Of a stretch of 64,000 bases of DNA, positions 1-64,000 are shown piece after piece (the stretch's first letter is position 1; every line of letters begins with the position of its first letter). Made by a program: the position numbers and the translations under genes. The stretch is from Leisingera sp. SS27 (GTDB lineage: Bacteria > Pseudomonadota > Alphaproteobacteria > Rhodobacterales > Rhodobacteraceae). The stretch covers positions 1-64,000 of the forward strand of contig NZ_JAQNCY010000010.1 in the NCBI RefSeq assembly GCF_028368855.1, written 5' to 3'. The notes beneath the pieces are model-generated. The model searched no databases. It was not told where the DNA came from and was given only the letters and a program-made list of their open reading frames with translations.

Positions 1-157
1 CCTGGAAACCCTGCGCGCCCTGCGCGAGTTCAACAGCCACATCGCCGCCGTCGCCACCCCGGTGCTCTACCGCAGCGGACAGCTCCTGGAGACAAGGCTC
101 ATCGAGGAAATGCCCGAAGACGAGGACGGGGCCACGCTGCAGGAGGCCGGCCGCTAG
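1..157 (+). CDS. C-terminal end of a probable Na/Pi cotransporter family protein (5' truncated by window)
   Basis: An open frame runs in from the window edge (frame starting at base 2) and stops at TAG 155-157, giving 51 residues. The tail has the form LETLRALREFNSHIAAVA, then a proline-containing turn and an acidic end. This resembles the PhoU-like helical C-terminus of Na/Pi cotransporter family proteins. That reading is from memory of the family and is tentative, because the membrane part lies outside the window. The next gene is convergent, and its stop is only 15 bases away. Confidence 0.45.
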   Translation, partial: LETLRALREFNSHIAAVATPVLYRSGQLLETRLIEEMPEDEDGATLQEAGR

Positions 158-172
158 CCGCCCGACCTTCGT

Positions 173-976
173 TTAAAGAAGAATGCTGCCGGGCATATCC
201 GGAAAATCCTCAGCCGCGGAGGCCTCAAGGTAATTCCGCACTGTTGGGTCGATCCGCGGGCTGCGCACCGGATAGACACCGCAGGCGGCAATTGCCTCGC
301 GTGCTGAGACCCGGTCATCCAGGCGTTTCCAGATCGCCCGGGCTGCATAGGGCCGCGGGAAAGGGCGCCAAGCTAAACCCATTGTCATGCCGCGCAGGTA
401 TTTCAGCTGCTGCCGGTGCGCCGAGAACAGGATGGTCTGCGCCACGCTGCCTTCATGGGCGCGCTCGTGCTCAGTGATGAACAGCCGGTTGCCGCGCTGA
501 GTCACCAGCCCGTCGTAGCGGGAGATCTGCCGGATGCTCTGCTCGGGATCAGTCGCTACCTCCAAATTCCTGGTCACGATGAACCCGTCCTTCTCTACCA
601 GGCGGGTCAGAGCACAAAGAATGCCTTCTCCCCAGGAAGGGGTCCTGAAAAATGCATGATAGAAACCCAGATAGCGCTTAAGATTGCGCTGCTGTCCCCG
701 GAAAGGTTCCAGAAAGCTGTCGCTGGCACCGGGCGGCGTCGTTCGGGCAGCATCGCTGAGCTGGGCCTCGAACTCCGGCCGAGGGGCAAACAGCCGCGCT
801 TCGGGAATATCGAAATACCGGGCAATCCGGCGGAGGTTGTGGGCCGCAGGCAGGCTGGTGCCGTTGAGGTAACGGTTGAACTGCTGACGATTGATTCCGA
901 CCTCCCGGCAGATTTGCGCAATGCTGCCATGTTCGGCACAGAGCGAGCGCAGGTTTTCGGAAAAATTTTCCGGCAT
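173..976 (-). CDS. XRE-family helix-turn-helix transcriptional regulator
   Basis: A 267-residue protein with an N-terminal lambda-repressor-like HTH (about residues 5-60: GSIAQICREVGINRQQFNRY, then LNGTSLPAAHNLRRIARYF). A roughly 200-residue C-terminal domain follows, which I cannot assign to a ligand. I chose the start at 976 because AAAGGA lies 8 bases upstream and the HTH begins directly after it; the frame is open further up to 1045. It is divergent from the peptide-type ABC operon at 1201, so control of that operon is the natural inference. A long-armed inverted repeat sits just upstream of its start (991-1032). Confidence 0.85.
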   Translation of the reverse strand: MPENFSENLRSLCAEHGSIAQICREVGINRQQFNRYLNGTSLPAAHNLRRIARYFDIPEARLFAPRPEFEAQLSDAARTTPPGASDSFLEPFRGQQRNLKRYLGFYHAFFRTPSWGEGILCALTRLVEKDGFIVTRNLEVATDPEQSIRQISRYDGLVTQRGNRLFITEHERAHEGSVAQTILFSAHRQQLKYLRGMTMGLAWRPFPRPYAARAIWKRLDDRVSAREAIAACGVYPVRSPRIDPTVRNYLEASAAEDFPDMPGSILL

Positions 977-990
977 GGCCAATTTCCTTT

Positions 991-1032
991 CGCGAACTGA
1001 CGCGGAAGAAGTGCATGTCGCGCCAGTTCGCG
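991..1032. promoter_or_regulatory. Inverted repeat, candidate operator of the XRE regulator
   Basis: CGCGAACTG at 991-999 and its exact reverse complement CAGTTCGCG at 1024-1032 are separated by 24 bases. The arm centres are 33 bases apart, close to three helical turns. The repeat lies 15 bases upstream of the XRE start codon in the XRE/ABC divergent region. Binding by the XRE protein (autoregulation) is inference. Confidence 0.5.
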
Positions 1033-1200
1033 CATGTTTACACAATTCCGTTAAAGGTGAAACAGGCGTTTTCTGAGGGCAAGCCGTTTGAGCCAGGGGA
1101 ACCCAAGAGCTGCAGGACGCGCCGCCGGTGTCAGAGCCGGTGCGGCGCCTGCAAACCGGAGGAGTTCAGGCGGAACTGATCTGATCCAAGGGAGGACACC

Positions 1201-2763
1201 ATGAAGATCGAATGGACCAAGACGGCACTGGGACGCCGCGGATTTCTGAAAGGCGCCACCGCGCTGGGAGCAGCAGCAGCCCTGCCCGCAGGCCTTGCCG
1301 GCCGCGCCATGGCGGCAGAGGGCAGCACCCTGCGCGTACGCTCCTACGGCGACATGCAAAGCATCGACCCGGCGTTTTCCAAGGGCGTGATCGACGAGGA
1401 AATCCATGCCTCGATCTACAACAAGCTGATCCAGTACAAACCGGGCCGCGAATGGGACTGGCAAATGGACGCCGCCGCGATGATCGAGCAAGGCGACGAA
1501 ACCCACATCAAATTCGCGCTGCGCGACGACATCGGATTCACAAACGGTTTTGGCGCGATGACCGCCGAGGACGTGAAATTCAGCTTTGAGCGGATCGTGG
1601 ACGAGGCCACCGACAGCCCCAACAAGCCCGACATGGGGCCGCTGAGCCACGTCGAGGTTACTGGTGAACGGGAAGGCACCATCGTGCTGAAGGAACCCTT
1701 TGCGCCGCTGTGGTCGATCGCGCTGCCCTATATCACCGGCAACATCGTGTCGAAAAAAGCCTGGGAGGCCGCAGGCGGCAAGGCAACCACCGATCCGCTG
1801 GCGGAATCCGGCCCCTACCTGCGCGACAGCTGGTCGCCCAAGGAAAAGACCGTGCTCAAGCGCAACCCGGACTGGAAGGGCGAAGCGCCGGCATGGGATA
1901 CCATTGAGATCCTGCCGATTGATGATGAAAACACCGCCGAGATCGCCTTTGAAGCCGGTGAACTGGACTTTACCCGTGTCTCGCTTGGCTCGGTTCAGCG
2001 CTACCGCGACGGCGTGCCGAACGGCGGCACGCTGCTGGAGTATCCGTCGCTCTATTACACATGGCTCGGCATGAACCTTGACCACCCCAAGCTGCAGAAT
2101 CCGAAGCTGCGCCAGGCAATCCAGCACGCAATCGACGTGCCTTCGGTTCTGGAAGCCGCCTATTTCGGCGCCGCGGAGCCCTCGACCGGCATCATCGCGC
2201 CGGGCCTGGCGGGCCACCGTCCGCAGTCTCTGGTGCCGCCGCAGGCGGATTTTTCCAAGGCCGCGGAACTCTTGGCGGAATCCGGTGAGACCAATGTCAC
2301 GCTGAAGCTCGACACGCTGAACAAAACCACCTTCACCACCGCGGCGCAGGTGATCCAGGCAACCCTGGCGCAGATCGGCATCACGGTTGAGGTCAACGTG
2401 CTGGAATCCGGGGCCTTCTGGGCCAGCGCCGACAACGAGGACCTGCAGCTGGTGCTGAACCGCTACTCGATGACCCCGGACCCGTACTACGCGACCTCAT
2501 GGTTCACCACCGAACAGGTCGGCCACTGGAACTGGGAGCAGTTCAGCAACGCCGAGTTCGACAAGATTCACGCCGAAGCCTCGCAGCTGACCGATCTGAC
2601 CAAACGGGCCGAGATGTACCAGCGGGCGCAGGATCTGATGGAGGAAAGCGGCGCCTACCGGTTCCTGACCCATGAGGCAACGCCGGTGATCCACTCTGCG
2701 GGCGTGGTGCCGGCACTGCGGCCCGACGGGCTGGCGCTGCTGCGCTACTTCGGCAAGGCCTGA
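1201..2763 (+). CDS. ABC transporter substrate-binding protein, family 5 (dipeptide/oligopeptide type), Tat-exported
   Basis: 520 residues. The N-terminus has a twin-arginine motif (GRRGFLK, residues 11-17), a hydrophobic stretch and an AMA-A cleavage site near residue 37, so export by Tat is predicted. The rest matches the SBP_bac_5 fold: SIDPAFSKG near the start, the DDIGFTNG and MTAEDVKFSFERI block, then SGPYL. GGAGG lies 6 bases before the ATG. It is the first gene of an operon with two permeases and two ATPases (2875-6581). The ligand cannot be read from sequence. The downstream amidohydrolase and M81 peptidase suggest a peptide- or amide-like compound. Confidence 0.9.
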   Translation: MKIEWTKTALGRRGFLKGATALGAAAALPAGLAGRAMAAEGSTLRVRSYGDMQSIDPAFSKGVIDEEIHASIYNKLIQYKPGREWDWQMDAAAMIEQGDETHIKFALRDDIGFTNGFGAMTAEDVKFSFERIVDEATDSPNKPDMGPLSHVEVTGEREGTIVLKEPFAPLWSIALPYITGNIVSKKAWEAAGGKATTDPLAESGPYLRDSWSPKEKTVLKRNPDWKGEAPAWDTIEILPIDDENTAEIAFEAGELDFTRVSLGSVQRYRDGVPNGGTLLEYPSLYYTWLGMNLDHPKLQNPKLRQAIQHAIDVPSVLEAAYFGAAEPSTGIIAPGLAGHRPQSLVPPQADFSKAAELLAESGETNVTLKLDTLNKTTFTTAAQVIQATLAQIGITVEVNVLESGAFWASADNEDLQLVLNRYSMTPDPYYATSWFTTEQVGHWNWEQFSNAEFDKIHAEASQLTDLTKRAEMYQRAQDLMEESGAYRFLTHEATPVIHSAGVVPALRPDGLALLRYFGKA

Positions 2764-2874
2764 CACTCCCCTCAGGCTCGGTCCTCCCCCCGGGCCTGAC
2801 CTGGCACGGCTGCAAAATGCGGCGCGGCCGTGCCGTTTTCACCCGCACAGCGAAAACAAGGGAGCCATGCGGCC

Positions 2875-3813
2875 ATGTTACTTTATGCAACCCGGCGGTT
2901 CGGGCTGGCACTGCTGATCCTGATCGTGGCGGTCACCGTCATGTTCCTGATGATCCGCGCCGTCCCCGGCGATCCGGTCCAGATCATGCTGGGCCCGCGC
3001 GCCACGCCAGAGCTGCAGGCGCGGCTGACGGCGGAACTGGCGCTGGATCAGCCGATCTGGAAACAGCTTCTCATCTTCTATGGGAACCTGATGCAGGGAG
3101 ATCTGGGGATCGACGTGTTCTCGGGCCGGTCTGTGACAGAGATCGTGTTCCAGCAGCTGCCGCATACCCTGTGGCTCATTCTGGGCTCAATCGCCTGGTC
3201 TGCAACGCTGGGCATTGCGCTTGGCGCCTATGCCGCAGCACATCCCAATACGCTGATTGACCGGGTCACCGCAGCGATTTCTGTAAGCTTCGTCGCGGCC
3301 CCGGCCTTTGTGGTCGCCCTGCTGTCGCTGCTGATCTTTGCGGTGAACCTGCAATGGTTCCCGGCCATCGGCGCGGGCGAGGGCTTCTGGGGCCGTCTCA
3401 ACCATTTGGTTTTGCCCGCCTTTGCCATCGGCCTCAGCTGGGTCGGCTATATCGCCCGGCTGGTGCGCGCTTCGATGCTCGAAGTCATGGGTGAAAGCCA
3501 CATCCGCACCGCCCGCGCCTTTGGCCTTCATGAACGCCGGGTGGTGATGGTCTATGCGCTGCGCATCGCCATCCTGCCGGTGGTCACTGTGATCGGCGTC
3601 GGCATGGGGTTCCTGTTGTCCTCCGCCGTCTTTGCGGAAATCGTCTTTGCCCGACCCGGTCTGGGCAAGCTGGTGATCGACAGCATCACCACCCGCAACT
3701 ACCCGATTGTGATGGGATCGGTGCTGATCTCAACCGGTCTCTTTGTGGTGTCCACCGCATTGGCCGACCTGATCAACGCCTGGCTCGACCCCCGCGCCCG
3801 GACCGCGAACTGA
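2875..3813 (+). CDS. ABC transporter permease, DppB/OppB type
   Basis: 312 residues with about six membrane segments. The N-terminus is typical for DppB (LLYATRRFGLALLILIVAV, then a PGDPV loop), and the cytoplasmic EAA loop is ARAFGLHERRVVMVYALRIA. It forms half of the transmembrane channel with the next gene. The ATG at 2875 is preferred over the upstream in-frame ATG at 2830 because the family begins with this amphipathic helix. It sits 111 bases after the binding-protein gene and 13 bases before the second permease. Confidence 0.9.
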   Translation: MLLYATRRFGLALLILIVAVTVMFLMIRAVPGDPVQIMLGPRATPELQARLTAELALDQPIWKQLLIFYGNLMQGDLGIDVFSGRSVTEIVFQQLPHTLWLILGSIAWSATLGIALGAYAAAHPNTLIDRVTAAISVSFVAAPAFVVALLSLLIFAVNLQWFPAIGAGEGFWGRLNHLVLPAFAIGLSWVGYIARLVRASMLEVMGESHIRTARAFGLHERRVVMVYALRIAILPVVTVIGVGMGFLLSSAVFAEIVFARPGLGKLVIDSITTRNYPIVMGSVLISTGLFVVSTALADLINAWLDPRARTAN

Positions 3814-3826
3814 GGAGGACGCAGAT

Positions 3827-4684
3827 ATGGCTAAATCCCGTTCCGAACTGGGCCAGATCATCCACGGCGTCGCCCGCGACCCGCTGGGGCTGATGGGGCT
3901 GGTCATCGTCGGCACCATCGTGTTCTGCGCCATCTTCGCCTATTGGATCGTGCCCTTCGATCCGGTTGGCATGAACATCAAGTCGCGCCTGCAGGGGCCG
4001 TCATGGACCCATCTTCTGGGCACCGACCAGCTGGGCCGCGATACGTTTTCCCGCGTGATTGCGGGCGGCCAGGTGGCGCTGCAGGTCGCGTTGCCGGCTG
4101 TCTTCGGCGCCATGGCCATAGGCCTGACGCTGGGCATGATCGCTGGCTACGGGCCGAAATGGCTCGATAACCTGCTGATGCTGTTCTTTGACACTATCCG
4201 CTCGTTCCCCACCGTGATGTTCGCGCTGGCCGTGGTGGCCCTGGTGGGGCCCAGCCTGCAGACCGTGGTGTTTGTGGTGATGGCAACCTCGATCCCGACT
4301 TACGGCCGGGTGGCGCGAACCCAGACGCTGACCTTGCGCAATTCCGAATTCATCCTGGCCGAACGCTCCATGGGCGCCAGCATGACCCGCATCCTGGGCG
4401 TGCATATGCTGCCCAATATCGTCGGCGTGCTGGCGGTGCTGGCGGCGATGGATATTCCCACCGTGATCGCGCTGGAGGCCGGGCTGTCCTTCCTCGGCCT
4501 CGGGGTGAAACCGCCGACACCCAGCTGGGGCGCGCTTTTGAAAGACGGCTACTCGCTGATCCGCCAGACTCCCTGGCTGGTGGTGGGCGGCGGGTTGCCG
4601 ATCATCCTGGCAACGCTTGGCTTCACCTTCCTGGGCGAATCCCTGCGCGATGTGGTTGACCCGAAACTGAGGAAACAGCGATGA
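3827..4684 (+). CDS. ABC transporter permease, DppC/OppC type
   Basis: 285 residues, with an N-terminal membrane helix, a periplasmic loop carrying the LLGTDQLGRDTFSRVIAGG signature of DppC/OppC permeases, and an EAA loop near AERSMGASMTRILGVHMLPN. It pairs with the 2875-3813 permease. GAGGAGG upstream of the ATG serves as ribosome binding site. Its stop overlaps the start of the first ATPase gene (ATGA, 4681-4684), which indicates translational coupling. Confidence 0.9.
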   Translation: MAKSRSELGQIIHGVARDPLGLMGLVIVGTIVFCAIFAYWIVPFDPVGMNIKSRLQGPSWTHLLGTDQLGRDTFSRVIAGGQVALQVALPAVFGAMAIGLTLGMIAGYGPKWLDNLLMLFFDTIRSFPTVMFALAVVALVGPSLQTVVFVVMATSIPTYGRVARTQTLTLRNSEFILAERSMGASMTRILGVHMLPNIVGVLAVLAAMDIPTVIALEAGLSFLGLGVKPPTPSWGALLKDGYSLIRQTPWLVVGGGLPIILATLGFTFLGESLRDVVDPKLRKQR

Positions 4685-5661
4685 CTGATAGGCTTCTGGA
4701 AATCGACCGCCTCAGCGTTGACTACGAAACCGCCCGCGGTGATCTGAAGGCCCTGCGCGATATCTCCTTTGACGTCCGCAAGGGAGAGATTGTCGGCATC
4801 GTCGGCGAGTCGGGCTGCGGTAAGTCCACTCTGATCTCCTCGATCCTGCGGCTGACAGCGCCGAACACACGTTTCCGCCAGGGCAAGGTGCGGTTCAAGG
4901 GCCAGGACCTGCTGCAACTGCCGGAGCGCAAGATGCGTGATCTGCGCGGCGCAGACATCTCCATCGTGTTCCAGGACCCGATGCAGACCCATAACCCGGT
5001 CCTGTCTATCGGCCAGCAGATGCTGGATATTCAGCACCGCTCCAAGGCGTCCAAGGCTGACAAACGGGCCCGCGCAGCACAGATGCTGGGTGCGGTCGGC
5101 ATTCCGGATCCGGAGGCCCGGCTGGACCAGTTCCCGCACGAATTCTCTGGCGGCATGCGCCAGCGCATCGCCATCGCCATGGCGCTGATGTCGGAGCCGG
5201 ATCTGCTGATCGCGGATGAGCCGACCACAGCGCTGGATGCCACGCTGGAGGTGCAGATAATTGAACGATTGCAGGAGCTTCAGCAGGAGTTTGACTGCGC
5301 CATCCTGTTCATCTCGCACCACTTGGGGGTGATTGCAGAGCTCTGCGACCGGGTGGTGGTGATGTATGCCGGCGCCGTTGTCGAAAGCGGCGAGGTGCGC
5401 GAGATCTTCCATGATCCGAAACACCCCTACACCCGCCGCCTGATCGACTGCGACCCCGGCCACATCAAGGAGCGCGCCCGGGTGCTTCCGACAATCCCGG
5501 GCGAGGTGCCGGACCTGGCCAACCTGCCCGGCGGCTGCATCTTCCGCGACCGCTGCGATCAGGCCACTGCGCGCTGCATGTCACAGGTGCCGCCGCTCGC
5601 CAAGCTGAAGGAGGGCCACCACGCCGCCTGCTGGCTGAACCACAAGGAGGCCGCAGAATGA
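4681..5661 (+). CDS. ABC transporter ATP-binding protein, DppD/OppD type
   Basis: 326 residues. Walker A is GESGCGKST (42-50), the signature is FSGGMRQRIAIAMAL, Walker B is LLIADEPTTALD, and the H-loop is in ISHHLGVIAE. The C-terminal oligopeptide-transporter extension has the cysteine-containing CIFRDRC block, which in characterised relatives can bind an Fe-S cluster. It powers the importer with the following ATPase and overlaps both neighbours by 4 bases. Confidence 0.92.
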   Translation: MTDRLLEIDRLSVDYETARGDLKALRDISFDVRKGEIVGIVGESGCGKSTLISSILRLTAPNTRFRQGKVRFKGQDLLQLPERKMRDLRGADISIVFQDPMQTHNPVLSIGQQMLDIQHRSKASKADKRARAAQMLGAVGIPDPEARLDQFPHEFSGGMRQRIAIAMALMSEPDLLIADEPTTALDATLEVQIIERLQELQQEFDCAILFISHHLGVIAELCDRVVVMYAGAVVESGEVREIFHDPKHPYTRRLIDCDPGHIKERARVLPTIPGEVPDLANLPGGCIFRDRCDQATARCMSQVPPLAKLKEGHHAACWLNHKEAAE

Positions 5662-6581
5662 GCCTGCTGGATGTCAAAAACCTGAAAACCAGCTATGGCC
5701 CGGTCAATGTGCTGGCCGGTGTCAGCTTCACCGTGGAGCCGGGCGAAACTTATGCGCTGGTGGGCGAGAGCGGCTCTGGCAAGACCACGGTAATCCGCGC
5801 GATTGCCGGGCTGGCGCCGGCACAGGACGGTTCGGTTAAGTTTGATGGCCGGGAGATCCGGGGCGCCTCAGAACGGGAACTGCGCCCCTTGCGCAAGGAC
5901 ATTGCGATGATGTTCCAGGACCCGGTCGGCTCGCTGTCGCCACGCCTGACGATCCGCAGCCTGATCACCGAACCCTACCGCATCCAGGGCATGAAGGACC
6001 GGGATCTGGACGCCGAGGCCAGGCGCCTTCTGGAAATGGTGAACCTGCCTGCGCATTTCGCCGACCGCTATCCTTACCAGCTGTCAGGCGGGCAGGCGCG
6101 GCGGGTGGGCGTCGCCCGGGCGCTGGCACTGGAGCCCAAGCTGATCCTGGCGGATGAACCCACTGCGGGGCTGGACGTCTCGGTGCAGGGGGAGCTTCTG
6201 AACCTGATGAACGACCTGCGCGAACGGCTGGGGCTGGCGATGGTGATCATCACCCACAACCTGAACGTCGTGCGCCACGTGGCCGACCGGATGGGAATCA
6301 TGTACCTGGGCCGGCTGGTCGAGGAAGGCACCACCGAGGCGATTTTCAAGGAGCCGCGCCATCCCTATACCCGCTGCCTGCTTTCGGCGAACCCGGAGCC
6401 CGACCCCGATGCCCGGCTGGAGCGCATCGCCCTGAAAGGCGAACCGCCCAGCCTGCTGCGCCGCCCCAAGGGCTGCGAGTTCCGCGAGCGCTGTCCCTTC
6501 GCCCAGGAATTCTGCAGTCAAACCCCGCAATGGGAGGTCGAAAACGGCCACGGGTTGCGCTGCCTTGCGCCCTTGAGCTGA
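5658..6581 (+). CDS. ABC transporter ATP-binding protein, DppF/OppF type
   Basis: 307 residues. Walker A is GESGSGKTT, the signature is LSGGQARRVGVARAL, Walker B is LILADEPTAGLD, and the H-loop is in IITHNLNVVRH. A C-terminal CEFRERC block matches the oligopeptide-type extension. The start overlaps the preceding ATPase gene by 4 bases (ATGA). It completes a full five-component importer, and the enzyme genes start 38 bases downstream in the same direction. Confidence 0.92.
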   Translation: MSLLDVKNLKTSYGPVNVLAGVSFTVEPGETYALVGESGSGKTTVIRAIAGLAPAQDGSVKFDGREIRGASERELRPLRKDIAMMFQDPVGSLSPRLTIRSLITEPYRIQGMKDRDLDAEARRLLEMVNLPAHFADRYPYQLSGGQARRVGVARALALEPKLILADEPTAGLDVSVQGELLNLMNDLRERLGLAMVIITHNLNVVRHVADRMGIMYLGRLVEEGTTEAIFKEPRHPYTRCLLSANPEPDPDARLERIALKGEPPSLLRRPKGCEFRERCPFAQEFCSQTPQWEVENGHGLRCLAPLS

Positions 6582-6619
6582 CGGCCCTTCGCCCGAAACC
6601 CCTCAACACCTGAAAGACC

Positions 6620-8245
6620 ATGACCAGCACATTGTATTTCAACGGCGCTGTCCTGACGATGGACGCGGCCAATTCCTGCGCCCAGGCGGTGCTGACCGAA
6701 GGCGAGATCATCCGCGCTGTTGGTGCCGAGGCGAACCTGCGCGCGCAGATGCCTGCGGACACTGTTGAGGTGGACTTGCAGGGCCAGACCCTGATCCCCG
6801 CCTTTATTGACCCGCACGGGCATTTCCCCGATCCCGGCTTCATCCGGCTGTTCCGGGTCAATCTGGCTTCTGCCCCCAGCGGCGACTGCCCGGATATCCC
6901 AACCGCGCTGGACCGGCTGCGGGCCAAGGCGGCTGAAACCCCAGCGGGCGAATGGGTGATGGGGGTGCTGTTCGACAACACCGCCATCGCCGAGGGCCGG
7001 ATGCCCACACGCATCGAGCTGGACAGCGTTTCCACCGAGCACCCGATCTGGGTGATCCATGCCTCCGGCCACAACGGCGCGGCAAACTCGCTGGCGCTGG
7101 CGCGCCACGGTGTGAACCGCGATACGCCGGATCCTCTGGGCGGGCGGTTCGGGCGCGACCCGGAGACTGGCGCGCTGACCGGGCTGATCGAGGGCCTGTC
7201 GGCAATGGGAGAGATGGGCGATACCGATTTCCTGATCGACCGCGACCGTTTCTGGGCCGGATTCAACAGCTGCCGCGACGAATACCTGGCGCATGGCGTC
7301 ACTTTCGCCCAGAACGCCTGGGCCACGCGGCAGATGCTGGAACATTTCGCCTCACTGCCAGCGGATCAAGACCCGGGGTATGACCTGATGCTGCTTCCGA
7401 TCGGCGAGCTGGAACCGGCGCTATCCAACGGCCCCGGTGCGCTGGACTGGCCCGGTAACCCGCATTTCACCCTTGGCCCGCGCAAGCTGTTCACCGACGG
7501 CGCGTTCCAGCTGCAGACCGCCTTCCTCAGCGCGCCTTACCATAAACCTGTGGATCCAGAGCATCCCTGCGGGATGGCCTATGCGGATGCCGCCGAACAC
7601 CGCCGCGAGGTGAAGAAACTGCATGATCTGGGCTTCCAGATCCACTGCCACTGCAACGGCGACGCCGGTGCGCAGATGTTCATTGATGCAGTGGCCGCCG
7701 CAATGGAGGTCAACCCGCGCGCCGATCACCGCCACACCATCATCCACGGGCAAGCCCTGCGCGACGACCAATTGCAGCAGGTGGCAAAGCTTGGCATCAC
7801 CGTCAGTTTCTTTCCGGCGCATGTGCATTTCTGGGGCGACCGCCATTACGACACCTTCCTGGGGCCGGAGCGGGCGGAACGGGTTTCCCCCTGCGCCTCG
7901 GCTGAGCGTTACGGCGTGCGCTACACCATCCACAACGACGCTTCCGTCACGCCGACGCGGCCCATTCACCTGGCCCATTGCGCGGTGAACCGGCTGACTG
8001 CCAGCGGTCGGCGCCTGGGTGAGGCGCAGCGGATCAGTGCCTTGTCGGCTCTGCGCGCCCAGACCATCGACGCCGCATGGCAAGTCTTTCAAGAGAACAT
8101 CCGCGGCTCTATCGAGCCGGGCAAGCTGGCGGATTTCGCAATGCTGAACCGCAATCCGCTGGACGACCCGGACCAGATTGAGACCACCAAAGTCACCCGC
8201 ACCATCCGCCGCGGGCAAACCGTCTGGGCGCAGGAACGTACCTAA
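6620..8245 (+). CDS. Amidohydrolase family protein (YtcJ/LAF3-like metal-dependent hydrolase)
   Basis: 541 residues of the amidohydrolase superfamily, YtcJ branch. The metal-binding HxH is in FIDPHGHF (H66, H68), later histidines occur in IHCHCNGDAG and in HTIIHGQ, and the IHNDASVTP segment near the C-terminus carries the catalytic aspartate region. The closing part (ENIRGSIEPGKLADFAML) is the usual small beta-domain. It lies 38 bases after the ABC ATPase and shares one base (TAATG) with the M81 peptidase gene, so it is operonic with the importer. The substrate is unknown; hydrolysis of an imported amide or N-acyl compound is inference. Confidence 0.85.
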   Translation: MTSTLYFNGAVLTMDAANSCAQAVLTEGEIIRAVGAEANLRAQMPADTVEVDLQGQTLIPAFIDPHGHFPDPGFIRLFRVNLASAPSGDCPDIPTALDRLRAKAAETPAGEWVMGVLFDNTAIAEGRMPTRIELDSVSTEHPIWVIHASGHNGAANSLALARHGVNRDTPDPLGGRFGRDPETGALTGLIEGLSAMGEMGDTDFLIDRDRFWAGFNSCRDEYLAHGVTFAQNAWATRQMLEHFASLPADQDPGYDLMLLPIGELEPALSNGPGALDWPGNPHFTLGPRKLFTDGAFQLQTAFLSAPYHKPVDPEHPCGMAYADAAEHRREVKKLHDLGFQIHCHCNGDAGAQMFIDAVAAAMEVNPRADHRHTIIHGQALRDDQLQQVAKLGITVSFFPAHVHFWGDRHYDTFLGPERAERVSPCASAERYGVRYTIHNDASVTPTRPIHLAHCAVNRLTASGRRLGEAQRISALSALRAQTIDAAWQVFQENIRGSIEPGKLADFAMLNRNPLDDPDQIETTKVTRTIRRGQTVWAQERT

Positions 8246-9741
8246 TGCAAAACAAACCGCGGATCGCCATTGCGGGCTTTCAGCATGAGACCAACTGTTT
8301 TGGCACCACCAAAGCCGGGCTGGCAGAGTTCGAAATGGCGGATTCCTGGCCCGCCATGCTGCACGGGGACGCGGTGGCCGCCGAGACCCGCGGCATGAAT
8401 CTGCCCATCGCAGGCTTTGCCAGCGCGGCACAGGAGGCGGGGATAGAACTGGTCCCGATCCTGTGGTGCTCAGCGGAACCTTCGGCGCACGTTACCGATG
8501 AGGCCTTTGAGGCCGTCTGTACGAAAATTCTGGAAGGTCTGCGCAACGCCGGACCGCTCAGTGGCATATTCCTGGAACTGCACGGCGCCATGGTGACCGA
8601 AAGCCACCCGGACGGCGAGGGAGAACTGCTGCGGCGGGTGCGCGCCTGGGCCGGACCGGACCTGCCGATCCTGGTCAGCCTCGACCTGCACGCCAATATC
8701 TCAGCAGCCTCGGTGGAACTGGCGGATTTCATCGCGATCTACCGCACCTATCCGCATCTCGACATGGCGGAAACCGGCGCCCGCTGCGTGCCGGTGCTGC
8801 AGCACCTGCTGGCGGGCGACAGGCTGCACAAGGCATTCCGGCAAATGGACTGCCTGATTCCGCTGCATGCGCAATACACCAGCTCCACGCCTGCGCGGGA
8901 GCTTTATGCAGCGCTGCCGCCTCTGAAGCAGGCAGGGGTGCTGGCGGACATCGCGCTGGGGTTCACCGCAGCGGATTTCCCGGATACGCGGCCCTCTTGC
9001 GTGGCCTATGCCCGGACGTCTGGCGCCGCGGCACAAGCCGCAGACCATATCGCCAGGCTGTTTGCCGAACAGGAACCGCACTTCAGCCACCCGATGCTGA
9101 CGCCACAGCAAGCCGCAGAGATTGCCTGCCAGCCGCGCGCAAGCAAACCGGTTGTGCTGGCGGATGTGCAGGACAATCCGGGCGCAGGCGGCACCTCTGA
9201 CACAACCGGCCTGCTAGCTGCGCTGGCGCAGTCAGGCGCACAGGGCGTACTGATGGGGCTGCTCCATGACCCCGCAACCGCCGCCGCGGCGCATGAGGCA
9301 GGGCAGGGGGGGGTCTTCCGCGCGGCCCTCGGCGGCCGTTCAGGTGCAGCAAGCGACCAGCCTTTTGAAGCGGAGTTTCAGGTTCTGGAACTTGGCGATG
9401 GCCGCTGCCGATATAGCGGTGAAATGTATGGCGGCGGAGTAGCGGAGCTGGGTCCCGCAGCGGCGCTGCGGCTGCATGGGACAGGCGCAGAAATCACCCT
9501 GGTTGTCACCAGCATCCGCAACCAATGCCTGGATCTGGCGCATTTCACTCATATCGGGCTGGATCCCGCGTCCTTTCAAACAATCTGCGTGAAAAGCACC
9601 GCCCATTTCCGCGCCGATTTCGAGCCCATCGCCAGCGCAGTTTATCCGGTTGCGGCCTCCGGCGTGTTTCCCTGCGATCTGGGTGCGTTCCCATACAAGA
9701 ACCTGCACCCGGACGTCAGAACCATCCCTGCAAAAGGCTGA
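8245..9741 (+). CDS. M81 family metallopeptidase (MlrC-like)
   Basis: 498 residues matching the MlrC/M81 family. The N-terminal GFQHETNCFG holds the first metal ligand region, followed by FLELHGAMV, SLDLHANIS and IYRTYPHLDMAETG, with a second domain at the C-terminus. MlrC of microcystin degraders is a zinc peptidase acting on linear peptides. Most environmental homologues have unknown substrates, so a microcystin role is not implied. Position as last gene of the peptide-type importer operon fits a hydrolase for the imported compound. Confidence 0.85.
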   Translation: MQNKPRIAIAGFQHETNCFGTTKAGLAEFEMADSWPAMLHGDAVAAETRGMNLPIAGFASAAQEAGIELVPILWCSAEPSAHVTDEAFEAVCTKILEGLRNAGPLSGIFLELHGAMVTESHPDGEGELLRRVRAWAGPDLPILVSLDLHANISAASVELADFIAIYRTYPHLDMAETGARCVPVLQHLLAGDRLHKAFRQMDCLIPLHAQYTSSTPARELYAALPPLKQAGVLADIALGFTAADFPDTRPSCVAYARTSGAAAQAADHIARLFAEQEPHFSHPMLTPQQAAEIACQPRASKPVVLADVQDNPGAGGTSDTTGLLAALAQSGAQGVLMGLLHDPATAAAAHEAGQGGVFRAALGGRSGAASDQPFEAEFQVLELGDGRCRYSGEMYGGGVAELGPAAALRLHGTGAEITLVVTSIRNQCLDLAHFTHIGLDPASFQTICVKSTAHFRADFEPIASAVYPVAASGVFPCDLGAFPYKNLHPDVRTIPAKG

Positions 9742-9764
9742 TACCTGCTGCAGGGATGGCCTAT

Positions 9765-9790
9765 GCAGGCGGCCAGGGGAAACCGCCTGC
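9765..9790. terminator. Hairpin between convergent M81 peptidase and uspA genes
   Basis: GCAGGCGG (9765-9772) pairs perfectly with CCGCCTGC (9783-9790) across a 10-base loop. It lies in the 56-base gap between converging genes. There is no clear T-run, so this is a possible bidirectional or Rho-assisted terminator. Confidence 0.5.
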
Positions 9791-9797
9791 GGGAGGA

Positions 9798-10301
9798 TCA
9801 GTCCTCGTCCTCGCCGTTCTGGTAGGGCACCACCAGCGTCGGGATCTGCGAGCGGCGCAGCACCCGTTTGGCCACAGTGCCCAGGAACGTGTGGGAGAAC
9901 CCGTGGTCATGGGCGCCCAGCACGATCAGATCGCATCCCAATTCGACCGAACGGCGCAGGATTACCTCCGCCGGGTGGCCGTCGGTCACCTCAACTGAGG
10001 TGACCTGATCGCGGATCTTGGCCTCGTCGCCTTCAAAAGACGCCCAGAACCGCGCCTGCCGCTCGGCCAGCATCTGCTTGACCATCTCATGCCGCCGTTT
10101 GGCTGCTGATTTCCGGGTCTCATCGTTCAGCACGAACATCTCAAACGTGATGCGCGCATCCTCTGAAATCGGTTCATTCACATGCAGCACGTGAATTTCC
10201 GCCCCTGTCGCATGGGCCAGACTGGCCGCATGGCGCAAGGCCAAGGTGGAGTTATGCGACAGGTCGGTGGCAAACAGGATGTTTGTGATCATCGGTTTCA
10301 T
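9798..10301 (-). CDS. Universal stress protein, UspA family
   Basis: 167 residues in a single Usp domain. It opens with ITNILFATDLSHNS and has the C-terminal nucleotide-binding region LIVLGAHDHGFSHTFLGTVAKRVL followed by IPTLVVP. It is the last gene of the dctPQM TRAP operon, 17 bases after dctM. Usp proteins encoded with TRAP transporters (for example TeaD with the ectoine transporter TeaABC) bind ATP and modulate transport. By analogy this one may regulate the adjacent transporter. Confidence 0.9.
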   Translation of the reverse strand: MKPMITNILFATDLSHNSTLALRHAASLAHATGAEIHVLHVNEPISEDARITFEMFVLNDETRKSAAKRRHEMVKQMLAERQARFWASFEGDEAKIRDQVTSVEVTDGHPAEVILRRSVELGCDLIVLGAHDHGFSHTFLGTVAKRVLRRSQIPTLVVPYQNGEDED

Positions 10302-10318
10302 GCCGGTCTCCTTTCAGA

Positions 10319-11659
10319 TCAGTAGCCGAACAGCCGCGGCAGCCACAGCGAGATTTCAGGGAAGAAGGCGATGATGAAGATCGCAATCGTGTTCACAGCC
10401 GCAAAAGGCAGGGCGCGCAGCGAGATTGTCTCAATCGAGATGTTTGAGATACCCGAGGCGATGAACAGGTTTTCCCCCAGTGGCGGCGTCTGGAAGCCGA
10501 TGCCCAGGGTACAGACCATCACCACGCCGAAGTGGATCGGGTCGATGCCCACTGAGTAGGCGACCGGCAGCATCACGGGCACCAGGATCAGGATGGTTGC
10601 CAGCGTCTCCATGAACATACCGACAAACAGCAGGAAGAAGATGATCAGTGCCCAGATCACATAGAGGTTTTGGGTAAAGCTCAGCATGCTGTCCGCAATC
10701 ATCGCCGGGATCTGGTTTTCCACCAGCAGGCGGCCAAACACAGTTGCGGTGAACAGGATCAGCAGCACACGCCCCGTCAGCCAGGTGGTGGCCTCCAGCG
10801 ACTGGAACAGCGACGACCATGTCAGTTCGCGGTAGATAAAGACACCGATCACAAGAGTATAGAAAATCGCCACGATGGCCGCTTCGGTCGGGGTGAAGAA
10901 GCCGGTGTAGATGCCGCCCAGGATCACCAGCGGCGCCATCAGCGACCAGAAGCCCCGGTACATCTCGCAGCCGACATTGCGGATCGACCACCCGTCGGCA
11001 GAGCCCTTATAGCCGCGCTTCTTCGACATGAAGAAATTCAGGATCAAGAGGCTGGTGGCAATCAGGAAGGCTGGCACGAACCCTGCGATGAACAGCTTGG
11101 AAATCGAAACAGACTGGAAGGTTCCGAATTTCTCCACCGCTTCCGGCGGAGGCGCCATGCCAAGCGCGGCAATGCCGAAGATCACCATCGGGATCGACGG
11201 CGGGATGATGATGCCAAGACCGCCGGAGGACGCCGTGACGGCAGAGGCATAGCCCTTTTCATAGCCCCGGCTGATCATCGCCGGGATCATCAGCATGCCC
11301 ACAGCCGCCGTGGTGGCCGGGCCGGAGCCGGAGATCGCGCCAAAGAACAGGCAGGCCATCACGGTGGCCGCTGAAATGCCTCCGGTGAACGGGCCAGCCA
11401 GGCTCTCGGCCACATTGATCAGGCGCTTGGAGATCCCCGCGGCCTCCATCAGCGCGCCGGCCAGGATAAAGGCTGGCAGCGCCATCAGCGGGAAAGAGCC
11501 GACAGAGGTAAAGGCGATCTGCACGAATTTGATCGGGTTTTCGTCCAGATAGAGGAACGACAGCAGCGACGACACCCCCAGCGCGACGGTGATCGGAGCG
11601 CCCAGAAGCAGCAGAAGAAGAAAGGATCCAAACAGGATCGTGACGATTTCGGTTTCCAT
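10319..11659 (-). CDS. dctM: TRAP transporter large permease subunit DctM
   Basis: 446 residues, about 12 membrane segments, DctM fold. Visible family blocks include MALPAFILAGALMEAAGIS, FFGAISGSGPATTAAVG, the GIIIPPSIPMVIFG loop and the GIGFQTPPLGENLF segment near the end. It catalyses Na+-coupled uptake together with dctQ and the periplasmic dctP. It lies 17 bases downstream of dctQ. Confidence 0.93.
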   Translation of the reverse strand: METEIVTILFGSFLLLLLLGAPITVALGVSSLLSFLYLDENPIKFVQIAFTSVGSFPLMALPAFILAGALMEAAGISKRLINVAESLAGPFTGGISAATVMACLFFGAISGSGPATTAAVGMLMIPAMISRGYEKGYASAVTASSGGLGIIIPPSIPMVIFGIAALGMAPPPEAVEKFGTFQSVSISKLFIAGFVPAFLIATSLLILNFFMSKKRGYKGSADGWSIRNVGCEMYRGFWSLMAPLVILGGIYTGFFTPTEAAIVAIFYTLVIGVFIYRELTWSSLFQSLEATTWLTGRVLLILFTATVFGRLLVENQIPAMIADSMLSFTQNLYVIWALIIFFLLFVGMFMETLATILILVPVMLPVAYSVGIDPIHFGVVMVCTLGIGFQTPPLGENLFIASGISNISIETISLRALPFAAVNTIAIFIIAFFPEISLWLPRLFGY

Positions 11660-11676
11660 AGCCCTGTCCCTCCCGG

Positions 11677-12213
11677 TTACGTGCGCTTGTCCGCGGCAGC
11701 AGCGGCCTTGATTTCATCAAGGTCGATCTGGTCGGGATCGTGGATATCTTCGCCGCGGATCAGCTTGCGGTAATTCACCTGCAGAATGCGGATCGTCATC
11801 AGGGCAAAGGCGATGGGCAGAACCATGTAGATATACTTCATCTCTATGCCCAAGGTCTGCGACTTCCAGAACTTGTTCATCTTGTTGAAAACGAAATCGG
11901 TGGCCAGCCACAGGAAATAGCAGTTGAAGAACAGCCAGAAGAGGTCGGCAAAGGCTTCAATATACTTGATCCAGCCCGCAGGCAGGAACTTGAACTGGAA
12001 GGTGACCCGGTTATGCGCCCCCTTCAGCGCGGCATAAGAGGCGCCAAAGTAGACGAACCAGACAAACATATAGACCGATAGCTCTTCGATCCACGAAAAC
12101 GAATGGCCGAACACCTCGCGCGAGACGATCTGCACAAACAGCAGAATGACAAAGCCGGACAGCAATATTCGGCAGATATAGCTCTCTATGTTGTCCAGGA
12201 ATTTCCAGAACAT
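11677..12213 (-). CDS. dctQ: TRAP transporter small permease subunit DctQ
   Basis: 178 residues with four membrane segments. The DctQ signature REVFGHSFSWIEELSVYMFV (after the first helix) and FGASYAALKGAHNRV are clear. A charged C-terminal tail extends beyond the fourth helix. AGGAGA precedes the ATG. It is separated from dctP by 72 bases holding a hairpin (12237-12254). Confidence 0.92.
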   Translation of the reverse strand: MFWKFLDNIESYICRILLSGFVILLFVQIVSREVFGHSFSWIEELSVYMFVWFVYFGASYAALKGAHNRVTFQFKFLPAGWIKYIEAFADLFWLFFNCYFLWLATDFVFNKMNKFWKSQTLGIEMKYIYMVLPIAFALMTIRILQVNYRKLIRGEDIHDPDQIDLDEIKAAAAADKRT

Positions 12214-12236
12214 GATGGTCTCCTCCCCTGTGCAAA

Positions 12237-12254
12237 GCAGCGCCGTAGCGCTGC
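12237..12254 (-). terminator. Intra-operon hairpin between dctP and dctQ
   Basis: GCAGCGC (12237-12243) and GCGCTGC (12248-12254) pair perfectly around a 4-base loop. On the transcribed strand the hairpin follows the dctP stop and precedes the dctQ ribosome site. It probably attenuates readthrough or stabilises the dctP message, giving more binding protein than permease. Confidence 0.5.
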
Positions 12255-12285
12255 CTTGTTGTTTTTATACCTTCAAGCCAGAGGT

Positions 12286-13299
12286 TTACTGGACCGGATC
12301 ACGGCCGATGGTGGTCAGCACGGTGTTCAGCTTCTCGACACCGCCGATGGAGTCATAGAACTGCGGCCAGACCGCTTCGGTCGCCAGCTTGATGAATTCG
12401 GATTCATCGTTTGCCGGATCGTCGATCTGCATGCCTTTGGCGACCAGCTCATCCTTGATCTGGGCTTCAATGTCGCGCAGGTACTGGGCCGATTTCAGGG
12501 TGGCCTCTTTGCCCGCCTCGATCAGGATCTGCTGGTCTTCTTCGGACAGGTCCTGGAACACCGCCTCAGACACGATCAGCGGCTCGATCGAGAAAATGTA
12601 GCGCAGGTTGGTCACATACTCCTGCACTTCGTAGAACTTCATCGAGTTGATGGTGGTGTAGGGGTTGTCCTGACCGTCAACAACCTTGGTCTGCAGGCCG
12701 GTGAAGGTCTCGGACCAGGCCATCGGAGTCGGGTTGATGCCCCAGGCCTTGTAGGTTTCGATCATGATTTCGTTCTTGGGCACGCGGATAACCAGGTCCT
12801 GCAAATCAGCCACGGTGGTGACCGGCTTCTTGGAGTTGGTCAGGCGGCGGAAGCCGGTATAAGTCCAGGCCAGGATGCGCACGCCGGCGTCGCGGATGGT
12901 GTTTTCGGTCAGTTCCTGGCCGATCGGTCCCTGGGTCAGCGTTTCCGCATCTTCCAGCGACAGGATCACATAAGGCAGGGTGAACACGCCGACGGTCGGC
13001 GAGAACGGCGTGACGTTGTTGATCGCCAGCAGTGACATATCCAGGGTGCCGATTGCGGCCTCATTGACGGTGTCCTGCTCCGACCCCAGCTGGCCGTTCA
13101 GGAACATGGTGCCGGTGTGCTTGCCGCCGGATTTTTCTTCCAGTGCCTCGATGAAGAACTTGCCGGTGCCTTCCTGTGAGCTGCCAGCGCCGTCGCCCAC
13201 GGCGATCTTGAAATTCTTGGCGGAAACAGCGCCGGTGGTCAGCAGTGCAGCGGCGGAAACGGCTGCTGTCAGGGTGCAGACCTTCTTGAGAAATGACAT
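12286..13299 (-). CDS. dctP: TRAP transporter substrate-binding protein DctP
   Basis: 337 residues with a Sec signal peptide (about residues 1-25, ending AVSA-KN). The DctP fold is shown by the LIRVPKNEIMIETYKAWG block, whose arginine in characterised family members salt-bridges the ligand carboxylate, and by the TGLQTKVVDGQDNP segment. A carboxylated ligand is therefore likely. The start at 13299 is set by GGGAGGAAG just upstream and by the signal peptide; the frame is open to 13356. It is the first gene of dctPQM-uspA and divergent from a LysR gene. Confidence 0.92.
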   Translation of the reverse strand: MSFLKKVCTLTAAVSAAALLTTGAVSAKNFKIAVGDGAGSSQEGTGKFFIEALEEKSGGKHTGTMFLNGQLGSEQDTVNEAAIGTLDMSLLAINNVTPFSPTVGVFTLPYVILSLEDAETLTQGPIGQELTENTIRDAGVRILAWTYTGFRRLTNSKKPVTTVADLQDLVIRVPKNEIMIETYKAWGINPTPMAWSETFTGLQTKVVDGQDNPYTTINSMKFYEVQEYVTNLRYIFSIEPLIVSEAVFQDLSEEDQQILIEAGKEATLKSAQYLRDIEAQIKDELVAKGMQIDDPANDESEFIKLATEAVWPQFYDSIGGVEKLNTVLTTIGRDPVQ

Positions 13300-13426
13300 A
13301 ACTTCCTCCCGTATTGTCATTCTGGGGCCCAAGGTCCGGGGTGGCGCGCCCTCCACAGCGCATCTGCCAGCCTGTTCCAGCCTTGGTCCACGAGAAGCTA
13401 CATTGCGTTGCAGGTTTCTTGAATGT

Positions 13427-13447
13427 AAACTTTTGAACGCAAAGTTT
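13427..13447. promoter_or_regulatory. Dyad, candidate LysR binding site in the dctP/lysR divergent region
   Basis: AAACTTT (13427-13433), 7 bases, then AAAGTTT (13441-13447) form a perfect inverted repeat ending 20 bases before the LysR ATG. A second, wider dyad (TTGCGTT 13403-13409 with AACGCAA 13436-13442) overlaps it. This layout fits an autoregulatory LysR-type site that also serves the dctP promoter. It is inference from position. Confidence 0.45.
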
Positions 13448-13467
13448 CACAATTATCGAACTTCTTG

Positions 13468-14433
13468 ATGGCCCGGAAATCAAACCTCAAACATGTCGCT
13501 GATGCTGACCTGAAATTACTGCGGGTGTTCAAGGCCGTCGCCGAAAGCGGCGGCCTGGCCGCGGCGGAAACCGAGCTGAACATCGGCAAGTCGACCATAT
13601 CAAAATATCTCGCCGATCTGGAACTGCGGCTGGACCTGAAACTGTGCCACCGCGGCCCGGCCGGGTTTTCGCTGACCGACGACGGCAGCAAGGTGCTGAA
13701 ATCCGCCGAGGGCTTGCTGCTCTCCGTTTCCGGCTTCCGGGCTGAAGTGAATGAAATCAAGCAGCAGCTGGCCGGCACCCTGCGCATTGCCTTGTTCGAT
13801 CAATGCGCCTCGAACCCGGAGGCATTTGTTGCCGGTGCGATCCGTGCCTTCAACAAGGCGGCCCCCGCGGTTGAAATCGACCTGTCGCTGGAACCGCCCA
13901 ACGTGATCGAAACCAACGTGATCGGCGGGAAGACCGACGTGGGTATTCTGGCGCTCCACCGGCCTTCGCCCAGCCTGAACTATGCACCCCTTTATGGCGA
14001 AGACATGTTTCTCTACTGCGGTATGGGCCATCCGTTCATGGACTGCGATCACACCCGCCTCCGCCTGGAAGATGTTCGCGCAGCCAACTACGCTGGTATC
14101 CGGGTGAACTCCCCCAACCTGCACGTTGGCCAGACACTGGGATTCCGCCGCGCCGCAAAGGTGCAGAACGAGCAGGCACTGGCCATCCTCGTCATGTCAG
14201 GCAGCTATCTCGGTTTTCTGCCCGACCACCTGGCCGATAAATTTGTCCGCGACAGGATGATGCGCAAAGTTCTCCCGGAACAAATCTTCTACCGGAGCCA
14301 GTTTGCCGCCGTAACCCGCAAGCGTCCGGCAATGAACCGCATCACCAGGCTGTTTCTCGACCAATTGACCGCAGCGCATTCCGCTCAGCACCCCGAAAGT
14401 TTGGCACAGACCGGCGCTGACCGCGTCAGATGA
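13468..14433 (+). CDS. LysR family transcriptional regulator
   Basis: 321 residues. The winged HTH at the N-terminus (DLKLLRVFKAVAESGGLAAA, then GKSTISKYLADLE) is followed by a LysR substrate-binding domain. ATG at 13468 is used; a TTG one codon upstream is also open. It is divergent from dctP and separated by 168 bases containing dyads, so control of the TRAP operon is likely. The ligand may be the transported acid. Its last 8 bases overlap the convergent Lrp gene. Confidence 0.88.
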   Translation: MARKSNLKHVADADLKLLRVFKAVAESGGLAAAETELNIGKSTISKYLADLELRLDLKLCHRGPAGFSLTDDGSKVLKSAEGLLLSVSGFRAEVNEIKQQLAGTLRIALFDQCASNPEAFVAGAIRAFNKAAPAVEIDLSLEPPNVIETNVIGGKTDVGILALHRPSPSLNYAPLYGEDMFLYCGMGHPFMDCDHTRLRLEDVRAANYAGIRVNSPNLHVGQTLGFRRAAKVQNEQALAILVMSGSYLGFLPDHLADKFVRDRMMRKVLPEQIFYRSQFAAVTRKRPAMNRITRLFLDQLTAAHSAQHPESLAQTGADRVR

Positions 14434-14875
14434 TATCCAGCGAGACTTTGACCCGGTCCATCACCACGGAGGACGTGAAGCGGCTGACATTGGATTCATC
14501 AAAGAAGTATTCCTGGGTGAAGGCTTCGTATTCCTTGATGTCTTTGACGATGACCATCAGGATGAAATCCGCTTCGCCAGTCGTGTAATAGCATTGCTGC
14601 ACCTGCGGAGCTCTGCGCATCTTGCGCTTGAAGGCATCCAGATGCATCCGGCTTTCACGCTCCAGAACCACTTGCACGATCACTGTCATTTCGCGGCCCA
14701 TTTTGGCCGGCGAAAGTACCGCGATTTCCCTTTCGACCACTCCGGTATCACGCAGTTTCTTCAGGCGCTTTTGCACCGCAGGCGCTGACAGGCCGACTTC
14801 CTGGCTGATCGCCTCCGCGGTCAACTGTGCATTCGCCTGGATCAGCCGCAGTATTTCGTGGTCTTTGTTGTCCAT
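14426..14875 (-). CDS. Lrp/AsnC family transcriptional regulator
   Basis: 149 residues. The N-terminal HTH is ILRLIQANAQLTAEAISQEV followed by GLSAPAVQKRLKKL. The C-terminal RAM (AsnC effector) domain contains VQQCYYTTGEADFILMV and YEAFTQEYFF. The start at 14875 is chosen because the family begins at MDNKDHEIL; the frame extends to 15004 but that part is a non-family hydrophobic stretch. No strong ribosome site is visible. The target is unknown, since no amino-acid gene is directly divergent. It overlaps the LysR gene tail to tail by 8 bases. Confidence 0.88.
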   Translation of the reverse strand: MDNKDHEILRLIQANAQLTAEAISQEVGLSAPAVQKRLKKLRDTGVVEREIAVLSPAKMGREMTVIVQVVLERESRMHLDAFKRKMRRAPQVQQCYYTTGEADFILMVIVKDIKEYEAFTQEYFFDESNVSRFTSSVVMDRVKVSLDII

Positions 14876-15250
14876 AGCTGATTTTTGGGCTGGCTTGGCT
14901 GAAATGACAACTTGAAAACCTGCTGCAGGCCTTGCCGGAGACAACAGCAGCAGAAGGATTGCGAATAAACAACTGCGAAATGTGAATGTGTCCCGGGCTG
15001 ACAATTTGCGTCACCGCAACAGCGGGCAACTGGCACAAGCAACCATTCCAGCCTTTTCAAACAAGGGTTTCTGGCAATATTTCCGCTGAAATGGTGCAAA
15101 GTTCAAATTTGCGGCATCAATTCCGCAAAGATTCCGGAAAACAACATTTACGGTTCTCTTGCGGTACACGTTTTGTCAGGACTTTCCGGATTATGACTCC
15201 TCAATGCCCCGGTGCGACCGGGCGCCGCAGACTGCAGGAGACCCTGGCCA
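14876..15250. other. Non-coding divergent region between lrp-type gene and chemoreceptor gene
   Basis: 375 bases with no supported gene. They hold the promoters of the Lrp-type regulator and the chemoreceptor. The clearest structure is TTTGCGG (15108-15114) with CCGCAAA (15123-15129), a perfect 7-base dyad over 8 bases. The local sequence is less GC-rich than its flanks. I see no convincing sigma-54 or flagellar-type promoter. Confidence 0.6.
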
Positions 15251-17494
15251 ATGCCCCGACTAACGAAACTGCCTCTGAAGCTGAAACTGCCGCTGATCAT
15301 GGTGGCCCTGACGGGTGTGTTCCTCGTTACTGTGTCAGTGCTGGTTTATTCCATGGCTGAACGCAGCATCCGGGAAAACGCCTTTGCCGCCCAGAAGATC
15401 GAGGCCAAGTCAGGCGCTCAGGCGCTGGGTTTCCTGATCAAGGCAGCACGGTCTGATGTCTCCAGCCTGGCAGGCCAGCCCGCAGTGTTCCGTGCCATCA
15501 GTAATTTTGAGCGGGTGATCGGCATGGTCGAGGAAGACGACCCCATTGCCTATCTCAAGCAGACTTATGCGACCGGGAATCCAAATGCCGCAGACCAGCG
15601 CGAAGAGCTGACGGATGCGGGCGACGGCTCCTATTACAACCAGTCGCATGTCACTTATCACCCCACCTTCCTGCAAAGCCTGCGCCTCAACGGCTACCAG
15701 GATCTCTATCTGATCACGCCTGCGGGTCAGGTGGTATATTCAGTCAAGAAGCGGGACGATTTCCTGACCGCTGTCCAGGAAGCTCCGGACAGCGGCCTCT
15801 CGCAAGTGTTTCAGACCGCGCTCGAGGCTGAAGCAGGCACAGTCGCGGTGGCGGATTTCGCATCCTACGGCCACAGCCCGGATGCCGCAGCCTTCATGGC
15901 CGCGCCAGTGTTTGCCAAGAACGGTAAAATCGCCGGGGTGATCGCAATCCAGCTCGGCACCGATGGCGTCGTCAAGGCACTGACCAGCAACCTGTCCGGC
16001 GGCACCCATCAGAATATCTACGTGGTCAGCAGCGATGGCGTGGCACGCAGCCCGTCCTCGGTGGCGGGCCTTTTCCCGGTGCTGCAGCAGTTGCCCGCAA
16101 CGCCGCAGATCCAGGCCGCAAGATCACGCGAGGCAAACCAGTTCGACGGCGTGCCGTCCTCGCTGGGAGAACGCGCCATTGCCCAGGTGATGCCGCTGGA
16201 CCTGCCCGGCTTCGACTGGTCTCTGGTGCTGGAAACCGATGAGCACACCGCCTTTGCCGTGGTCGAACGCATCCGCCTGATCGCCGCGGGCATGATCGGC
16301 GCGGCACTGCTGGCGGCGATCGGCGTGTCCTGGCTGGCGGCGCGCAGCGTCACCCTCCCGATCCATGCCTTGCGCGAAGCCACCAACGCACTGGCCGACG
16401 CCGACTACAATTCGGAAATCCAGGGCCTTGCCCGCGGTGACGAGCTTGGCGATCTGGCCCGCAGCCTCGACACCTTCCGCGGCAAGCTGAAGGACGCGGA
16501 TGAGGCTGCTGCCCGAGAAGTGGAAGCCGCCCGTCACACCGCGGCGGTGGTGGAGAGCATGAGCGCCGCGCTATCAGAATTGCAGCGCGGCAACCTGGCC
16601 TGCGACATCCGGGCACCGTTTGACGGCCATTACGAAACCCTGCGGGAAAACTTCAACCGCAGTCTCGAACGGCTGCGCGGGTCCATGGCGGAGGTGGTCG
16701 GCGCCGCCGGGAACGTTGGCCGCTTCTCCGAAGAGCAGCGCGGTGCGGCGACCGAAATGGCGCACCGTACCGAAAGCCAGGCCGCAACGCTGGAAGAAAC
16801 CGCAGGCTCCATCCGTGAGCTGACCGGCGGCATCCGCGACACGGCAGAGCGCGCGGGCCGCATGGACGACACCATGCGCGGCGCCCGCAGCGAGGCAGAA
16901 CAAAGCACTGATGTGGTGACATCAGCAGTGGCAGCGATGGATCAGATCCAGGAGGCCTCCGCAGAGATTTCCAAGATTATCAACATGATCGACGACATTG
17001 CCTTCCAGACCAACCTCCTGGCGCTGAACGCCGGCGTCGAGGCGGCGCGCGCGGGCCCTGCCGGTGCAGGCTTTGCCGTGGTCGCCTCTGAGGTGCGCGC
17101 CCTGGCGCAGCGGGCCTCTAACGCCGCCGGGCAGATCAAGGGCCTGACCTCCGCCAGCGAGGAGCATGTCGCCAATGGCGTTGCCATGGTAGGCCGCGCC
17201 GGTGACGCGCTGACCCGGATTATCGAACAGGTTTCAGCGGTGTCGGGGCTGGTCACCGAGATCGCCGACGGGGTCCGGGCGCAATCGCGCGGGCTGGAGA
17301 AGATTGATGGCGCGATGCATCAGCTGGACAACATGACCCAGCAGAACGCCGCCATGTCCGAAGAGGCTGCCGCCGCCAGCCAGCTGCTGCAGCATGAATC
17401 GCAAAGCCTGACAGACATCGTCGGCCGCTTTGACCTGGGTGGAGACAGCGCAGATCAAGGTTTTGCGGCAGACCCGCACCGGTTTAGAGCTTGA
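15251..17494 (+). CDS. Methyl-accepting chemotaxis protein
   Basis: 747 residues. A first membrane helix (about 14-34) is followed by a large periplasmic sensor region (about 35-340, double-Cache-like length), a second membrane helix (about 341-362), HAMP, and a long signalling domain. The conserved hairpin tip is [14 protein letters not shown] near residue 590, followed by [17 protein letters not shown]. There is no C-terminal CheR-tethering pentapeptide. I start at 15251, where GGAG precedes by 10 bases and the basic N-terminus is typical; an upstream ATG at 15212 is open. It is monocistronic, and no che genes are nearby. Confidence 0.9.
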
Positions 17495-17501
17495 ACCCGA
17501 A

Positions 17502-17534
17502 CCGGCAGGCTGGAGCTAGACTTCAGCCTGCCGG
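17502..17534. terminator. Strong hairpin between convergent chemoreceptor and livF genes
   Basis: CCGGCAGGCTG (17502-17512) pairs perfectly with CAGCCTGCCGG (17524-17534) around an 11-base loop. It begins 7 bases after the chemoreceptor stop and lies before the livF end, so it can act in both directions. No long T-run follows directly. Confidence 0.65.
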
Positions 17535-17591
17535 CAACCCCTTTGCTCCCGGCCATTTTAATTTAACATAAGTCTCATTACAGGGTTCTAT

Positions 17592-18281
17592 CTATACACC
17601 GAGGAACCGGTCCGCGACATCCGCAGGCAGCTCGGCTATCCGGCCTTCCCAGGCGTTGCCGCCCTTGTTGAGGATCACCGCCCGGTCCGCCACGGCGGAC
17701 AGCTCCTTCAAGGATTTGTCCACCACCAGTATCGACAGCCCTGCCTCGCGCTTCAGCCGGGCGATCGCAGCCCAGATCTCCTGCCGCACCACCGGCGCCA
17801 GCCCCTCCGTCGCCTCGTCCAGGATCAGAAGGCGCGGGTTGGTCATCAGGGCGCGGCCAATGGTCAGCATCTGCTGCTCGCCACCCGAAAGCGAACCGGC
17901 GGTCTGTGTGCGGCGCTCCTCCAGCCGCGGAAAAAGTTCTGCAACCCTGGCCATATCCCAGGGGCCAGGGCGGGCCGCGGCGATCAGGTTTTCCTCTACC
18001 GTCAGCGGTGCAAAGCAGCGCCGCCCCTCAGGCACCAGACCGACCCCCAGCCGCGCAATCCTGTGCGATGGCAGCTGGCGCAGGTCGTGGCCGTCGAACG
18101 TCAGCTCCCCCTTAGCAGCCGCCAGCATCCCGCAGACCGTCTTGATGGTGGTGGATTTGCCCATGCCGTTGCGGCCCATCAGCGCCACCACCTCGCCCTC
18201 GCCAATCTCCAGGCTGACGCCGAACAGCGCTTGCGCCGGTCCGTACGACGCTTCAACCCCTTGCAGTGACAACAGGCTCAT
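17592..18281 (-). CDS. livF: Branched-chain amino-acid-type ABC transporter ATP-binding protein LivF
   Basis: 229 residues. Walker A is GRNGMGKST, the signature is LSGGEQQMLTIGRAL, and Walker B is LLILDEATEGLAP, the last typical of LivF. It is the last gene of livKHMGF and overlaps livG by 4 bases (ATGA, 18278-18281). The name is by family; the actual substrate (branched-chain amino acids, amides, urea or other) is open. Confidence 0.9.
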   Translation of the reverse strand: MSLLSLQGVEASYGPAQALFGVSLEIGEGEVVALMGRNGMGKSTTIKTVCGMLAAAKGELTFDGHDLRQLPSHRIARLGVGLVPEGRRCFAPLTVEENLIAAARPGPWDMARVAELFPRLEERRTQTAGSLSGGEQQMLTIGRALMTNPRLLILDEATEGLAPVVRQEIWAAIARLKREAGLSILVVDKSLKELSAVADRAVILNKGGNAWEGRIAELPADVADRFLGV

Positions 18282-19033
18282 GCGGCGTCCTCCTCTCCCA
18301 GATAGGCGCGTCGCACCTCAGCGTTGGCGCGGATCTCATCCGCGGTGCCGGTGGCAATGATCTGGCCGTAAACCAGCACGCTGATCCGGTCCGCCAGTGC
18401 AAAGACCGCGTCCATGTCATGTTCCACCAGCAGGATCGGCGCCTCCTGCCGCAAGCCGTCGAGGAAACCGGTCAGCGCCTTCGATCCGGCGGTGCCAAGC
18501 CCCGCCATCGGCTCATCCATCAGGAACAGCCTCGGCTTCAGCGTCAGCGCCACCGCTACCTCCAGCTGGCGGCGCTGGCCGTGCGACAGGTCGGCGGTGC
18601 GGCGGTTTGCATCGTCCGTCAGACCCACCCGCTCCAGCGCATCCCGCGCCCGCTCCAGAAGCTCCGGGTCCTTCATCACATTGCGGAAGAAATGGAACAC
18701 ACGGCCCCGCCCGCCGAGCGCCCCCAGCACCGCATTCTGCAGCACAGTGTATTCCATCGCCAGCGCGGAGATCTGGAACGTCCGCCCCAGCCCCATCCGC
18801 GCCCGCGCCACCGTGTCCAGCGCGGTCACCTCCCGGCCCAGCAGCTCCACCGTGCCGCTGTCGGGTGTCAGATTGCCCGCGATCTGCTTGATCAGGGTGG
18901 ATTTCCCTGCTCCGTTCGGCCCGATCAGCGCATGGATTTCACCCGGCCGCAGGTCCAGCGAGACATCACGGCTCGCTTGCAGCGCGCCAAAGCTCTTGTT
19001 CAGAGCGTCGGTTTTCAGGACCACATCAGCCAT
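18278..19033 (-). CDS. livG: Branched-chain amino-acid-type ABC transporter ATP-binding protein LivG
   Basis: 251 residues. Walker A is GPNGAGKST, the signature is LSHGQRRQLEVAVAL, Walker B is LFLMDEPMAGL, and the C-terminal YGQIIATGTADEIR block is LivG-like. It overlaps livM by 8 bases and livF by 4, so the operon is translationally coupled. Confidence 0.9.
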   Translation of the reverse strand: MADVVLKTDALNKSFGALQASRDVSLDLRPGEIHALIGPNGAGKSTLIKQIAGNLTPDSGTVELLGREVTALDTVARARMGLGRTFQISALAMEYTVLQNAVLGALGGRGRVFHFFRNVMKDPELLERARDALERVGLTDDANRRTADLSHGQRRQLEVAVALTLKPRLFLMDEPMAGLGTAGSKALTGFLDGLRQEAPILLVEHDMDAVFALADRISVLVYGQIIATGTADEIRANAEVRRAYLGEEDAA

Positions 19034-20015
19034 GCGCCTTCTCCCGTCCAGCCAGCGCCCCGATCAGCCCGCCGCGGGCAAACAGCACGATCAGCAGCAG
19101 CAGCACGCCCAGGAAGATCTGCCAGTAATCGCTGATGCCGCCCAGAAGATGCTCCAAAAGGATATAGAGCGCGGTACCGGCAACCGGGCCATAGAGCCGC
19201 CCCACCCCGCCGAGGATCACAAAGATCATGATCTCGCCGCTGGTGTGCCAGCTGAGCATTGTGGGGCTGACGAAGCGGTTCAAGTCGGCAAACAGCGCCC
19301 CCGCCAGCCCGGTGATAGCACCGGATATCACAAAGGCCGTCAGCCGCAGAGTAAAGGGCGTAAGGCCCACCGCCTGCACCCGGTCCTCATTCTGCCGCGC
19401 CGCTGCCAGTGCCAGCCCGAAGGGCGAGCGCGCCAGCCGCGCCGCGAAAGCCAGCGCCAGGCAGAGGATCACATAGGCGATGGCAAAGAACTGGATCGGA
19501 TCCAGAGTGTTCAGGCCGGGGAATTCATTGCGCACCCAGATCGACAGCCCGTCCTCGCCGCCATAAGCGCTCCAGCTGATGGCAAAGTAGTAAAGCATCT
19601 GGCCGAAGGCGAGGGTGATCATGATGAAATAGACGCCGGAGGTGCGCAACGACAGCGCCCCGATCACCAGCGCGGCCAGCGCGCTGAAGACCACCGCCAC
19701 CAGCCAGATCAGCGGCATCTGGTTGCTGCCCTCAAACAGGAACGGCCATTCAAACAGCGGCTCATAGTTCTGGGCATGGGCGGCCAGGATGCCCATGGCA
19801 TAGCCGCCAATCCCGAAAAACGCCGCATGGCCCAGGCTGATCAGCCCGCCAAGCCCAAGGGCAATGTTCAGCCCCACCCCCGCCAGCGCCAGGATCGCCG
19901 CCTTGGTCGCCAAGGTGATGATAAAGGGCTCATCCAGCGACCACGCCGCCACCGGCACGATCAGCAGCGCCGCAATCATCGCCCAATTGAGCAGGCTCTC
20001 ACGCGTCAGCATCAT
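19026..20015 (-). CDS. livM: Branched-chain amino-acid-type ABC transporter permease LivM
   Basis: 329 residues, about ten membrane segments. The family blocks GLNIALGLGGLISLGHAAFFG and, later, AARQNEDRVQAVGLTPFTLR are present. The short charged C-terminus RGGLIGALAGREKAHG is usual. It starts with two methionines, and the first overlaps the livH stop (ATGA, 20012-20015). Confidence 0.9.
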   Translation of the reverse strand: MMLTRESLLNWAMIAALLIVPVAAWSLDEPFIITLATKAAILALAGVGLNIALGLGGLISLGHAAFFGIGGYAMGILAAHAQNYEPLFEWPFLFEGSNQMPLIWLVAVVFSALAALVIGALSLRTSGVYFIMITLAFGQMLYYFAISWSAYGGEDGLSIWVRNEFPGLNTLDPIQFFAIAYVILCLALAFAARLARSPFGLALAAARQNEDRVQAVGLTPFTLRLTAFVISGAITGLAGALFADLNRFVSPTMLSWHTSGEIMIFVILGGVGRLYGPVAGTALYILLEHLLGGISDYWQIFLGVLLLLIVLFARGGLIGALAGREKAHG

Positions 20016-20932
20016 GCGCTCCCTCCATAAAGGCCAGAGGGGCGCACCAGGAGGATCGCCGCCATCAGAATGTAGATCAGCATCGAGGCCAGCGACGCCC
20101 CGGCAGAGGCCGCGCTGGCCGGGTCCATAAAGACTGCAAACAGCTGCGGCAGGAACACGCTGCCCAGCGTATCAGTCATCCCCACCAGCAGCGCGCCGGC
20201 CAGCGCCCCCTTGATGGAGCCGATGCCGCCAATAACAATGACCACAAAGGCCAGGATCAGCACCGGCTCGCCCATGCCGACCTGCACCGACTGGATCGCG
20301 CCAACCAGCGCGCCCGCCAGCCCGGCAAGCGCCGCGCCCAAAGCGAACACGACTGTGTAGAGCTTGGAAATATCAACGCCAAGCGCGGCAATCATCTCGC
20401 GATCGGCCTCGCCTGCGCGGATCTGGATGCCAATGCGGGTGCGCGCAATCAGCAAGAACAGCCCGGCAGCAACTGCCAAACCAATCAGGATGATCGTCAG
20501 CCGGTACAGCGGATACTGAATGCCGCCCGGCAGGCTGACCGGCCCCGAAAGGTAGGACGGCACATCCAGAAACAGCGGGAAGGAGCCGAACAGCCAGCGG
20601 GTGCCTTCGGAAAAGATCAGGATCAGGGCAAAGGTCGCCAGCACCTGGTCCAGATGGTCGCGCCGGTAGAGGCGCCGGATCACCACCAGCTCCATCAGGG
20701 CGCCGGCCGCCGCGGCGGCGGCAAGGCTTGCGGTCAGCGCCAGCAGGAAGGATCCGGTCCAGCCTGCCACTGCGGCGGCGGCAAAGGCGCCCACCATGTA
20801 GAGCGAGCCATGGGCCAGGTTGATCAGCCCCATCACCCCGAACACCAGCGTCAGCCCGGCCGCCATCAGGAACAGCATCATCCCGAGCTGGAGCCCATTC
20901 AGGATCTGCTCCAGAACTAGAATATAGGTCAT
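20012..20932 (-). CDS. livH: Branched-chain amino-acid-type ABC transporter permease LivH
   Basis: 306 residues, about eight membrane segments. LQLGMMLFLMAAGLTLVFGV, then MGLINLAHGSLYMVGAF, are the classical LivH N-terminal signature. Later it has IRAGEADREMIAALGVDI and an IGSIKGALAGALLVG segment. It is separated from livK by 68 bases containing a GC-rich hairpin. Confidence 0.9.
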   Translation of the reverse strand: MTYILVLEQILNGLQLGMMLFLMAAGLTLVFGVMGLINLAHGSLYMVGAFAAAAVAGWTGSFLLALTASLAAAAAAGALMELVVIRRLYRRDHLDQVLATFALILIFSEGTRWLFGSFPLFLDVPSYLSGPVSLPGGIQYPLYRLTIILIGLAVAAGLFLLIARTRIGIQIRAGEADREMIAALGVDISKLYTVVFALGAALAGLAGALVGAIQSVQVGMGEPVLILAFVVIVIGGIGSIKGALAGALLVGMTDTLGSVFLPQLFAVFMDPASAASAGASLASMLIYILMAAILLVRPSGLYGGSA

Positions 20933-20966
20933 TTGATTTTCCGAAGGGGTAGTCTTGCCGTGTGCA

Positions 20967-20985
20967 GGGGCGCCTCAGGCGCCCC
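20967..20985 (-). terminator. Intra-operon hairpin between livK and livH
   Basis: GGGGCGCC (20967-20974), loop TCA, GGCGCCCC (20978-20985) form a perfect 8-base stem. It starts 16 bases after the livK stop on the transcribed strand. A partial terminator or mRNA-stabilising hairpin that keeps binding-protein levels above permease levels is the likely role. Confidence 0.55.
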
Positions 20986-21000
20986 CGTCCGGGTCAGGTC

Positions 21001-22137
21001 TTACATCTTGCACTCGCCTGCATAGGCGTCGGCATGGTCGCTCAGCCCGGTGGCAATGATCTTGTTGGTGAAGACATCGCCATCCTTGATCACTTCGCGG
21101 ACATAGATGTCCTGGATCGGGTGGTGGTTGTCGCCGAATTTGAAATCACCGCGGACCGATGCGAATTCCGCCGCTTTCAGTGCCGCGCGGAAGCTGTCCT
21201 GGTCAGACACCTCCGCCTTGTCCAGCGCGCTCAGGATCAGATTGGCAGTGTCAAAGCCCTGGCTGGCATAAAGCGACGGCAGACGGCCGTATTTTGCCTG
21301 GAAGGAGGCAACAAATTCGGCGTTGGCCTCATTGTCGATATCCTTGTTCCACTGCGAGGTGTTCTTCACACCCAGTGCGGCGTCACCCACCGCCTGCAAA
21401 ATACCCTGATCGAACGAGAACGCCGGGCCGACCACCGGCAGATCCACACCGCTGCCCGCATATTGCTTGAGGAAGGAAATCCCCATGCCGCCGGGCAGGA
21501 AGAAATAGACCGAGTCAGCGCCGGACGCCCGGATCTGCGCGATTTCGGCTGCATAATCGGTCTGGCCCAGTTTGGTGTAGATCTCACCGGCCAGCTCGCC
21601 GCCGTACATCCGCTTGTAGCCGGTCAGCGCGTCCTGCCCCGCCGGGTAATTCGGCGCCAGGATGAAGCTGTTCTTCAGCCCCGCCTCATTGGCATAGGCA
21701 CCCGCTGCTTCGTGCAGGTTGTCGTTCTGCCAGGCGACGTTGAAGTAATTCGGATGGCAGCGCTTGCCAGCCAGCGCCGAAGGCCCGGCGTTCGGCGACA
21801 GGTAGAACACGTTTTGCGCGGTTGCCGCAGGCACCACCGCCATTGCGAGGTTCGACCAGATGATGCCGGTCAGGATGTTCACCTTCTCGGATTGAATCAT
21901 CCGGTCTGCAATCTGCACCGCCACATCAGGCTTGCGCTGATCGTCCTCGATCACCACCTCGACGCCCTCGCGGCCGTCCTGTTCAATCGCCAGCATAAAG
22001 CCGTCGCGCACATCCACACCCAGCCCCGCGCCGCCGCCGGACAATGTGGTGATCATGCCAATTTTGGTGTCAGCCTGGGCTGCAACAGCCAGCGCCGGAA
22101 CCGCAGCCGCCATGGCGAGCATCCGAAGGGTCTTCAT
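21001..22137 (-). CDS. livK: ABC transporter substrate-binding protein, LivK/Leu-Ile-Val type
   Basis: 378 residues. A Sec signal peptide (MKTLRMLAMAAAVPALAVAAQA) is followed by a periplasmic-binding-protein type I fold: IGMITTLSGGGAGLGVDVRDG, VLTGI-like region and FNVAWQNDN. The start at 22137 is fixed by the signal peptide, with GGGAGGAAAGACGTA upstream; the frame is open to 22191. As first gene of the liv operon it defines specificity, but the ligand is not recognisable. Confidence 0.88.
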   Translation of the reverse strand: MKTLRMLAMAAAVPALAVAAQADTKIGMITTLSGGGAGLGVDVRDGFMLAIEQDGREGVEVVIEDDQRKPDVAVQIADRMIQSEKVNILTGIIWSNLAMAVVPAATAQNVFYLSPNAGPSALAGKRCHPNYFNVAWQNDNLHEAAGAYANEAGLKNSFILAPNYPAGQDALTGYKRMYGGELAGEIYTKLGQTDYAAEIAQIRASGADSVYFFLPGGMGISFLKQYAGSGVDLPVVGPAFSFDQGILQAVGDAALGVKNTSQWNKDIDNEANAEFVASFQAKYGRLPSLYASQGFDTANLILSALDKAEVSDQDSFRAALKAAEFASVRGDFKFGDNHHPIQDIYVREVIKDGDVFTNKIIATGLSDHADAYAGECKM

Positions 22138-22292
22138 TACGTCTTTCCTCCCAGAATATGCCCCGGCCCTTGGGCCAGGATTCTTGATCAAATGCTTGTG
22201 ACTGTAACGCCGCCCCGGCAGAAGCCAAGACCCGCTGCAGCCGGCATCGTTGCGGCTGATCTTGCGCCAGCCCTCGTGATCAGCCTACGCAG

Positions 22293-22313
22293 GCTTGAAT
22301 ATATATTTCAAGC
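22293..22313. promoter_or_regulatory. AT-centred perfect dyad upstream of the liv operon
   Basis: GCTTGAA (22293-22299), TATATAT, TTCAAGC (22307-22313). The arms are exact reverse complements around a 7-base AT spacer, about 155 bases upstream of the livK ATG. It looks like a dimeric repressor or activator site. No regulator gene is adjacent on the upstream side except the tail end of a LysR gene. Confidence 0.45.
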
Positions 22314-22382
22314 ATAAAATAACTAGGGCAATATTGTTGCCCCAATTGCTGCAAATGCTTTCCAGACGTCGCGGCGGCACGT

Positions 22383-22432
22383 GCGAGGGGCCAACCCCTC
22401 GCGCTCCCCGGAGTATTTCGGGAAAGATGAAA
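22383..22432 (-). repeat. Dispersed palindromic (REP-like) element, copy 1
   Basis: On the minus strand it reads TTTCATCTTTCCCGAAATA, then a C/G-rich run with GGGGAGCGCGAGGGG, ending in a perfect hairpin GCGAGGGG (22383-22390), loop CCAA, CCCCTCGC (22395-22402). The same layout recurs at 54995-55050. It lies 33 bases after the stop of the LysR gene. Confidence 0.6.
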
Positions 22433-22464
22433 CGGTACTGCAAGCCCTGTGCAGGCGGCACCGG

Positions 22465-23352
22465 TCAACCGGGCCCGAAACAACCCGCCAGATGATCAAT
22501 CAGCGCCCGGATCCGCACCGTCAGATGACGGCTGGAAGGATAGACGGCAAACAGCGTTGTTGGGTCTGTTTCCTGTTGTTCGAAAAGCACTTGCAGCCTG
22601 CCGTCGCGCAGAAACGGCAGCGCAGTGTAATGCGGGCAGCGGGCAATGCCGAGACCGCTCGCCGCCATATGCGCCACCGCCCGGGGTGAATTGGCCCGGA
22701 AGCTGCCGCCAACGGTGACGGTCCTTTGCGCAGCGCCTTTGCCAAAGACCCAGGCGTCCGGTTGCGGAGATGTCATCTGCAGCAGGCAGTTGTGGGTCGC
22801 CAGCGCCTCTGGTTCCACCGGTTCGCCTTCTGCCGCCAGATACTCCGGCGACGCCACCACCACCAGCCGCATGCTGCACAGCTTGCGGGCCACCAGCGTC
22901 GAATCCTTCAGGGCACCAAAGCGCACCGCCAGATCCACACCCTCCTCCAGCATTGGCAAGTGGCGGTCGGACAGAACCAACTCCACCATAACCTTGGGAT
23001 GCGCCTGCTGGAACGGCTGCAGCGCCTCCACCAGTTCACGGCTGCCGAACCCAGTGGGCGCGGTGATGCGGATGGGGCCTGCCAATTCCTGCTGGCGCAG
23101 CTGCACCAGGTCCTCCAGCTCATCGAACTGATCCAGCAGCGGCAGGCAGCGCTCCAGATAGGCGCGGCCCGTATCTGTCAGCGTCACTTTGCGGGTGGTA
23201 CGGTTCAAGAGCTGCGCCCCCAGCTGTTCCTCCAGCCGGGCGACATATTTGCTGGCCAGCTTGGTGCTGATCCCCAACTGCCGGGCGCCGGAGGTGAAGG
23301 AGCTTTGCGCCGCCACGGCGGCAAAGGCCCGCATGCAGTCCAGCTTGTCCAT
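22465..23352 (-). CDS. LysR family transcriptional regulator
   Basis: 295 residues. The N-terminal HTH is MDKLDCMRAFAAVAAQSSF, then LGISTKLASKYVARLEEQLG. The rest is a LysR effector domain (GPIRITAPTGFGSRELVEAL), closest in style to the group with TLTDTGRAYLERC after the HTH. GGAGG 8 bases before ATG 23352 fixes the start; the frame is open to 23391. It is divergent from the glutathione S-transferase gene, its likely target. Confidence 0.88.
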   Translation of the reverse strand: MDKLDCMRAFAAVAAQSSFTSGARQLGISTKLASKYVARLEEQLGAQLLNRTTRKVTLTDTGRAYLERCLPLLDQFDELEDLVQLRQQELAGPIRITAPTGFGSRELVEALQPFQQAHPKVMVELVLSDRHLPMLEEGVDLAVRFGALKDSTLVARKLCSMRLVVVASPEYLAAEGEPVEPEALATHNCLLQMTSPQPDAWVFGKGAAQRTVTVGGSFRANSPRAVAHMAASGLGIARCPHYTALPFLRDGRLQVLFEQQETDPTTLFAVYPSSRHLTVRIRALIDHLAGCFGPG

Positions 23353-23493
23353 CCCAGGGCCTCCAGCTTTAGTTGTGAACGTATCGTACATAATTATTCT
23401 ATGAATTGGAATATTATCGCCATGACTGGCGGGATGTATCTACCGGGTGTCTTCAGAAACCAGCGGCCCCTGCCGCAGCAAAGGACCCCAGAC

Positions 23494-24114
23494 ATGGCAC
23501 ATCAGATCCGCATCCACAGCTTCCCCCTCTCCGGCCACGCCCACCGGGTGGAGCTGTTCGCCAGCCTCACCGGCATCGCCCATGAGGTGGTGAACGTCGA
23601 CCTCGCCGGCGGCGAACACAAACAGCCGCCCTTCCTGGCGCTGAACCCCGCAGGCCAAGTGCCGGTGATTGAGGACGGTGAGGCAGTCATCAGCGATTCC
23701 AACGCCATCCTGGTCTACCTCGCCCGTAAATATGCGCCGTCCTGGCTGCCGTCTGATCCGGTGCAAGAGGCCGAGGTGCAGAAATTCCTGACCCTGGCCG
23801 CGGGCGAGATCGCCTTTGGCCCGGCTGCGGCGCGGCTGATCACCGTCTTCAACGCGCCGCTGGATGCTGAGTTCTGCGCCACCGTTGCAGCCCGGGTGCT
23901 GGGCAAGATCAACGCCCATATGGAGGGCCGCAGCTTCCTGGTCGGGGATACTCCCACCATCGCCGACGTGGCCGCATACTCCTACATCGCCCACGCACCT
24001 GAAGGCGGCATCTCACTGGAGCCCTATCCCAACGTCCGCGCCTTGCTGGCGAATATCGAAAGCTTGAAAGGCTTCAAGCCGATGCCCGCAACCAAGGTCG
24101 GGCTGGCTGCCTGA
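23494..24114 (+). CDS. Glutathione S-transferase family protein
   Basis: 206 residues. The N-terminal thioredoxin-like domain is HSFPLSGHAHRVELFASLTG, with the cis-proline region GQVPVIEDGEAVISDSNAIL. The helical C-terminal domain includes FLVGDTPTIADVAAYSYIA, the N-capping box of GSTs. The start at 23494 has AAGGA 9 bases upstream; a longer open frame reaching back to 22726 runs antisense through the LysR gene and is not credible. It probably conjugates or reduces electrophiles under control of the divergent LysR protein. It is followed by a flavin-binding oxidase-like gene. Confidence 0.9.
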   Translation: MAHQIRIHSFPLSGHAHRVELFASLTGIAHEVVNVDLAGGEHKQPPFLALNPAGQVPVIEDGEAVISDSNAILVYLARKYAPSWLPSDPVQEAEVQKFLTLAAGEIAFGPAAARLITVFNAPLDAEFCATVAARVLGKINAHMEGRSFLVGDTPTIADVAAYSYIAHAPEGGISLEPYPNVRALLANIESLKGFKPMPATKVGLAA

Positions 24115-24121
24115 TCCCGCT

Positions 24122-24146
24122 GGCGGCGGTCCACCGGGCCGCCGCC
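24122..24146 (+). terminator. GC hairpin after the glutathione S-transferase gene
   Basis: GGCGGCGG (24122-24129) pairs with CCGCCGCC (24139-24146) over a 9-base loop in the 59-base gap to the next gene. No T-run follows, so it may only attenuate transcription. Confidence 0.4.
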
Positions 24147-24173
24147 GCAACGCTTCAGCTAAAGGAGGTTCCC

Positions 24174-25160
24174 ATGCCCCATGACGCAGACAGCCCCTCG
24201 CCCTTTCACGCGGGCGAACAGGAAATGCAGCGCCGCGCAGGTAAGCGCGAGATGGCAGAGAAGCTGGGCCGCCGGATGATCCGCCCCTTCATGCCAGACC
24301 AGCACCGGGAGTTCTTTGCCCAGCTGCCGTTCCTCGTTGCCGGTGCCGTGGACGCGGACGGCTGGCCCTGGGCCAGCCTGCTGAGCGGTGCGCCCGGCTT
24401 TGCCGTATCGCCGGACCCGGAACACCTGCAGGTCACGCTGAACAGAACCGCTGAAGACCCCGTCCAGGCCGCCATCCGCGAAGGCGCACCGCTGGGGCTG
24501 CTGGGGATCGAACTGCACAGCCGCCGCCGCAACCGGCTGAACGGGCGGGTCACTTCAGCAGGCCGCAACGGTTTCAACGTGCGGGTGGACCAGTCCTTTG
24601 GCAATTGCCCACAGTATATTCAGGAGCGTGATCTGACCCCGGCCAATGACGTGTCTCCAGCAGCCCCGCAGACCTTTACCAGGCTGCTGCCGGAACACAG
24701 CGCGCGGATCGCACAAGCCGACACCTTCTTTGTCGCCAGCCATATTCCCGCTGCCGCAGCCCCTGAACGCGAGGGCGTCGATGTTTCTCACCGCGGCGGG
24801 CGGCCCGGTTTTGTCCGGGTCGCGGGCAATACCCTCACCATCCCGGATTTTCGCGGCAACAACCACTTCAATACGCTGGGGAATTTCCTGCTGAACCCGC
24901 GCGCAGGCCTGGCCTTCCCGGACTTCGAGACCGGCAGCCTTCTGCTGCTGACAGGCACGGTGGAGTTGCTGGCGGAGGACCACCCGGAGCTGGCAGGCTT
25001 TGAAGGTGCGCAGCGCGGCTGGCAGGTCACCCTGCACAAAGGCCTGTGGCTGGAGGCTGCCCTGCCCTGGCGGACCGGACCCGGCGCGTTTGCCCCGCAA
25101 ACCCTGCGCACGGGCACCTGGGCAGAAGCCGAGGCCCGCACCCCAGCACCCGGCCCGTAA
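24174..25160 (+). CDS. Pyridoxamine 5'-phosphate oxidase family (FMN-binding split-barrel) protein
   Basis: 328 residues. It contains split-barrel flavin-binding features: FFAQLPFLVAGAVDADGWPW, then SLLSGAPGF in the first half, and RPGFVRVAGNTLTIPDFRGN with NHFNTLGNFLLNPRAGLAFPDF in the second. That is a duplicated, longer form than the roughly 215-residue PdxH. AAAGGAGG 7 bases before ATG gives a very strong ribosome site. It is probably an FMN or F420-type oxidoreductase of unknown substrate, perhaps co-expressed with the GST gene. Confidence 0.85.
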   Translation: MPHDADSPSPFHAGEQEMQRRAGKREMAEKLGRRMIRPFMPDQHREFFAQLPFLVAGAVDADGWPWASLLSGAPGFAVSPDPEHLQVTLNRTAEDPVQAAIREGAPLGLLGIELHSRRRNRLNGRVTSAGRNGFNVRVDQSFGNCPQYIQERDLTPANDVSPAAPQTFTRLLPEHSARIAQADTFFVASHIPAAAAPEREGVDVSHRGGRPGFVRVAGNTLTIPDFRGNNHFNTLGNFLLNPRAGLAFPDFETGSLLLLTGTVELLAEDHPELAGFEGAQRGWQVTLHKGLWLEAALPWRTGPGAFAPQTLRTGTWAEAEARTPAPGP

Positions 25161-25191
25161 CGCTGCCTGCGGTAAGCTCCCGCAAATTTCT

Positions 25192-25240
25192 CTGGACAAG
25201 TCTGTCCAGGATCGCCGATGAATTGGACAGAAATGTCCAA
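25192..25240. promoter_or_regulatory. Two tandem palindromic operators (TGGACA-N4-TGTCCA)
   Basis: Site 1 is CTGGACA (25192-25198), AGTC, TGTCCAG (25203-25209). Site 2 is TTGGACA (25223-25229), GAAA, TGTCCAA (25234-25240). Both are perfect 7-base palindromes with the same core and 4-base spacer, and their centres are 31 bases apart (three helical turns). They precede the dehydrogenase/MttB/TetR operon. The TetR protein encoded at its end is the obvious candidate to bind them. Confidence 0.75.
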
Positions 25241-25298
25241 AGGTCAGATTCGGGGAAGCTTCCCGCCTGTCCTGTGGCGGCAGACAGGGAGCAAGGCC

Positions 25299-27704
25299 AT
25301 GAAGTCGCATTATCGTGCCGTTGTCATCGGGGGCGGCGTTGTCGGCGCCTCCGTACTTTACCACCTGGCGAAATTCGGCTGGACCGATGTCTGCCTGATC
25401 GAACGCTCGGTGCTGACCGCAGGGTCCAGCTGGCACGCGGCAGGCGGCTTTCACGCATTGAATGCGGACCCCAACATTGCCAGCTTGCAGGCCTATACCA
25501 TCGACCTCCTGTCCGAGATCGAACAGGAATCCGGCCAATCTGTCGGCATGCATATGACCGGCGGCATGACGCTGGCGGGTACCCCGGACCGCTGGGAATG
25601 GCTGCAATCGGCCTACCGCACATTTCAGTCGATCGGCATCGACGACTGCCGCCTGATCACCCCGCAGGAAGCAGGCGAGCTGTGTCCGATCATGTCCACA
25701 GAGGGCATCCTCGGCGGCATGTGGGCCGACCGCGAGGGTTATGTCGACACCACCGGAACCGTGCACGCCTATGCCGGGGCTGCCAAGAAACGCGGCGCCG
25801 AGGTGATTGAGCACAACCGGGTGCTGGAGCTGCACCAGGTGGAGGGCGGCTGGCAGGTGGTGACCGAAAAGGGCACCATCCATGCCGAGCATGTGGTCAA
25901 CGCCGCGGGCCTCTGGGCCAAGCAGGTGGGCCGCATGGCGGGGATCGACCTTCCGGTTTCGCCGCTTAACCACCACTATCTGATTTCCGACACCATCCCG
26001 GAGCTGGAACAGCTCGATTTCGAAGTGCCAATGACGGTCGACCTCGAAGGCTTCACCTATATGCGCCAGGACCAGAAGGGCATTCTTCTGGGCATCTACG
26101 AGATCGACCACCAGCACTGGATGATGGACGGCGCGCCCTGGGAATATGGCTTCGAACTGCAGCAGGAAGACCCCGACCGCATCGAGCGCGAATTGACGCT
26201 GGGGTTCGAACGCTACCCTGCGCTGCAAACCACCGGCGTCAAGACCTGGGTCAACGGCGCCTTCACCTTTGCTCCGGACGGCAACCCGCTGGTCGGCCCG
26301 GTGCGCGGCAAGCCCGGCTACTGGTGCGCCTGCGGTGTGATGGCCGGTTTCCTGCAGGGCGGCGGCGTCGGCAAGTCGCTGGCCGAATGGATGATCCACG
26401 GCGAGCCGGAGGCGGATGTCTTCGGCATGGATGTGGCGCGTTTCGGCGACTACGCCCAGAACAAGCGCTTCATCAGGGAAACCACGGGCCAGTTCTACAC
26501 CCGCCGCTTCGTTATGACCTACCCGAACGAGCAGCTGCCCGCAGGCCGTCCGCTGAAAAAGGCCCCCGCCTATGACGGCATGAGTGCCGCAGGCTGCCGC
26601 TGGGGCGCCAGCTACGGGCTGGAAATCCCGCTCTACTTTGCGCCCTCAGAAGACTTCACCGAAACCCCGACCCTGAAGCGGTCCAACGCCTTTGGCATCG
26701 TCGCAGAGGAATGCAAGGCAGTGCGCGAGGCCGTGGGCCTCCTGGATATCTCCGCCTTCTCGCGGTTCGAGGTGACGGGCACAGGGGCCGAGGCCTGGCT
26801 TGACCGACTGATGGCCTCCAAACTCCCCGCGCCGGGCCGCGCCAAACTGGCGCCGATGCTGTCGCCCGAGGGCCGCCTCAAGGGCGACCTCACCGTCTTT
26901 AACTGGGGGAACGGCAGCTGGTGGATCATGGGCAGCTACTACCTGCGCGAATGGCACATGCGCTGGTTCCAGGACCACATGGGCGACGGCGTCGCGGTGC
27001 GCGACGTGACCGATGCCGTCACCGGCTTCAGCCTCTCCGGACCGAACAGCCGCGAGGTATTGGAAAAGCTGACGGATGGCCCCATCGCTGACCTGCCCTT
27101 CATGGGCTGCGGCACCTTCGACATCGGCATGCTGCGCCTCAAGGCGGGGCGCCTCTCTGTTGCGGGTGAGCTGGGCTTTGAACTCCACTGCTCCGCCGCC
27201 GAGCACATCACGCTGCGCGAAACCCTGCTGGAGGCCGGTGCAGACCTCGGCATCCGCGAAATCGGCTTCAACGCGCTCCTCAGCCTGCGGCTGGAAAAAA
27301 GCTTCGGCATCTGGAGCGCTGAATTCACCCAAGGCTACACCGCAGCACAAACCGGCATGGACCGCTGGATCGACTGGGACAAGGACTTCATCGGCCGCGG
27401 CGCCGCGCTCAAGGAACGCGACGTGCGCGGCCCGGCGCAGGTTGTTGTGACCTTGGAAGTGAAGGCCACGGACGCCGATGCAAGCGGCTACGAACCGGTC
27501 TGGCAGGGCGAAACCCGCGTCGGATTTGTCACCTCCGGCGGCTACGGCCACACAACGGGCAAATCGCTCGCCATGGCGATGGTGGACCGCGACGCCGCCG
27601 CCGAAGGCACGGAACTGACCGTGCATATCGTCGGCCAGGAACGCCCTGCGCGCGTGATTGCGCCCTCCCCCTACGACCCCTCCGGCAAAGCGATGAGAGG
27701 CTGA
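25299..27704 (+). CDS. FAD-dependent oxidoreductase with GcvT domains (dimethylglycine/sarcosine dehydrogenase-like)
   Basis: 801 residues. The N-terminal FAD domain has YRAVVIGGGVVGASVLYHL (Rossmann GxGxxG) and SSWHAAGGFH, whose histidine aligns with the covalent-FAD histidine region of dimethylglycine dehydrogenase. A middle FAO_M linker is followed by a folate-binding GcvT aminomethyltransferase domain (EAVGLLDISAFSRFEVTG, LSGPNSREVLEKL) and its C-terminal barrel. The family oxidises N-methyl groups of glycine derivatives and passes formaldehyde to tetrahydrofolate. The start at 25299 is chosen because the Rossmann fold begins there; the frame is open to 25218. It is 4 bases before the MttB-like gene. 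Confidence 0.88.
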   Translation: MKSHYRAVVIGGGVVGASVLYHLAKFGWTDVCLIERSVLTAGSSWHAAGGFHALNADPNIASLQAYTIDLLSEIEQESGQSVGMHMTGGMTLAGTPDRWEWLQSAYRTFQSIGIDDCRLITPQEAGELCPIMSTEGILGGMWADREGYVDTTGTVHAYAGAAKKRGAEVIEHNRVLELHQVEGGWQVVTEKGTIHAEHVVNAAGLWAKQVGRMAGIDLPVSPLNHHYLISDTIPELEQLDFEVPMTVDLEGFTYMRQDQKGILLGIYEIDHQHWMMDGAPWEYGFELQQEDPDRIERELTLGFERYPALQTTGVKTWVNGAFTFAPDGNPLVGPVRGKPGYWCACGVMAGFLQGGGVGKSLAEWMIHGEPEADVFGMDVARFGDYAQNKRFIRETTGQFYTRRFVMTYPNEQLPAGRPLKKAPAYDGMSAAGCRWGASYGLEIPLYFAPSEDFTETPTLKRSNAFGIVAEECKAVREAVGLLDISAFSRFEVTGTGAEAWLDRLMASKLPAPGRAKLAPMLSPEGRLKGDLTVFNWGNGSWWIMGSYYLREWHMRWFQDHMGDGVAVRDVTDAVTGFSLSGPNSREVLEKLTDGPIADLPFMGCGTFDIGMLRLKAGRLSVAGELGFELHCSAAEHITLRETLLEAGADLGIREIGFNALLSLRLEKSFGIWSAEFTQGYTAAQTGMDRWIDWDKDFIGRGAALKERDVRGPAQVVVTLEVKATDADASGYEPVWQGETRVGFVTSGGYGHTTGKSLAMAMVDRDAAAEGTELTVHIVGQERPARVIAPSPYDPSGKAMRG

Positions 27705-27708
27705 TCCA

Positions 27709-29265
27709 ATGACCTTTGAAAACGAAGGCAATCCACGCGGCCGCCGGCGGCGGGGGCGCGGGGGCGACGCCGCCCCGGCCCCGCAGCGCACCACGAACTA
27801 CCGCCAGCTGAAAAACCCCTTCCCGGTGATGGAAGTCTTCCCGGCGCATCAGATTGCGGACATACATGAAACCGCGCTGATGATGCTTGAAGAGCTGGGC
27901 ATGAAGGTGCTGCAGCCGGAGGCGCGCCGGATCTACGCCAAGGGCGGCGCCCGCGTCGATGAAGGTACCGAAATGGTCTACATCGGCCGCGACATGGTGG
28001 AGGCGGCACTGGCCACTGCCCCCCGCTCCATCACCTGCCGGGCGGGCAACCGTGAGCGCGACATCACGCTGGAACTGGGCAGTCTGGTGTTCCAGGCGGG
28101 TGCAGGTGCACCCAACGCCACCGATCTGGAACGCGGGCGCCGCCCCGGCTCAGCCCGGGATTATCTGGAATACCTGCAGCTCACCCACCATTTTGACGTC
28201 TTCCACATGATCTCGCCCCAGGTGGAGCCGCAGGACGTCCCCATCCATCTGCGCCATTACTTCACCACCGAGGCGCAGATGACCCGGACCGACAAGTTCC
28301 CTTTCATCTACTCGCGCGGGACGCCTCAGGTGATGGACTGCTTTGAAATGATCCGCGACTTCCGCGGGTTGTCGGATGCGGAATTCCGGGCAGAGCCGCG
28401 CTGCTACACAATCATCAACACCAACAGCCCCCGCACGCTGGACATTCCGATGGCGCAGGGCCTCATCGACTTTGCCCGCCACGGCCAGGTCTCAATCATC
28501 ACGCCGTTCACGCTGATGGGGGCAATGGCGCCGATCACCGTCGCGGGCTCCATCACCCTCAGCCATGCAGAGGTGCTGGCCGCCCTGACCCTGACCCAGC
28601 TGGCAAACCCCGGCGCGCCGGTGTGCTATGGCACCTTTACCTCCAACGTGGACATGAAGTCCGGCGCACCAGCCTTCGGCACGCCCGCGCATTTCCAGGC
28701 TTCGCTGGCCGCAGGCCAGCTGGCGCGGCACCTCGGCCTGCCGTGGCGCTCTGCCGCGGGGTCCGCGTCAAACTGCAACGATGTGCAGGCGGCCAATGAA
28801 AACCAGATGGGGCTCTGGGGCTGCCTGATGGCGGGCGCCACCGTGATCATCCACTCAGCCGGCTGGCTGGAGGGCGGGCTGTCGGTTTCTTACGAGAAAC
28901 TGATCACCGACGCCGAAGTGCTGAACATGATTGCCGAGCTTTGCGCTGGCGCCCAGGCCGGAACGGACGAAATCGGCTATGCAACCGCGCTGACACAGGT
29001 GGAGCCGCAGGGGCATTTCTTTGCCGCGCCTCAGACGATGGACCGCTACAGCACCGAATTTTATGAGCCCGTGGTTCATGACTATGCCAATTTCGGCACC
29101 TGGACCGAACGCGGCAGCATGGACGCCAGCCAGCGCGCCACCCGGGTCTGGAAGGACATCCTGGCCCGTGATACCCGGCTCGCAACGGATGAAACCCGCG
29201 TTGAAGCGCTTCAAGCCTTCATCGCCAAGCGCACCGCAGAAGGCGGCGCCCCGCCGGAGAACTGA
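27709..29265 (+). CDS. Trimethylamine methyltransferase family protein (MttB-like, non-pyrrolysine)
   Basis: 518 residues of the MttB family. After a basic tail (RGRRRRGRGG) come the family blocks IHETALMMLEELGMKV, GAGAPNATDLERG, TPFTLMGAMAPITVAGSI and YGTFTSNVDMKSGAPAFGTP. The frame is continuous without an in-frame amber codon, so it does not use pyrrolysine. Non-Pyl relatives such as MtgB demethylate glycine betaine with a corrinoid protein in anaerobes; no corrinoid-protein gene is seen here. Pairing with a dimethylglycine-dehydrogenase-like oxidase suggests a quaternary-amine substrate. The exact reaction is unknown. Confidence 0.87.
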   Translation: MTFENEGNPRGRRRRGRGGDAAPAPQRTTNYRQLKNPFPVMEVFPAHQIADIHETALMMLEELGMKVLQPEARRIYAKGGARVDEGTEMVYIGRDMVEAALATAPRSITCRAGNRERDITLELGSLVFQAGAGAPNATDLERGRRPGSARDYLEYLQLTHHFDVFHMISPQVEPQDVPIHLRHYFTTEAQMTRTDKFPFIYSRGTPQVMDCFEMIRDFRGLSDAEFRAEPRCYTIINTNSPRTLDIPMAQGLIDFARHGQVSIITPFTLMGAMAPITVAGSITLSHAEVLAALTLTQLANPGAPVCYGTFTSNVDMKSGAPAFGTPAHFQASLAAGQLARHLGLPWRSAAGSASNCNDVQAANENQMGLWGCLMAGATVIIHSAGWLEGGLSVSYEKLITDAEVLNMIAELCAGAQAGTDEIGYATALTQVEPQGHFFAAPQTMDRYSTEFYEPVVHDYANFGTWTERGSMDASQRATRVWKDILARDTRLATDETRVEALQAFIAKRTAEGGAPPEN

Positions 29266-29266
29266 C

Positions 29267-29938
29267 ATGGCCAGACGCGCCGCCCCGGTGCTGCACCGGG
29301 ACAACCCCGACAAGGAACCCCTCAGCGGCCATGTGAAGGTCACCCCGGAGGACTGGCTGAACGTGGCGCGCGACCTTCTGGTCAGCGAAGGGGTGGCCGG
29401 GGTCAAGGTGCTGGCAATCGGCGAACGGCTCGGCGTCTCGCGCTCCAGCTTCTACTGGTACTTCAAAAGCCGCAAACACCTGCTGGAGGCGCTGCTGGAC
29501 GATTGGGAGACGCGCAATACCGCACCCATCCTCGACCACTGCGAATTGCCCGCCGCCAATATCTCCTGGGCGGTCTGCAACTTCTTCCGCTGCTTTGTCG
29601 ACCCGGACCTGTTTGATGCCAGCCTCGACTTCGCAGTCCGCGAATGGTCCCGCCGCGACGGCAAGGTGCGCAACCGCATCGATGCGGCAGATGCACAGCG
29701 CCTGGCCGCGGTAACGGCGATGTTCGAACGCCACGGCTACTCTGCATACGAGGCCGAGGCCCGCGCCCGTATCCTCTATTTCATGCAGTGCGGCTACCAC
29801 GCGCTGGAAGTGCGCGAGCCGATGCAGGCCCGAACCGCCCGGCTGGAAGGTTATCTGCTGGGCTTCACCGGAGTTACCCCGGACCCGGAGGCCGTGGCCG
29901 CCGCCCGGAAATTTGCCGAAGGCAAGATGGTCCCCTGA
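29267..29938 (+). CDS. TetR family transcriptional regulator
   Basis: 223 residues. The N-terminal HTH is VTPEDWLNVARDLLVSEGVA, then IGERLGVSRSSFYWYFKSRK, with LLEALLDDWETR starting the ligand domain. It begins one base after the MttB-like stop, with GGAG 8 bases upstream. Placement as last gene of the operon and the tandem palindromes at the operon start point to autorepression relieved by the substrate. Confidence 0.88.
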   Translation: MARRAAPVLHRDNPDKEPLSGHVKVTPEDWLNVARDLLVSEGVAGVKVLAIGERLGVSRSSFYWYFKSRKHLLEALLDDWETRNTAPILDHCELPAANISWAVCNFFRCFVDPDLFDASLDFAVREWSRRDGKVRNRIDAADAQRLAAVTAMFERHGYSAYEAEARARILYFMQCGYHALEVREPMQARTARLEGYLLGFTGVTPDPEAVAAARKFAEGKMVP

Positions 29939-29986
29939 GGCGCTCCCCGGGGTTTTTCCAATCAGAAAGAAGCAGCGGAGCCTGGT

Positions 29987-30952
29987 TCAGCCCCGCTTGT
30001 GAAAGATGAAGCCAAGGAAATTGAGCAACAGCTGCGCCGCCAAAATCTGGGTGCTTTCGGACGGGTCATAGGCCGGGGCCACCTCCACCAGGTCGATGCC
30101 AGCCACATCGCCGCGCTGCGCCAGCCCCTGCAGGATTTCCAGCACGTCGTAATAAAGAAAGCCGCCATGACTCGGCGTGCCTGTGCCCGGCGCGATTGAA
30201 GGGCAGAAAGCGTCGATATCAATGGTCACATAATACCGCGCGCCCTTGGGGATACGGTCCAGCACCGCCTCAGTGCCCAGCTTGCGCACCTGCCGCACCG
30301 ACAGGATGTCGGAGCCGCGCGCGCGGGCGTCCTCGTAGCCTTCCCGCGCCGTGGAGGAGACATTGCGGATACCCAGCTGGGTCATGCCGCTGACATAATC
30401 CTTCTCGATCGCGCGGCGCATCGGGTTGCCGTGGCCCTCGGTGACGCCATGGCGCTCATCAACGAAATCCAGATGCGCGTCGATCTGCACCACATGGATC
30501 GGGCCGTTCCTGGCGCAGTCCTCCCCAAAGGCGCGTATACAGGGGATGTTGATGGAATGATCGCCGCCGATCACCACCGGCAACGCGCCTGCCTGCAGGA
30601 TCTTCCGCACCCCGTATTCGATATTGGCGTGGCTTTCCCCGGTCATGGTGTGGACGATGTCGGCATCCCCCAGATCGACGATCCGCACATCCTCCCCCAG
30701 ATAGGTGGCATCATCCTCGTGGTCATAGGCGCCGGCATGGCCAAAGCTGAACAGGGTGGACGCCTCGCGCACCGCGCGCGGGCCGAACCGAGCGCCGGAC
30801 CGGTACTGGCAGCCGAAATCATAGGGCGCGCCAAGGACCGCAACATCCGCGTCGATGCTGTCCCAATCCGCAACATAGGGTTTCTTGCCAAAGGTCGCGA
30901 TGCCAGTGAACGGCAGGTTCAGGCGGCCAGTTTCATATCCATGTCCGGACAT
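29987..30952 (-). CDS. Agmatinase-family ureohydrolase
   Basis: 321 residues. All manganese-binding motifs of ureohydrolases are visible: VVIGGDHSI, VQIDAHLDF with a following DERHG, and TIDIDAFCPSIAPGTGTPSHGG. It would hydrolyse agmatine or a related guanidino compound (guanidinobutyrate, guanidinopropionate) to urea and an amine. The subfamily cannot be fixed from sequence alone. The start at 30952 fits the family; the frame is open to 31003. A divergent LysR gene resembles the arrangement of GbuA/GbuR in Pseudomonas, which favours guanidino acids as one option. Confidence 0.88.
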   Translation of the reverse strand: MSGHGYETGRLNLPFTGIATFGKKPYVADWDSIDADVAVLGAPYDFGCQYRSGARFGPRAVREASTLFSFGHAGAYDHEDDATYLGEDVRIVDLGDADIVHTMTGESHANIEYGVRKILQAGALPVVIGGDHSINIPCIRAFGEDCARNGPIHVVQIDAHLDFVDERHGVTEGHGNPMRRAIEKDYVSGMTQLGIRNVSSTAREGYEDARARGSDILSVRQVRKLGTEAVLDRIPKGARYYVTIDIDAFCPSIAPGTGTPSHGGFLYYDVLEILQGLAQRGDVAGIDLVEVAPAYDPSESTQILAAQLLLNFLGFIFHKRG

Positions 30953-31027
30953 TTGCGTCTCCTGCTGCAAGGTTTCAACGCAGTTGATCACAGCTGTTCT
31001 CATGAAAAAATATCTTGCTGCTTATCC

Positions 31028-31050
31028 ATACATAAAGTGATTTCATGTAT
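31028..31050. promoter_or_regulatory. ATACAT-N11-ATGTAT dyad, candidate LysR operator
   Basis: ATACAT (31028-31033) and ATGTAT (31045-31050) are exact inverted arms over 11 bases, with T and A ends in LysR-box style. The site lies in the ureohydrolase/lysR divergent region, ending 30 bases before the preferred LysR start. It overlaps an upstream in-frame ATG at 31045, arguing against that codon as the start. Confidence 0.5.
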
Positions 31051-31080
31051 CTCGATCACCTGCAAAAGACAGAGCACCCG

Positions 31081-31992
31081 ATGAAACTGCTGCGCAACGC
31101 ATTGCTGGAAACCTTTGTCACCGTTGCCGACTGCGGCGGCTTCTCCGAGGCGCAATACGCGCTTGGCATCACCCAATCCGCGATCAGCATCCGCATCCGC
31201 GATCTGGAGGCCTCATTGGGCTACCGCCTGTGCGACCGCGGGCGCGGCGGTTTCCGCCTGACAGAACGGGGCGAGACCGTCTACCGCAGGGCCCGCAGCA
31301 TGCTGCGCAGCGCCCGCGATTTCGACGCCGGGCTGATGGAGCTGCGCGGCACCGTGACCGGCGATTTGCGCATTGGTGTGGCGGACGCCGTAAGCAGCCT
31401 GCCCGGCCTCAACCTGACACAGGCGCTGCAGCGTTTCGGGGCGCGGCCGAACGACGTACAGCTCGATATTACCGTGGCCTCCCCGGCTGAACTGACGCAG
31501 CAGCTGATCACCGGCGCGCTGCATGTCGCCATCGCCCCCTTCCGCAACCAGATCGCCGATCTGGAATATGAGGACCTGTGCCAGGAGGAGCACCGGCTGT
31601 ATTGCGGTGCCGGGCATCCGTTGTTCACCCTTCAGGGTCAGGAGTCCGCCCCGCAGGATATTGCGCAGTACCCGCTCTGCCAGCGGTCCTATGACCGGCT
31701 GCCGCTTGCGGGTCTTGCCGCCGGTGAACCCGCAGCCTCCGCCGCCAACATGGAAGCCCTGGCGATGCTGATCGCAACCGGCCAATACCTTGGCCCGCTG
31801 CCTGCGCATTTTGCGGACGCATGGGTCCGCGGCGGCAGGCTCCGGGAGGTGAACGGCCCGGAATTGCGCTGGGTCACAACATTTCACCTCGCCACCCGCC
31901 GCGGCCAAATGCACCGGCGGGCGATCTCCCTTTTCGCCGAAGATGTGCGCCGCAGCTGCCAAACCCCGCCTGCAGCACCCGGCCCGGGCTGA
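31081..31992 (+). CDS. LysR family transcriptional regulator
   Basis: 303 residues. The HTH is MKLLRNALLETFVTVADCGG, then LGITQSAISIRIRDLEASLG, with the usual FRLTERGETVYRRAR segment and a C-terminal effector domain. ATG 31081 is preferred because the family starts directly with this helix; an ATG at 31045 overlaps a dyad. It probably controls the divergent ureohydrolase gene in response to its guanidino substrate. Confidence 0.87.
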   Translation: MKLLRNALLETFVTVADCGGFSEAQYALGITQSAISIRIRDLEASLGYRLCDRGRGGFRLTERGETVYRRARSMLRSARDFDAGLMELRGTVTGDLRIGVADAVSSLPGLNLTQALQRFGARPNDVQLDITVASPAELTQQLITGALHVAIAPFRNQIADLEYEDLCQEEHRLYCGAGHPLFTLQGQESAPQDIAQYPLCQRSYDRLPLAGLAAGEPAASAANMEALAMLIATGQYLGPLPAHFADAWVRGGRLREVNGPELRWVTTFHLATRRGQMHRRAISLFAEDVRRSCQTPPAAPGPG

Positions 31993-32114
31993 CCCGGCAG
32001 CCCTGCACGAAATCTGCACGAAAGCCCCCTGAAACCTGCGGAGACTACCCGCCAAAGATGCAAGCGCAGGCCGCATCACTGCAGGCAATGAACATTGCAA
32101 GCAGGAGACAGGAC

Positions 32115-33641
32115 ATGAGGCAGGAACTGGTCATACACGGCGTGCCCGACAGCATCAGGCTGGATGCATGGTGGCTGGAGGCCGCAGGCGGGCCGCCGCA
32201 GGCGCAGCCCCGCCGCCGCAAGGATAGGGGCCCGCTCTACGCCTCTTTGCGGATGCGCCATGCAATTCCGCTTCTGGCATCGCTGGTTGCCGTTGCGGAC
32301 TGGCTGTTCTGGGACCAGCCGGCAGGCATTTCGGTTGCTGTCTTTGCGCTGATCCTCTCTGCCGCAGTCATGGCGATGAAGCCCCGTCGGCCAACAGCCC
32401 GGGAATGGGCAGGCGCCGCTGTATTTGCCCTGCTCAGCAACCTGCCTGCGGCAATTGAGCTGCAGTTCCTGTCCGTCCTGTTCAGCTTTGGCGGCCTGAT
32501 CTGCCTGACGGCCTGGGCGGTCTACGGTCCGGCCGCCAGCGAACGTCTGGCACTGCGCACCGCCCTGCGCCTGCCAACATTTGGCGCCGTGCTGCTGCTG
32601 CGCGATGCATTCCGCGCCATGCCTGCCTCGGACCTCAGCGCAGGCGCCCGCCGCCAGGCGGCCGCGCTGGCGCTGCCGCTGCTCATGGGCGCCGTTTTCC
32701 TGATGCTGCTGGCCTCGGCCAACCCGGTGCTGGAGGAGTTTCTGGCAGAGCTGGACCCGGGCCGCCTGTTCGAGCTGGAGTTCTGGCTGCGGCTCCTGTT
32801 CTGGACCGTGATGGCAGCGCTGCTGTGGCCCTGCCTCAACCTCAGCGAGACTTGGCTGGGCAGCACCGCGCCTGCCGCCACCATGCAAAAGGCCGGCCCC
32901 AGCAGGGCCGCCTTTTTGATCAACCCGGTATCAGTGCGCAATTCGCTGGTGCTGTTCAATATGCTGTTTCTGGTTCAAACAGTGATGGACCTCGGCATTC
33001 TGACCGGCGGCGTCTCCCTGCCTGAGGGGATGAGCTATGCCGCTTACGCCCACCGCGGTTCCTATCCGCTGGTGGTGACGGCGCTGCTGGCCGGTGTGTT
33101 CACACTGGTGACGCGCAGCATGACCGGCGCCGACAAAACCCTGCGTGCCCTGGTCTACCTGTGGCTGGCACAGAACATGTTCCTAGTGCTGACGGCGGCC
33201 ATCCGGCTGCACCACTACGTTGAAGCCTACGCGCTGACCTACCTGCGGGTGGCCGCCTTCATCTGGATGGGGCTGGTGCTGGCGGGGCTGGTGCTGACAG
33301 TTGTCCAGATTCACCGCGGCCACGGCAATGCCTGGCTGCTGCGCCGCTGCTTTGCCGCCCTTCTGGGCACTCTCTACATCTGCGGTTTCGTGAACTTCGC
33401 AGGGGTCATCGCCCGCTACAACCTGACTCATGGCAGCACGCTGGTGAAACAGGACACTTACTACATCTGCAGCCTCGGCGCTGGTGCCTACCCCGTTGTC
33501 CATGCCTTTGAAACCGAAACCGGACAGCAGGTCTGCGGCAGCGCGATGCATTATGACGTCTATAAAAACACCATCACCAACTGGCGCGAATGGGGCTATC
33601 GGAGGTGGCGGATCCAAGCCTATTATCAGCAGCAGAATTGA
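32115..33641 (+). CDS. DUF4173/DUF4153-type multi-pass membrane protein
   Basis: 508 residues with roughly ten to twelve membrane segments after a cytosolic N-terminus (about 50 residues with a basic QPRRRKDRG patch). NPVSVRNSLVLFNMLFLVQ, then LPEGMSYAAYAHRGSYPLVV, are the hallmarks of the DUF4173 family. The C-terminus is predicted periplasmic, with two cysteines. The function is unknown. GGAG lies 8 bases before the ATG. It is 13 bases upstream of a response regulator gene, so it is probably co-transcribed and may be the sensed or controlled partner of that two-component system. Confidence 0.8.
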   Translation: MRQELVIHGVPDSIRLDAWWLEAAGGPPQAQPRRRKDRGPLYASLRMRHAIPLLASLVAVADWLFWDQPAGISVAVFALILSAAVMAMKPRRPTAREWAGAAVFALLSNLPAAIELQFLSVLFSFGGLICLTAWAVYGPAASERLALRTALRLPTFGAVLLLRDAFRAMPASDLSAGARRQAAALALPLLMGAVFLMLLASANPVLEEFLAELDPGRLFELEFWLRLLFWTVMAALLWPCLNLSETWLGSTAPAATMQKAGPSRAAFLINPVSVRNSLVLFNMLFLVQTVMDLGILTGGVSLPEGMSYAAYAHRGSYPLVVTALLAGVFTLVTRSMTGADKTLRALVYLWLAQNMFLVLTAAIRLHHYVEAYALTYLRVAAFIWMGLVLAGLVLTVVQIHRGHGNAWLLRRCFAALLGTLYICGFVNFAGVIARYNLTHGSTLVKQDTYYICSLGAGAYPVVHAFETETGQQVCGSAMHYDVYKNTITNWREWGYRRWRIQAYYQQQN

Positions 33642-33654
33642 AGGACCCCATTTG

Positions 33655-34350
33655 ATGCCAGCCCGCATTCTTGTTGTCGATGACGATCCCGATATCCTTG
33701 AGGTGACCGGCTTCGCGGTGGAAAAGGCAGGCTTTGAGACCGTCTTTGCCAGCGACGGCCTCGCCGCGCTGAATGCCAGCAGGGAGGAAACCCCCGACCT
33801 GATCGTGCTGGACATCGGCCTGCCGGAAAAGGACGGGCTGGAGGTCTGCCGCGAGATCCGCAAATCCTCCGACGTGCCGATCCTGTTCCTCACCGCCCGC
33901 GATGACGAGATCGACCGCATCGTCGGGCTGGAGCTGGGCGCCGACGACTACCTGACCAAACCCTTCTCGCCGCGCGAACTGGTGGCCCGGATCAAGGCGA
34001 TCCTGAAACGCAGCGCCCCTGCTGCCCCGGCTGCGCCCGAACCGGTGCTGGCGCAGGGCAGCCTGCAGCTGGACCCGGACCGCCACCTCTGCCGCTTCGC
34101 CGCCGCGCCGGTGGCCCTGACAGGGTCGGAATTCCGGCTGCTGGCCACGCTGATGGCCCGCCCGGACCGGGTGCTGTCGCGGGCACAGCTGGTGGATGCG
34201 CTTTACGGCTACAACATCCATGTCTCCGACCGCACCATCGACAGCCATATCCGCAACATCCGCGCCAAGCTGGCCCAAGCGGGCTGCGCCGAGGGGATCG
34301 TGACCGTGCACGGCGTCGGCCTCAGGATGGGCGCATGCACGCCAGGCTGA
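33655..34350 (+). CDS. OmpR/PhoB-type response regulator
   Basis: 231 residues. The receiver domain has the acidic pocket VVDDDPD, phosphoacceptor D53 in IVLDIGLPEKDG, and the lysine in DDYLTKPFSPRE. The C-terminal winged helix contains LTGSEFRLLATLM and SDRTIDSHIRNIRAKL. It starts 13 bases after the DUF4173 gene and overlaps the kinase gene by 16 bases. Its output genes are unknown; the operon itself is a candidate. Confidence 0.92.
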   Translation: MPARILVVDDDPDILEVTGFAVEKAGFETVFASDGLAALNASREETPDLIVLDIGLPEKDGLEVCREIRKSSDVPILFLTARDDEIDRIVGLELGADDYLTKPFSPRELVARIKAILKRSAPAAPAAPEPVLAQGSLQLDPDRHLCRFAAAPVALTGSEFRLLATLMARPDRVLSRAQLVDALYGYNIHVSDRTIDSHIRNIRAKLAQAGCAEGIVTVHGVGLRMGACTPG

Positions 34351-35882
34351 ACCGCAACAGGCTGTCCCGCAAATGGCGGCCCCGGCTCTGGGCGGTGGTG
34401 CTTCTGGTGCTGGCACTGGTCCTGTGCCTGCCGTTCGCCGGGCTGATCCTGTTCCGCTTTTATGACAGCCAGCTGGTGCAGCAGACCGAGGAAAGCCTGC
34501 TGACTCAGGCCGCAGTGATGTCGGCGGCCTACGCAGAACTTTACGCAGGCGCGGCCGGCACCAAGCCCCCCCGCGAGCGCCCGGTCTCCGGCGAACACGC
34601 GGTGTTTCCGTCGCTGTCCGTCAACCGCGAAACCGTGCTGCCACCGCGCCCCGACGCCAAACCGCTCTCCGGTCCTGCGGGCACTCCCTACCGCAAAATC
34701 GCAACCCGGCTGACCCGCATCGCCAATGCCGCGCAGGCGCAGACGCTGGCCGGCTACCGCTTCCTGGACGCCCGCGGCAACGTCTTTGCAGGCACCGCCG
34801 AAACCGGCACCTTCCTGGGCCATGTGGAGGAGGTGCAGGGCGCGCTGAAAGGCGAAACCGTCTCAGTTGCGCGCACCCGCGTGCGCGCGGATGCGCCGCC
34901 CGCGCTTTATACTCTCAGCCGCGGCGCACGCGTGCGCGTCTTTGTGGCGATGCCGGTCTTTGCTGACCAGACCCTGATCGGCGCGGTCTACCTCAGCCGC
35001 ACCCCGAACCACATCTTCCGGTTTCTCTATGGCGAGCGCTTCAATCTGGCCAAGGCCGCGGGATTTGTTGTCCTGTCCACCATGCTCATCGGCTATGTGT
35101 TCTGGCGCTTCATTACCCGCCCGATCCAACTGCTGATCCAGCGCAGCCATCTGGCGGGCCACGGCAGCCAGACATGGGAGCCGCCGGACCAGCTTGGCAC
35201 CCGCGAGATCGAGGAGCTGAGCCGCAGCTTCCAGTCGCTGACCGGCCGCCTGCAAAGCAAGCAGGACGCGCTGAAGACCTACACCGCCCATGTGACGCAT
35301 GAGCTGAAGTCGCCGCTCACCGCCTTGAAGGGCGCCGCAGAACTACTGCGCGACGACGATCTGCCACCGGCACAGAAACACCGGCTGCTGGACACCGTGG
35401 ACAAGGGCGGCAAGCGGATGGAGGACCTGCTGGCCAACATGCGCGCCTTCAGCCTGGCGGATCAGAGCGCGATGGCAGGAAGCTGCTGCCTGAACGAAAT
35501 CCATGCGCAAGTCTCACAGGCCTTCCCGGCCCTTGCCGTCACAGCGGAGAACGGCACCCTGCCGCTGCCAGTTGCGGCACCCACCCTTCAGATCATCCTG
35601 ACCCATCTGCTGGAAAACGCGCAACAGCACGGCGCCAAGCAGGCCGTGCTGTCCGCCTGCCAGGACGGCGCGGCCACCTGTCTTCAAATCACGGACGACG
35701 GCCCCGGCATCAGCGAAGGCAACGCGGACAAGATCCTGCAGCCCTTCTTCACCACCCGGCGGGACAGCGGCGGCACCGGCATGGGGCTCAACATCGTCAA
35801 GGCAACGGCAGAGGCCATCGGCGGCACCCTGAGTGTCATCCCCTCCAGCAGCGGCGCCTGTTTCCGGCTGACCTTCCGCTGA
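34335..35882 (+). CDS. Sensor histidine kinase (CreC-like architecture)
   Basis: 515 residues. TM1 is near 20-40, a periplasmic sensor of about 200 residues follows, TM2 is around 240-258, then HAMP. The H-box is HVTHELKSPLTALKGAAELL with the phosphorylated histidine near 320. The ATPase domain has the N-box HLLENAQQHGAKQA, DDGPGIS and GGTGMGLNIV. It partners the overlapping response regulator. The signal is unknown. Confidence 0.9.
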   Translation: MHARLNRNRLSRKWRPRLWAVVLLVLALVLCLPFAGLILFRFYDSQLVQQTEESLLTQAAVMSAAYAELYAGAAGTKPPRERPVSGEHAVFPSLSVNRETVLPPRPDAKPLSGPAGTPYRKIATRLTRIANAAQAQTLAGYRFLDARGNVFAGTAETGTFLGHVEEVQGALKGETVSVARTRVRADAPPALYTLSRGARVRVFVAMPVFADQTLIGAVYLSRTPNHIFRFLYGERFNLAKAAGFVVLSTMLIGYVFWRFITRPIQLLIQRSHLAGHGSQTWEPPDQLGTREIEELSRSFQSLTGRLQSKQDALKTYTAHVTHELKSPLTALKGAAELLRDDDLPPAQKHRLLDTVDKGGKRMEDLLANMRAFSLADQSAMAGSCCLNEIHAQVSQAFPALAVTAENGTLPLPVAAPTLQIILTHLLENAQQHGAKQAVLSACQDGAATCLQITDDGPGISEGNADKILQPFFTTRRDSGGTGMGLNIVKATAEAIGGTLSVIPSSSGACFRLTFR

Positions 35883-35888
35883 AATCAG

Positions 35889-35916
35889 CCGGGCCGCCCT
35901 GCATCAGGCGGCCCGG
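35889..35916. terminator. Hairpin between convergent kinase and dctM genes
   Basis: CCGGGCCGCC (35889-35898) and GGCGGCCCGG (35907-35916) form a perfect 10-base stem with an 8-base loop, 6 bases after the kinase stop. A bidirectional terminator is likely. Confidence 0.65.
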
Positions 35917-35936
35917 TTCAGCGCATCAAAGGCGTG

Positions 35937-37337
35937 TCAGACCTGCCCCGGCAGCCACAGCACAATCGCCGGGAAGGCCACCAGCAGAGCGATGGTCACC
36001 GCATCGGCAATGAAGAACGGGGTCACCCCTTTGAACACATCCTGCACGCTCAGGTCATCGCGCACACCGGCCACCACAAAGCAGTTGAGGCCGATCGGCG
36101 GGGTGATCAGGCAGAACTCGGCCATCTTGACCACCAGGATGCCGAACCAGATCGCGCACATCGGGCCGGACATGCCAAAGGTGCTGTCCGCGGCCAAGAC
36201 CGCCTCGCCGCCATTCAGTGCCATCACCGCCGGGTAGACCACCGGCAGCGTCAGCAGCAGCATACCGATTGCGTCCATGAACATCCCCAGCACTGCATAG
36301 GCCAGCAGAATGCAGATCAGGATCAGCATGGGCGGCATCTCCAGCGAGGTGATCCAATCGGCAAAGGCGCCGGGCAGGTCGGCAAAGCCGAGAAAGCGCA
36401 CATAGATCAGCACCCCCCAGATGATGGTGAAGATCATCACGCTCAGCTTGGCGGTTTCCAGCAGCGCATCCTTCAGTTCCCTCCAGCGCATGCCGTGGCG
36501 CAGGGCCATCAGGAACACCACAAACGCCCCGATGGCCCCGCCCTCAGTCGGAGTGCCCCATGCATCGCCGCCGAAGGGGTTATAGACAAAGAAGATGATG
36601 GTCACGACCACAAACACAATCGGCAGCGCAGGCGGCAGGGCCGCAAACCGCTGGCGCCAGGTGAAACCGGTGACGCGCGGCCCGAAGTCCTTGATCACCA
36701 TCGCCATGCCAACAATCAGCAGGCCATAGATCACTGCCGAGAACACCCCGGGAATGAAGCCTGCCAGCAGCAGCTTTCCCACGTCCTGCTCGACGATGAT
36801 GGCGTAGATCACCAGGATCGCCGAGGGCGGGATCAGCGACGCCAGCGTGCCGCCAGCAGCAACAACACCGGCGGCAAAGCGCTTGTCATAGCCGATTTTG
36901 AGCATCTCCGGGATGGCGATACGGGCAAAGACGGCTGAGGTCGCCACGCTGGCGCCGGATACTGCAGCAAACCCCGCGGTGGCAAAGACAGTGGAGACCG
37001 CCAGACCGCCCGGCACCCAGGCCATCCAGCGCTTGGCGGCCTCGAACAATGCCTTGGTCAGGCCCGCGTAATACGCAAGGTAGCCGATCAGGATAAAAGT
37101 CGGAATAAGGCTCAGCGCCTGGCTGGAAACTTTGGAGTGCGGCACCTGCCCTGCGGTCTTCACGGCGATGGTCAGCGCCTTGCCGAAACGCGCCGGGTCA
37201 TAGCCGAACTTGGCCCAGAAGATCCAGATCAGGCCGATCATCCCCGCAGCAGCCGCGGCAAAGGCCACCCGCATGCCCAGGATCACCATCACCAGCAGTC
37301 CGGCTGAGACGATCAGCCCAATTTCAATCGGTTCCAT
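35937..37337 (-). CDS. dctM: TRAP transporter large permease subunit DctM (second system)
   Basis: 466 residues, about 12 membrane segments. It shows the DctM blocks FILIGYLAYYAGLTKALFE, AVSGASVATSAVFARIA, GTLASLIPPSAILVIYA and, near the end, CLITPPIGLNCFVVAG. It belongs to the longer DctM subgroup and differs clearly from the 10319-11659 copy. It lies 12 bases downstream of dctQ. Confidence 0.92.
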   Translation of the reverse strand: MEPIEIGLIVSAGLLVMVILGMRVAFAAAAAGMIGLIWIFWAKFGYDPARFGKALTIAVKTAGQVPHSKVSSQALSLIPTFILIGYLAYYAGLTKALFEAAKRWMAWVPGGLAVSTVFATAGFAAVSGASVATSAVFARIAIPEMLKIGYDKRFAAGVVAAGGTLASLIPPSAILVIYAIIVEQDVGKLLLAGFIPGVFSAVIYGLLIVGMAMVIKDFGPRVTGFTWRQRFAALPPALPIVFVVVTIIFFVYNPFGGDAWGTPTEGGAIGAFVVFLMALRHGMRWRELKDALLETAKLSVMIFTIIWGVLIYVRFLGFADLPGAFADWITSLEMPPMLILICILLAYAVLGMFMDAIGMLLLTLPVVYPAVMALNGGEAVLAADSTFGMSGPMCAIWFGILVVKMAEFCLITPPIGLNCFVVAGVRDDLSVQDVFKGVTPFFIADAVTIALLVAFPAIVLWLPGQV

Positions 37338-37349
37338 GTCAGAAATTCC

Positions 37350-37982
37350 TCAGCTGTCGTGGCCGGAGACGTGATCCGCCTCCATCGCTGCCTGGGTGGC
37401 GGCATCGGCAATCATCGGGACGGCAACGGGGTGGTCTGTGCCGCTGCGAAAGGCCCGCCCATAGGCCCAGAGCTGCAGCGACAGGCGCAGGCACAGCACG
37501 CTGAACGCCACCGGCGCCAGCAGTTTCGCAGGCCAGAGCGGCAGCGAGATATCCATCGAGCTGTCGGCGCTCCACCACGGCGCGGCAAAGTCGAAACTGC
37601 GCTGAAAATGCGCCCAGCTGCCCCAGACCATCAGCAGCATCAGGATAAGCACAGCGGCGGTGGTCAGAAACTCGGCCAGATACAGCGCCCGGCCCTTCAG
37701 GGCACCCACCAGCATATCCATGCGGATATGGCCGCCATCGCGCTGGGTGAACGAAATGCCCATGAAGGCAATCAGCGGCATCGCCTGCTCGATCCAGTCC
37801 ACGTACCCCGGCAGCGGGCTGTTGAACAAATTGCGCCCGCCGACAGAGCCAACGGCCAGCAGCATCAGGGAAAACACCGCCAGGCCGCTGAGCAGGGCAA
37901 GGGGTTTTTCCAAGCGGTAGAGGTTCTGGTCAAGCGCGCTGAGACGGCTGCCGTCTGTCAGCACGAGGGATGAGCCGGCCAT
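37350..37982 (-). CDS. dctQ: TRAP transporter small permease subunit DctQ (second system)
   Basis: 210 residues with four membrane segments. The block GRNLFNSPLPGYVDWIEQAM followed by MGISFTQRDGGHIRMDMLVG is the DctQ signature. N- and C-terminal extensions are cytosolic. It lies between dctP (upstream, across a hairpin) and dctM. Confidence 0.9.
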   Translation of the reverse strand: MAGSSLVLTDGSRLSALDQNLYRLEKPLALLSGLAVFSLMLLAVGSVGGRNLFNSPLPGYVDWIEQAMPLIAFMGISFTQRDGGHIRMDMLVGALKGRALYLAEFLTTAAVLILMLLMVWGSWAHFQRSFDFAAPWWSADSSMDISLPLWPAKLLAPVAFSVLCLRLSLQLWAYGRAFRSGTDHPVAVPMIADAATQAAMEADHVSGHDS

Positions 37983-38020
37983 GGCGGGACTCCATCAGTT
38001 TTTCGGGGAAACGGAAAAGC

Positions 38021-38043
38021 CCCCGCAGCCAGCGGCTGCGGGG
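38021..38043 (-). terminator. Intra-operon hairpin between dctP and dctQ (second TRAP system)
   Basis: CCCCGCAGCC (38021-38030), loop AGC, GGCTGCGGGG (38034-38043) make a perfect 10-base stem. On the transcribed minus strand it is followed by GCTTTTCCG, so it looks like a leaky intrinsic terminator after the binding-protein gene. Confidence 0.65.
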
Positions 38044-38055
38044 TGCGCGGCAGGG

Positions 38056-39066
38056 TCAGCTGCCCTCGGCGATCAGGCCTGTCACCAGGTCGTAAAGTTC
38101 CTGCGCAGGCAGGCCGCGGGCCGTGTTTTCCTCGATCCAGGCCTGGGCCGCCGGTGCCGCGGCGGCCTCCTTGAAGGCAGCGATTTCCGCATCCGGGAAG
38201 GTCACCAGTTCAATGCGGGCGGCATCCAGCGCGGGCTCCCAGGTGTCCAGCGAGTTGAACTTGTAGAAATCAACGTAATGGGCCAGCGCCTCATCCACCG
38301 AACCCAGAAGCGCTTCGCGGTGTTCATCGGACAGGTTGTCCAGCGCATCGGTGTTCACCACCACCGGGCAGTTCACCGTGCCGGGGTTCAGGTTGGTGGT
38401 CCACCAGGTGCCGTTTTCGATGGTGCCAAAGGACATATGCGCGTGCGGTGCAAAGGCGACCGCCTTGACGATGCCGCTGTCCATCGCCTGGCGCACCTCA
38501 GTTGCCGACATTGAGGTGGGCACTGCGCCCACCGCTTCCATCGCCTTGCCGATACCGCCGGTTGCGCGCACACTCAGCCCTTCAAAGTCCTTCAGCGTGC
38601 CGGGCACATCCCCGGTGCCGACCAGATTGTACTGCGGCAGCGGCGAGGGCATCAGCAGGGTCGCGTTCCAGCGCGCCAGATCCTTTTGCACTGCAGGGTG
38701 CTGGTAGACCGCCTGCGAAACGGCGATTTCCTGCTCCAGCGAGGTCACGCCCAGGAACGGCAGCTCCAGCACGGTGATCGTCGGGTTCTTGTCGCGGTGG
38801 TAGCCGGCGCAGAACTGCGCCATTTCAAAGGCCCCGATGGAGATACCGTCGAGGTTCTCCTTGTTCTTGCTGAGCCCGCCATAGCTGATGTTCAGGGTGA
38901 ATTCGCCGCCGGTTTTCTCAGAGACCAGATCGGCCAGTTTCTCGACGTGTTCGGTAAAGGCCCGGCGTTTGCCCCACAGCGAGACGTTCCATTCCGTGGC
39001 CAGGGCTTCGGTGCCAAAGGCAGCGGTGAGGGCGGCCAGCGCGGCCCCCTTGAGATATGTGCGCAT
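38056..39066 (-). CDS. dctP: TRAP transporter substrate-binding protein DctP (second system)
   Basis: 336 residues. A Sec signal peptide (about 1-23, ending ALA-TE) precedes a DctP fold with NISYGGLSKNKENLDGISIG and LSVRATGGIGKAMEAVG, whose arginine is the usual carboxylate anchor. The start at 39066 is set by the signal peptide and GGGAGGAGCACTG upstream; the frame is open to 39153. The ligand is unknown. DctBD-like genes directly behind suggest the substrate is sensed in the periplasm. Confidence 0.9.
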   Translation of the reverse strand: MRTYLKGAALAALTAAFGTEALATEWNVSLWGKRRAFTEHVEKLADLVSEKTGGEFTLNISYGGLSKNKENLDGISIGAFEMAQFCAGYHRDKNPTITVLELPFLGVTSLEQEIAVSQAVYQHPAVQKDLARWNATLLMPSPLPQYNLVGTGDVPGTLKDFEGLSVRATGGIGKAMEAVGAVPTSMSATEVRQAMDSGIVKAVAFAPHAHMSFGTIENGTWWTTNLNPGTVNCPVVVNTDALDNLSDEHREALLGSVDEALAHYVDFYKFNSLDTWEPALDAARIELVTFPDAEIAAFKEAAAAPAAQAWIEENTARGLPAQELYDLVTGLIAEGS

Positions 39067-39163
39067 CAGTGCTCCTCCCAGAAACATGCGGATATGATTG
39101 GGGGAGTATCCGGGACGGCAGGCGCCCTGCCTATGAAGGAAACCGCGCGGCATCTGCGGGCGG

Positions 39164-39183
39164 CCCTGCGGATTTCCGCAGGG
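39164..39183 (-). terminator. Hairpin downstream of the DctD-like gene
   Basis: CCCTGCGGA (39164-39172), loop TT, TCCGCAGGG (39175-39183) form a perfect 9-base stem 8 bases past the regulator stop on the minus strand. It separates the regulatory genes from the dctP transcript. Confidence 0.5.
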
Positions 39184-39191
39184 TGCACGCG

Positions 39192-40525
<1,334 letters not shown>

Positions 40526-40529
<4 letters not shown>

Positions 40530-42283
40530 GGCTGATCTTCCTCTGCTGGCCGGACCGGAAACACGACCCGGAACACCGCACCGCCCGCCTCCCTGTTGCG
40601 AGCCGTCATCGCGCCGCCGTGATCCTGCACGATACCGGCAGAGATCGCCAAGCCCAAGCCCATGCCCCGCCCGCTTTCGCGGGTGGTGACAAAGGGCTCC
40701 TGCAAGTCAGCCAGCGTCGCGGCCCCCAGGCCATGGCCGTTGTCCTTGATATCAAACCAGGCCTCGCCCTCCGCAGCGCCGGTGCGCGCCACGATCAGCG
40801 GCGCCGCGCTGTCCTCGCTGGCGTCAACGGCATTGCGCAGCAGGTTGGTCATCACCTGCTCAATCCGCAGCCGGCTGCCCTGCACGCTGACCGGTCCGGG
40901 GCACAGATCCAGCCGCAGTTCGGCCCCCGCCTCCTCCAGATTGGGGGCCACAAGCGCGGCAGAGGCGCGCATCGCGGCGTTCAGGTCAACCGCGGCCTGA
41001 ACCTCTGCGTCCGGGGTTGCAAAGAACTTGAGCTGCCGGGTGATCCCCTCCATCCGGTCCACCAGTGCGCCGATCCTGGAAGGCAGCGCAGCAGAATTGT
41101 CCGGGGCGATTTCCGCGGCAACCAGATGGTTCCGCATGGCCGCAATCGGCTGGCCCAGCTCATGCGTCACCGAGGCGGCCAGCCTGCCTAGGGCGGCCAG
41201 ACGGCTGGTGCGCTCCAGCTCATCCTGGGTGCGCTTCAGCCGCCGTTCCGCCACGCGGCGGTCCTCGATCTCGCCCGCAAGCAATTCATTGGCCCGGCGC
41301 AGCTGCGCCTCCTCCCGCTCAGCCCGCGCCAGCGCGGCGCCGATCCGGCGCGCCCGCTGCACCTGGAACAGGATCAGCGCCAGTCCGGCAGCAAATCCAA
41401 CCAGCGAGGTGACCAGCCAGCTGCGCGCCACCGCCCGGTCGCCGCTGGCAAAGTAATGCAGGGTCCATCCGTGCGGCGGAATATCTGCTGTCAGGTGGAT
41501 CTGCTCCCGCCCGGATATTACCGCACGCGGCCCCTCGCCCGCCTGCCAGTCCAGCGGTTCCAGCGCCTGGCCCGGAAACTGCCGGGCCGCCTGGATCCGC
41601 TGCCGCTGCCCTGCGGTCAACGGCGCCATCACCCGGTACCGCCAAGCGGGGTCAGAGGCCAGCAGCACAACCCCGTCTTCATTGGCCATCAAGACCTGCT
41701 CCCCCGATCCGCTCCAGCTCTGCTCCAGCGGCTGAAAGCCGATCTTGATCGCGATGACGCCCGCCAGCGTTCCCTCCGGGCCGCGCACCGCATCCGCGAT
41801 GAAATACCCCGGCAGGCCAGTGGTGGTGCCGATGGCATAAAACCGCCCCTGCCCGCCTTGCAGGGCCTGCTGGAAATAAGGCCGGAACGCATAGCTCTGC
41901 CCGACGAAACTGCCCGGCTGCCGGAAATTGGAGGCCGCGATGGCAACCCCGGACGTATCCATCAGGTAAATTGCATCCAGCCCCGCCTTGGCGGCAAAGT
42001 CCTCCAGCCGCAGGTTCAGCGCGCCTGTGTCTGCACCGGCGGCCGTTCCGATGACCGCGGCATCCCGCGCCAGCACATGCGTCAGATGGGAAAACCGCTC
42101 CAGTTCCGCAACGACAGAACTTTGATAAAGCGACAGCGGCCCTTCGGCCTTGGACACCTCCTCCGAGCGGAAATAGGCGCTGGACACCCGGAATACTCCG
42201 GCCGCGACAGCAATCGTCACCACAAGGGATATCAGGAACGGGATCAGGCGCATTCCCGTCGATAGGCCGCAAAAACACGCCAT
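40526..42283 (-). CDS. DctB-type sensor histidine kinase
   Basis: 585 residues. An N-terminal membrane helix (about 12-32) precedes a periplasmic PDC/Cache-like sensor of about 260 residues, then a second helix near 300. A coiled region leads to the H-box SVTHELGQPIAAMRNHL (about 370-385). The ATPase has MTNLLRNAVDAS, DNGHGLG and GRGMGLGLAIS. DctB kinases sense C4-dicarboxylates or similar acids directly. The start is uncertain: 42283 is the longest form, and ATG 42253 removes ten residues; neither has a good ribosome site. It is co-transcribed with the regulator. Confidence 0.87.
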
Positions 42284-42553
42284 GGCAAGACATTAGTGGC
42301 CCACAGGCACCCGCCGCTCTCAAGGCTGGACAACTTCCGCGCGCCTGCCGCACACTCCGGAAACAATCCCTGCGCCGGACGGAACCTTTCCGGGCGGCGG
42401 CACGTTACATCCTGGGACAGCGCTCTGCACGCCGCCGCTGCGGCTCCCGAGGATGTGACCGCCCCGCGGCTGCAATTTCAGCCGCTTTGGCGCAGTCTTG
42501 AACAAAATAATGCCAGGGCCGGGCCGCCCGGCCGCAAAGGAGCGAAGGAAACC

Positions 42554-44062
42554 ATGTCCCAGATATCCAGCACCGTCCTGGCGCTGCTCGAAATCCTGTC
42601 CTATGCCTTCATCTTCGCCATCGGCGCCGGCATCCTGTGGGTGATCGTGATCTACATCCGCGACAAGACCCAGACCGCCAGCTCCCTGCGCCGCAACTAC
42701 CCGGTGATCGCCCGCTTCCGCTACCTGTTCGAGCATCTGGGCGAGTTCTTCCGCCAGTATTTCTTTGCGCTGGACCGCGAGGAGATGCCGTTCAACCGGG
42801 CTGAGCGCTCCTGGGTCTACCGCGCCGCCAAGAACGTGGACTCCACCGTCGCCTTCGGCTCCACCCGCGATCTCAGACCTGCCGGAACCGTCTATTTCGC
42901 CAACGCCCCCTTCCCGAACCTGGAACACGGCACAACCCCGCCTGCCGAAGTCACCATCGGCCCCTACGCCCGCACGCCCTACACCACCTCGTCGATCTTC
43001 AACATCTCCGGCATGAGCTTCGGTGCCATTTCGGTGCCTGCCGTCCGCGCCCTGTCACGCGGCGCCAAAAAGGCCGGCATCTGGCTCAACACCGGCGAAG
43101 GCGGGCTGTCGCCCTACCATCTGGAGGGCGGCTGCGACATCGTCTTCCAGATCGGCACCGGCAAGTTCGGCGTGCGCAAGCCCGAGGGCGGCTTTGACGA
43201 AGACAAGCTGCGCGCCGTCGCCGCCCATGAAACCGTCCGCATGTTCGAACTGAAGCTCAGCCAGGGCGCCAAGCCCGGCAAGGGCGGCATCCTGCCCGGC
43301 GCCAAGGTGACTGAGGAAATCGCGGCCATCCGCGGGCTGACACCGGGCGAGGACGCCATCAGCCCCAACCGCCACCCCGAAGCCTCCAATGTGGGCGAGC
43401 TTCTGGACATGATCGCCTATGTGCGCGAGGTGACGGGCAAGCCGGTTGGCTTCAAGGCCGTGCTCGGCGCCCATGGTTTCCTTGATGGTCTCTGCCAGGA
43501 AATCCTGTCCCGCGGCGCGGCCAGCGCGCCGGATTTCATCACCATCGACAGCGCCGACGGCGGCACCGGCGCCGCCCCGATGAGCCTGATCGACAACATG
43601 GGCATGCCCCTGCGCGAAAGCCTGCCCAAGGCGGTGGATGTGCTGACCCGTTATGGCTTGCGCCAGCGCATCAAGGTCTGCGCCAGCGGCAAGCTCGTCA
43701 ACCCGTCAGAGGTCGCCTGGGCCTTCTGCGCCGGCGCCGATTTCGTCAACTCGGCGCGCGGCTTCATGTTTGCGCTCGGCTGCATCCAGGCGCTGCAGTG
43801 CAACAAGAATACCTGCCCCACCGGCATCACCACCCATAACCCCAAGCTGCAGTTCGGCCTCGACCCCGCCGACAAGGCGGAACGGGTCGCCTCTTACGCC
43901 AAGAACATGCTCAAGGAGGTGACCGTCCTCGCCCACAGCTGCGGCGCCGCCGAACCGCGGCTTTTGCGCCGCTGCCACGCGCGGATTGTGCAGGACAGCG
44001 GGCGGTCCGTGTCCATGGCTGAGCTTTACCCGGAACAGGCCCAGCAGCACGCCGCGCAATAA
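42554..44062 (+). CDS. FMN-binding glutamate synthase family protein with N-terminal membrane anchor
   Basis: 502 residues. A single membrane helix (about 10-32: LSYAFIFAIGAGILWVIVIY) precedes a glutamate-synthase central/FMN domain: ISGMSFGAISVPAVRALSRG, NTGEGGLSPYHLEGG, SADGGTGAAPMSLIDNMG. The cysteine cluster CIQALQCNKNTCPTGI (from about 409) is the 3Fe-4S ligand set. The glutaminase and FAD domains of true GltB/GltD are absent. GAAGGAA precedes the ATG. It is followed 31 bases later by an acetolactate-synthase-like gene. The substrate is unknown. Confidence 0.87.
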   Translation: MSQISSTVLALLEILSYAFIFAIGAGILWVIVIYIRDKTQTASSLRRNYPVIARFRYLFEHLGEFFRQYFFALDREEMPFNRAERSWVYRAAKNVDSTVAFGSTRDLRPAGTVYFANAPFPNLEHGTTPPAEVTIGPYARTPYTTSSIFNISGMSFGAISVPAVRALSRGAKKAGIWLNTGEGGLSPYHLEGGCDIVFQIGTGKFGVRKPEGGFDEDKLRAVAAHETVRMFELKLSQGAKPGKGGILPGAKVTEEIAAIRGLTPGEDAISPNRHPEASNVGELLDMIAYVREVTGKPVGFKAVLGAHGFLDGLCQEILSRGAASAPDFITIDSADGGTGAAPMSLIDNMGMPLRESLPKAVDVLTRYGLRQRIKVCASGKLVNPSEVAWAFCAGADFVNSARGFMFALGCIQALQCNKNTCPTGITTHNPKLQFGLDPADKAERVASYAKNMLKEVTVLAHSCGAAEPRLLRRCHARIVQDSGRSVSMAELYPEQAQQHAAQ

Positions 44063-44093
44063 CCCGCCCGCCTGAAAAACCAAAGGAGACTCC

Positions 44094-45755
44094 ATGCCAG
44101 ATTCTGACCGCCCCGCCAAAGCTTCCGACCTTCTTGTGGCCGCGCTGGAGGCTGAAGGCGTCGAATACGTCTTTGGCGTCCCGGGGGAGGAAAACCTTGA
44201 TCTGCTGGAGTCCCTGCGCACCTCCAAGATCAAACTGGTGCTGACCCGGCATGAACAGGGCGCCGGTTTCATGGCAGCAACCTATGGCCGCCTCACCGGC
44301 AAGCCGGGCGTCTGCATGGCCACCCTTGGCCCCGGCGCCACCAACCTGGCCACGCCTGCGGCCTATGCCCATCTGGGGGCGATGCCGCTGATCATGATCA
44401 CGGGGCAGAAACCGATCAAGAAGTCGAAACAGGGCCGGTTCCAGATCATCGACGTGGTGGGCCTGTTTGATCCGGTCTGCAAGATGTCGCACCAGATCGT
44501 GCACGGCAACACCATCCCCGCCCTGATCCGCGAAGCCTTCCGGGTCGCGGAAGAGGAACGCCCCGGCGCGGTGCTGCTGGAACTGCCCGAGGACATCGCG
44601 GCAGAGGAGACCGATGCCTCTGTCATTCCCCCCCACCAGCGCCACTATGCTGTGCCGGACGAGGCCGTTCTGGCCGAAGCGGCTGACATGATCCGCGCCG
44701 CAAAGATGCCGCTGGTGCTGGTCGGCGCCGGCGCCAACCGCCGCAAGGCGCGCGCGGCACTCTGTGACTTCATCGAGAAGGTGCAGATCCCCTTCTTCAA
44801 CACCCAGATGGGCAAGGGGGTGGTCGACGAAAGCTCGGACCTCTTCCTCGGCACCGCTGCGCTGTCGGACGGCGACTACCTCCACTGCGCCATCGAACGC
44901 GCCGATCTGATCATCAACGTGGGCCACGACGTGGTCGAAAAACCGCCCTTCTTCATGACCGAGGGCGGCACCAGGGTGATCCATGTGAACTACAAGGCGG
45001 CGCAGGTCGATCAGGTCTATTTCCCGCAAGCCGAGGTGGTGGGCGACCTGGAAGGATCGATCACCCGGCTGGGAGATATTCTCGGCGGACCGCTGGACTT
45101 TGACCGCAGCTTTTTCCAGCGCATGAAGGCGGAAACCGACAGCCACATCGCCGAGGGCGCCGATGATCCGCGCTTCCCGGTGATCCCGCAGCGGCTGGTT
45201 TCGGACACCCGCAAAGTAATGGGCGAAAACGATATCATCGCGCTCGACAATGGCATCTACAAGATCTGGTATGCCCGCAACTACAAGGCCTATCACCCCA
45301 ACACCGTTCTGCTGGACAACGCGCTGGCAACCATGGGCGCGGGCCTGCCCTCGGCTATGATGGCCGCACTTCTGAACCCTGACCGCCGGGTGATGGCGAT
45401 CTGCGGCGACGGCGGCTTCATGATGAACAGCCAGGAGCTGGAAACCGCGGTGCGGCTGGGCCTCAACCTCGTGGTCACAGTGCTGAACGACAGTTCCTAT
45501 GGCATGATCCGCTGGAAACAGGCGCATGTCGGCTTTGCCGACTGGGGGCTGGAATTCAACAACCCCGATTTCGTGCAATACGCCGCCAGCTACGGCGCCA
45601 CCGGCCACCGGATCGAACGGACCGAAGATCTGGTCACAACGTTCGAGGCCGCCTTTGCCGCAGGCGGCGTGCATCTGATCGACGTGCCGGTCGATTACAG
45701 CGAAAACCAGCGGGTGCTGATTGATGAGCTGTCTGCAAAGACCTGCCTCATATAA
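44094..45755 (+). CDS. Acetolactate-synthase-like thiamine-diphosphate enzyme
   Basis: 553 residues in the three-domain POX/ALS fold. The N-terminal FGVPGEENLDLLE carries the catalytic glutamate region, HEQGAGFMAATYGRLTGKPG is typical, and the C-terminal ThDP/Mg motif is ICGDGGFMMNSQELETA through NDSSYGMIRWK. The length and QKPIKKSKQGRFQ segment fit catabolic ALS-like enzymes. No regulatory small subunit follows. AAAGGAG lies 7 bases upstream. A pyruvate- or 2-oxoacid-condensing or decarboxylating role is likely; true acetolactate formation is unproven. Confidence 0.82.
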   Translation: MPDSDRPAKASDLLVAALEAEGVEYVFGVPGEENLDLLESLRTSKIKLVLTRHEQGAGFMAATYGRLTGKPGVCMATLGPGATNLATPAAYAHLGAMPLIMITGQKPIKKSKQGRFQIIDVVGLFDPVCKMSHQIVHGNTIPALIREAFRVAEEERPGAVLLELPEDIAAEETDASVIPPHQRHYAVPDEAVLAEAADMIRAAKMPLVLVGAGANRRKARAALCDFIEKVQIPFFNTQMGKGVVDESSDLFLGTAALSDGDYLHCAIERADLIINVGHDVVEKPPFFMTEGGTRVIHVNYKAAQVDQVYFPQAEVVGDLEGSITRLGDILGGPLDFDRSFFQRMKAETDSHIAEGADDPRFPVIPQRLVSDTRKVMGENDIIALDNGIYKIWYARNYKAYHPNTVLLDNALATMGAGLPSAMMAALLNPDRRVMAICGDGGFMMNSQELETAVRLGLNLVVTVLNDSSYGMIRWKQAHVGFADWGLEFNNPDFVQYAASYGATGHRIERTEDLVTTFEAAFAAGGVHLIDVPVDYSENQRVLIDELSAKTCLI

Positions 45756-45788
45756 GTGGCCTGATCTAACGGCCTGCCCTTTCCCCCG

Positions 45789-45817
45789 GCTGCCGCGGCC
45801 GCTATGACCGCGGCAGC
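45789..45817 (+). terminator. Hairpin between the ALS-like gene and ridA
   Basis: GCTGCCGCGG (45789-45798) pairs perfectly with CCGCGGCAGC (45808-45817) over a 9-base loop. It lies between the ALS-like stop and the ridA ribosome site, with no T-run. An attenuator or mRNA-processing structure is plausible. Confidence 0.45.
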
Positions 45818-45840
45818 TTACGCAAGGAAAGGCAAAACCC

Positions 45841-46185
45841 ATGACCATCACCCGCATCGGCACCACCGCCCGCTCCAGCAAGATCGTCAAGCACAACGGC
45901 GTCGTCTACCTCAGCGGCCAGGTGTCCGAGGCCGAAACCGCCGCCGAGCAGACCCGCGAGATCCTCGCCAAGGTCGACGCCCTGCTGGCCGAGGCCGGCA
46001 GCGACAAGACCCGCCTGCTGCAGACCGTGATCTGGCTCTCCGACATGTCCTATTTCGCAGAGCTGAACGAGGTCTGGAACGCCTGGGTCCCCGAAGGCCA
46101 CGCCCCCGCCCGCGCCTGCGGCGAGGCCAAACTGGCCCGCGAGATCCTGAAGGTCGAGATCATCGTCACCGCCGCCTGCGACTGA
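45841..46185 (+). CDS. RidA family protein
   Basis: 114 residues, one YjgF/YER057c/UK114 domain. Family features include HNGVVYLSGQVSE, the ILAKVDALLAEAGSDKTRLL block, and HAPARACGEAKLA, whose arginine would bind the carboxylate of an imine or enamine. RidA proteins hydrolyse reactive 2-aminoacrylate-type intermediates. Co-location with a ThDP enzyme and a glutamate-synthase-like flavoprotein suggests an imine arises in this pathway. It lies 85 bases after the ALS-like gene. Confidence 0.9.
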   Translation: MTITRIGTTARSSKIVKHNGVVYLSGQVSEAETAAEQTREILAKVDALLAEAGSDKTRLLQTVIWLSDMSYFAELNEVWNAWVPEGHAPARACGEAKLAREILKVEIIVTAACD

Positions 46186-46203
46186 TCCGCAATCAAAATA
46201 AAC

Positions 46204-46238
46204 AGCGCCGGGCCTCTCCAGCCCGGCGCTTTCCTTTT
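46204..46238 (+). terminator. Rho-independent terminator after ridA
   Basis: AGCGCCGGGC (46204-46213) and GCCCGGCGCT (46221-46230) form a perfect 10-base stem with a 7-base loop, followed by TTCCTTTT. It ends the 42554-46185 transcript. Confidence 0.85.
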
Positions 46239-46256
46239 ACGGAAACCTTGCGTGCC

Positions 46257-47948
46257 TCAGGCGTGCAGGTCCTGCTTTATCCGGGTTCCGTCCGGTGCCA
46301 TCGTCTCAACTGAGATCGGTGACGCCGAAGGATCGTCGTGCAGCGATTTCAGCAAGCCCCAGATCATCGCGATCAGCACAAAGGAAATCGGGAAAGCCGC
46401 CGCAATGGACGCCGTCTGCAGGGCGCCAAGCCCCCCGGCCAGCAAGAGCGCCGCCGCCACCACGCCTTCGCCCAGCCCCCAGATGATGCGGAACTTCTTG
46501 GGCGGGTTGTCGTCGCCCATCGACAGCATGGTGGTGATCACCAGTGTGCCGGAGTCGGACGAGGTGATGAACCACGAGAACAACAGGAACGTCGCCAGCA
46601 GCGACATCGGCCAGCTGACCCAGCTCATGTCACCCATCCAGCTGGTGGCGCCGATGTTGTCGATGGTCCCGAACAGCGCATTCGGCAGGTTCCAGTCGCG
46701 CACGGTCTGGATGATGCCCGCCCCATCAGCCGAGGCCACACCGGACCCCATGTGCAGCTCCTGCCAGATCGCGTTGCCGCCGAACATACACAGCCAGAAG
46801 AACGCGATGGTGGTGGGAACAAACATCACGCCGACCATGAATTCGCGAATGGTCCGGCCGCGCGAAATGCGGGCAATGAACACGCCGACAAACGGTGACC
46901 AGGAAATCCACCAGCCCCAGTAAAAGATCGTCCAGCCGCCCTGCCAGGCCACATCCGGGCCTTCGGTCGCAGTCCAGAACCCCATCGGAACGAAGCTGGC
47001 AACATAGCTCCCGACCGTGGTCACGAACAGGCCCATCAGCCACTGGAACGGGCCGAAGAGGACAAAGGCCGCCAGCAGAACGATCGACAGCCAGATGTTC
47101 CATTCCGACAGGATGCGGATACCCTTGCCAACACCGGACACCGCGGAAATCGTTGCGATCACAGAAACAACCGCGATCAGAACCAGCTTGGTCCCGATGC
47201 CGGGATCAATACCGAACAGATGGTTCAGGCCCGCAGCCATCTGGCTGACGCCCAGCCCCAGCGAGGTGGCGACGCCAAACACCGTGCCGAACACCGCCAG
47301 AAGGTCCACCGCGTGCCCCCAGGGGCCATAGATCCGCTCGCCGATCAGCGGATACAGCGCCGACCGCAGCGTCAGCGGCAGCTTCTTGCGGAACCCGAAA
47401 TACGCCAGGCTCAGACCAACCAGCACGTAGAACGCCCAGCCGTGGAACCCCCAGTGAAAGAAGGTCACGCGCATCGCGTCCACCGCCCGCTGCATGTCCA
47501 TCGCCGAATGGCCTGCCAGTTCGGCATGGGGATTGTTGGGATAGCCCCAGACTTCGGAGTTGTCGAAGTAGAAAATCGGTTCGGCCACGCCAAAGAACAG
47601 GATGCCGATGCCGATGCCTGCGGAAAACAGCATCGAGAACCAGCTGAAGTTGCTGAACTCGGGACGCGAGTCGTCGTCCCCTAGGCGGATCTTGCCGAAA
47701 CGCGAGAACATCAGCCAGAAGCAGACAAAAAGCCCGATGGAAAACAGGGTGATGTAATAGAAGCTGAGCCCGTTTTCGATCCAGCTGCGGATCGACTTGT
47801 AAAGGCCTCCGGCAAACTCAACGTTCATGACCGTAAAGATCACAAAGGCGGCGATCATGCCCTTGGCGGCAATGCTCATCCCCGGGTGAAGGCCGGTAAA
47901 GAATCCGGATTTCGCCACCAGGTGGCTGTTGGAACTGTCTTCAGACAT
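46257..47948 (-). CDS. BCCT family transporter (betaine/carnitine/choline type)
   Basis: 563 residues, 12 predicted membrane segments. Hallmarks are SAGIGIGILFFGVAEPIFYF and the tryptophan-rich signature YWGWWISWSPFVGVFIARISRGRTIREF, plus the FITSSDSGTLVITTMLS segment. It imports quaternary ammonium compounds by ion symport. Position next to the carnitine dehydrogenase operon makes carnitine the likely substrate, but a strong terminator (48143-48174) indicates its own promoter in the 230-base gap. Confidence 0.92.
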   Translation of the reverse strand: MSEDSSNSHLVAKSGFFTGLHPGMSIAAKGMIAAFVIFTVMNVEFAGGLYKSIRSWIENGLSFYYITLFSIGLFVCFWLMFSRFGKIRLGDDDSRPEFSNFSWFSMLFSAGIGIGILFFGVAEPIFYFDNSEVWGYPNNPHAELAGHSAMDMQRAVDAMRVTFFHWGFHGWAFYVLVGLSLAYFGFRKKLPLTLRSALYPLIGERIYGPWGHAVDLLAVFGTVFGVATSLGLGVSQMAAGLNHLFGIDPGIGTKLVLIAVVSVIATISAVSGVGKGIRILSEWNIWLSIVLLAAFVLFGPFQWLMGLFVTTVGSYVASFVPMGFWTATEGPDVAWQGGWTIFYWGWWISWSPFVGVFIARISRGRTIREFMVGVMFVPTTIAFFWLCMFGGNAIWQELHMGSGVASADGAGIIQTVRDWNLPNALFGTIDNIGATSWMGDMSWVSWPMSLLATFLLFSWFITSSDSGTLVITTMLSMGDDNPPKKFRIIWGLGEGVVAAALLLAGGLGALQTASIAAAFPISFVLIAMIWGLLKSLHDDPSASPISVETMAPDGTRIKQDLHA

Positions 47949-48142
47949 TTGGTCCTCCCAATTGTTTCTGATGCCTCAGCGCCGGGGCCCTCCAGCCGCG
48001 GAAAGCTGAGCGGAGCACGCGGCGGGATGAAGCCCTCCCGATGGCCCGGCGCTCCGGCTTGGCCCTCCCCGCTGCCGTGGTGACGGGCAGCACACCTTCA
48101 AAAAAGCGGACCGGATCGGGGAGGAGACCCGGCCCGCAAAGA

Positions 48143-48174
48143 GAAACCCGGCGGCGCGCGAGCCGCCGGGTTTC
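48143..48174 (-). terminator. Terminator of the carnitine catabolic operon
   Basis: GAAACCCGGCGGC (48143-48155) and GCCGCCGGGTTTC (48162-48174) form a perfect 13-base stem with a 6-base loop, directly after the carnitine dehydrogenase stop. The minus-strand 3' side runs into TTTCTCTTT, fitting intrinsic termination. Confidence 0.85.
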
Positions 48175-48178
48175 CAAG

Positions 48179-49600
48179 TTATCCGCGCTGGCCCACGTGG
48201 CGCCCGGCGCCTTCGGGCAGCGGCAGGCCTGCGTGCGCCGCGGCAAAGGACGCCAGCTTGTCCGCCACCTCCGGCGACGGCAGCGAAGTGCCGCGCGCGG
48301 TCAGATCCATGTGCAACAGCAGCGTTTCCACCGTCGCCGCCAGCTTGCCCTCGGGGCCATGCAAGCGGTGGAACAGATGCATCTTCTTGCCTTCGCCTTG
48401 CAGCACCTGGGTGGTCACGGTCAGCGCATCACCCTCGTGCAGCTCATCCAGGAAGCGCACGTGGTTCTCGACCGTGAAATAGCTGCCGCCCGCGGCGATG
48501 TACGCGGCGTCGCATCCGATCATCTCCATGAACCGGTCGGTCGCCTGGGCCGAGGCCTCGGTGTAATGCGCCTCGTTCATGTGGCCGTTGTAGTCGGTCC
48601 AGCTCTGCGGCACCGGGCGGCTGACGGTGACCGGCAGCTCCACCGCGTCCGGCACGGGCAGCATTGCCTCATGGGTGTTGATGACACCGCCGGCACCGCT
48701 GCCGGATTTCTTCAGCGCCCGCATCATGCCGACCAGGTTGTCATCGCGCAGCCGCTCCAGTTCGCGGATCGGCATATGGCCCGATTGCGCGTCCGACTGG
48801 CCCGCGATCAGGTCGACCAGTTCCTCGGTGAACTCGGGCACATCCATCAGCTTGGTCCAGGGCCATTCCAGCGCCGGGCCGAACTGCGCCATGAAATGCT
48901 TCATGCCCGCTTCGCCGCCGGCAATCCGGTAGGTCTCAAACAGGCCCATCTGCGCCCACCTGAGGCCAAAACCCATGCGGATCGACTCGTCCAGCTCCTC
49001 GGTGGTGCAGATGCCGTCCTTGATCAGCCACAGCCCCTCGCGCCAGACCGCTTCCAGCAGACGGTCGGCGATATGCGCGTCGATCTCCTTGCGCACGGTC
49101 AGCGGGTACATCCCCACCTCGCGCAGCAAATCTGCGGCTTGCGCACAGGTCTCAGCATCGCCCACCAGCTCGACCAGCGGCAGCAGGTAAACCGGGTTGA
49201 ACGGATGCGCCACCACGGCGCGAGCGCCTTCGGCATTCAGTTCCGAGGGCTTGAAGCCGCTGGTAGAAGAGCCGATCACCGCGGCCGCCGGCGCATGCGC
49301 CTGGATCTGCGCGTGGATCTTGTGTTTCAGCTCCAGACGCTCCGGCACGCTTTCCTGGATCCAGGCAGCATCTGCCACCGCCTCGGCCATGTCCGCGTGG
49401 AAGGTCAGTTCACCCTCGGCCGGCAGCGCCTTGTCATAAAGCGACGGCAAGGAGCGGCGGGCGTTGGCCAGCACTTCGCCGATCTTGCGCTCCGCTTCCG
49501 GGTCCGGGTCGAACACCCGCACATTCCAGCCGTTCAAAAGGAACCGCGCGGCCCAGCCGCCGCCGATAACCCCGCCGCCGATGATTGCTGCTGTTTTCAT
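48179..49600 (-). CDS. cdhA: L-carnitine 3-dehydrogenase fused to a hotdog thioesterase domain
   Basis: 473 residues. The N-terminal NAD-binding domain (AAIIGGGVIGGGWAARFLLN) and 3-hydroxyacyl-dehydrogenase-like C-domain (VAHPFNPVYLLPLVELV) oxidise L-carnitine to 3-dehydrocarnitine. From about residue 322 a 4HBT-type hotdog domain follows (SWTDYNGHMNEAHYTEA), matching the betainyl-CoA thioesterase that is a separate protein (CdhB) in Pseudomonas. One polypeptide would thus supply the first and last steps of carnitine to glycine betaine. It is last in the operon after the cleavage enzyme. Confidence 0.9.
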   Translation of the reverse strand: MKTAAIIGGGVIGGGWAARFLLNGWNVRVFDPDPEAERKIGEVLANARRSLPSLYDKALPAEGELTFHADMAEAVADAAWIQESVPERLELKHKIHAQIQAHAPAAAVIGSSTSGFKPSELNAEGARAVVAHPFNPVYLLPLVELVGDAETCAQAADLLREVGMYPLTVRKEIDAHIADRLLEAVWREGLWLIKDGICTTEELDESIRMGFGLRWAQMGLFETYRIAGGEAGMKHFMAQFGPALEWPWTKLMDVPEFTEELVDLIAGQSDAQSGHMPIRELERLRDDNLVGMMRALKKSGSGAGGVINTHEAMLPVPDAVELPVTVSRPVPQSWTDYNGHMNEAHYTEASAQATDRFMEMIGCDAAYIAAGGSYFTVENHVRFLDELHEGDALTVTTQVLQGEGKKMHLFHRLHGPEGKLAATVETLLLHMDLTARGTSLPSPEVADKLASFAAAHAGLPLPEGAGRHVGQRG

Positions 49601-49688
49601 GATCTATCCTCTGATCGCCCTCCCGGTGCGCCCGCCGGTGCACAGGGGGTGTACAGGGGGTGCACGCATGGCACCCCCGCATTTCGGC

Positions 49689-50606
49689 TTACTTCGCCAC
49701 CGGCGCGCGCTTGGTCAGGCCCAGCTTCTCGCGGACCGCCTCCGGGCCGATGATCCGGGCGCCCATGCCCTCGATCACGCCGACCGCGCGCTCCACCAGC
49801 TGCGCGTTGGTGGCCAGCACGCCCTTGTCCAGGAACAGGTTGTCCTCAAGGCCGACCCGCACGTTGCCGCCCGCCAGCACCGACTGCGCCGCATAGGGCA
49901 TCTGATCGCGGCCAAGGGAGAACGCCGACCAGGTCCAATCCGACGGCACATTGTTGACCATCGCCATGAAGGTGTTGAGGTCGTTCGGCGCGCCCCACGG
50001 CACGCCCATGCACAGCTGCACCAAGGCGTTCGGCTCCAGAATTCCCTCTTTCACCAACTGCTTGGCAAACCACAGGTGGCCGGTGTCAAAGGCTTCGATC
50101 TCCGGCTTCACACCCAGATCGGTCATCATCTGACCCATGGCCCGCAGCATGCCGGGCGTGTTGGTCATCACGTAATCGGCTTCGGCAAAGTTCATTGTGC
50201 CGCAGTCGAGGGTGCAGATTTCCGGCAGGCATTCAGCGATATGGGCCATCCGCTCAGTGGCGCCGATCATGTCGGTGGCCGCCTCATTGACCGGCAGCGG
50301 AGCTTCGGTCGAGCCGAACACGATGTCGCCGCCCATGCCGGCGGTCAGGTTCAGCACCACGTCCACCTCGGAATCGCGGATGCGGTCGGTAAGTTCCCGG
50401 TAATACTCAAGTTTCCGGGACGGTGCACCGGTCTCCGGGTCGCGCACATGGCAATGCACAACAGCTGCGCCTGCCTTGGCGGCAGCAATCGCGGACTCGG
50501 CAATCTGCTTGGGCGAGCGCGGCACATGGGGGGATTTGTCCTGGGTGCCGCCAGAGCCGGTCACGGCGGCAGTGATGAAGACGTCTCGGTTCATGGTCAG
50601 GGGCAT
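49689..50606 (-). CDS. cdhC: Beta-keto acid cleavage enzyme (BKACE/DUF849), 3-dehydrocarnitine cleavage
   Basis: 305 residues. The family signature includes VFITAAVTGSGGTQDKSPHV near the N-terminus, AAKAGAAVVHCHVRDPETG with zinc-binding histidines, LNLTAGMGG and GGNVRVGLEDNLFL. BKACE enzymes exchange a beta-keto acid with acetyl-CoA to give acetoacetate and a new CoA ester. Beside carnitine dehydrogenase the substrate is 3-dehydrocarnitine and the product betainyl-CoA. AAAGGAG 8 bases before ATG 50606 sets the start. Confidence 0.9.
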   Translation of the reverse strand: MPLTMNRDVFITAAVTGSGGTQDKSPHVPRSPKQIAESAIAAAKAGAAVVHCHVRDPETGAPSRKLEYYRELTDRIRDSEVDVVLNLTAGMGGDIVFGSTEAPLPVNEAATDMIGATERMAHIAECLPEICTLDCGTMNFAEADYVMTNTPGMLRAMGQMMTDLGVKPEIEAFDTGHLWFAKQLVKEGILEPNALVQLCMGVPWGAPNDLNTFMAMVNNVPSDWTWSAFSLGRDQMPYAAQSVLAGGNVRVGLEDNLFLDKGVLATNAQLVERAVGVIEGMGARIIGPEAVREKLGLTKRAPVAK

Positions 50607-50624
50607 GGTCTCGCTCCTTTGGGG

Positions 50625-52571
50625 TTAAGCTTGCAGTTCAGGGTGATCCGCAAACAGCGCCAGCGCCTGCGGATTGGCGAGGCCGGAGAGGTTGCGGACA
50701 GGGTGTTTGTTCACCACGTCCCGCACCGCCAGCTCAGCGGTCTTGCCGGATTTGGTGCGCGGGATGTCAGTGACGGCGATGATCTTGGCGGGCACATGGC
50801 GCGGCGAGGCGTTACTGCGGATTTCCGTTTTGATCCTTGTGCTTAGCCCGTCGTCCAGTGCTGCACCTTCGGCGGGAACAACAAACAGCACCACCCGCAC
50901 GTCGTTGTCGATGCTCTGGCCCACCACCACCGCATCCGCGACCTCGCCGATCTTGTCGAGCTGCCGGTAGATCTCCGCCGTGCCGATCCGCACACCACCG
51001 GGGTTCAGCGTCGCGTCCGACCGGCCCAGCACCACATAGCCGCCGTGCTCCGTGCGGATGGTGAAGTCGCCCTGCCGCCAGATATCCGGATAGGTCTCGA
51101 AATAGCTGGCGCGATAGCGGGCATTGCCGGGGTCGTTCAGGAAGCGCGTCGGCATCGACGGATGCGCATTGCGGCAGACCAGCTCGCCCGCCACACCTTC
51201 AACCGGTTCACCCTGATCGTTCAGGGTTGCCACATCCAGCCCCAGCACCGGCGCCTGAATCTCACCCTGATGCACCGGCAGCAGCGGGCAGCCGCCAATG
51301 AAACAGCCCAGAATATCGGTGCCGCCGCAGATCGAGGCCAGCTGCACATCTGCCTTCCAGTCGGCATAGACATGGGCAAAGCCCTCGGGCGACAGCGGCG
51401 AGCCGGTGGACAGAACCACCCGCAGCGCAGCCAGGTCATGACTGTCCGCAGGCCGGTTGCGGCGCTTCAGCGAGGCATCGATGTATTTGGCGGAAATACC
51501 GAAATGCGTGACCTTCTCCGCCTCGGCCAGGTCAAACAGCCGGCGCATGCCCGGATACATCGGATTGCCGTCAAACAGCACGATCACGGCCTCGGAGGCC
51601 AGCGCCGCCACCTGCCAGTTCCACATCATCCAGTTGCAGGTGGTGTAATAGAACATCCGATCGCCCGGGCGCAGGTCGCAGTGCAGCTGCTGCTCCACCA
51701 GCATCCGCAAGAGGGTGCCGCCACCGGAATGCTCAATGCACTTGGGCTTGCCGGTGGTGCCGGAGGAGAACATCACGTAGAGCGGGTCGCGAAAGCCCAT
51801 CGGACGGCAGTCCAGTGCCGGGGCGTCCGCCTGTTTGAAAGCTTCATAGGCGGTCGTGCCCTCCGGCAAATCCGCGGCATCGCTTGCATAAGGCCAGACC
51901 ACGATCTGCTGAATCGAAGGCACCCGGGCGGCAACCTCTGTAATGGCGGCGCGGGTCTCAAACACCTTGCCGTTGTAGAAATAGCCGTCGGCGGCAAACA
52001 TCAGCTTGGGTTCGATCTGGCCGAAACGGTCAACCACCACGTCCGGCCCGCTTTCCGGCGCGCAGGATGACCAAACCGCCCCCAGCGAGGCCGCGGCCAG
52101 CATCGCCGCAACGGTCTGCGGCATGTTCGGGACATAGCCCGCGACGTGATCACCCGCCCCGATCCCGGCCTCCCGCAGGGCGGCAGCGAGCATTTCCACC
52201 TCGCGCTTCAGTTCGGCGCGGGTCCAGGCCATGCGGCGGCCGTCCTCCCCAATAAAAACAATCGCCTCGCGCCCGTCAGCGTTCTTCAGGAATGTCTCCA
52301 CGACGTTCATCTCCGCCCCGGGGAAGAAACGCACCTGCATCGGGTCCTGATCGGACAGCAGCGGCACTATGCCCTGATCCCCCATCAGACCGCAGAACTC
52401 CCAGGCCAGCGGCCAGAAGTCCTGCGGCTGCGCAACCGACCAGGCGTGCAGAGCGGCAAAACTGTCCAGCGGTGTTCCGGCAATCGCAGAAGCCTGTGCC
52501 ATGAAGCCGGACAGCAAGGGTTTGCGGCGCGCCGAAAGATCCGGCTGCCAGAGAAGAGGCGCAGTGGTCAT
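50625..52571 (-). CDS. Acetoacetate-CoA ligase
   Basis: 648 residues of the acyl-adenylate family. The P-loop is [20 protein letters not shown] (from about 266), followed by the AACS-typical [20 protein letters not shown] and later [12 protein letters not shown]. The C-terminal KTKSGK-like lysine block reads [12 protein letters not shown]. It activates acetoacetate, the by-product of the adjacent BKACE step, so that the carbon returns as acetyl-CoA. It is first gene of the carnitine operon, 18 bases from the next gene. Confidence 0.9.
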
Positions 52572-52609
52572 GGGGATATCAGTGGTTAGAGAGCGGGCGT
52601 CGGCGGATC

Positions 52610-52660
52610 GTCAAGGTTCTTGACTTCCTGCGTGATTAGCGCAGGAGTTGACGCTGCGCT
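52610..52660. promoter_or_regulatory. Paired dyads in the carnitine operon/regulator divergent region
   Basis: GTCAAG-GTT-CTTGAC (52610-52624) and AGCGCAG-N9-CTGCGCT (52638-52644 with 52654-52660) are perfect inverted repeats inside the 117-base divergent gap. They are candidate binding sites for the GlxA/CdhR-type regulator or parts of the two promoters. The assignment rests on position only. Confidence 0.4.
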
Positions 52661-52688
52661 TATACAGTTTCGGTCAAAAAACAGACAA

Positions 52689-53675
52689 ATGCCGCCAAAT
52701 CAGCCGCCCCTATTCGAATTCCTGCTGTTCGACGGGTTTTCCAACATGGTGCTGGCCAGCGCCATGGAGCCGCTGCGCGATGTGCGGATGAACTCCGGCC
52801 AGGAGGTCGCCGGCTGGCGGGTCAGCACCCTGGATGGCGCGCCCGTCACCAGCTCCAGCGGCTTACAGATTACCCCCGACGGGGCGTTCAGCGAGGATCA
52901 GGGCAACCGCACCCTGGTGCTGGTTGCGGGCTACCACGTGCGCGAACAGGTGACGCCTGCGCTGCTGACCCGGCTGCGCAACGCGGTGCGGCGGGCAGAG
53001 CGGGTGCTGGCGCTGGATACCGCCGCCTGGCTGCTGGCCGCCGCTGGCGTGCTGGACGGGCATAGCGCGACGATCCACTGGCAGGAGCTGGACGCCTTTG
53101 CCGAGACCTTCCCCAAGGTCGATGTTTCCACCGCGCGGTTTGTCCGGTCCGGCCCGTTCCTGACCTGCGGCGGCGCCAGCACCGCGCTCGACATGATGCT
53201 GAGCCTCATTCAGGATCTCTACGGCTCCGCCGCCGCCTTTGGCGCCTCCACCATGTTTGTCTACGACCCGTCGCGCCAGTCGGAGCTGAACCGCGGCGCC
53301 GCGCGGCTGGAGCAGAAAGGCTCGCCCAAGATCCTGAAGGCGGCGAACCTGATGGCAGAGACCATCGAAACCCCGCTAAGCACGGCGGCGCTGGCCAGTC
53401 GGGTGTCGCTGTCCGAACGCACGCTGGCGCGGGCTTTCCAGCGGGAACTCGGCATGACGCCAGGCAAATACTACAAGATGCTGCGGCTCCAGCACGCCCG
53501 TTACCTGTCGGAGGAAACCCATCTGAGCCTGGAGCAGATTGCCCTGCGCTGCGGGTTTTCCTCTGCCTCCTCTCTGGGGCGGTCGTTCAGCGGGCATTTC
53601 GGCCGGACCATCCGCGAGGCGCGGGGACAGGAGAAACCCTGGGTGCAGAAGACCGGCCGCAGTGGGCGCGGCTGA
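52689..53675 (+). CDS. cdhR: GlxA-type AraC family regulator (CdhR-like)
   Basis: 328 residues. The N-terminal class I glutamine-amidotransferase-like (DJ-1/PfpI) domain includes FEFLLFDGFSNMVLASAMEP and DTAAWLLAAAGVLDG. The C-terminal AraC domain has two HTHs (TPLSTAALASRVSLSERTLA; LSLEQIALRCGFSSASSLGR). Pseudomonas CdhR, activator of carnitine catabolism, has the same architecture and also sits by cdh genes. ATG 52689 matches the domain start. It is divergent from the acetoacetate-CoA ligase gene. Confidence 0.87.
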   Translation: MPPNQPPLFEFLLFDGFSNMVLASAMEPLRDVRMNSGQEVAGWRVSTLDGAPVTSSSGLQITPDGAFSEDQGNRTLVLVAGYHVREQVTPALLTRLRNAVRRAERVLALDTAAWLLAAAGVLDGHSATIHWQELDAFAETFPKVDVSTARFVRSGPFLTCGGASTALDMMLSLIQDLYGSAAAFGASTMFVYDPSRQSELNRGAARLEQKGSPKILKAANLMAETIETPLSTAALASRVSLSERTLARAFQRELGMTPGKYYKMLRLQHARYLSEETHLSLEQIALRCGFSSASSLGRSFSGHFGRTIREARGQEKPWVQKTGRSGRG

Positions 53676-53700
53676 AAACGGCATCCGGCCGGCAGCGGCC

Positions 53701-54597
53701 TTAGACGAGGCCCATGGCCACCGGTGAATGCGGCTCAATTCCAAGGTCGCTAAAACTTGCGACCCCTTCGCCCACGGTATTGTCGCGCCGCATCAGCGCG
53801 ATCTGTGCCGGGGTAACCGGAGGCCTGGGCAGCAGCGACAGCAGCGCCGCTGCTATCCGCCACAGAACAAACGGCACCGGCAGCAGCAGGCGGCGGCGGC
53901 CGGTCCGGGCGGCCAGCCGCTGCAGGATGTCACGGTAGGCCAGCACATCCGGCCCGCCCAGCTCAAACACCTTGCGCTGCGCCCGCGGGCCTTCCAGAAC
54001 ACGGGCCACCGCTTCCGCCACGTCCTCCACCCAGACCGGCTGCAGCCGGGTCTGGCCGCGGCCGAACAGCGGGATCACCGGCAGCTGCGCGGCAAGCCGC
54101 TGCAGATCCCCGAAGAACACGCCGCCCTCACAGAACATCACGCTGGGCCGCAGGATCACCGCATCCGGGCAGGCACTGCGCACCGCGGCCTCCCCCTCGG
54201 CCCTGGCCCGCACATAGGCCGAGGACGAATGCAGGCTGGCGCCGATGCCGGAGATTTGGATCAGCCGCTGGCCCGGGGTCTGCCGCACCAGCCGGGCAAC
54301 CCTGCGGGCGCCCTCCACATGCACGCTGTGAAAATCCTGCTGCCGGGTTTCCGTGTAAAAGCCGATGCAATTGACCACCCACCCGGCACCGCTGAGAGCA
54401 CGGGCCATGACGCTCTGCTGTGCCAGATCGGTCTGCACCTGCGCCACCCCCGGTTCCCACTCCTGCGGCGGCAGCGCCCCGGGCGCACGGGTGCCCGCGC
54501 TGACGCTGCAGCCCTGCTGCTGCAGACGCCGCACCACCCGGCGGCCGAGGAACCCCGTGCCGCCCAGCACGATCACTCTGCGCGGGCTGATCTGCAT
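53701..54597 (-). CDS. NAD(P)-binding epimerase/dehydratase-like protein (NDUFA9-type atypical SDR)
   Basis: 298 residues. The N-terminal Rossmann motif is VIVLGGTGFLGRRVVRRL (TGxxGxxG), with the VVNCIGFY and ISGIGASLHSSSAYVRARAEGE region giving a tyrosine/serine-containing active-site-like segment. ELGGPDVLAYRDILQRLA is typical of the NDUFA9-like subgroup. A function in quinone-linked or carbohydrate chemistry cannot be assigned. GGGAG lies 10 bases before the ATG. It is 81 bases downstream of dodecin in the same direction. Confidence 0.82.
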   Translation of the reverse strand: MQISPRRVIVLGGTGFLGRRVVRRLQQQGCSVSAGTRAPGALPPQEWEPGVAQVQTDLAQQSVMARALSGAGWVVNCIGFYTETRQQDFHSVHVEGARRVARLVRQTPGQRLIQISGIGASLHSSSAYVRARAEGEAAVRSACPDAVILRPSVMFCEGGVFFGDLQRLAAQLPVIPLFGRGQTRLQPVWVEDVAEAVARVLEGPRAQRKVFELGGPDVLAYRDILQRLAARTGRRRLLLPVPFVLWRIAAALLSLLPRPPVTPAQIALMRRDNTVGEGVASFSDLGIEPHSPVAMGLV

Positions 54598-54678
54598 CCG
54601 GAAACGCTCCCAATTTGGATCTGCGCCTCCAGATAGCGCATCCGCACCGCCGCGCCACCCGCCTGCGGCTCTTCCGGC

Positions 54679-54885
54679 TCAATCCAGCCGGAACCCGATC
54701 TTCAGGCCGACCTGGTAGTGGGCAACCTTGCCATCCTCGACATGGCCGCGGATTTCTCCAACCTCGAACCAGCCGATGTGGTCAATGGTCCTGGACGCCC
54801 GGGCAATCGCCCCGCTGATTGCGTCCTCAATGCTGGACTGCGAACTGCCCACCACATCCACTGTCTTGTAAACCGCGTCACTCAT
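54679..54885 (-). CDS. Dodecin family flavin-binding protein
   Basis: 68 residues, full length for the family. The tryptophan in IDHIGWFEVGEIRG stacks on flavin in characterised dodecins, and the C-terminal HYQVGLKIGFRLD strand carries the ligand glutamine. Dodecins form hollow dodecamers that store flavins. GGAGG 6 bases before ATG 54885 sets the start. The neighbouring operon at 55067 encodes several flavin enzymes, though the link may be fortuitous. Confidence 0.92.
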   Translation of the reverse strand: MSDAVYKTVDVVGSSQSSIEDAISGAIARASRTIDHIGWFEVGEIRGHVEDGKVAHYQVGLKIGFRLD

Positions 54886-54994
54886 CACACACCTCCACAC
54901 ACTCTGCGGCCAGATCAGCCGCAGTACAGGCTCCAGTGTGACCGGATCCGCGCCCGCGTCCAGAGTTTCCGCCGCTGCAACGCGTGGATCCCCT

Positions 54995-55050
54995 CTTCAT
55001 CTGGCCGGAAATATCCCCGGGGGAGCGCGAGGGGGCAGGCAGCCCCCTCG
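54995..55050 (+). repeat. Dispersed palindromic (REP-like) element, copy 2
   Basis: On the plus strand it reads CTTCATCTGGCCGGAAATAT, then CCCCGGGGGAGCGCGAGGGG, ending in a hairpin CGAGGGGGC (55028-55036), loop AGGCA, GCCCCCTCG (55042-55050). Order and wording match copy 1 at 22383-22432. It lies 17 bases beyond the aldehyde dehydrogenase stop and may double as its terminator. Confidence 0.65.
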
Positions 55051-55066
55051 TTCCCGCCTGCGCAAA

Positions 55067-56530
55067 TCAGCGCATCACAAAGGGGTCGGGGATCGGATCA
55101 TCGCTGGTGCGCAGCCAGACGGTCTTGACCTTTGTGTAATCGAGCGCCGCCTGCAGCCCGCCCTCGCGCCCGTGTCCTGACAGCCCGTGGCCGCCAAAGG
55201 GGGCAATCGGGCTGACCGCGCGGTAGGTGTTGACCCAGACAATGCCCGCCCGGATGCCCCGGATCATCCGGTGCGCGCGATTGAGGTTCCGGGTGAACAC
55301 CCCCGAAGCGAGGCCAAAAGCCGTGTTGTTGGCGATTTCCATCGCCTCAGCCTCGGTCTCGAACTCCACCACCGACAGCACCGGGCCGAAGAATTCGTTC
55401 GACAGGCAAGGCGCCTCCGGCGCGGCGGAACAATCGAGCACCGTTGGCGGGAAGAAGAACCCCTGCCCCTTCGGCACGGCGCCGCCAGTAACCAGCTTGG
55501 CACCTGCGGCAACCGAAGCTTCGATCAGCCGCAGCGCATGGTCGCGCTGTTTCAGGGTGCAAAGCGGTCCGACCTCGGTTGCCATGTCATCCGGCGCGCC
55601 GATCACCACCGCTTCGGCCTTCTCCTTCAGCCGCTGAAGGAAGGCATCCTTGATCCCCTTCTGGATCACCAGCCGCGATCCCGCGACGCAGCTTTGCCCT
55701 GTGGCAGCGAATATGCCGGAGACCTGCGCATTCACCGCACTTTCCAGATCGGCGTCGTCAAACACGATGAAAGGCGACTTGCCGCCCAACTCCAGCGAGG
55801 TGGAGGCGAGGTTCTCCGCCGAATTGCGCACGATATGGCGCGCGGTTTCCGGCCCGCCGGTAAAGGCCACATGGGCGACGCTCGCGTGGCTGGTCAGCGC
55901 GGCACCGGCCTCCGGCCCGCCGGTGATCACGTTCAGCACGCCGGGCGGAAAGCCCGCCTGATCAAAGATCCGGGCAAACTCCAGCATCGGCGCCGGACCT
56001 TCTTCCGAGGCTTTCAGCACCACCGTGCAGCCCGCCGCCAGCGCCGGGCCGATTTTCACCGCCGACAGAAACAGCTGCGAATTCCACGGCACGATGGCGG
56101 CCACCACCCCCACCGGCTCGCGCCGCAGCCAGACCTCCATGTCCGGCTTGTCGATCGGCAGATGCGCGCCCTCGATCTTGTCCGCCAGGCCCGCGTAATA
56201 GCGGTAATATTCGGACACATAGGCAATCTGGGCTGAGGTCTCGCGGATGATCTTGCCGGTGTCGCGGGTTTCCAGCTCTGCCAGCCGCGGGGCATTTTCT
56301 GCCACCAGATCAGCCAGCCGCATCAGCAGCTTGCCGCGCTGGGTGGCCGTCATCCCCGCCCATTCGGGGGAGAAGAACGCAGCCTCCGCAGCCCGCACCG
56401 CCCTGTCCACATCAGACGCGGAAGCGGCCGGCATCTGCGCCCAGGCCGTACCGGTTGCGGGATCCAGGCTTTCGAACGAGGCGACTGCGTCCTCAAACGC
56501 GCCGCCGATATACTGCTGGAAAGACTGCAT
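55067..56530 (-). CDS. Aldehyde dehydrogenase family protein
   Basis: 487 residues. The general-base glutamate is in SLELGGKSPFIVF (about 247) and the catalytic cysteine in FAATGQSCVAGSRL (about 281). The NAD-binding segment VPWNSQLFLSAVKIGPALAAG is present. It oxidises an aldehyde to its acid. It is the last gene of the five-gene minus-strand operon, 11 bases after the luciferase-like gene, implying that an aldehyde or semialdehyde is released by the upstream enzymes. Confidence 0.92.
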   Translation of the reverse strand: MQSFQQYIGGAFEDAVASFESLDPATGTAWAQMPAASASDVDRAVRAAEAAFFSPEWAGMTATQRGKLLMRLADLVAENAPRLAELETRDTGKIIRETSAQIAYVSEYYRYYAGLADKIEGAHLPIDKPDMEVWLRREPVGVVAAIVPWNSQLFLSAVKIGPALAAGCTVVLKASEEGPAPMLEFARIFDQAGFPPGVLNVITGGPEAGAALTSHASVAHVAFTGGPETARHIVRNSAENLASTSLELGGKSPFIVFDDADLESAVNAQVSGIFAATGQSCVAGSRLVIQKGIKDAFLQRLKEKAEAVVIGAPDDMATEVGPLCTLKQRDHALRLIEASVAAGAKLVTGGAVPKGQGFFFPPTVLDCSAAPEAPCLSNEFFGPVLSVVEFETEAEAMEIANNTAFGLASGVFTRNLNRAHRMIRGIRAGIVWVNTYRAVSPIAPFGGHGLSGHGREGGLQAALDYTKVKTVWLRTSDDPIPDPFVMR

Positions 56531-56541
56531 CTGCCGCTCCT

Positions 56542-57579
56542 TTACTGAAACGCGGGCATCACATCCGTGATGAACCGCTCAAGCGAGGCTTTCTTGCGCT
56601 CGAAACTCATGCTGCTGTCGATCCAGAACGCGTATTCATCATACCCCAGTGCCTCGTAGTTTTTCAGCCGTTCAATCACCGCCGCCGGTTCACCGATCAC
56701 CAGATCGCGCTCCATCGCCTCGGGCGAGTAGAACGGATGCGCGGCAATCTCCTCGTCACTCAGCGGATCAATCAGGCCCTGGCTGACGTCCCGCTTGTTC
56801 ATGAACCAGGCCCCGAAGTAGCAGTAGAAGCGATTGAGCTCCTCCGCCCCGCGTTTCACGTCGGCGGGGCTGTCGGCCACATAGGTGTGCTGCAGCAGCA
56901 TGATCTTGGGCCGCGGCACATCGCTGTGTTTGGCGCAGGCATCGTTGAATTTGCCCATCAGATCGGCGATTTCCCCGTCGCCTTTCCACAGCGGCGTCAC
57001 CTGCACGTTGCACCCCTGTGCAACCGCGAATTCATGGCTGTTCGGATCGCGCGCAGCCACCCAGATCGGCGGGCCGTCCTGCTGCAGCGGTTTCGGCGAG
57101 GACGTGGTTTTCGGGAAGGAATGGAACTCGCCTTCCTGCGCGTAATCGCCCTGCCACAACCCCTGTACTGCCGGGATCAGCTCGCGCATCCGCTGACCCG
57201 CCTCCCAGGCGTCCATACCCGGCATCATGCGCTCGTATTCATAAGAGTACGCGCCGCGCGCGATGCCCAGATCCAGGCGGCCCTCAGTGATGATATCGGT
57301 CATCGCCGCCTCACCGGCCAGCCGGATCGGATGCCAGAACGGCGCAATCACCGTGCCGGTGCCCAGGCGCACGTTCTTGGTCTGCCGCGCCACGTCAATG
57401 AGATTCAGGAACGGGTTCGGCGAGATGGTGAAATTCATCCCGTGATGCTCGCCGGTCCAAACCGCGTGCATGCCGCCGTCATCGGCGATTTTGCACAGCT
57501 GGATGAACTCGTCATAAAGCCGTTTCTGATCGTCCCCTTCGGAAATCCGCTCCATATGCGCAAAGAGTGAAAATTTCAT
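56542..57579 (-). CDS. LLM-class flavin-dependent monooxygenase (luciferase-like)
   Basis: 345 residues in a bacterial-luciferase-like TIM barrel. IADDGGMHAVWTGEHHGMNF at the N-terminus, GTGTVIAPFWHPIRLAGEAA and GRLDLGIARGAYSYEYER are the family blocks. Such enzymes use reduced FMN and O2 to oxidise a substrate, sometimes cleaving C-N or ring bonds. The reductant is very likely the product of the directly upstream flavin reductase gene, which overlaps it by 4 bases (ATGA, 57576-57579). Confidence 0.9.
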   Translation of the reverse strand: MKFSLFAHMERISEGDDQKRLYDEFIQLCKIADDGGMHAVWTGEHHGMNFTISPNPFLNLIDVARQTKNVRLGTGTVIAPFWHPIRLAGEAAMTDIITEGRLDLGIARGAYSYEYERMMPGMDAWEAGQRMRELIPAVQGLWQGDYAQEGEFHSFPKTTSSPKPLQQDGPPIWVAARDPNSHEFAVAQGCNVQVTPLWKGDGEIADLMGKFNDACAKHSDVPRPKIMLLQHTYVADSPADVKRGAEELNRFYCYFGAWFMNKRDVSQGLIDPLSDEEIAAHPFYSPEAMERDLVIGEPAAVIERLKNYEALGYDEYAFWIDSSMSFERKKASLERFITDVMPAFQ

Positions 57580-58502
57580 GCGCCCTTGCTCCCTGTCGCC
57601 ACGGGGCGGACCTGCCCTGTGGTCTGATTGCCATAATACACCCCGAAATTGCCCATCCGGGCTTCACTGGCGAACCGCTCCAGCATGGTGCACATCGCCG
57701 CATCGGCTATGTCCATCAGCGTGGATTGGGTCAGTGCCGTGAAAACACCCTTGGCCGGTGTGCCGCCGGCCGATTGGCACAGAAACGAGATGTGCTGATG
57801 TTCGCGCGCTTTGTCTTCGTAGACGGAATAGATGAACCCCGGCTCCGCCTCGACGCCGGTGTCCGCAATCAGCTTGGCCAGAGCGGCAGAGGCGCCCTCC
57901 TTGCCGACGCGGATTTCAGGCAGCGTCAGCTTGCCCTGGTCGTTGCCCATGAGCAGCACCTTGCCCTCATGCTCGATCAAGGCTGAGACAATCAGCTTGG
58001 CGCCTTGGGTCAGGGCTTCGGCCTCCGCCGCTGCTGTCACATAGGCGCCGCGGGCATATCCCAGCCCCGGCGCTGGCGAGGTCTCAAACGCCTCGACCCG
58101 GCCGATCAGGATCAGGTGGTCGCCTGCCTCAACCCGGTTGTGCATAGAGCAGTCGAACCAGGCGGAAACGCCCTCAAACACCGGGCTGCCCTCAGGCCCC
58201 TTCTGCCAGCTGACGGCGGCAAAACGGTCCTCAACGGGCCGGGCAAAGGTGTTGGAGACGTCCTTCTGGTCCTCTGCCAGCACATTGACGGCAAACCCAT
58301 CCGCCTGATCGAAGGCCGCATAATTACTGGAGGAATTGGCAATACAGACCAGCACCAGCGGCGGGTCCAGCGACACGGAGGTAAAGGAGTTGGCGGTAAA
58401 ACCGATGGGGTTTCCCTCGGGGTCATGCGTTGTCACCACGGTGACGCCGGTCATGAAAGTGCCGAATGCATTGCGCAGGGCGCGCGGGTCGATCTCGCTC
58501 AT
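57576..58502 (-). CDS. Flavin reductase fused to a degenerate Nudix-like domain
   Basis: 308 residues. Residues 1-165 are a flavin reductase split barrel (RNAFGTFMTGVTVVTTHDPE, IGFTANSFTSVSLDPPLVLV, ADGFAVNVLAEDQ). From about 178 the rest resembles a Nudix hydrolase (LIVSALIEHEGKVLLMG, GKLTLPEIRVGKEGASAALA), but the REx2EE catalytic residues are replaced (AK and AD). Standalone reductases are about 160-180 residues. It supplies FMNH2 to the monooxygenase. The extra domain may bind a nucleotide or flavin ligand. It overlaps both neighbours by 4 bases. Confidence 0.87.
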   Translation of the reverse strand: MSEIDPRALRNAFGTFMTGVTVVTTHDPEGNPIGFTANSFTSVSLDPPLVLVCIANSSSNYAAFDQADGFAVNVLAEDQKDVSNTFARPVEDRFAAVSWQKGPEGSPVFEGVSAWFDCSMHNRVEAGDHLILIGRVEAFETSPAPGLGYARGAYVTAAAEAEALTQGAKLIVSALIEHEGKVLLMGNDQGKLTLPEIRVGKEGASAALAKLIADTGVEAEPGFIYSVYEDKAREHQHISFLCQSAGGTPAKGVFTALTQSTLMDIADAAMCTMLERFASEARMGNFGVYYGNQTTGQVRPVATGSKGA

Positions 58503-59302
58503 GACGTTGCTCCTTCCGTATCCAGCCAGTCCTGCAAGGCGGCGTTGACCGCTGCGGGGGCAGTCAGGTTGACCATATGCCGGTGGCCTTCGATGACAAC
58601 CGCCCTGCCCTGCGGCGCGGCATCCGCCATGGCCTGTGCCATCGCGGGCGTCGAGTTCGGATCGCCATCGCCGGTCAGCGCCAGCAGCGGGCAGCGGATG
58701 CCCGCAAAGCCGTCCGCATAGGTGCTGTCGCCGCGGGCAAAGGCGGTATAGGCGGCGGCGTAACCTGCCAAGTTTACACCCGACAGCCATTCACCCACCT
58801 GCGCCCGCGCCGCTTGGTCGGCGGGGCTGTTGCCGAACCAGCGCGCCAGCGGCGTTTCCAGATCAAAGCTGCCCGCGCGGATTTCAGCCGCGCGCACCTC
58901 AACCGCAGCCCGTGCGTCAGCTGAACGGCGGAACACCCCGTTCAGCAGCGCCACGCGGGCCGCGTTTTCCGGATGGCTGACAGCATAGCCGCCGGCAATC
59001 AGCGCGCCCATGGAATGGCCCGCCAGACTGACCGGCCCCAGATCCAGCGCCTGCAGCACAGCATGCAGCCAGGCCACATAATCCGGCAGTTCGGTGCCCT
59101 CCGGCAGCGGCGCGCTGCCGCCATGGCCGGGCATGTCCAGCGCGATGACCTCATGGGTCTGCGCAAAAGCCTCAATCTGCGGCCCCCAGGCCGCCGACTG
59201 CATGCCAACCCCGTGGATCAGCACCAGCGGCGCCCCCTCCCCTGCCCTGAGGCAGGCAGCAGGGCCGTAAGGCTCAGACAGCTGCAGGGTTGTCGACGTC
59301 AT
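58499..59302 (-). CDS. Alpha/beta hydrolase
   Basis: 267 residues. The oxyanion region is PLVLIHGVGMQSAAWGPQIE, the nucleophile elbow is LAGHSMGALIAG (serine), and the catalytic histidine is probably in VIEGHRHMVNL near the end, with aspartate in ALTGDGDPNS. The size and gene company recall RutD of the pyrimidine Rut pathway, but sequence similarity is only at fold level as far as I can see. It overlaps the flavin reductase gene by 4 bases and the DUF1185 gene by 29 bases. Confidence 0.87.
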   Translation of the reverse strand: MTSTTLQLSEPYGPAACLRAGEGAPLVLIHGVGMQSAAWGPQIEAFAQTHEVIALDMPGHGGSAPLPEGTELPDYVAWLHAVLQALDLGPVSLAGHSMGALIAGGYAVSHPENAARVALLNGVFRRSADARAAVEVRAAEIRAGSFDLETPLARWFGNSPADQAARAQVGEWLSGVNLAGYAAAYTAFARGDSTYADGFAGIRCPLLALTGDGDPNSTPAMAQAMADAAPQGRAVVIEGHRHMVNLTAPAAVNAALQDWLDTEGATS

Positions 59303-59876
59303 GGCCCAGTTCCTTCAGGTCCTGATAGCGGTCGCCGATCCGGTGATGCGGCCGCCCGCCAATGGAGGCGCCAAGGGCGATCACGATCTCATCCGGGCCC
59401 GGCGCATCCGCGACCGACAGCTGGATGGTCAGGTAATGGCTGCGCCGCCCGCCGTCGTTCTTGTCCATCAGCGGGATCTGCAGCGAGGCATTCGCCGGCC
59501 CGCGGGTATTGGTGAAGGCCAGATAGGATTTCGCCCCCACCGCCTCGCGGAAGTGATTGCCAAAGCGCAGCGTGTGAATAAGGGCAGAGGCATGTTCCAC
59601 CTCGCCATTCACCCCGACGATGGCAGATTTGCCGTATCCCTCCACCTTATCGCCGCCGCCAGCGGCCTCCAGCACCATCGCCGTCAGCTTCTCGCCCAGA
59701 CCCGGCGCGCAGTCATGGATCGCCGGGCGCAGGTCCTCGACAAAGCCCTGCCCGGCCCAAGGGTTTTTGATCACCGCCACCGCGGCAATCATTTTCAGCG
59801 GCGTCTCAGCTGCCTTGCCGCCCTCGATCAGGGTTTCTTCGACATGCAGCAGCGTCTTGCGGATTTCGGCGGGCAT
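59274..59876 (-). CDS. DUF1185 / 'amino acid synthesis' family protein
   Basis: 200 residues, matching the PF06684 AA_synth family: IRKTLLHVEETLIEGGKAAE at the N-terminus, VIKNPWAGQGFVEDLRPAI, KSAIVGVNGEVEHASALIHT and GASIGGRPHHRIGDRYQDLK. The biochemical function is not established to my knowledge. It is the first gene of the five-gene operon, with AGGAAAG 9 bases before the ATG. A promoter with an embedded palindrome lies 28-64 bases upstream, and its stop region overlaps the hydrolase start. Confidence 0.85.
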   Translation of the reverse strand: MPAEIRKTLLHVEETLIEGGKAAETPLKMIAAVAVIKNPWAGQGFVEDLRPAIHDCAPGLGEKLTAMVLEAAGGGDKVEGYGKSAIVGVNGEVEHASALIHTLRFGNHFREAVGAKSYLAFTNTRGPANASLQIPLMDKNDGGRRSHYLTIQLSVADAPGPDEIVIALGASIGGRPHHRIGDRYQDLKELGHDVDNPAAV

Positions 59877-59910
59877 CGGCGGGTCTTTCCTGTCTGATTC
59901 CAGTTGCCAT

Positions 59911-59940
59911 AATATGGTATACCATAATACAGTATGTCAA
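59911..59940 (-). promoter_or_regulatory. Promoter of the five-gene operon with embedded GntR operator
   Basis: On the minus strand TTGACA (59940-59935), 18 bases, CATATT (59916-59911) form a sigma-70-like promoter. The perfect palindrome TATGGTATACCATA (59913-59926) covers the -10 box and part of the spacer. TGGTATACCA is the typical core bound by FadR-subfamily GntR repressors, so repression by the divergent GntR protein is expected. Confidence 0.75.
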
Positions 59941-59983
59941 TGCAGACTTGTTCCGCCCTGCCCCGGTTGCTATCGGAGGAAAC

Positions 59984-60658
59984 ATGACCAGCCCCATCAT
60001 GAGCAAAATCGACCACCAGCCGCAGACCCTGCGCGATATCGTGCAGGAACGGATGCGCGAGGCGATCATCTCCGGCCAGTTTGCCCCCGGCGAACGGCTG
60101 GTGGAGCGCCCCCTGTGCGACCAGCTCGGCGTCAGCCGCACCGTGGTGCGCGAAACGATCCGCTATCTGGAGGCAGAGGGGCTGGTGGAGATCCTGCCCG
60201 GCAAGGGGCCGATTGTGGCGCAGCTCACCTGGGCCGACGCGCGGCAGATCTACGATATCCGCCAGATGCTGGAGACCGCCGCCGCCACCGCCTGCGCGCA
60301 GCAAATCACACCGCAGCTGGCAGAACAGCTGAAAGCGGCGCTGCAGGACTTGCAGGAGGCCGTGGCCGCAGGCGTGCCCACCCCGATGCTGCAGGCCACA
60401 ACCGAGTTCTACCGGATCATCTTTGACGGCGCCGGCCACAACGTCGCCTGGGAAATCGCCCAGCGTCTGAACGGCCGCATCAGCCGGCTGCGGGCGGTGA
60501 CGCTCTCCACGGCAGAGCGCCAAAAACCCGGCCCCGCCCATATGCGGGATATCTGCGAGGCCATCGTCTCCGGCAATACAGAAGCCGCCCGCACCGCCAT
60601 CGAACAGCACCTGAGCGACGCCAAACACACCGCCGAGCGGCTGCTGCAAGAAAAATAG
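59984..60658 (+). CDS. GntR family (FCD/FadR-type) transcriptional regulator
   Basis: 224 residues. The winged HTH includes MREAIISGQFAPGERLVERP and LGVSRTVVRETIRYLEAEGL. The C-terminal all-helical FCD ligand domain contains IYDIRQMLETAAATACAQQ and a later HMRDICEAIVSGN segment with a metal-ligand histidine. GGAGG precedes ATG 59984. It is divergent from the DUF1185-led operon, with the predicted operator in the 107-base gap. Confidence 0.9.
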   Translation: MTSPIMSKIDHQPQTLRDIVQERMREAIISGQFAPGERLVERPLCDQLGVSRTVVRETIRYLEAEGLVEILPGKGPIVAQLTWADARQIYDIRQMLETAAATACAQQITPQLAEQLKAALQDLQEAVAAGVPTPMLQATTEFYRIIFDGAGHNVAWEIAQRLNGRISRLRAVTLSTAERQKPGPAHMRDICEAIVSGNTEAARTAIEQHLSDAKHTAERLLQEK

Positions 60659-60685
60659 CCGGTCTCCTCACTGGAAACCGGCTAT
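60655..60685 (+). terminator. Terminator overlapping the GntR gene stop
   Basis: ATAGCCGGT (60655-60663, including the TAG stop) pairs perfectly with ACCGGCTAT (60677-60685) across 13 bases, followed by CAAGGTTTGTTTGG. It separates the GntR gene from the convergent hutU. Confidence 0.6.
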
Positions 60686-60700
60686 CAAGGTTTGTTTGGC

Positions 60701-60718
60701 GGGCTGAATTATCAGCCC
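60701..60718 (-). terminator. Hairpin at the hutU 3' end
   Basis: GGGCTGA (60701-60707), loop ATTA, TCAGCCC (60712-60718) form a 7-base stem that includes the hutU stop codon. There is no T-run, so it is a modest candidate for ending the hut transcript. Confidence 0.4.
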
Positions 60719-62394
60719 AGGATGCCGGGCAGGTTCAGCCCGTGTTCGCGCGCGCAGTCCTTGGCGATGCCGTACCCCGCATCCGCGTGGCGCATGACGC
60801 CGGTGGCCGGATCGTTCCACAGCACCCGGCCGATGCGGCGGTCGGCGTCCTCGGTGCCGTCGCAGCAGATCACCACGCCGGAATGCTGCGAAAAGCCCAT
60901 GCCAACGCCGCCGCCGTGGTGCAAGGATACCCAGGTCGCGCCGGAGGCGGTGTTCAACAGCGCGTTCAAGAGCGGCCAGTCGGAGACAGCGTCGGAGCCG
61001 TCCATCATCGCCTCGGTCTCGCGGTTGGGCGAGGCCACGGAACCCGAGTCTAAATGGTCGCGGCCGATCACAACCGGCGCCGACAATTCGCCATTGCGGA
61101 CCATCTCGTTGAACGCGAGGCCGGCCTTGTGGCGGTCGCCGAGACCGATCCAGCAGATCCGCGCGGGCAGGCCCTGGAAGGCAATGCGCTCCTGCGCCAT
61201 GTCCAGCCAGCGGTGCAGGCCTTCATTCTCGGGGAACAGCTCCTTCATCTTGGCGTCGGTCTTGCGGATGTCCTCCGGGTCGCCCGACAGCGCGCACCAG
61301 CGGAACGGGCCGATGCCCTTGCAGAACAGCGGGCGGATATAGGCGGGCACGAAACCCGGGAAGTCAAAGGCGTTCTCCAGCCCCTCCTCCAGCGCCATCT
61401 GGCGGATGTTGTTGCCGTAATCAACGGTGGGAACACCCATCGCGTGGAAATCGCACATCGCCTTGACCTGAACCTTCATCGAAGCGCGGGCGGCCTTTTC
61501 CACCGCTTTCTTGTCACTCTCGCGGCGCTCCTTCCACTCGCCCATGGTCCAGCCCAGCGGCAGGTAGCCATTGACCGGGTCGTGGGCGGAGGTCTGGTCG
61601 GTCACGATATCTGGGCGGATGCCGCCCGCTTCGGCGCGCTTCACCAGCTCCGGGAAGATCTCAGCCGCGTTGCCCAGAAGGCCCACGGATTTTGCTTCGC
61701 CCGCGGCGGTCCAGCGCTCGATCATCTCCAGCGCCTCGTCCAGGGTCTCGGCCTTCTCGTCCAGGTATTTGGTGCGCAGGCGGAAGTCGATCGAGTCCGG
61801 GTTGCACTCCACCGCCAGGCAGCAGGCACCGGCAAACACAGCCGCCAGCGGCTGCGCTCCGCCCATGCCGCCAAGACCGCCGGTCAGGATCCACTTGCCC
61901 TTGAGGTCGCCGCCGTAATGCTGGCGGCCGGCCTCGGCAAAGGTCTCATAGGTGCCCTGCACGATGCCTTGGGTGCCGATATAGATCCACGACCCAGCGG
62001 TCATCTGGCCGTACATCATCAACCCTTTCTTATCGAGCTCGTTGAAGTGGTCCCAGTTGGCCCAATGCGGCACCAGGTTGGAGTTGGCGATCAGCACCCG
62101 GGGCGCGTCCTTGTGGGTCTGGAAAACGCCGACCGGCTTGCCGGACTGCACCATCAGGGTCTGGTCGTCGTCGAGGTTCTTCAGGGTCTCAACAATGAGG
62201 TCAAAGTCCTTCCAAGTGCGCGCGGCGCGGCCGATGCCGCCATAAACCACCAGCTCATGCGGGTTTTCGGCGACGTCGGGATGCAGGTTGTTCATCATCA
62301 TCCGCATCGGCGCCTCGGTGACCCAATGCTTGGCAGTGATTTCCGGGCCGGTGGGCGGGAAGATGTCGCGGGTGTTCTTGCGGGGATCGCTCAT
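60712..62394 (-). CDS. hutU: Urocanate hydratase HutU
   Basis: 560 residues, full length. Family blocks are [58 protein letters not shown] and the NAD/active-site cysteine region [23 protein letters not shown]. It converts urocanate to 4-imidazolone-5-propionate in histidine degradation. ATG 62394 overlaps the hutG stop by 4 bases; the frame is open to 62628 but that part is antisense-like hutG sequence. Confidence 0.96.
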
Positions 62395-63176
62395 ACCGAG
62401 GGCCTCCAGTTTTTGAGATCGGTCAGAATGTTGGTGAGATGGGCTCGCAGCTGTCCTGCGCGCTCCGGCAGATAGGTCCAGGGGGGGCTCTCCTGGCAGT
62501 AGGTGGCCTGCGCCAGTTCCATCTGGATCGCGTGCAGGCCGTCCGCAGGCCGCCCGTAATGGCGGGTGGTCCAACCGCCCTTGAAGCGCCCGTTCAGGGT
62601 GGAGGTATAGCCCTCCGCCGCCTCGCAATGGGCCACAGTCAGCGCCTCAATGGCTGCGTCACAGGTTTCACCCATGTTGGTGCCCACGTTGAAATCCGGC
62701 AGGCGGCCTTCGAACAGGAAGGGGATATCGCCGCGGATCGAGTGGCAATCGTACAGTATGGCAAAACCGTGGATTGCCTTCACCCGCTCCAGCTCCGCCA
62801 TCAGCGCCGCGTGATAGGGCGCGTGATAGGCGTCGCGGCGGCGGGTGATTTCCGCCTCATCGGGTTCCTTGCCCTCCTGCCAGATCGGCAGCCCGTCAAA
62901 ATCCGTGAGCGGCACCAGAGTAGTGGTGTTTTGCCCGGGATAGAGACTGAGTCCGGCGGGATCGCGGTTCACGTCGATCACATAGCGGTGGATCGGCGTG
63001 CGGACGGTCGTGATGTCCTCCACCAGCCTGGAATACAGGTCGTGGATATGCCAGTCTGTGTCCGCCAGCGCCCTGCCCGTCTCATTGAGGCACTCCCAAA
63101 CCTCCGGCGGCACATCGGTGCCGGTGTGGGGCAGCCCCAGCACCAGCGGCGAGGCGCCTTGGGTCACTTCGATCAT
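62391..63176 (-). CDS. hutG: N-formylglutamate deformylase HutG
   Basis: 261 residues of the N-formylglutamate amidohydrolase family: [60 protein letters not shown]. It hydrolyses N-formylglutamate to formate and glutamate, the last step of the HutF-HutG route. It overlaps hutH by 4 and hutU by 4 bases. A HutF deiminase and HutI are expected outside the window. Confidence 0.93.
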
Positions 63177-64000
63177 GCCGCCACCTTCACGCCAGCGGCA
63201 TCCGCCACGCGGCCCGCGCGGACCATGGCGCTGGCGGTTTCAATGTCGGGCGCCAGATAGCGGTCCTCGGCCAGCGCGGGGATCTCCTCGCGCAGCATCG
63301 CCAGCACGTCCTGCAAGCGGGCCGAGGTCTTGAGCGGCGCACGCGCCTCAACCCCTTGCGCGGCACAGAGCATTTCGACGCCCAGGATCACCGACAGATT
63401 TGCATTCATCTTCGCCAGACGCAGCGCGCCGTGGGCGGCCATCGACACGTGGTCCTCCTGGTTGGCCGAGGTCGGGGTCGAGTCAGTCACGCAGGGGTTC
63501 GCGAGATGCTTGTTCTCGCTCATGAGCGCGGCAGTGGTCACCTCGGCGATCATGAAGCCGGAGTTCAGACCGGGATCGGGCGTCAGGAACGGCGGCAGGT
63601 CGTGGCTGAGGGTCGGGTCCACCATCAAAGCCACCCGGCGCTGCGCAATGGCGCCGATTTCAGCCACCGCCAGCGCAATCTGGTCAGCAGCAAAGCCTAC
63701 GTATTCGGCATGGAAGTTGCCGCCGGAAACGATCCGGCCTTCATTCACCAGCACCAGCGGGTTGTCGGTGACGGCATTCGCTTCGATCTCCAGCGTTTTG
63801 GCGGCCATCCGCAGCACGTCCAGCGCCGCGCCCACCACCTGCGGCTGGCAGCGGATGCAATAGGGATCCTGCACGCGGGTGTCATCCTCGCGGTGGCTCT
63901 CGCGGATTTCGGACCCGTCCATGATGGCGCGCATTTCGCGGGCCACGTCGATCTGCCCGGCATGGCCGCGAAGGGAGTGGATGTCGGCCACCAGCGGCGC
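63173..64000 (-). CDS. hutH: Histidine ammonia-lyase HutH (5' part outside window)
   Basis: The C-terminal 275 residues are in the window. They show [39 protein letters not shown], the [19 protein letters not shown]-like segment and [19 protein letters not shown], all typical of HutH. The MIO-forming Ala-Ser-Gly lies upstream of base 64000. It deaminates histidine to urocanate, first step of the hut pathway, and is transcribed into hutG and hutU. Confidence 0.95.

Follow-up and report, generated by a model that had tools for sequence, protein, structure and literature searches.

A probable trigonelline-utilisation (tgn) operon with a predicted GntR operator in Leisingera sp. SS27

An operon of five genes with a divergently oriented regulator gene in Leisingera sp. 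SS27 is, with little doubt in our assessment, an orthologue of tgn, the operon for bacterial use of trigonelline. Trigonelline, i.e. N-methylnicotinate, is a compound of plants and algae. Since the five genes correspond to the machinery with which bacteria are known to break open and use trigonelline, this compound is very probably also the substrate in Leisingera, as judged by orthology. Orthology alone does not prove the substrate, and related clusters with LLM-class oxygenases exist at 36-54% identity. The tgn machinery as such is already known; new here are a likely operator of the GntR regulator, a probable Nudix-like tail of the flavin reductase and the orthology of the crystal structure PDB 3RH7.

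The analysed window comprises 64,000 nucleotides of contig NZ_JAQNCY010000010.1, and all coordinates refer to it. A preliminary description of this DNA had reported a minus-strand operon of five genes together with a divergent gene for an FCD-type GntR protein. These genes are real, at 55067-59876 and 59984-60658, respectively: all six open reading frames were confirmed at their positions, and a Pfam profile search returned the expected families. The operon starts with a tgnF-like gene for an AA_synth/DUF1185 protein of 200 aa (59274..59876, minus strand; PF06684, 235.8 bits), followed on the same strand by a tgnD-like gene for an alpha/beta hydrolase of 267 aa (58499..59302; Abhydrolase_1), a tgnA-like gene for a flavin reductase of 308 aa with the putative Nudix-like C-terminal domain (57576..58502; PF01613), a tgnB-like gene for an LLM-class FMNH2-dependent oxygenase of 345 aa (56542..57579; Bac_luciferase) and, as last gene, a tgnC-like gene for an aldehyde dehydrogenase of 487 aa (55067..56530; Aldedh, 540 bits). 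The regulator of 224 aa (59984..60658, plus strand; PF00392 and PF07729) was read from the ATG at 59984, which is preceded by GGAGG at 59975-59979, in preference to the TTG at 59948 of the mechanical open reading frame; likewise, the reductase was read from 58502 rather than as the mechanical frame of 404 aa. The operon had been called tightly overlapping, which is true for three of the four junctions, F/D (29 bp), D/A (4 bp) and A/B (4 bp), but not for the fourth, where 11 bp separate B from C. A scan of positions 52000-64000 against Rfam gave no match at the gathering threshold.

In a gene-by-gene comparison, the order of the divergent GntR gene and F-D-A-B-C was identical in Acinetobacter baylyi, represented here by the type strain DSM 14961 (locus L059) and not by ADP1, for which a passage in PMC4213383 names trigonelline among the metabolites. 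The identities of the encoded proteins are 48% for the regulator, 67% for F, 54% for D, 51% for A, 72% for B and 71% for C, with coverages of 98% and 100% for the TgnA-like and the TgnB-like protein, respectively; the reductase and the hydrolase are thus the least similar of the enzymes (51-54%), which we counted against the assignment. The same gene order occurs on a plasmid of Acinetobacter sp. PK01 whose genes are annotated as tgnA, tgnB and tgnC, names that rest on annotation and not on an assay. The Leisingera oxygenase is 73% identical to the PK01 gene annotated tgnB, and the collinear counterpart of the aldehyde dehydrogenase gene is annotated there as (Z)-2-((N-methylformamido)methylene)-5-hydroxybutyrolactone dehydrogenase. 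The Leisingera operon has the gene features taken here as defining tgn, namely the pair of TgnA and TgnB, TgnC and TgnD in the same operon, and TgnF together with a divergent GntR gene.

The conservation of the operon was assessed on the best 80 of 559 relatives obtained with the Acinetobacter TgnB as query; these loci are not independent, and the sample leans towards true tgn clusters because of the way it was drawn. F-D-A-B-C are contiguous and on one strand in 73 of the 80 loci, and the arrangement is therefore not a product of chance. The order test failed in the other seven (L078, L089, L090, L093, L094, L095 and L126); L078 and L126 each miss one gene match within the fetched stretch, which in L126 is F. 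In 60 of these 80 loci a GntR gene is found no more than 1.5 kb from F, and in 57 it is divergent. In a midpoint-rooted tree of the oxygenase, calculated from 47 of 103 prepared rows, the sequences from the window, A. baylyi and Sinorhizobium share one clade of 35 rows with a support of 100/99. This clade is one side of a join with nine distant rows; long branches meet in this join, and it may not be real. RutA was left out of the tree and compared pairwise only. Among 295 sampled Rhodobacteraceae genomes, 49, including the one studied here, encode an oxygenase of at least 65% identity, so that the frequency of the trigonelline-type oxygenase in this family becomes visible. Rhodobacteraceae also contain LLM proteins of a separate group (36-43% identity), in other gene settings where these were inspected.

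By analogy to the tgn system, the Nudix-tailed reductase (TgnA) would supply reduced FMN, with which the LLM oxygenase (TgnB) and O2 would open the N-methylpyridinium ring of trigonelline to yield an N-methylformamido-methylene hydroxybutyrolactone. This aldehyde equivalent would be oxidised by the dehydrogenase (TgnC) to (N-methylformamidomethylene)succinate, which the hydrolase (TgnD) would cleave to succinate semialdehyde, methylamine, formate and CO2; for the electron donor and for what TgnC and TgnD produce, this outline follows general background on the pathway. In the role of TgnE, a succinate-semialdehyde dehydrogenase from another part of the genome would channel the carbon into succinate, assisted by the DUF1185 protein (TgnF). 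A passage in PMC8269262 describes the ring opening by TgnA/TgnB as the first step of bacterial trigonelline degradation. The preliminary description had anticipated much of this outline, i.e. a two-component FMNH2/O2 oxygenase opening a nitrogen-containing ring, a hydrolase and the oxidation of an aldehyde, but its distinct pathway with a substrate unknown gives way to one that is collinear with tgn, and a named, testable substrate takes the place of the unknown one.

In the hydrolase, the candidate catalytic residues Ser (GHSMG), Asp (GDGDPN) and His (GHRHMV) are, by our reading of the alignment, kept in the aligned tgn-type relatives, and the aligned dehydrogenase preserves the motifs GQSC and ELGGKS. 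The Flavin_Reduct domain of the reductase covers residues 14-156 of 308, and the C-terminal half is without a Pfam family; six single reductase tails searched against Pfam likewise gave no convincing match. A profile of the C-terminal part matches the NUDIX hydrolase 3cng at 5.2e-06, and on such profile matches the extra domain is likely Nudix-like. Residues 4-303 of the reductase match PDB 3RH7 at 4.1e-93, and the reductase of the tgn-type operon on Sinorhizobium meliloti pSymA matches it over all 311 residues with 685 bits. 3RH7, which carries only the name 'Hypothetical oxidoreductase' in the PDB list and matches the window reductase over its full length, is by these comparisons an orthologue of TgnA, which gives this unlabelled crystal structure a likely function.

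The preliminary description had pointed to a logic similar to that of the pyrimidine-degrading Rut system and, from the neighbouring hut genes, to an imidazole compound as substrate. The combination of LLM oxygenase, flavin reductase and alpha/beta hydrolase indeed resembles E. coli rutA-G; pairwise identities reach 36% over 157 aa for RutF and 27% over 238 aa for RutD, and RutD (3v48) is the top PDB match of the hydrolase (1.1e-15), ahead of alpha-(N-acetylaminomethylene)succinic acid hydrolase (3kxp, 1.8e-13). However, RutA aligns to the window oxygenase with 25% identity over only 149 of 345 residues (E 1.9e-05) and none of the 25 NCBIfam models that match the oxygenase is one for RutA, the NCBIfam models of RutF and RutD score 102.1 and 63.3 bits against cut-offs of 254.75 and 238.5, respectively, and the DUF1185 and aldehyde dehydrogenase genes have no Rut counterpart. 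In line with the earlier statement that equivalents of RutB, RutE and RutG are absent, the five genes include no member of the rutB, rutC, rutE or rutG type. The hut genes adjoin the operon in Leisingera sp. SS27, but no hut-annotated gene was found within 9-10 kb on either side of it in Ruegeria sp. SCSIO 43209, Ruegeria sp. B32, S. meliloti and Burkholderia multivorans, and in L. methylohalidivorans hutU is about 6 kb away with ugp genes in between. The adjacency thus looks incidental, the imidazole hint finds no support, and a Rut-style or imidazole pathway is extremely improbable. The characterised system that accommodates the oxygenase, by its clade with A. baylyi and the collinearity of the whole operon, is Tgn and not Rut. 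Just as remote is the idea, suggested by the Pfam name, that the DUF1185 protein serves amino-acid synthesis and lies in the operon by chance: the structural paper on BB2672/SPO0826 (PMC2954203) proposes a role in amino-acid metabolism from neighbouring BCAA-transporter genes, whereas here the gene opens the operon, overlaps the following one, encodes a protein 67% identical to its counterpart at the same position in A. baylyi and stays with the other four in the 73 loci noted above; DUF1185 genes also accompany distant LLM clusters. PF06684 occurs once in the genome at E <= 0.001, in the tgnF-like protein. In an excerpt of PMC7913881, a DUF1185 protein is described as a homologue of the A. 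baylyi ADP1 protein TgnF, which is reported to stimulate the succinate-semialdehyde dehydrogenase TgnE; that no TgnF-like effect was reproduced with that study's own protein was counted against the tgn assignment.

Closer to trigonelline is the proposal that the same chemistry acts on another N-methylpyridinium compound, the roseobacter operon taking homarine (N-methylpicolinate) or another pyridinium betaine. According to a passage in PMC8269262, seawater trigonelline is merely picomolar and much below homarine, which we also counted against the tgn assignment, and a conserved bacterial homarine pathway, published in 2026, is cited in part of PMC13390433. This proposal is nevertheless quite unlikely in view of the 72% identity of the oxygenase to that of A. 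baylyi, the full collinearity of the operons and the separate LLM group at 36-43% identity, which is a likelier home of other substrates. PMC8269262 argues, for steric reasons, that an action of TgnA/TgnB on homarine is unlikely, and reports less effective growth of the roseobacter Ruegeria pomeroyi DSS-3 with homarine than with trigonelline. Trigonelline, at picomolar levels in ocean samples, thereby feeds the growth of a model roseobacter. We also regard it as unlikely that the operon, with tgn architecture kept, has a different or broader range of marine pyridinium betaines as substrates in roseobacters, the DUF1185 protein and the Nudix-like tail being accessory parts common to a larger superfamily of modules for the opening of N-heterocycles with tgn as only one branch.

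The assignment to tgn has to accommodate the lack of a tgnE and of a transporter gene in the operon, both counted against it. No tgnE is found in the operon, and the best succinate-semialdehyde dehydrogenase homologues of the genome (58% and 55%) are encoded on other contigs. TgnE in the cluster was not treated as defining, because a match above 40% is missing from the fetched stretch in 44 of the 80 loci (best 80 of 559). According to the window's reading frames and Pfam, no gene of an uptake system adjoins the operon; since relatives differ in the kind of transporter (NCS1, ABC or BCCT), an adjoining transporter is not defining either. The A. baylyi operon continues with genes for an NCS1-type permease (PF02133), a further protein and a succinate-semialdehyde dehydrogenase, which the Leisingera operon does not have; a search of the genome with this permease gave no match at 1e-10, but was run without a positive control and is uninformative. 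Rhizobia use trigonelline via trc genes of the sym plasmid. In the S. meliloti pSymA cluster (L051), the order is likewise F-D-A-B-C (51-74% identity to the window), but the GntR gene (44%) is co-oriented with the operon instead of divergent, and genes for NIPSNAP, an ABC transporter and a succinate-semialdehyde dehydrogenase follow. Four Pseudovibrio loci and one from an uncultured Rhodobacteraceae have a BCCT gene after tgnC, and the BCCT of the window (46257-47948) is 65% identical to that of Pseudovibrio. It was rejected as a specific tgn partner because it is flanked by genes that we, and not a database, read as a carnitine operon, i.e. carnitine-dehydrogenase-like (48179-49600), BKACE-like (49689-50606) and acetoacetyl-CoA-synthetase-like (50625-52571).

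Between the regulator gene and F lies the sequence TGGTATACCA (59915..59924, within TATGGTATACCATA), which by its conservation is likely the operator of the GntR protein. Of the best 80 of 559 relatives, 79 loci were compared (L126 was dropped as it has no F); 59 have the sequence exactly and the other 20 with a single mismatch, compared to no exact occurrence in 1580 single-base shuffles (20 per locus), and it is common to alpha-, beta- and gammaproteobacteria among these loci. The predicted operator lies inside both divergent promoter-like sites, TTGACA-18-CATATT for the operon (59911..59940, minus strand; 10/12 in a consensus scan, a score seen four times in 54500-61000 versus 1.0 expected) and TTGCCA-18-TACAGT for the regulator (59904..59933, plus strand; 9/12). 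The bound GntR protein may repress both promoters and be released by substrate or product. TGGTATACCA occurs exactly once in the whole genome, and a longer pattern with one mismatch allowed returned only the same place and no second target; as a means of finding further genes of the regulon in Leisingera it was therefore rejected. The conserved operator provides a handle for locating tgn regulons. Upstream of F, the site carries a single mismatch in A. baylyi and is exact in Leisingera; in A. baylyi, the operator is also present 94 bp upstream of the succinate-semialdehyde dehydrogenase gene.

The six genes named in the preliminary description, five on the minus strand at 55067-59876 (F, DUF1185 protein; D, alpha/beta hydrolase; A, flavin reductase; B, LLM oxygenase; C, aldehyde dehydrogenase) and a divergent FCD-type GntR regulator gene at 59984-60658 (+), were all found where they had been placed, and a Pfam search returned the families claimed for them. 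By coordinates, F and D overlap by 29 bp and both D/A and A/B by 4 bp, with a gap of 11 bp between B and C. The window is part of a 143,307-base contig (contig 2) of a genome totalling 4.80 Mb. Between the GntR gene and the hut genes, the minus strand carries a terminator-like hairpin of 14 pairs (60654-60686), in keeping with the earlier claim of a separate hut transcript; such sites arise fairly readily by chance there (7 found in 54500-61000 versus 4.2 expected).

A search of named plasmids revealed, in Acinetobacter sp. PK01, a plasmid-borne gene annotated tgnB ('flavin-dependent trigonelline monooxygenase oxygenase component') with 73% identity to the window oxygenase over the whole protein. 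The gene order on this plasmid is that of the window: divergent GntR, amino acid synthesis family protein, alpha/beta hydrolase, tgnA, tgnB and tgnC. The Tgn proteins originate from A. baylyi strain ADP1 (PMC7913881); our comparison used another strain of the species, the type strain DSM 14961, taken from the named genomes. Identities to the window proteins, spanning 97-100% of each, were 48% for GntR, 67% for F, 54% for D, 51% for A, 72% for B and 71% for C. Because of this orthology, we consider it very probable that the substrate of the operon is trigonelline (N-methylnicotinate). The preliminary description made a good guess at the type of chemistry, but its distinct pathway with unknown substrate gives way to a system that is already known. 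Nor does the oxygenase stand outside characterised systems: in a tree of 47 oxygenases, a clade of 35 rows (100/99) unites it with the A. baylyi and S. meliloti proteins, and three further rows lie next to this clade.

The cluster is conserved, as F-D-A-B-C are contiguous on one strand in 73 of 80 loci (the best 80 of 559 relatives), which come from Acinetobacter, Burkholderia, Paraburkholderia, Caballeronia, Xanthomonas, Rhizobiaceae, Pseudovibrio and Rhodobacterales. A GntR homologue lies at most 1.5 kb from F in 60 of these 80 and is divergent in 57. In five Caballeronia and Burkholderia loci (L089, L090, L093, L094 and L095), the best tgn-gene matches fall on both strands, and each of the five has its reductase match, at 42%, on the minus strand; the operon is therefore rearranged there. 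Each of the 20 other genomes sampled from the genus had the oxygenase (91-97% identity), as did seventeen named Leisingera plasmid records, e.g. at 123816-124850 of the L. methylohalidivorans plasmid NC_023146.1. Within the family of the window, 49 of 295 genomes, own included, carry it at 65-100% identity and 28 further ones only a relative at 36-43%, with no matches in between; two of the 49 contain both kinds.

Later products of trigonelline degradation are formate, methylamine, CO2 and succinate semialdehyde, in agreement with the PK01 tgnC annotation and with a PDB match of the D hydrolase to 3kxp, alpha-(N-acetylaminomethylene)succinic acid hydrolase (1.8e-13). The reaction of the latter is analogous to the tgn hydrolase step. 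As RutD (3v48, 1.1e-15) and other hydrolases score slightly higher in the same list, the match may be taken as a hint only to the reaction of D. Ring opening by TgnA/TgnB is described as the first step of bacterial trigonelline degradation, after Perchat et al. 2018 (PMC8269262). The DUF1185 fold is hexameric and resembles Bacillus chorismate mutase (PMC2954203). TgnF of A. baylyi ADP1 is reported to stimulate TgnE, a succinate-semialdehyde dehydrogenase, and HcdD, a DUF1185 protein homologous to TgnF, to have given no such stimulation when tried (PMC7913881).

In A. baylyi, a permease gene, a further gene and a succinate-semialdehyde dehydrogenase (SSADH) gene lie downstream, whereas the window operon is without tgnE, which encodes this SSADH, and without a transporter gene. 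SSADH homologues (58% and 55%) are present on other contigs of the same genome, and a TgnE-like match above 40% is likewise absent from the fetched stretch in 44 of the 80 loci (the best 80 of 559 relatives). There is no conserved uptake system, since the transporters beside the operon in relatives are of NCS1, ABC or BCCT type. Elsewhere in the window, 46257-52571 (-) looks like a carnitine catabolic operon, with a BCCT transporter followed by genes that we read as carnitine-dehydrogenase-like, BKACE-like and acetoacetyl-CoA-synthetase-like; a GlxA-type regulator gene (DJ-1/PfpI plus HTH_18; 52620-53675, +) adjoins it.

Beyond residue 154, the window reductase had no match in Pfam. A profile of 22 such tails matched PDB entry 3RH7 at 7.6e-33, followed by a string of NUDIX/MutT proteins headed by 3cng (5.2e-06). 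No classical Nudix box was evident by eye, so a binding or regulatory role of the tail would be likelier than hydrolysis. 3RH7 matched the reductase of a tgn-type operon on S. meliloti pSymA with 685 bits over all 311 residues; therefore, a crystal structure of a TgnA orthologue already exists, and its entry, now 'Hypothetical oxidoreductase', can be relabelled accordingly.

The 107 bp separating F and the GntR gene contain TATGGTATACCATA. Its core, TGGTATACCA, occurs at most 200 bp before F exactly in 59 of 79 loci, drawn from the best 80 of 559 relatives, and with one mismatch in the remaining 20, compared to 0 exact and 11 one-mismatch hits in 1580 shuffled copies. It is single-copy in the genome, in this gap, while its letters reversed occur three times. 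Promoter-like sites for the operon (TTGACA-18-CATATT, 10/12 to consensus) and for the regulator (TTGCCA-18-TACAGT, 9/12) both overlap it, and GntR would repress via this predicted site. The A. baylyi site upstream of F is one mismatch off, but an exact copy lies 94 bp before the SSADH gene of this species; A. soli and four further Acinetobacter loci (L057, L058, L070 and L082) have the exact core within about 120 bp before the SSADH match.

Nine loci (L134-L139 and L146-L148) carry a distant LLM group with oxygenases at 36-44% to that of the window. In the tree, nine distant rows form another group (100/100), whose deep join to the 35-row clade may be a long-branch effect according to a program warning. 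Each of the nine loci has a DUF1185, an ALDH and an alpha/beta hydrolase gene of its own, and six of nine a reductase match over most of its length, all in rearranged order; annotated neighbours include RidA, CoA-transferase, enoyl-CoA hydratase or ABC transporter genes. Two same-genus genomes (G005 and G020) contain both tgn-type and distant groups. Homarine is a candidate substrate for some of the distant loci. In PMC8269262, it is considered an unlikely one for the TgnA/TgnB machinery, growth of Ruegeria pomeroyi DSS-3 on it was less effective than on trigonelline, and trigonelline measured 1 to 300 pM in transect samples, far less than homarine. In Parasedimentitalea marina (L146:4028-6151), a reductase-like domain, 38% to the window reductase, seems to be fused with a CoA transferase-annotated protein (707 aa). 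Three loci from other families (L140, L141 and L142) form an intermediate LLM group (51-54%); L141 and L142 have TGGTATACCA within about 200 bp 5' of the oxygenase, and L140 and L142 a GntR match at 40-41%.
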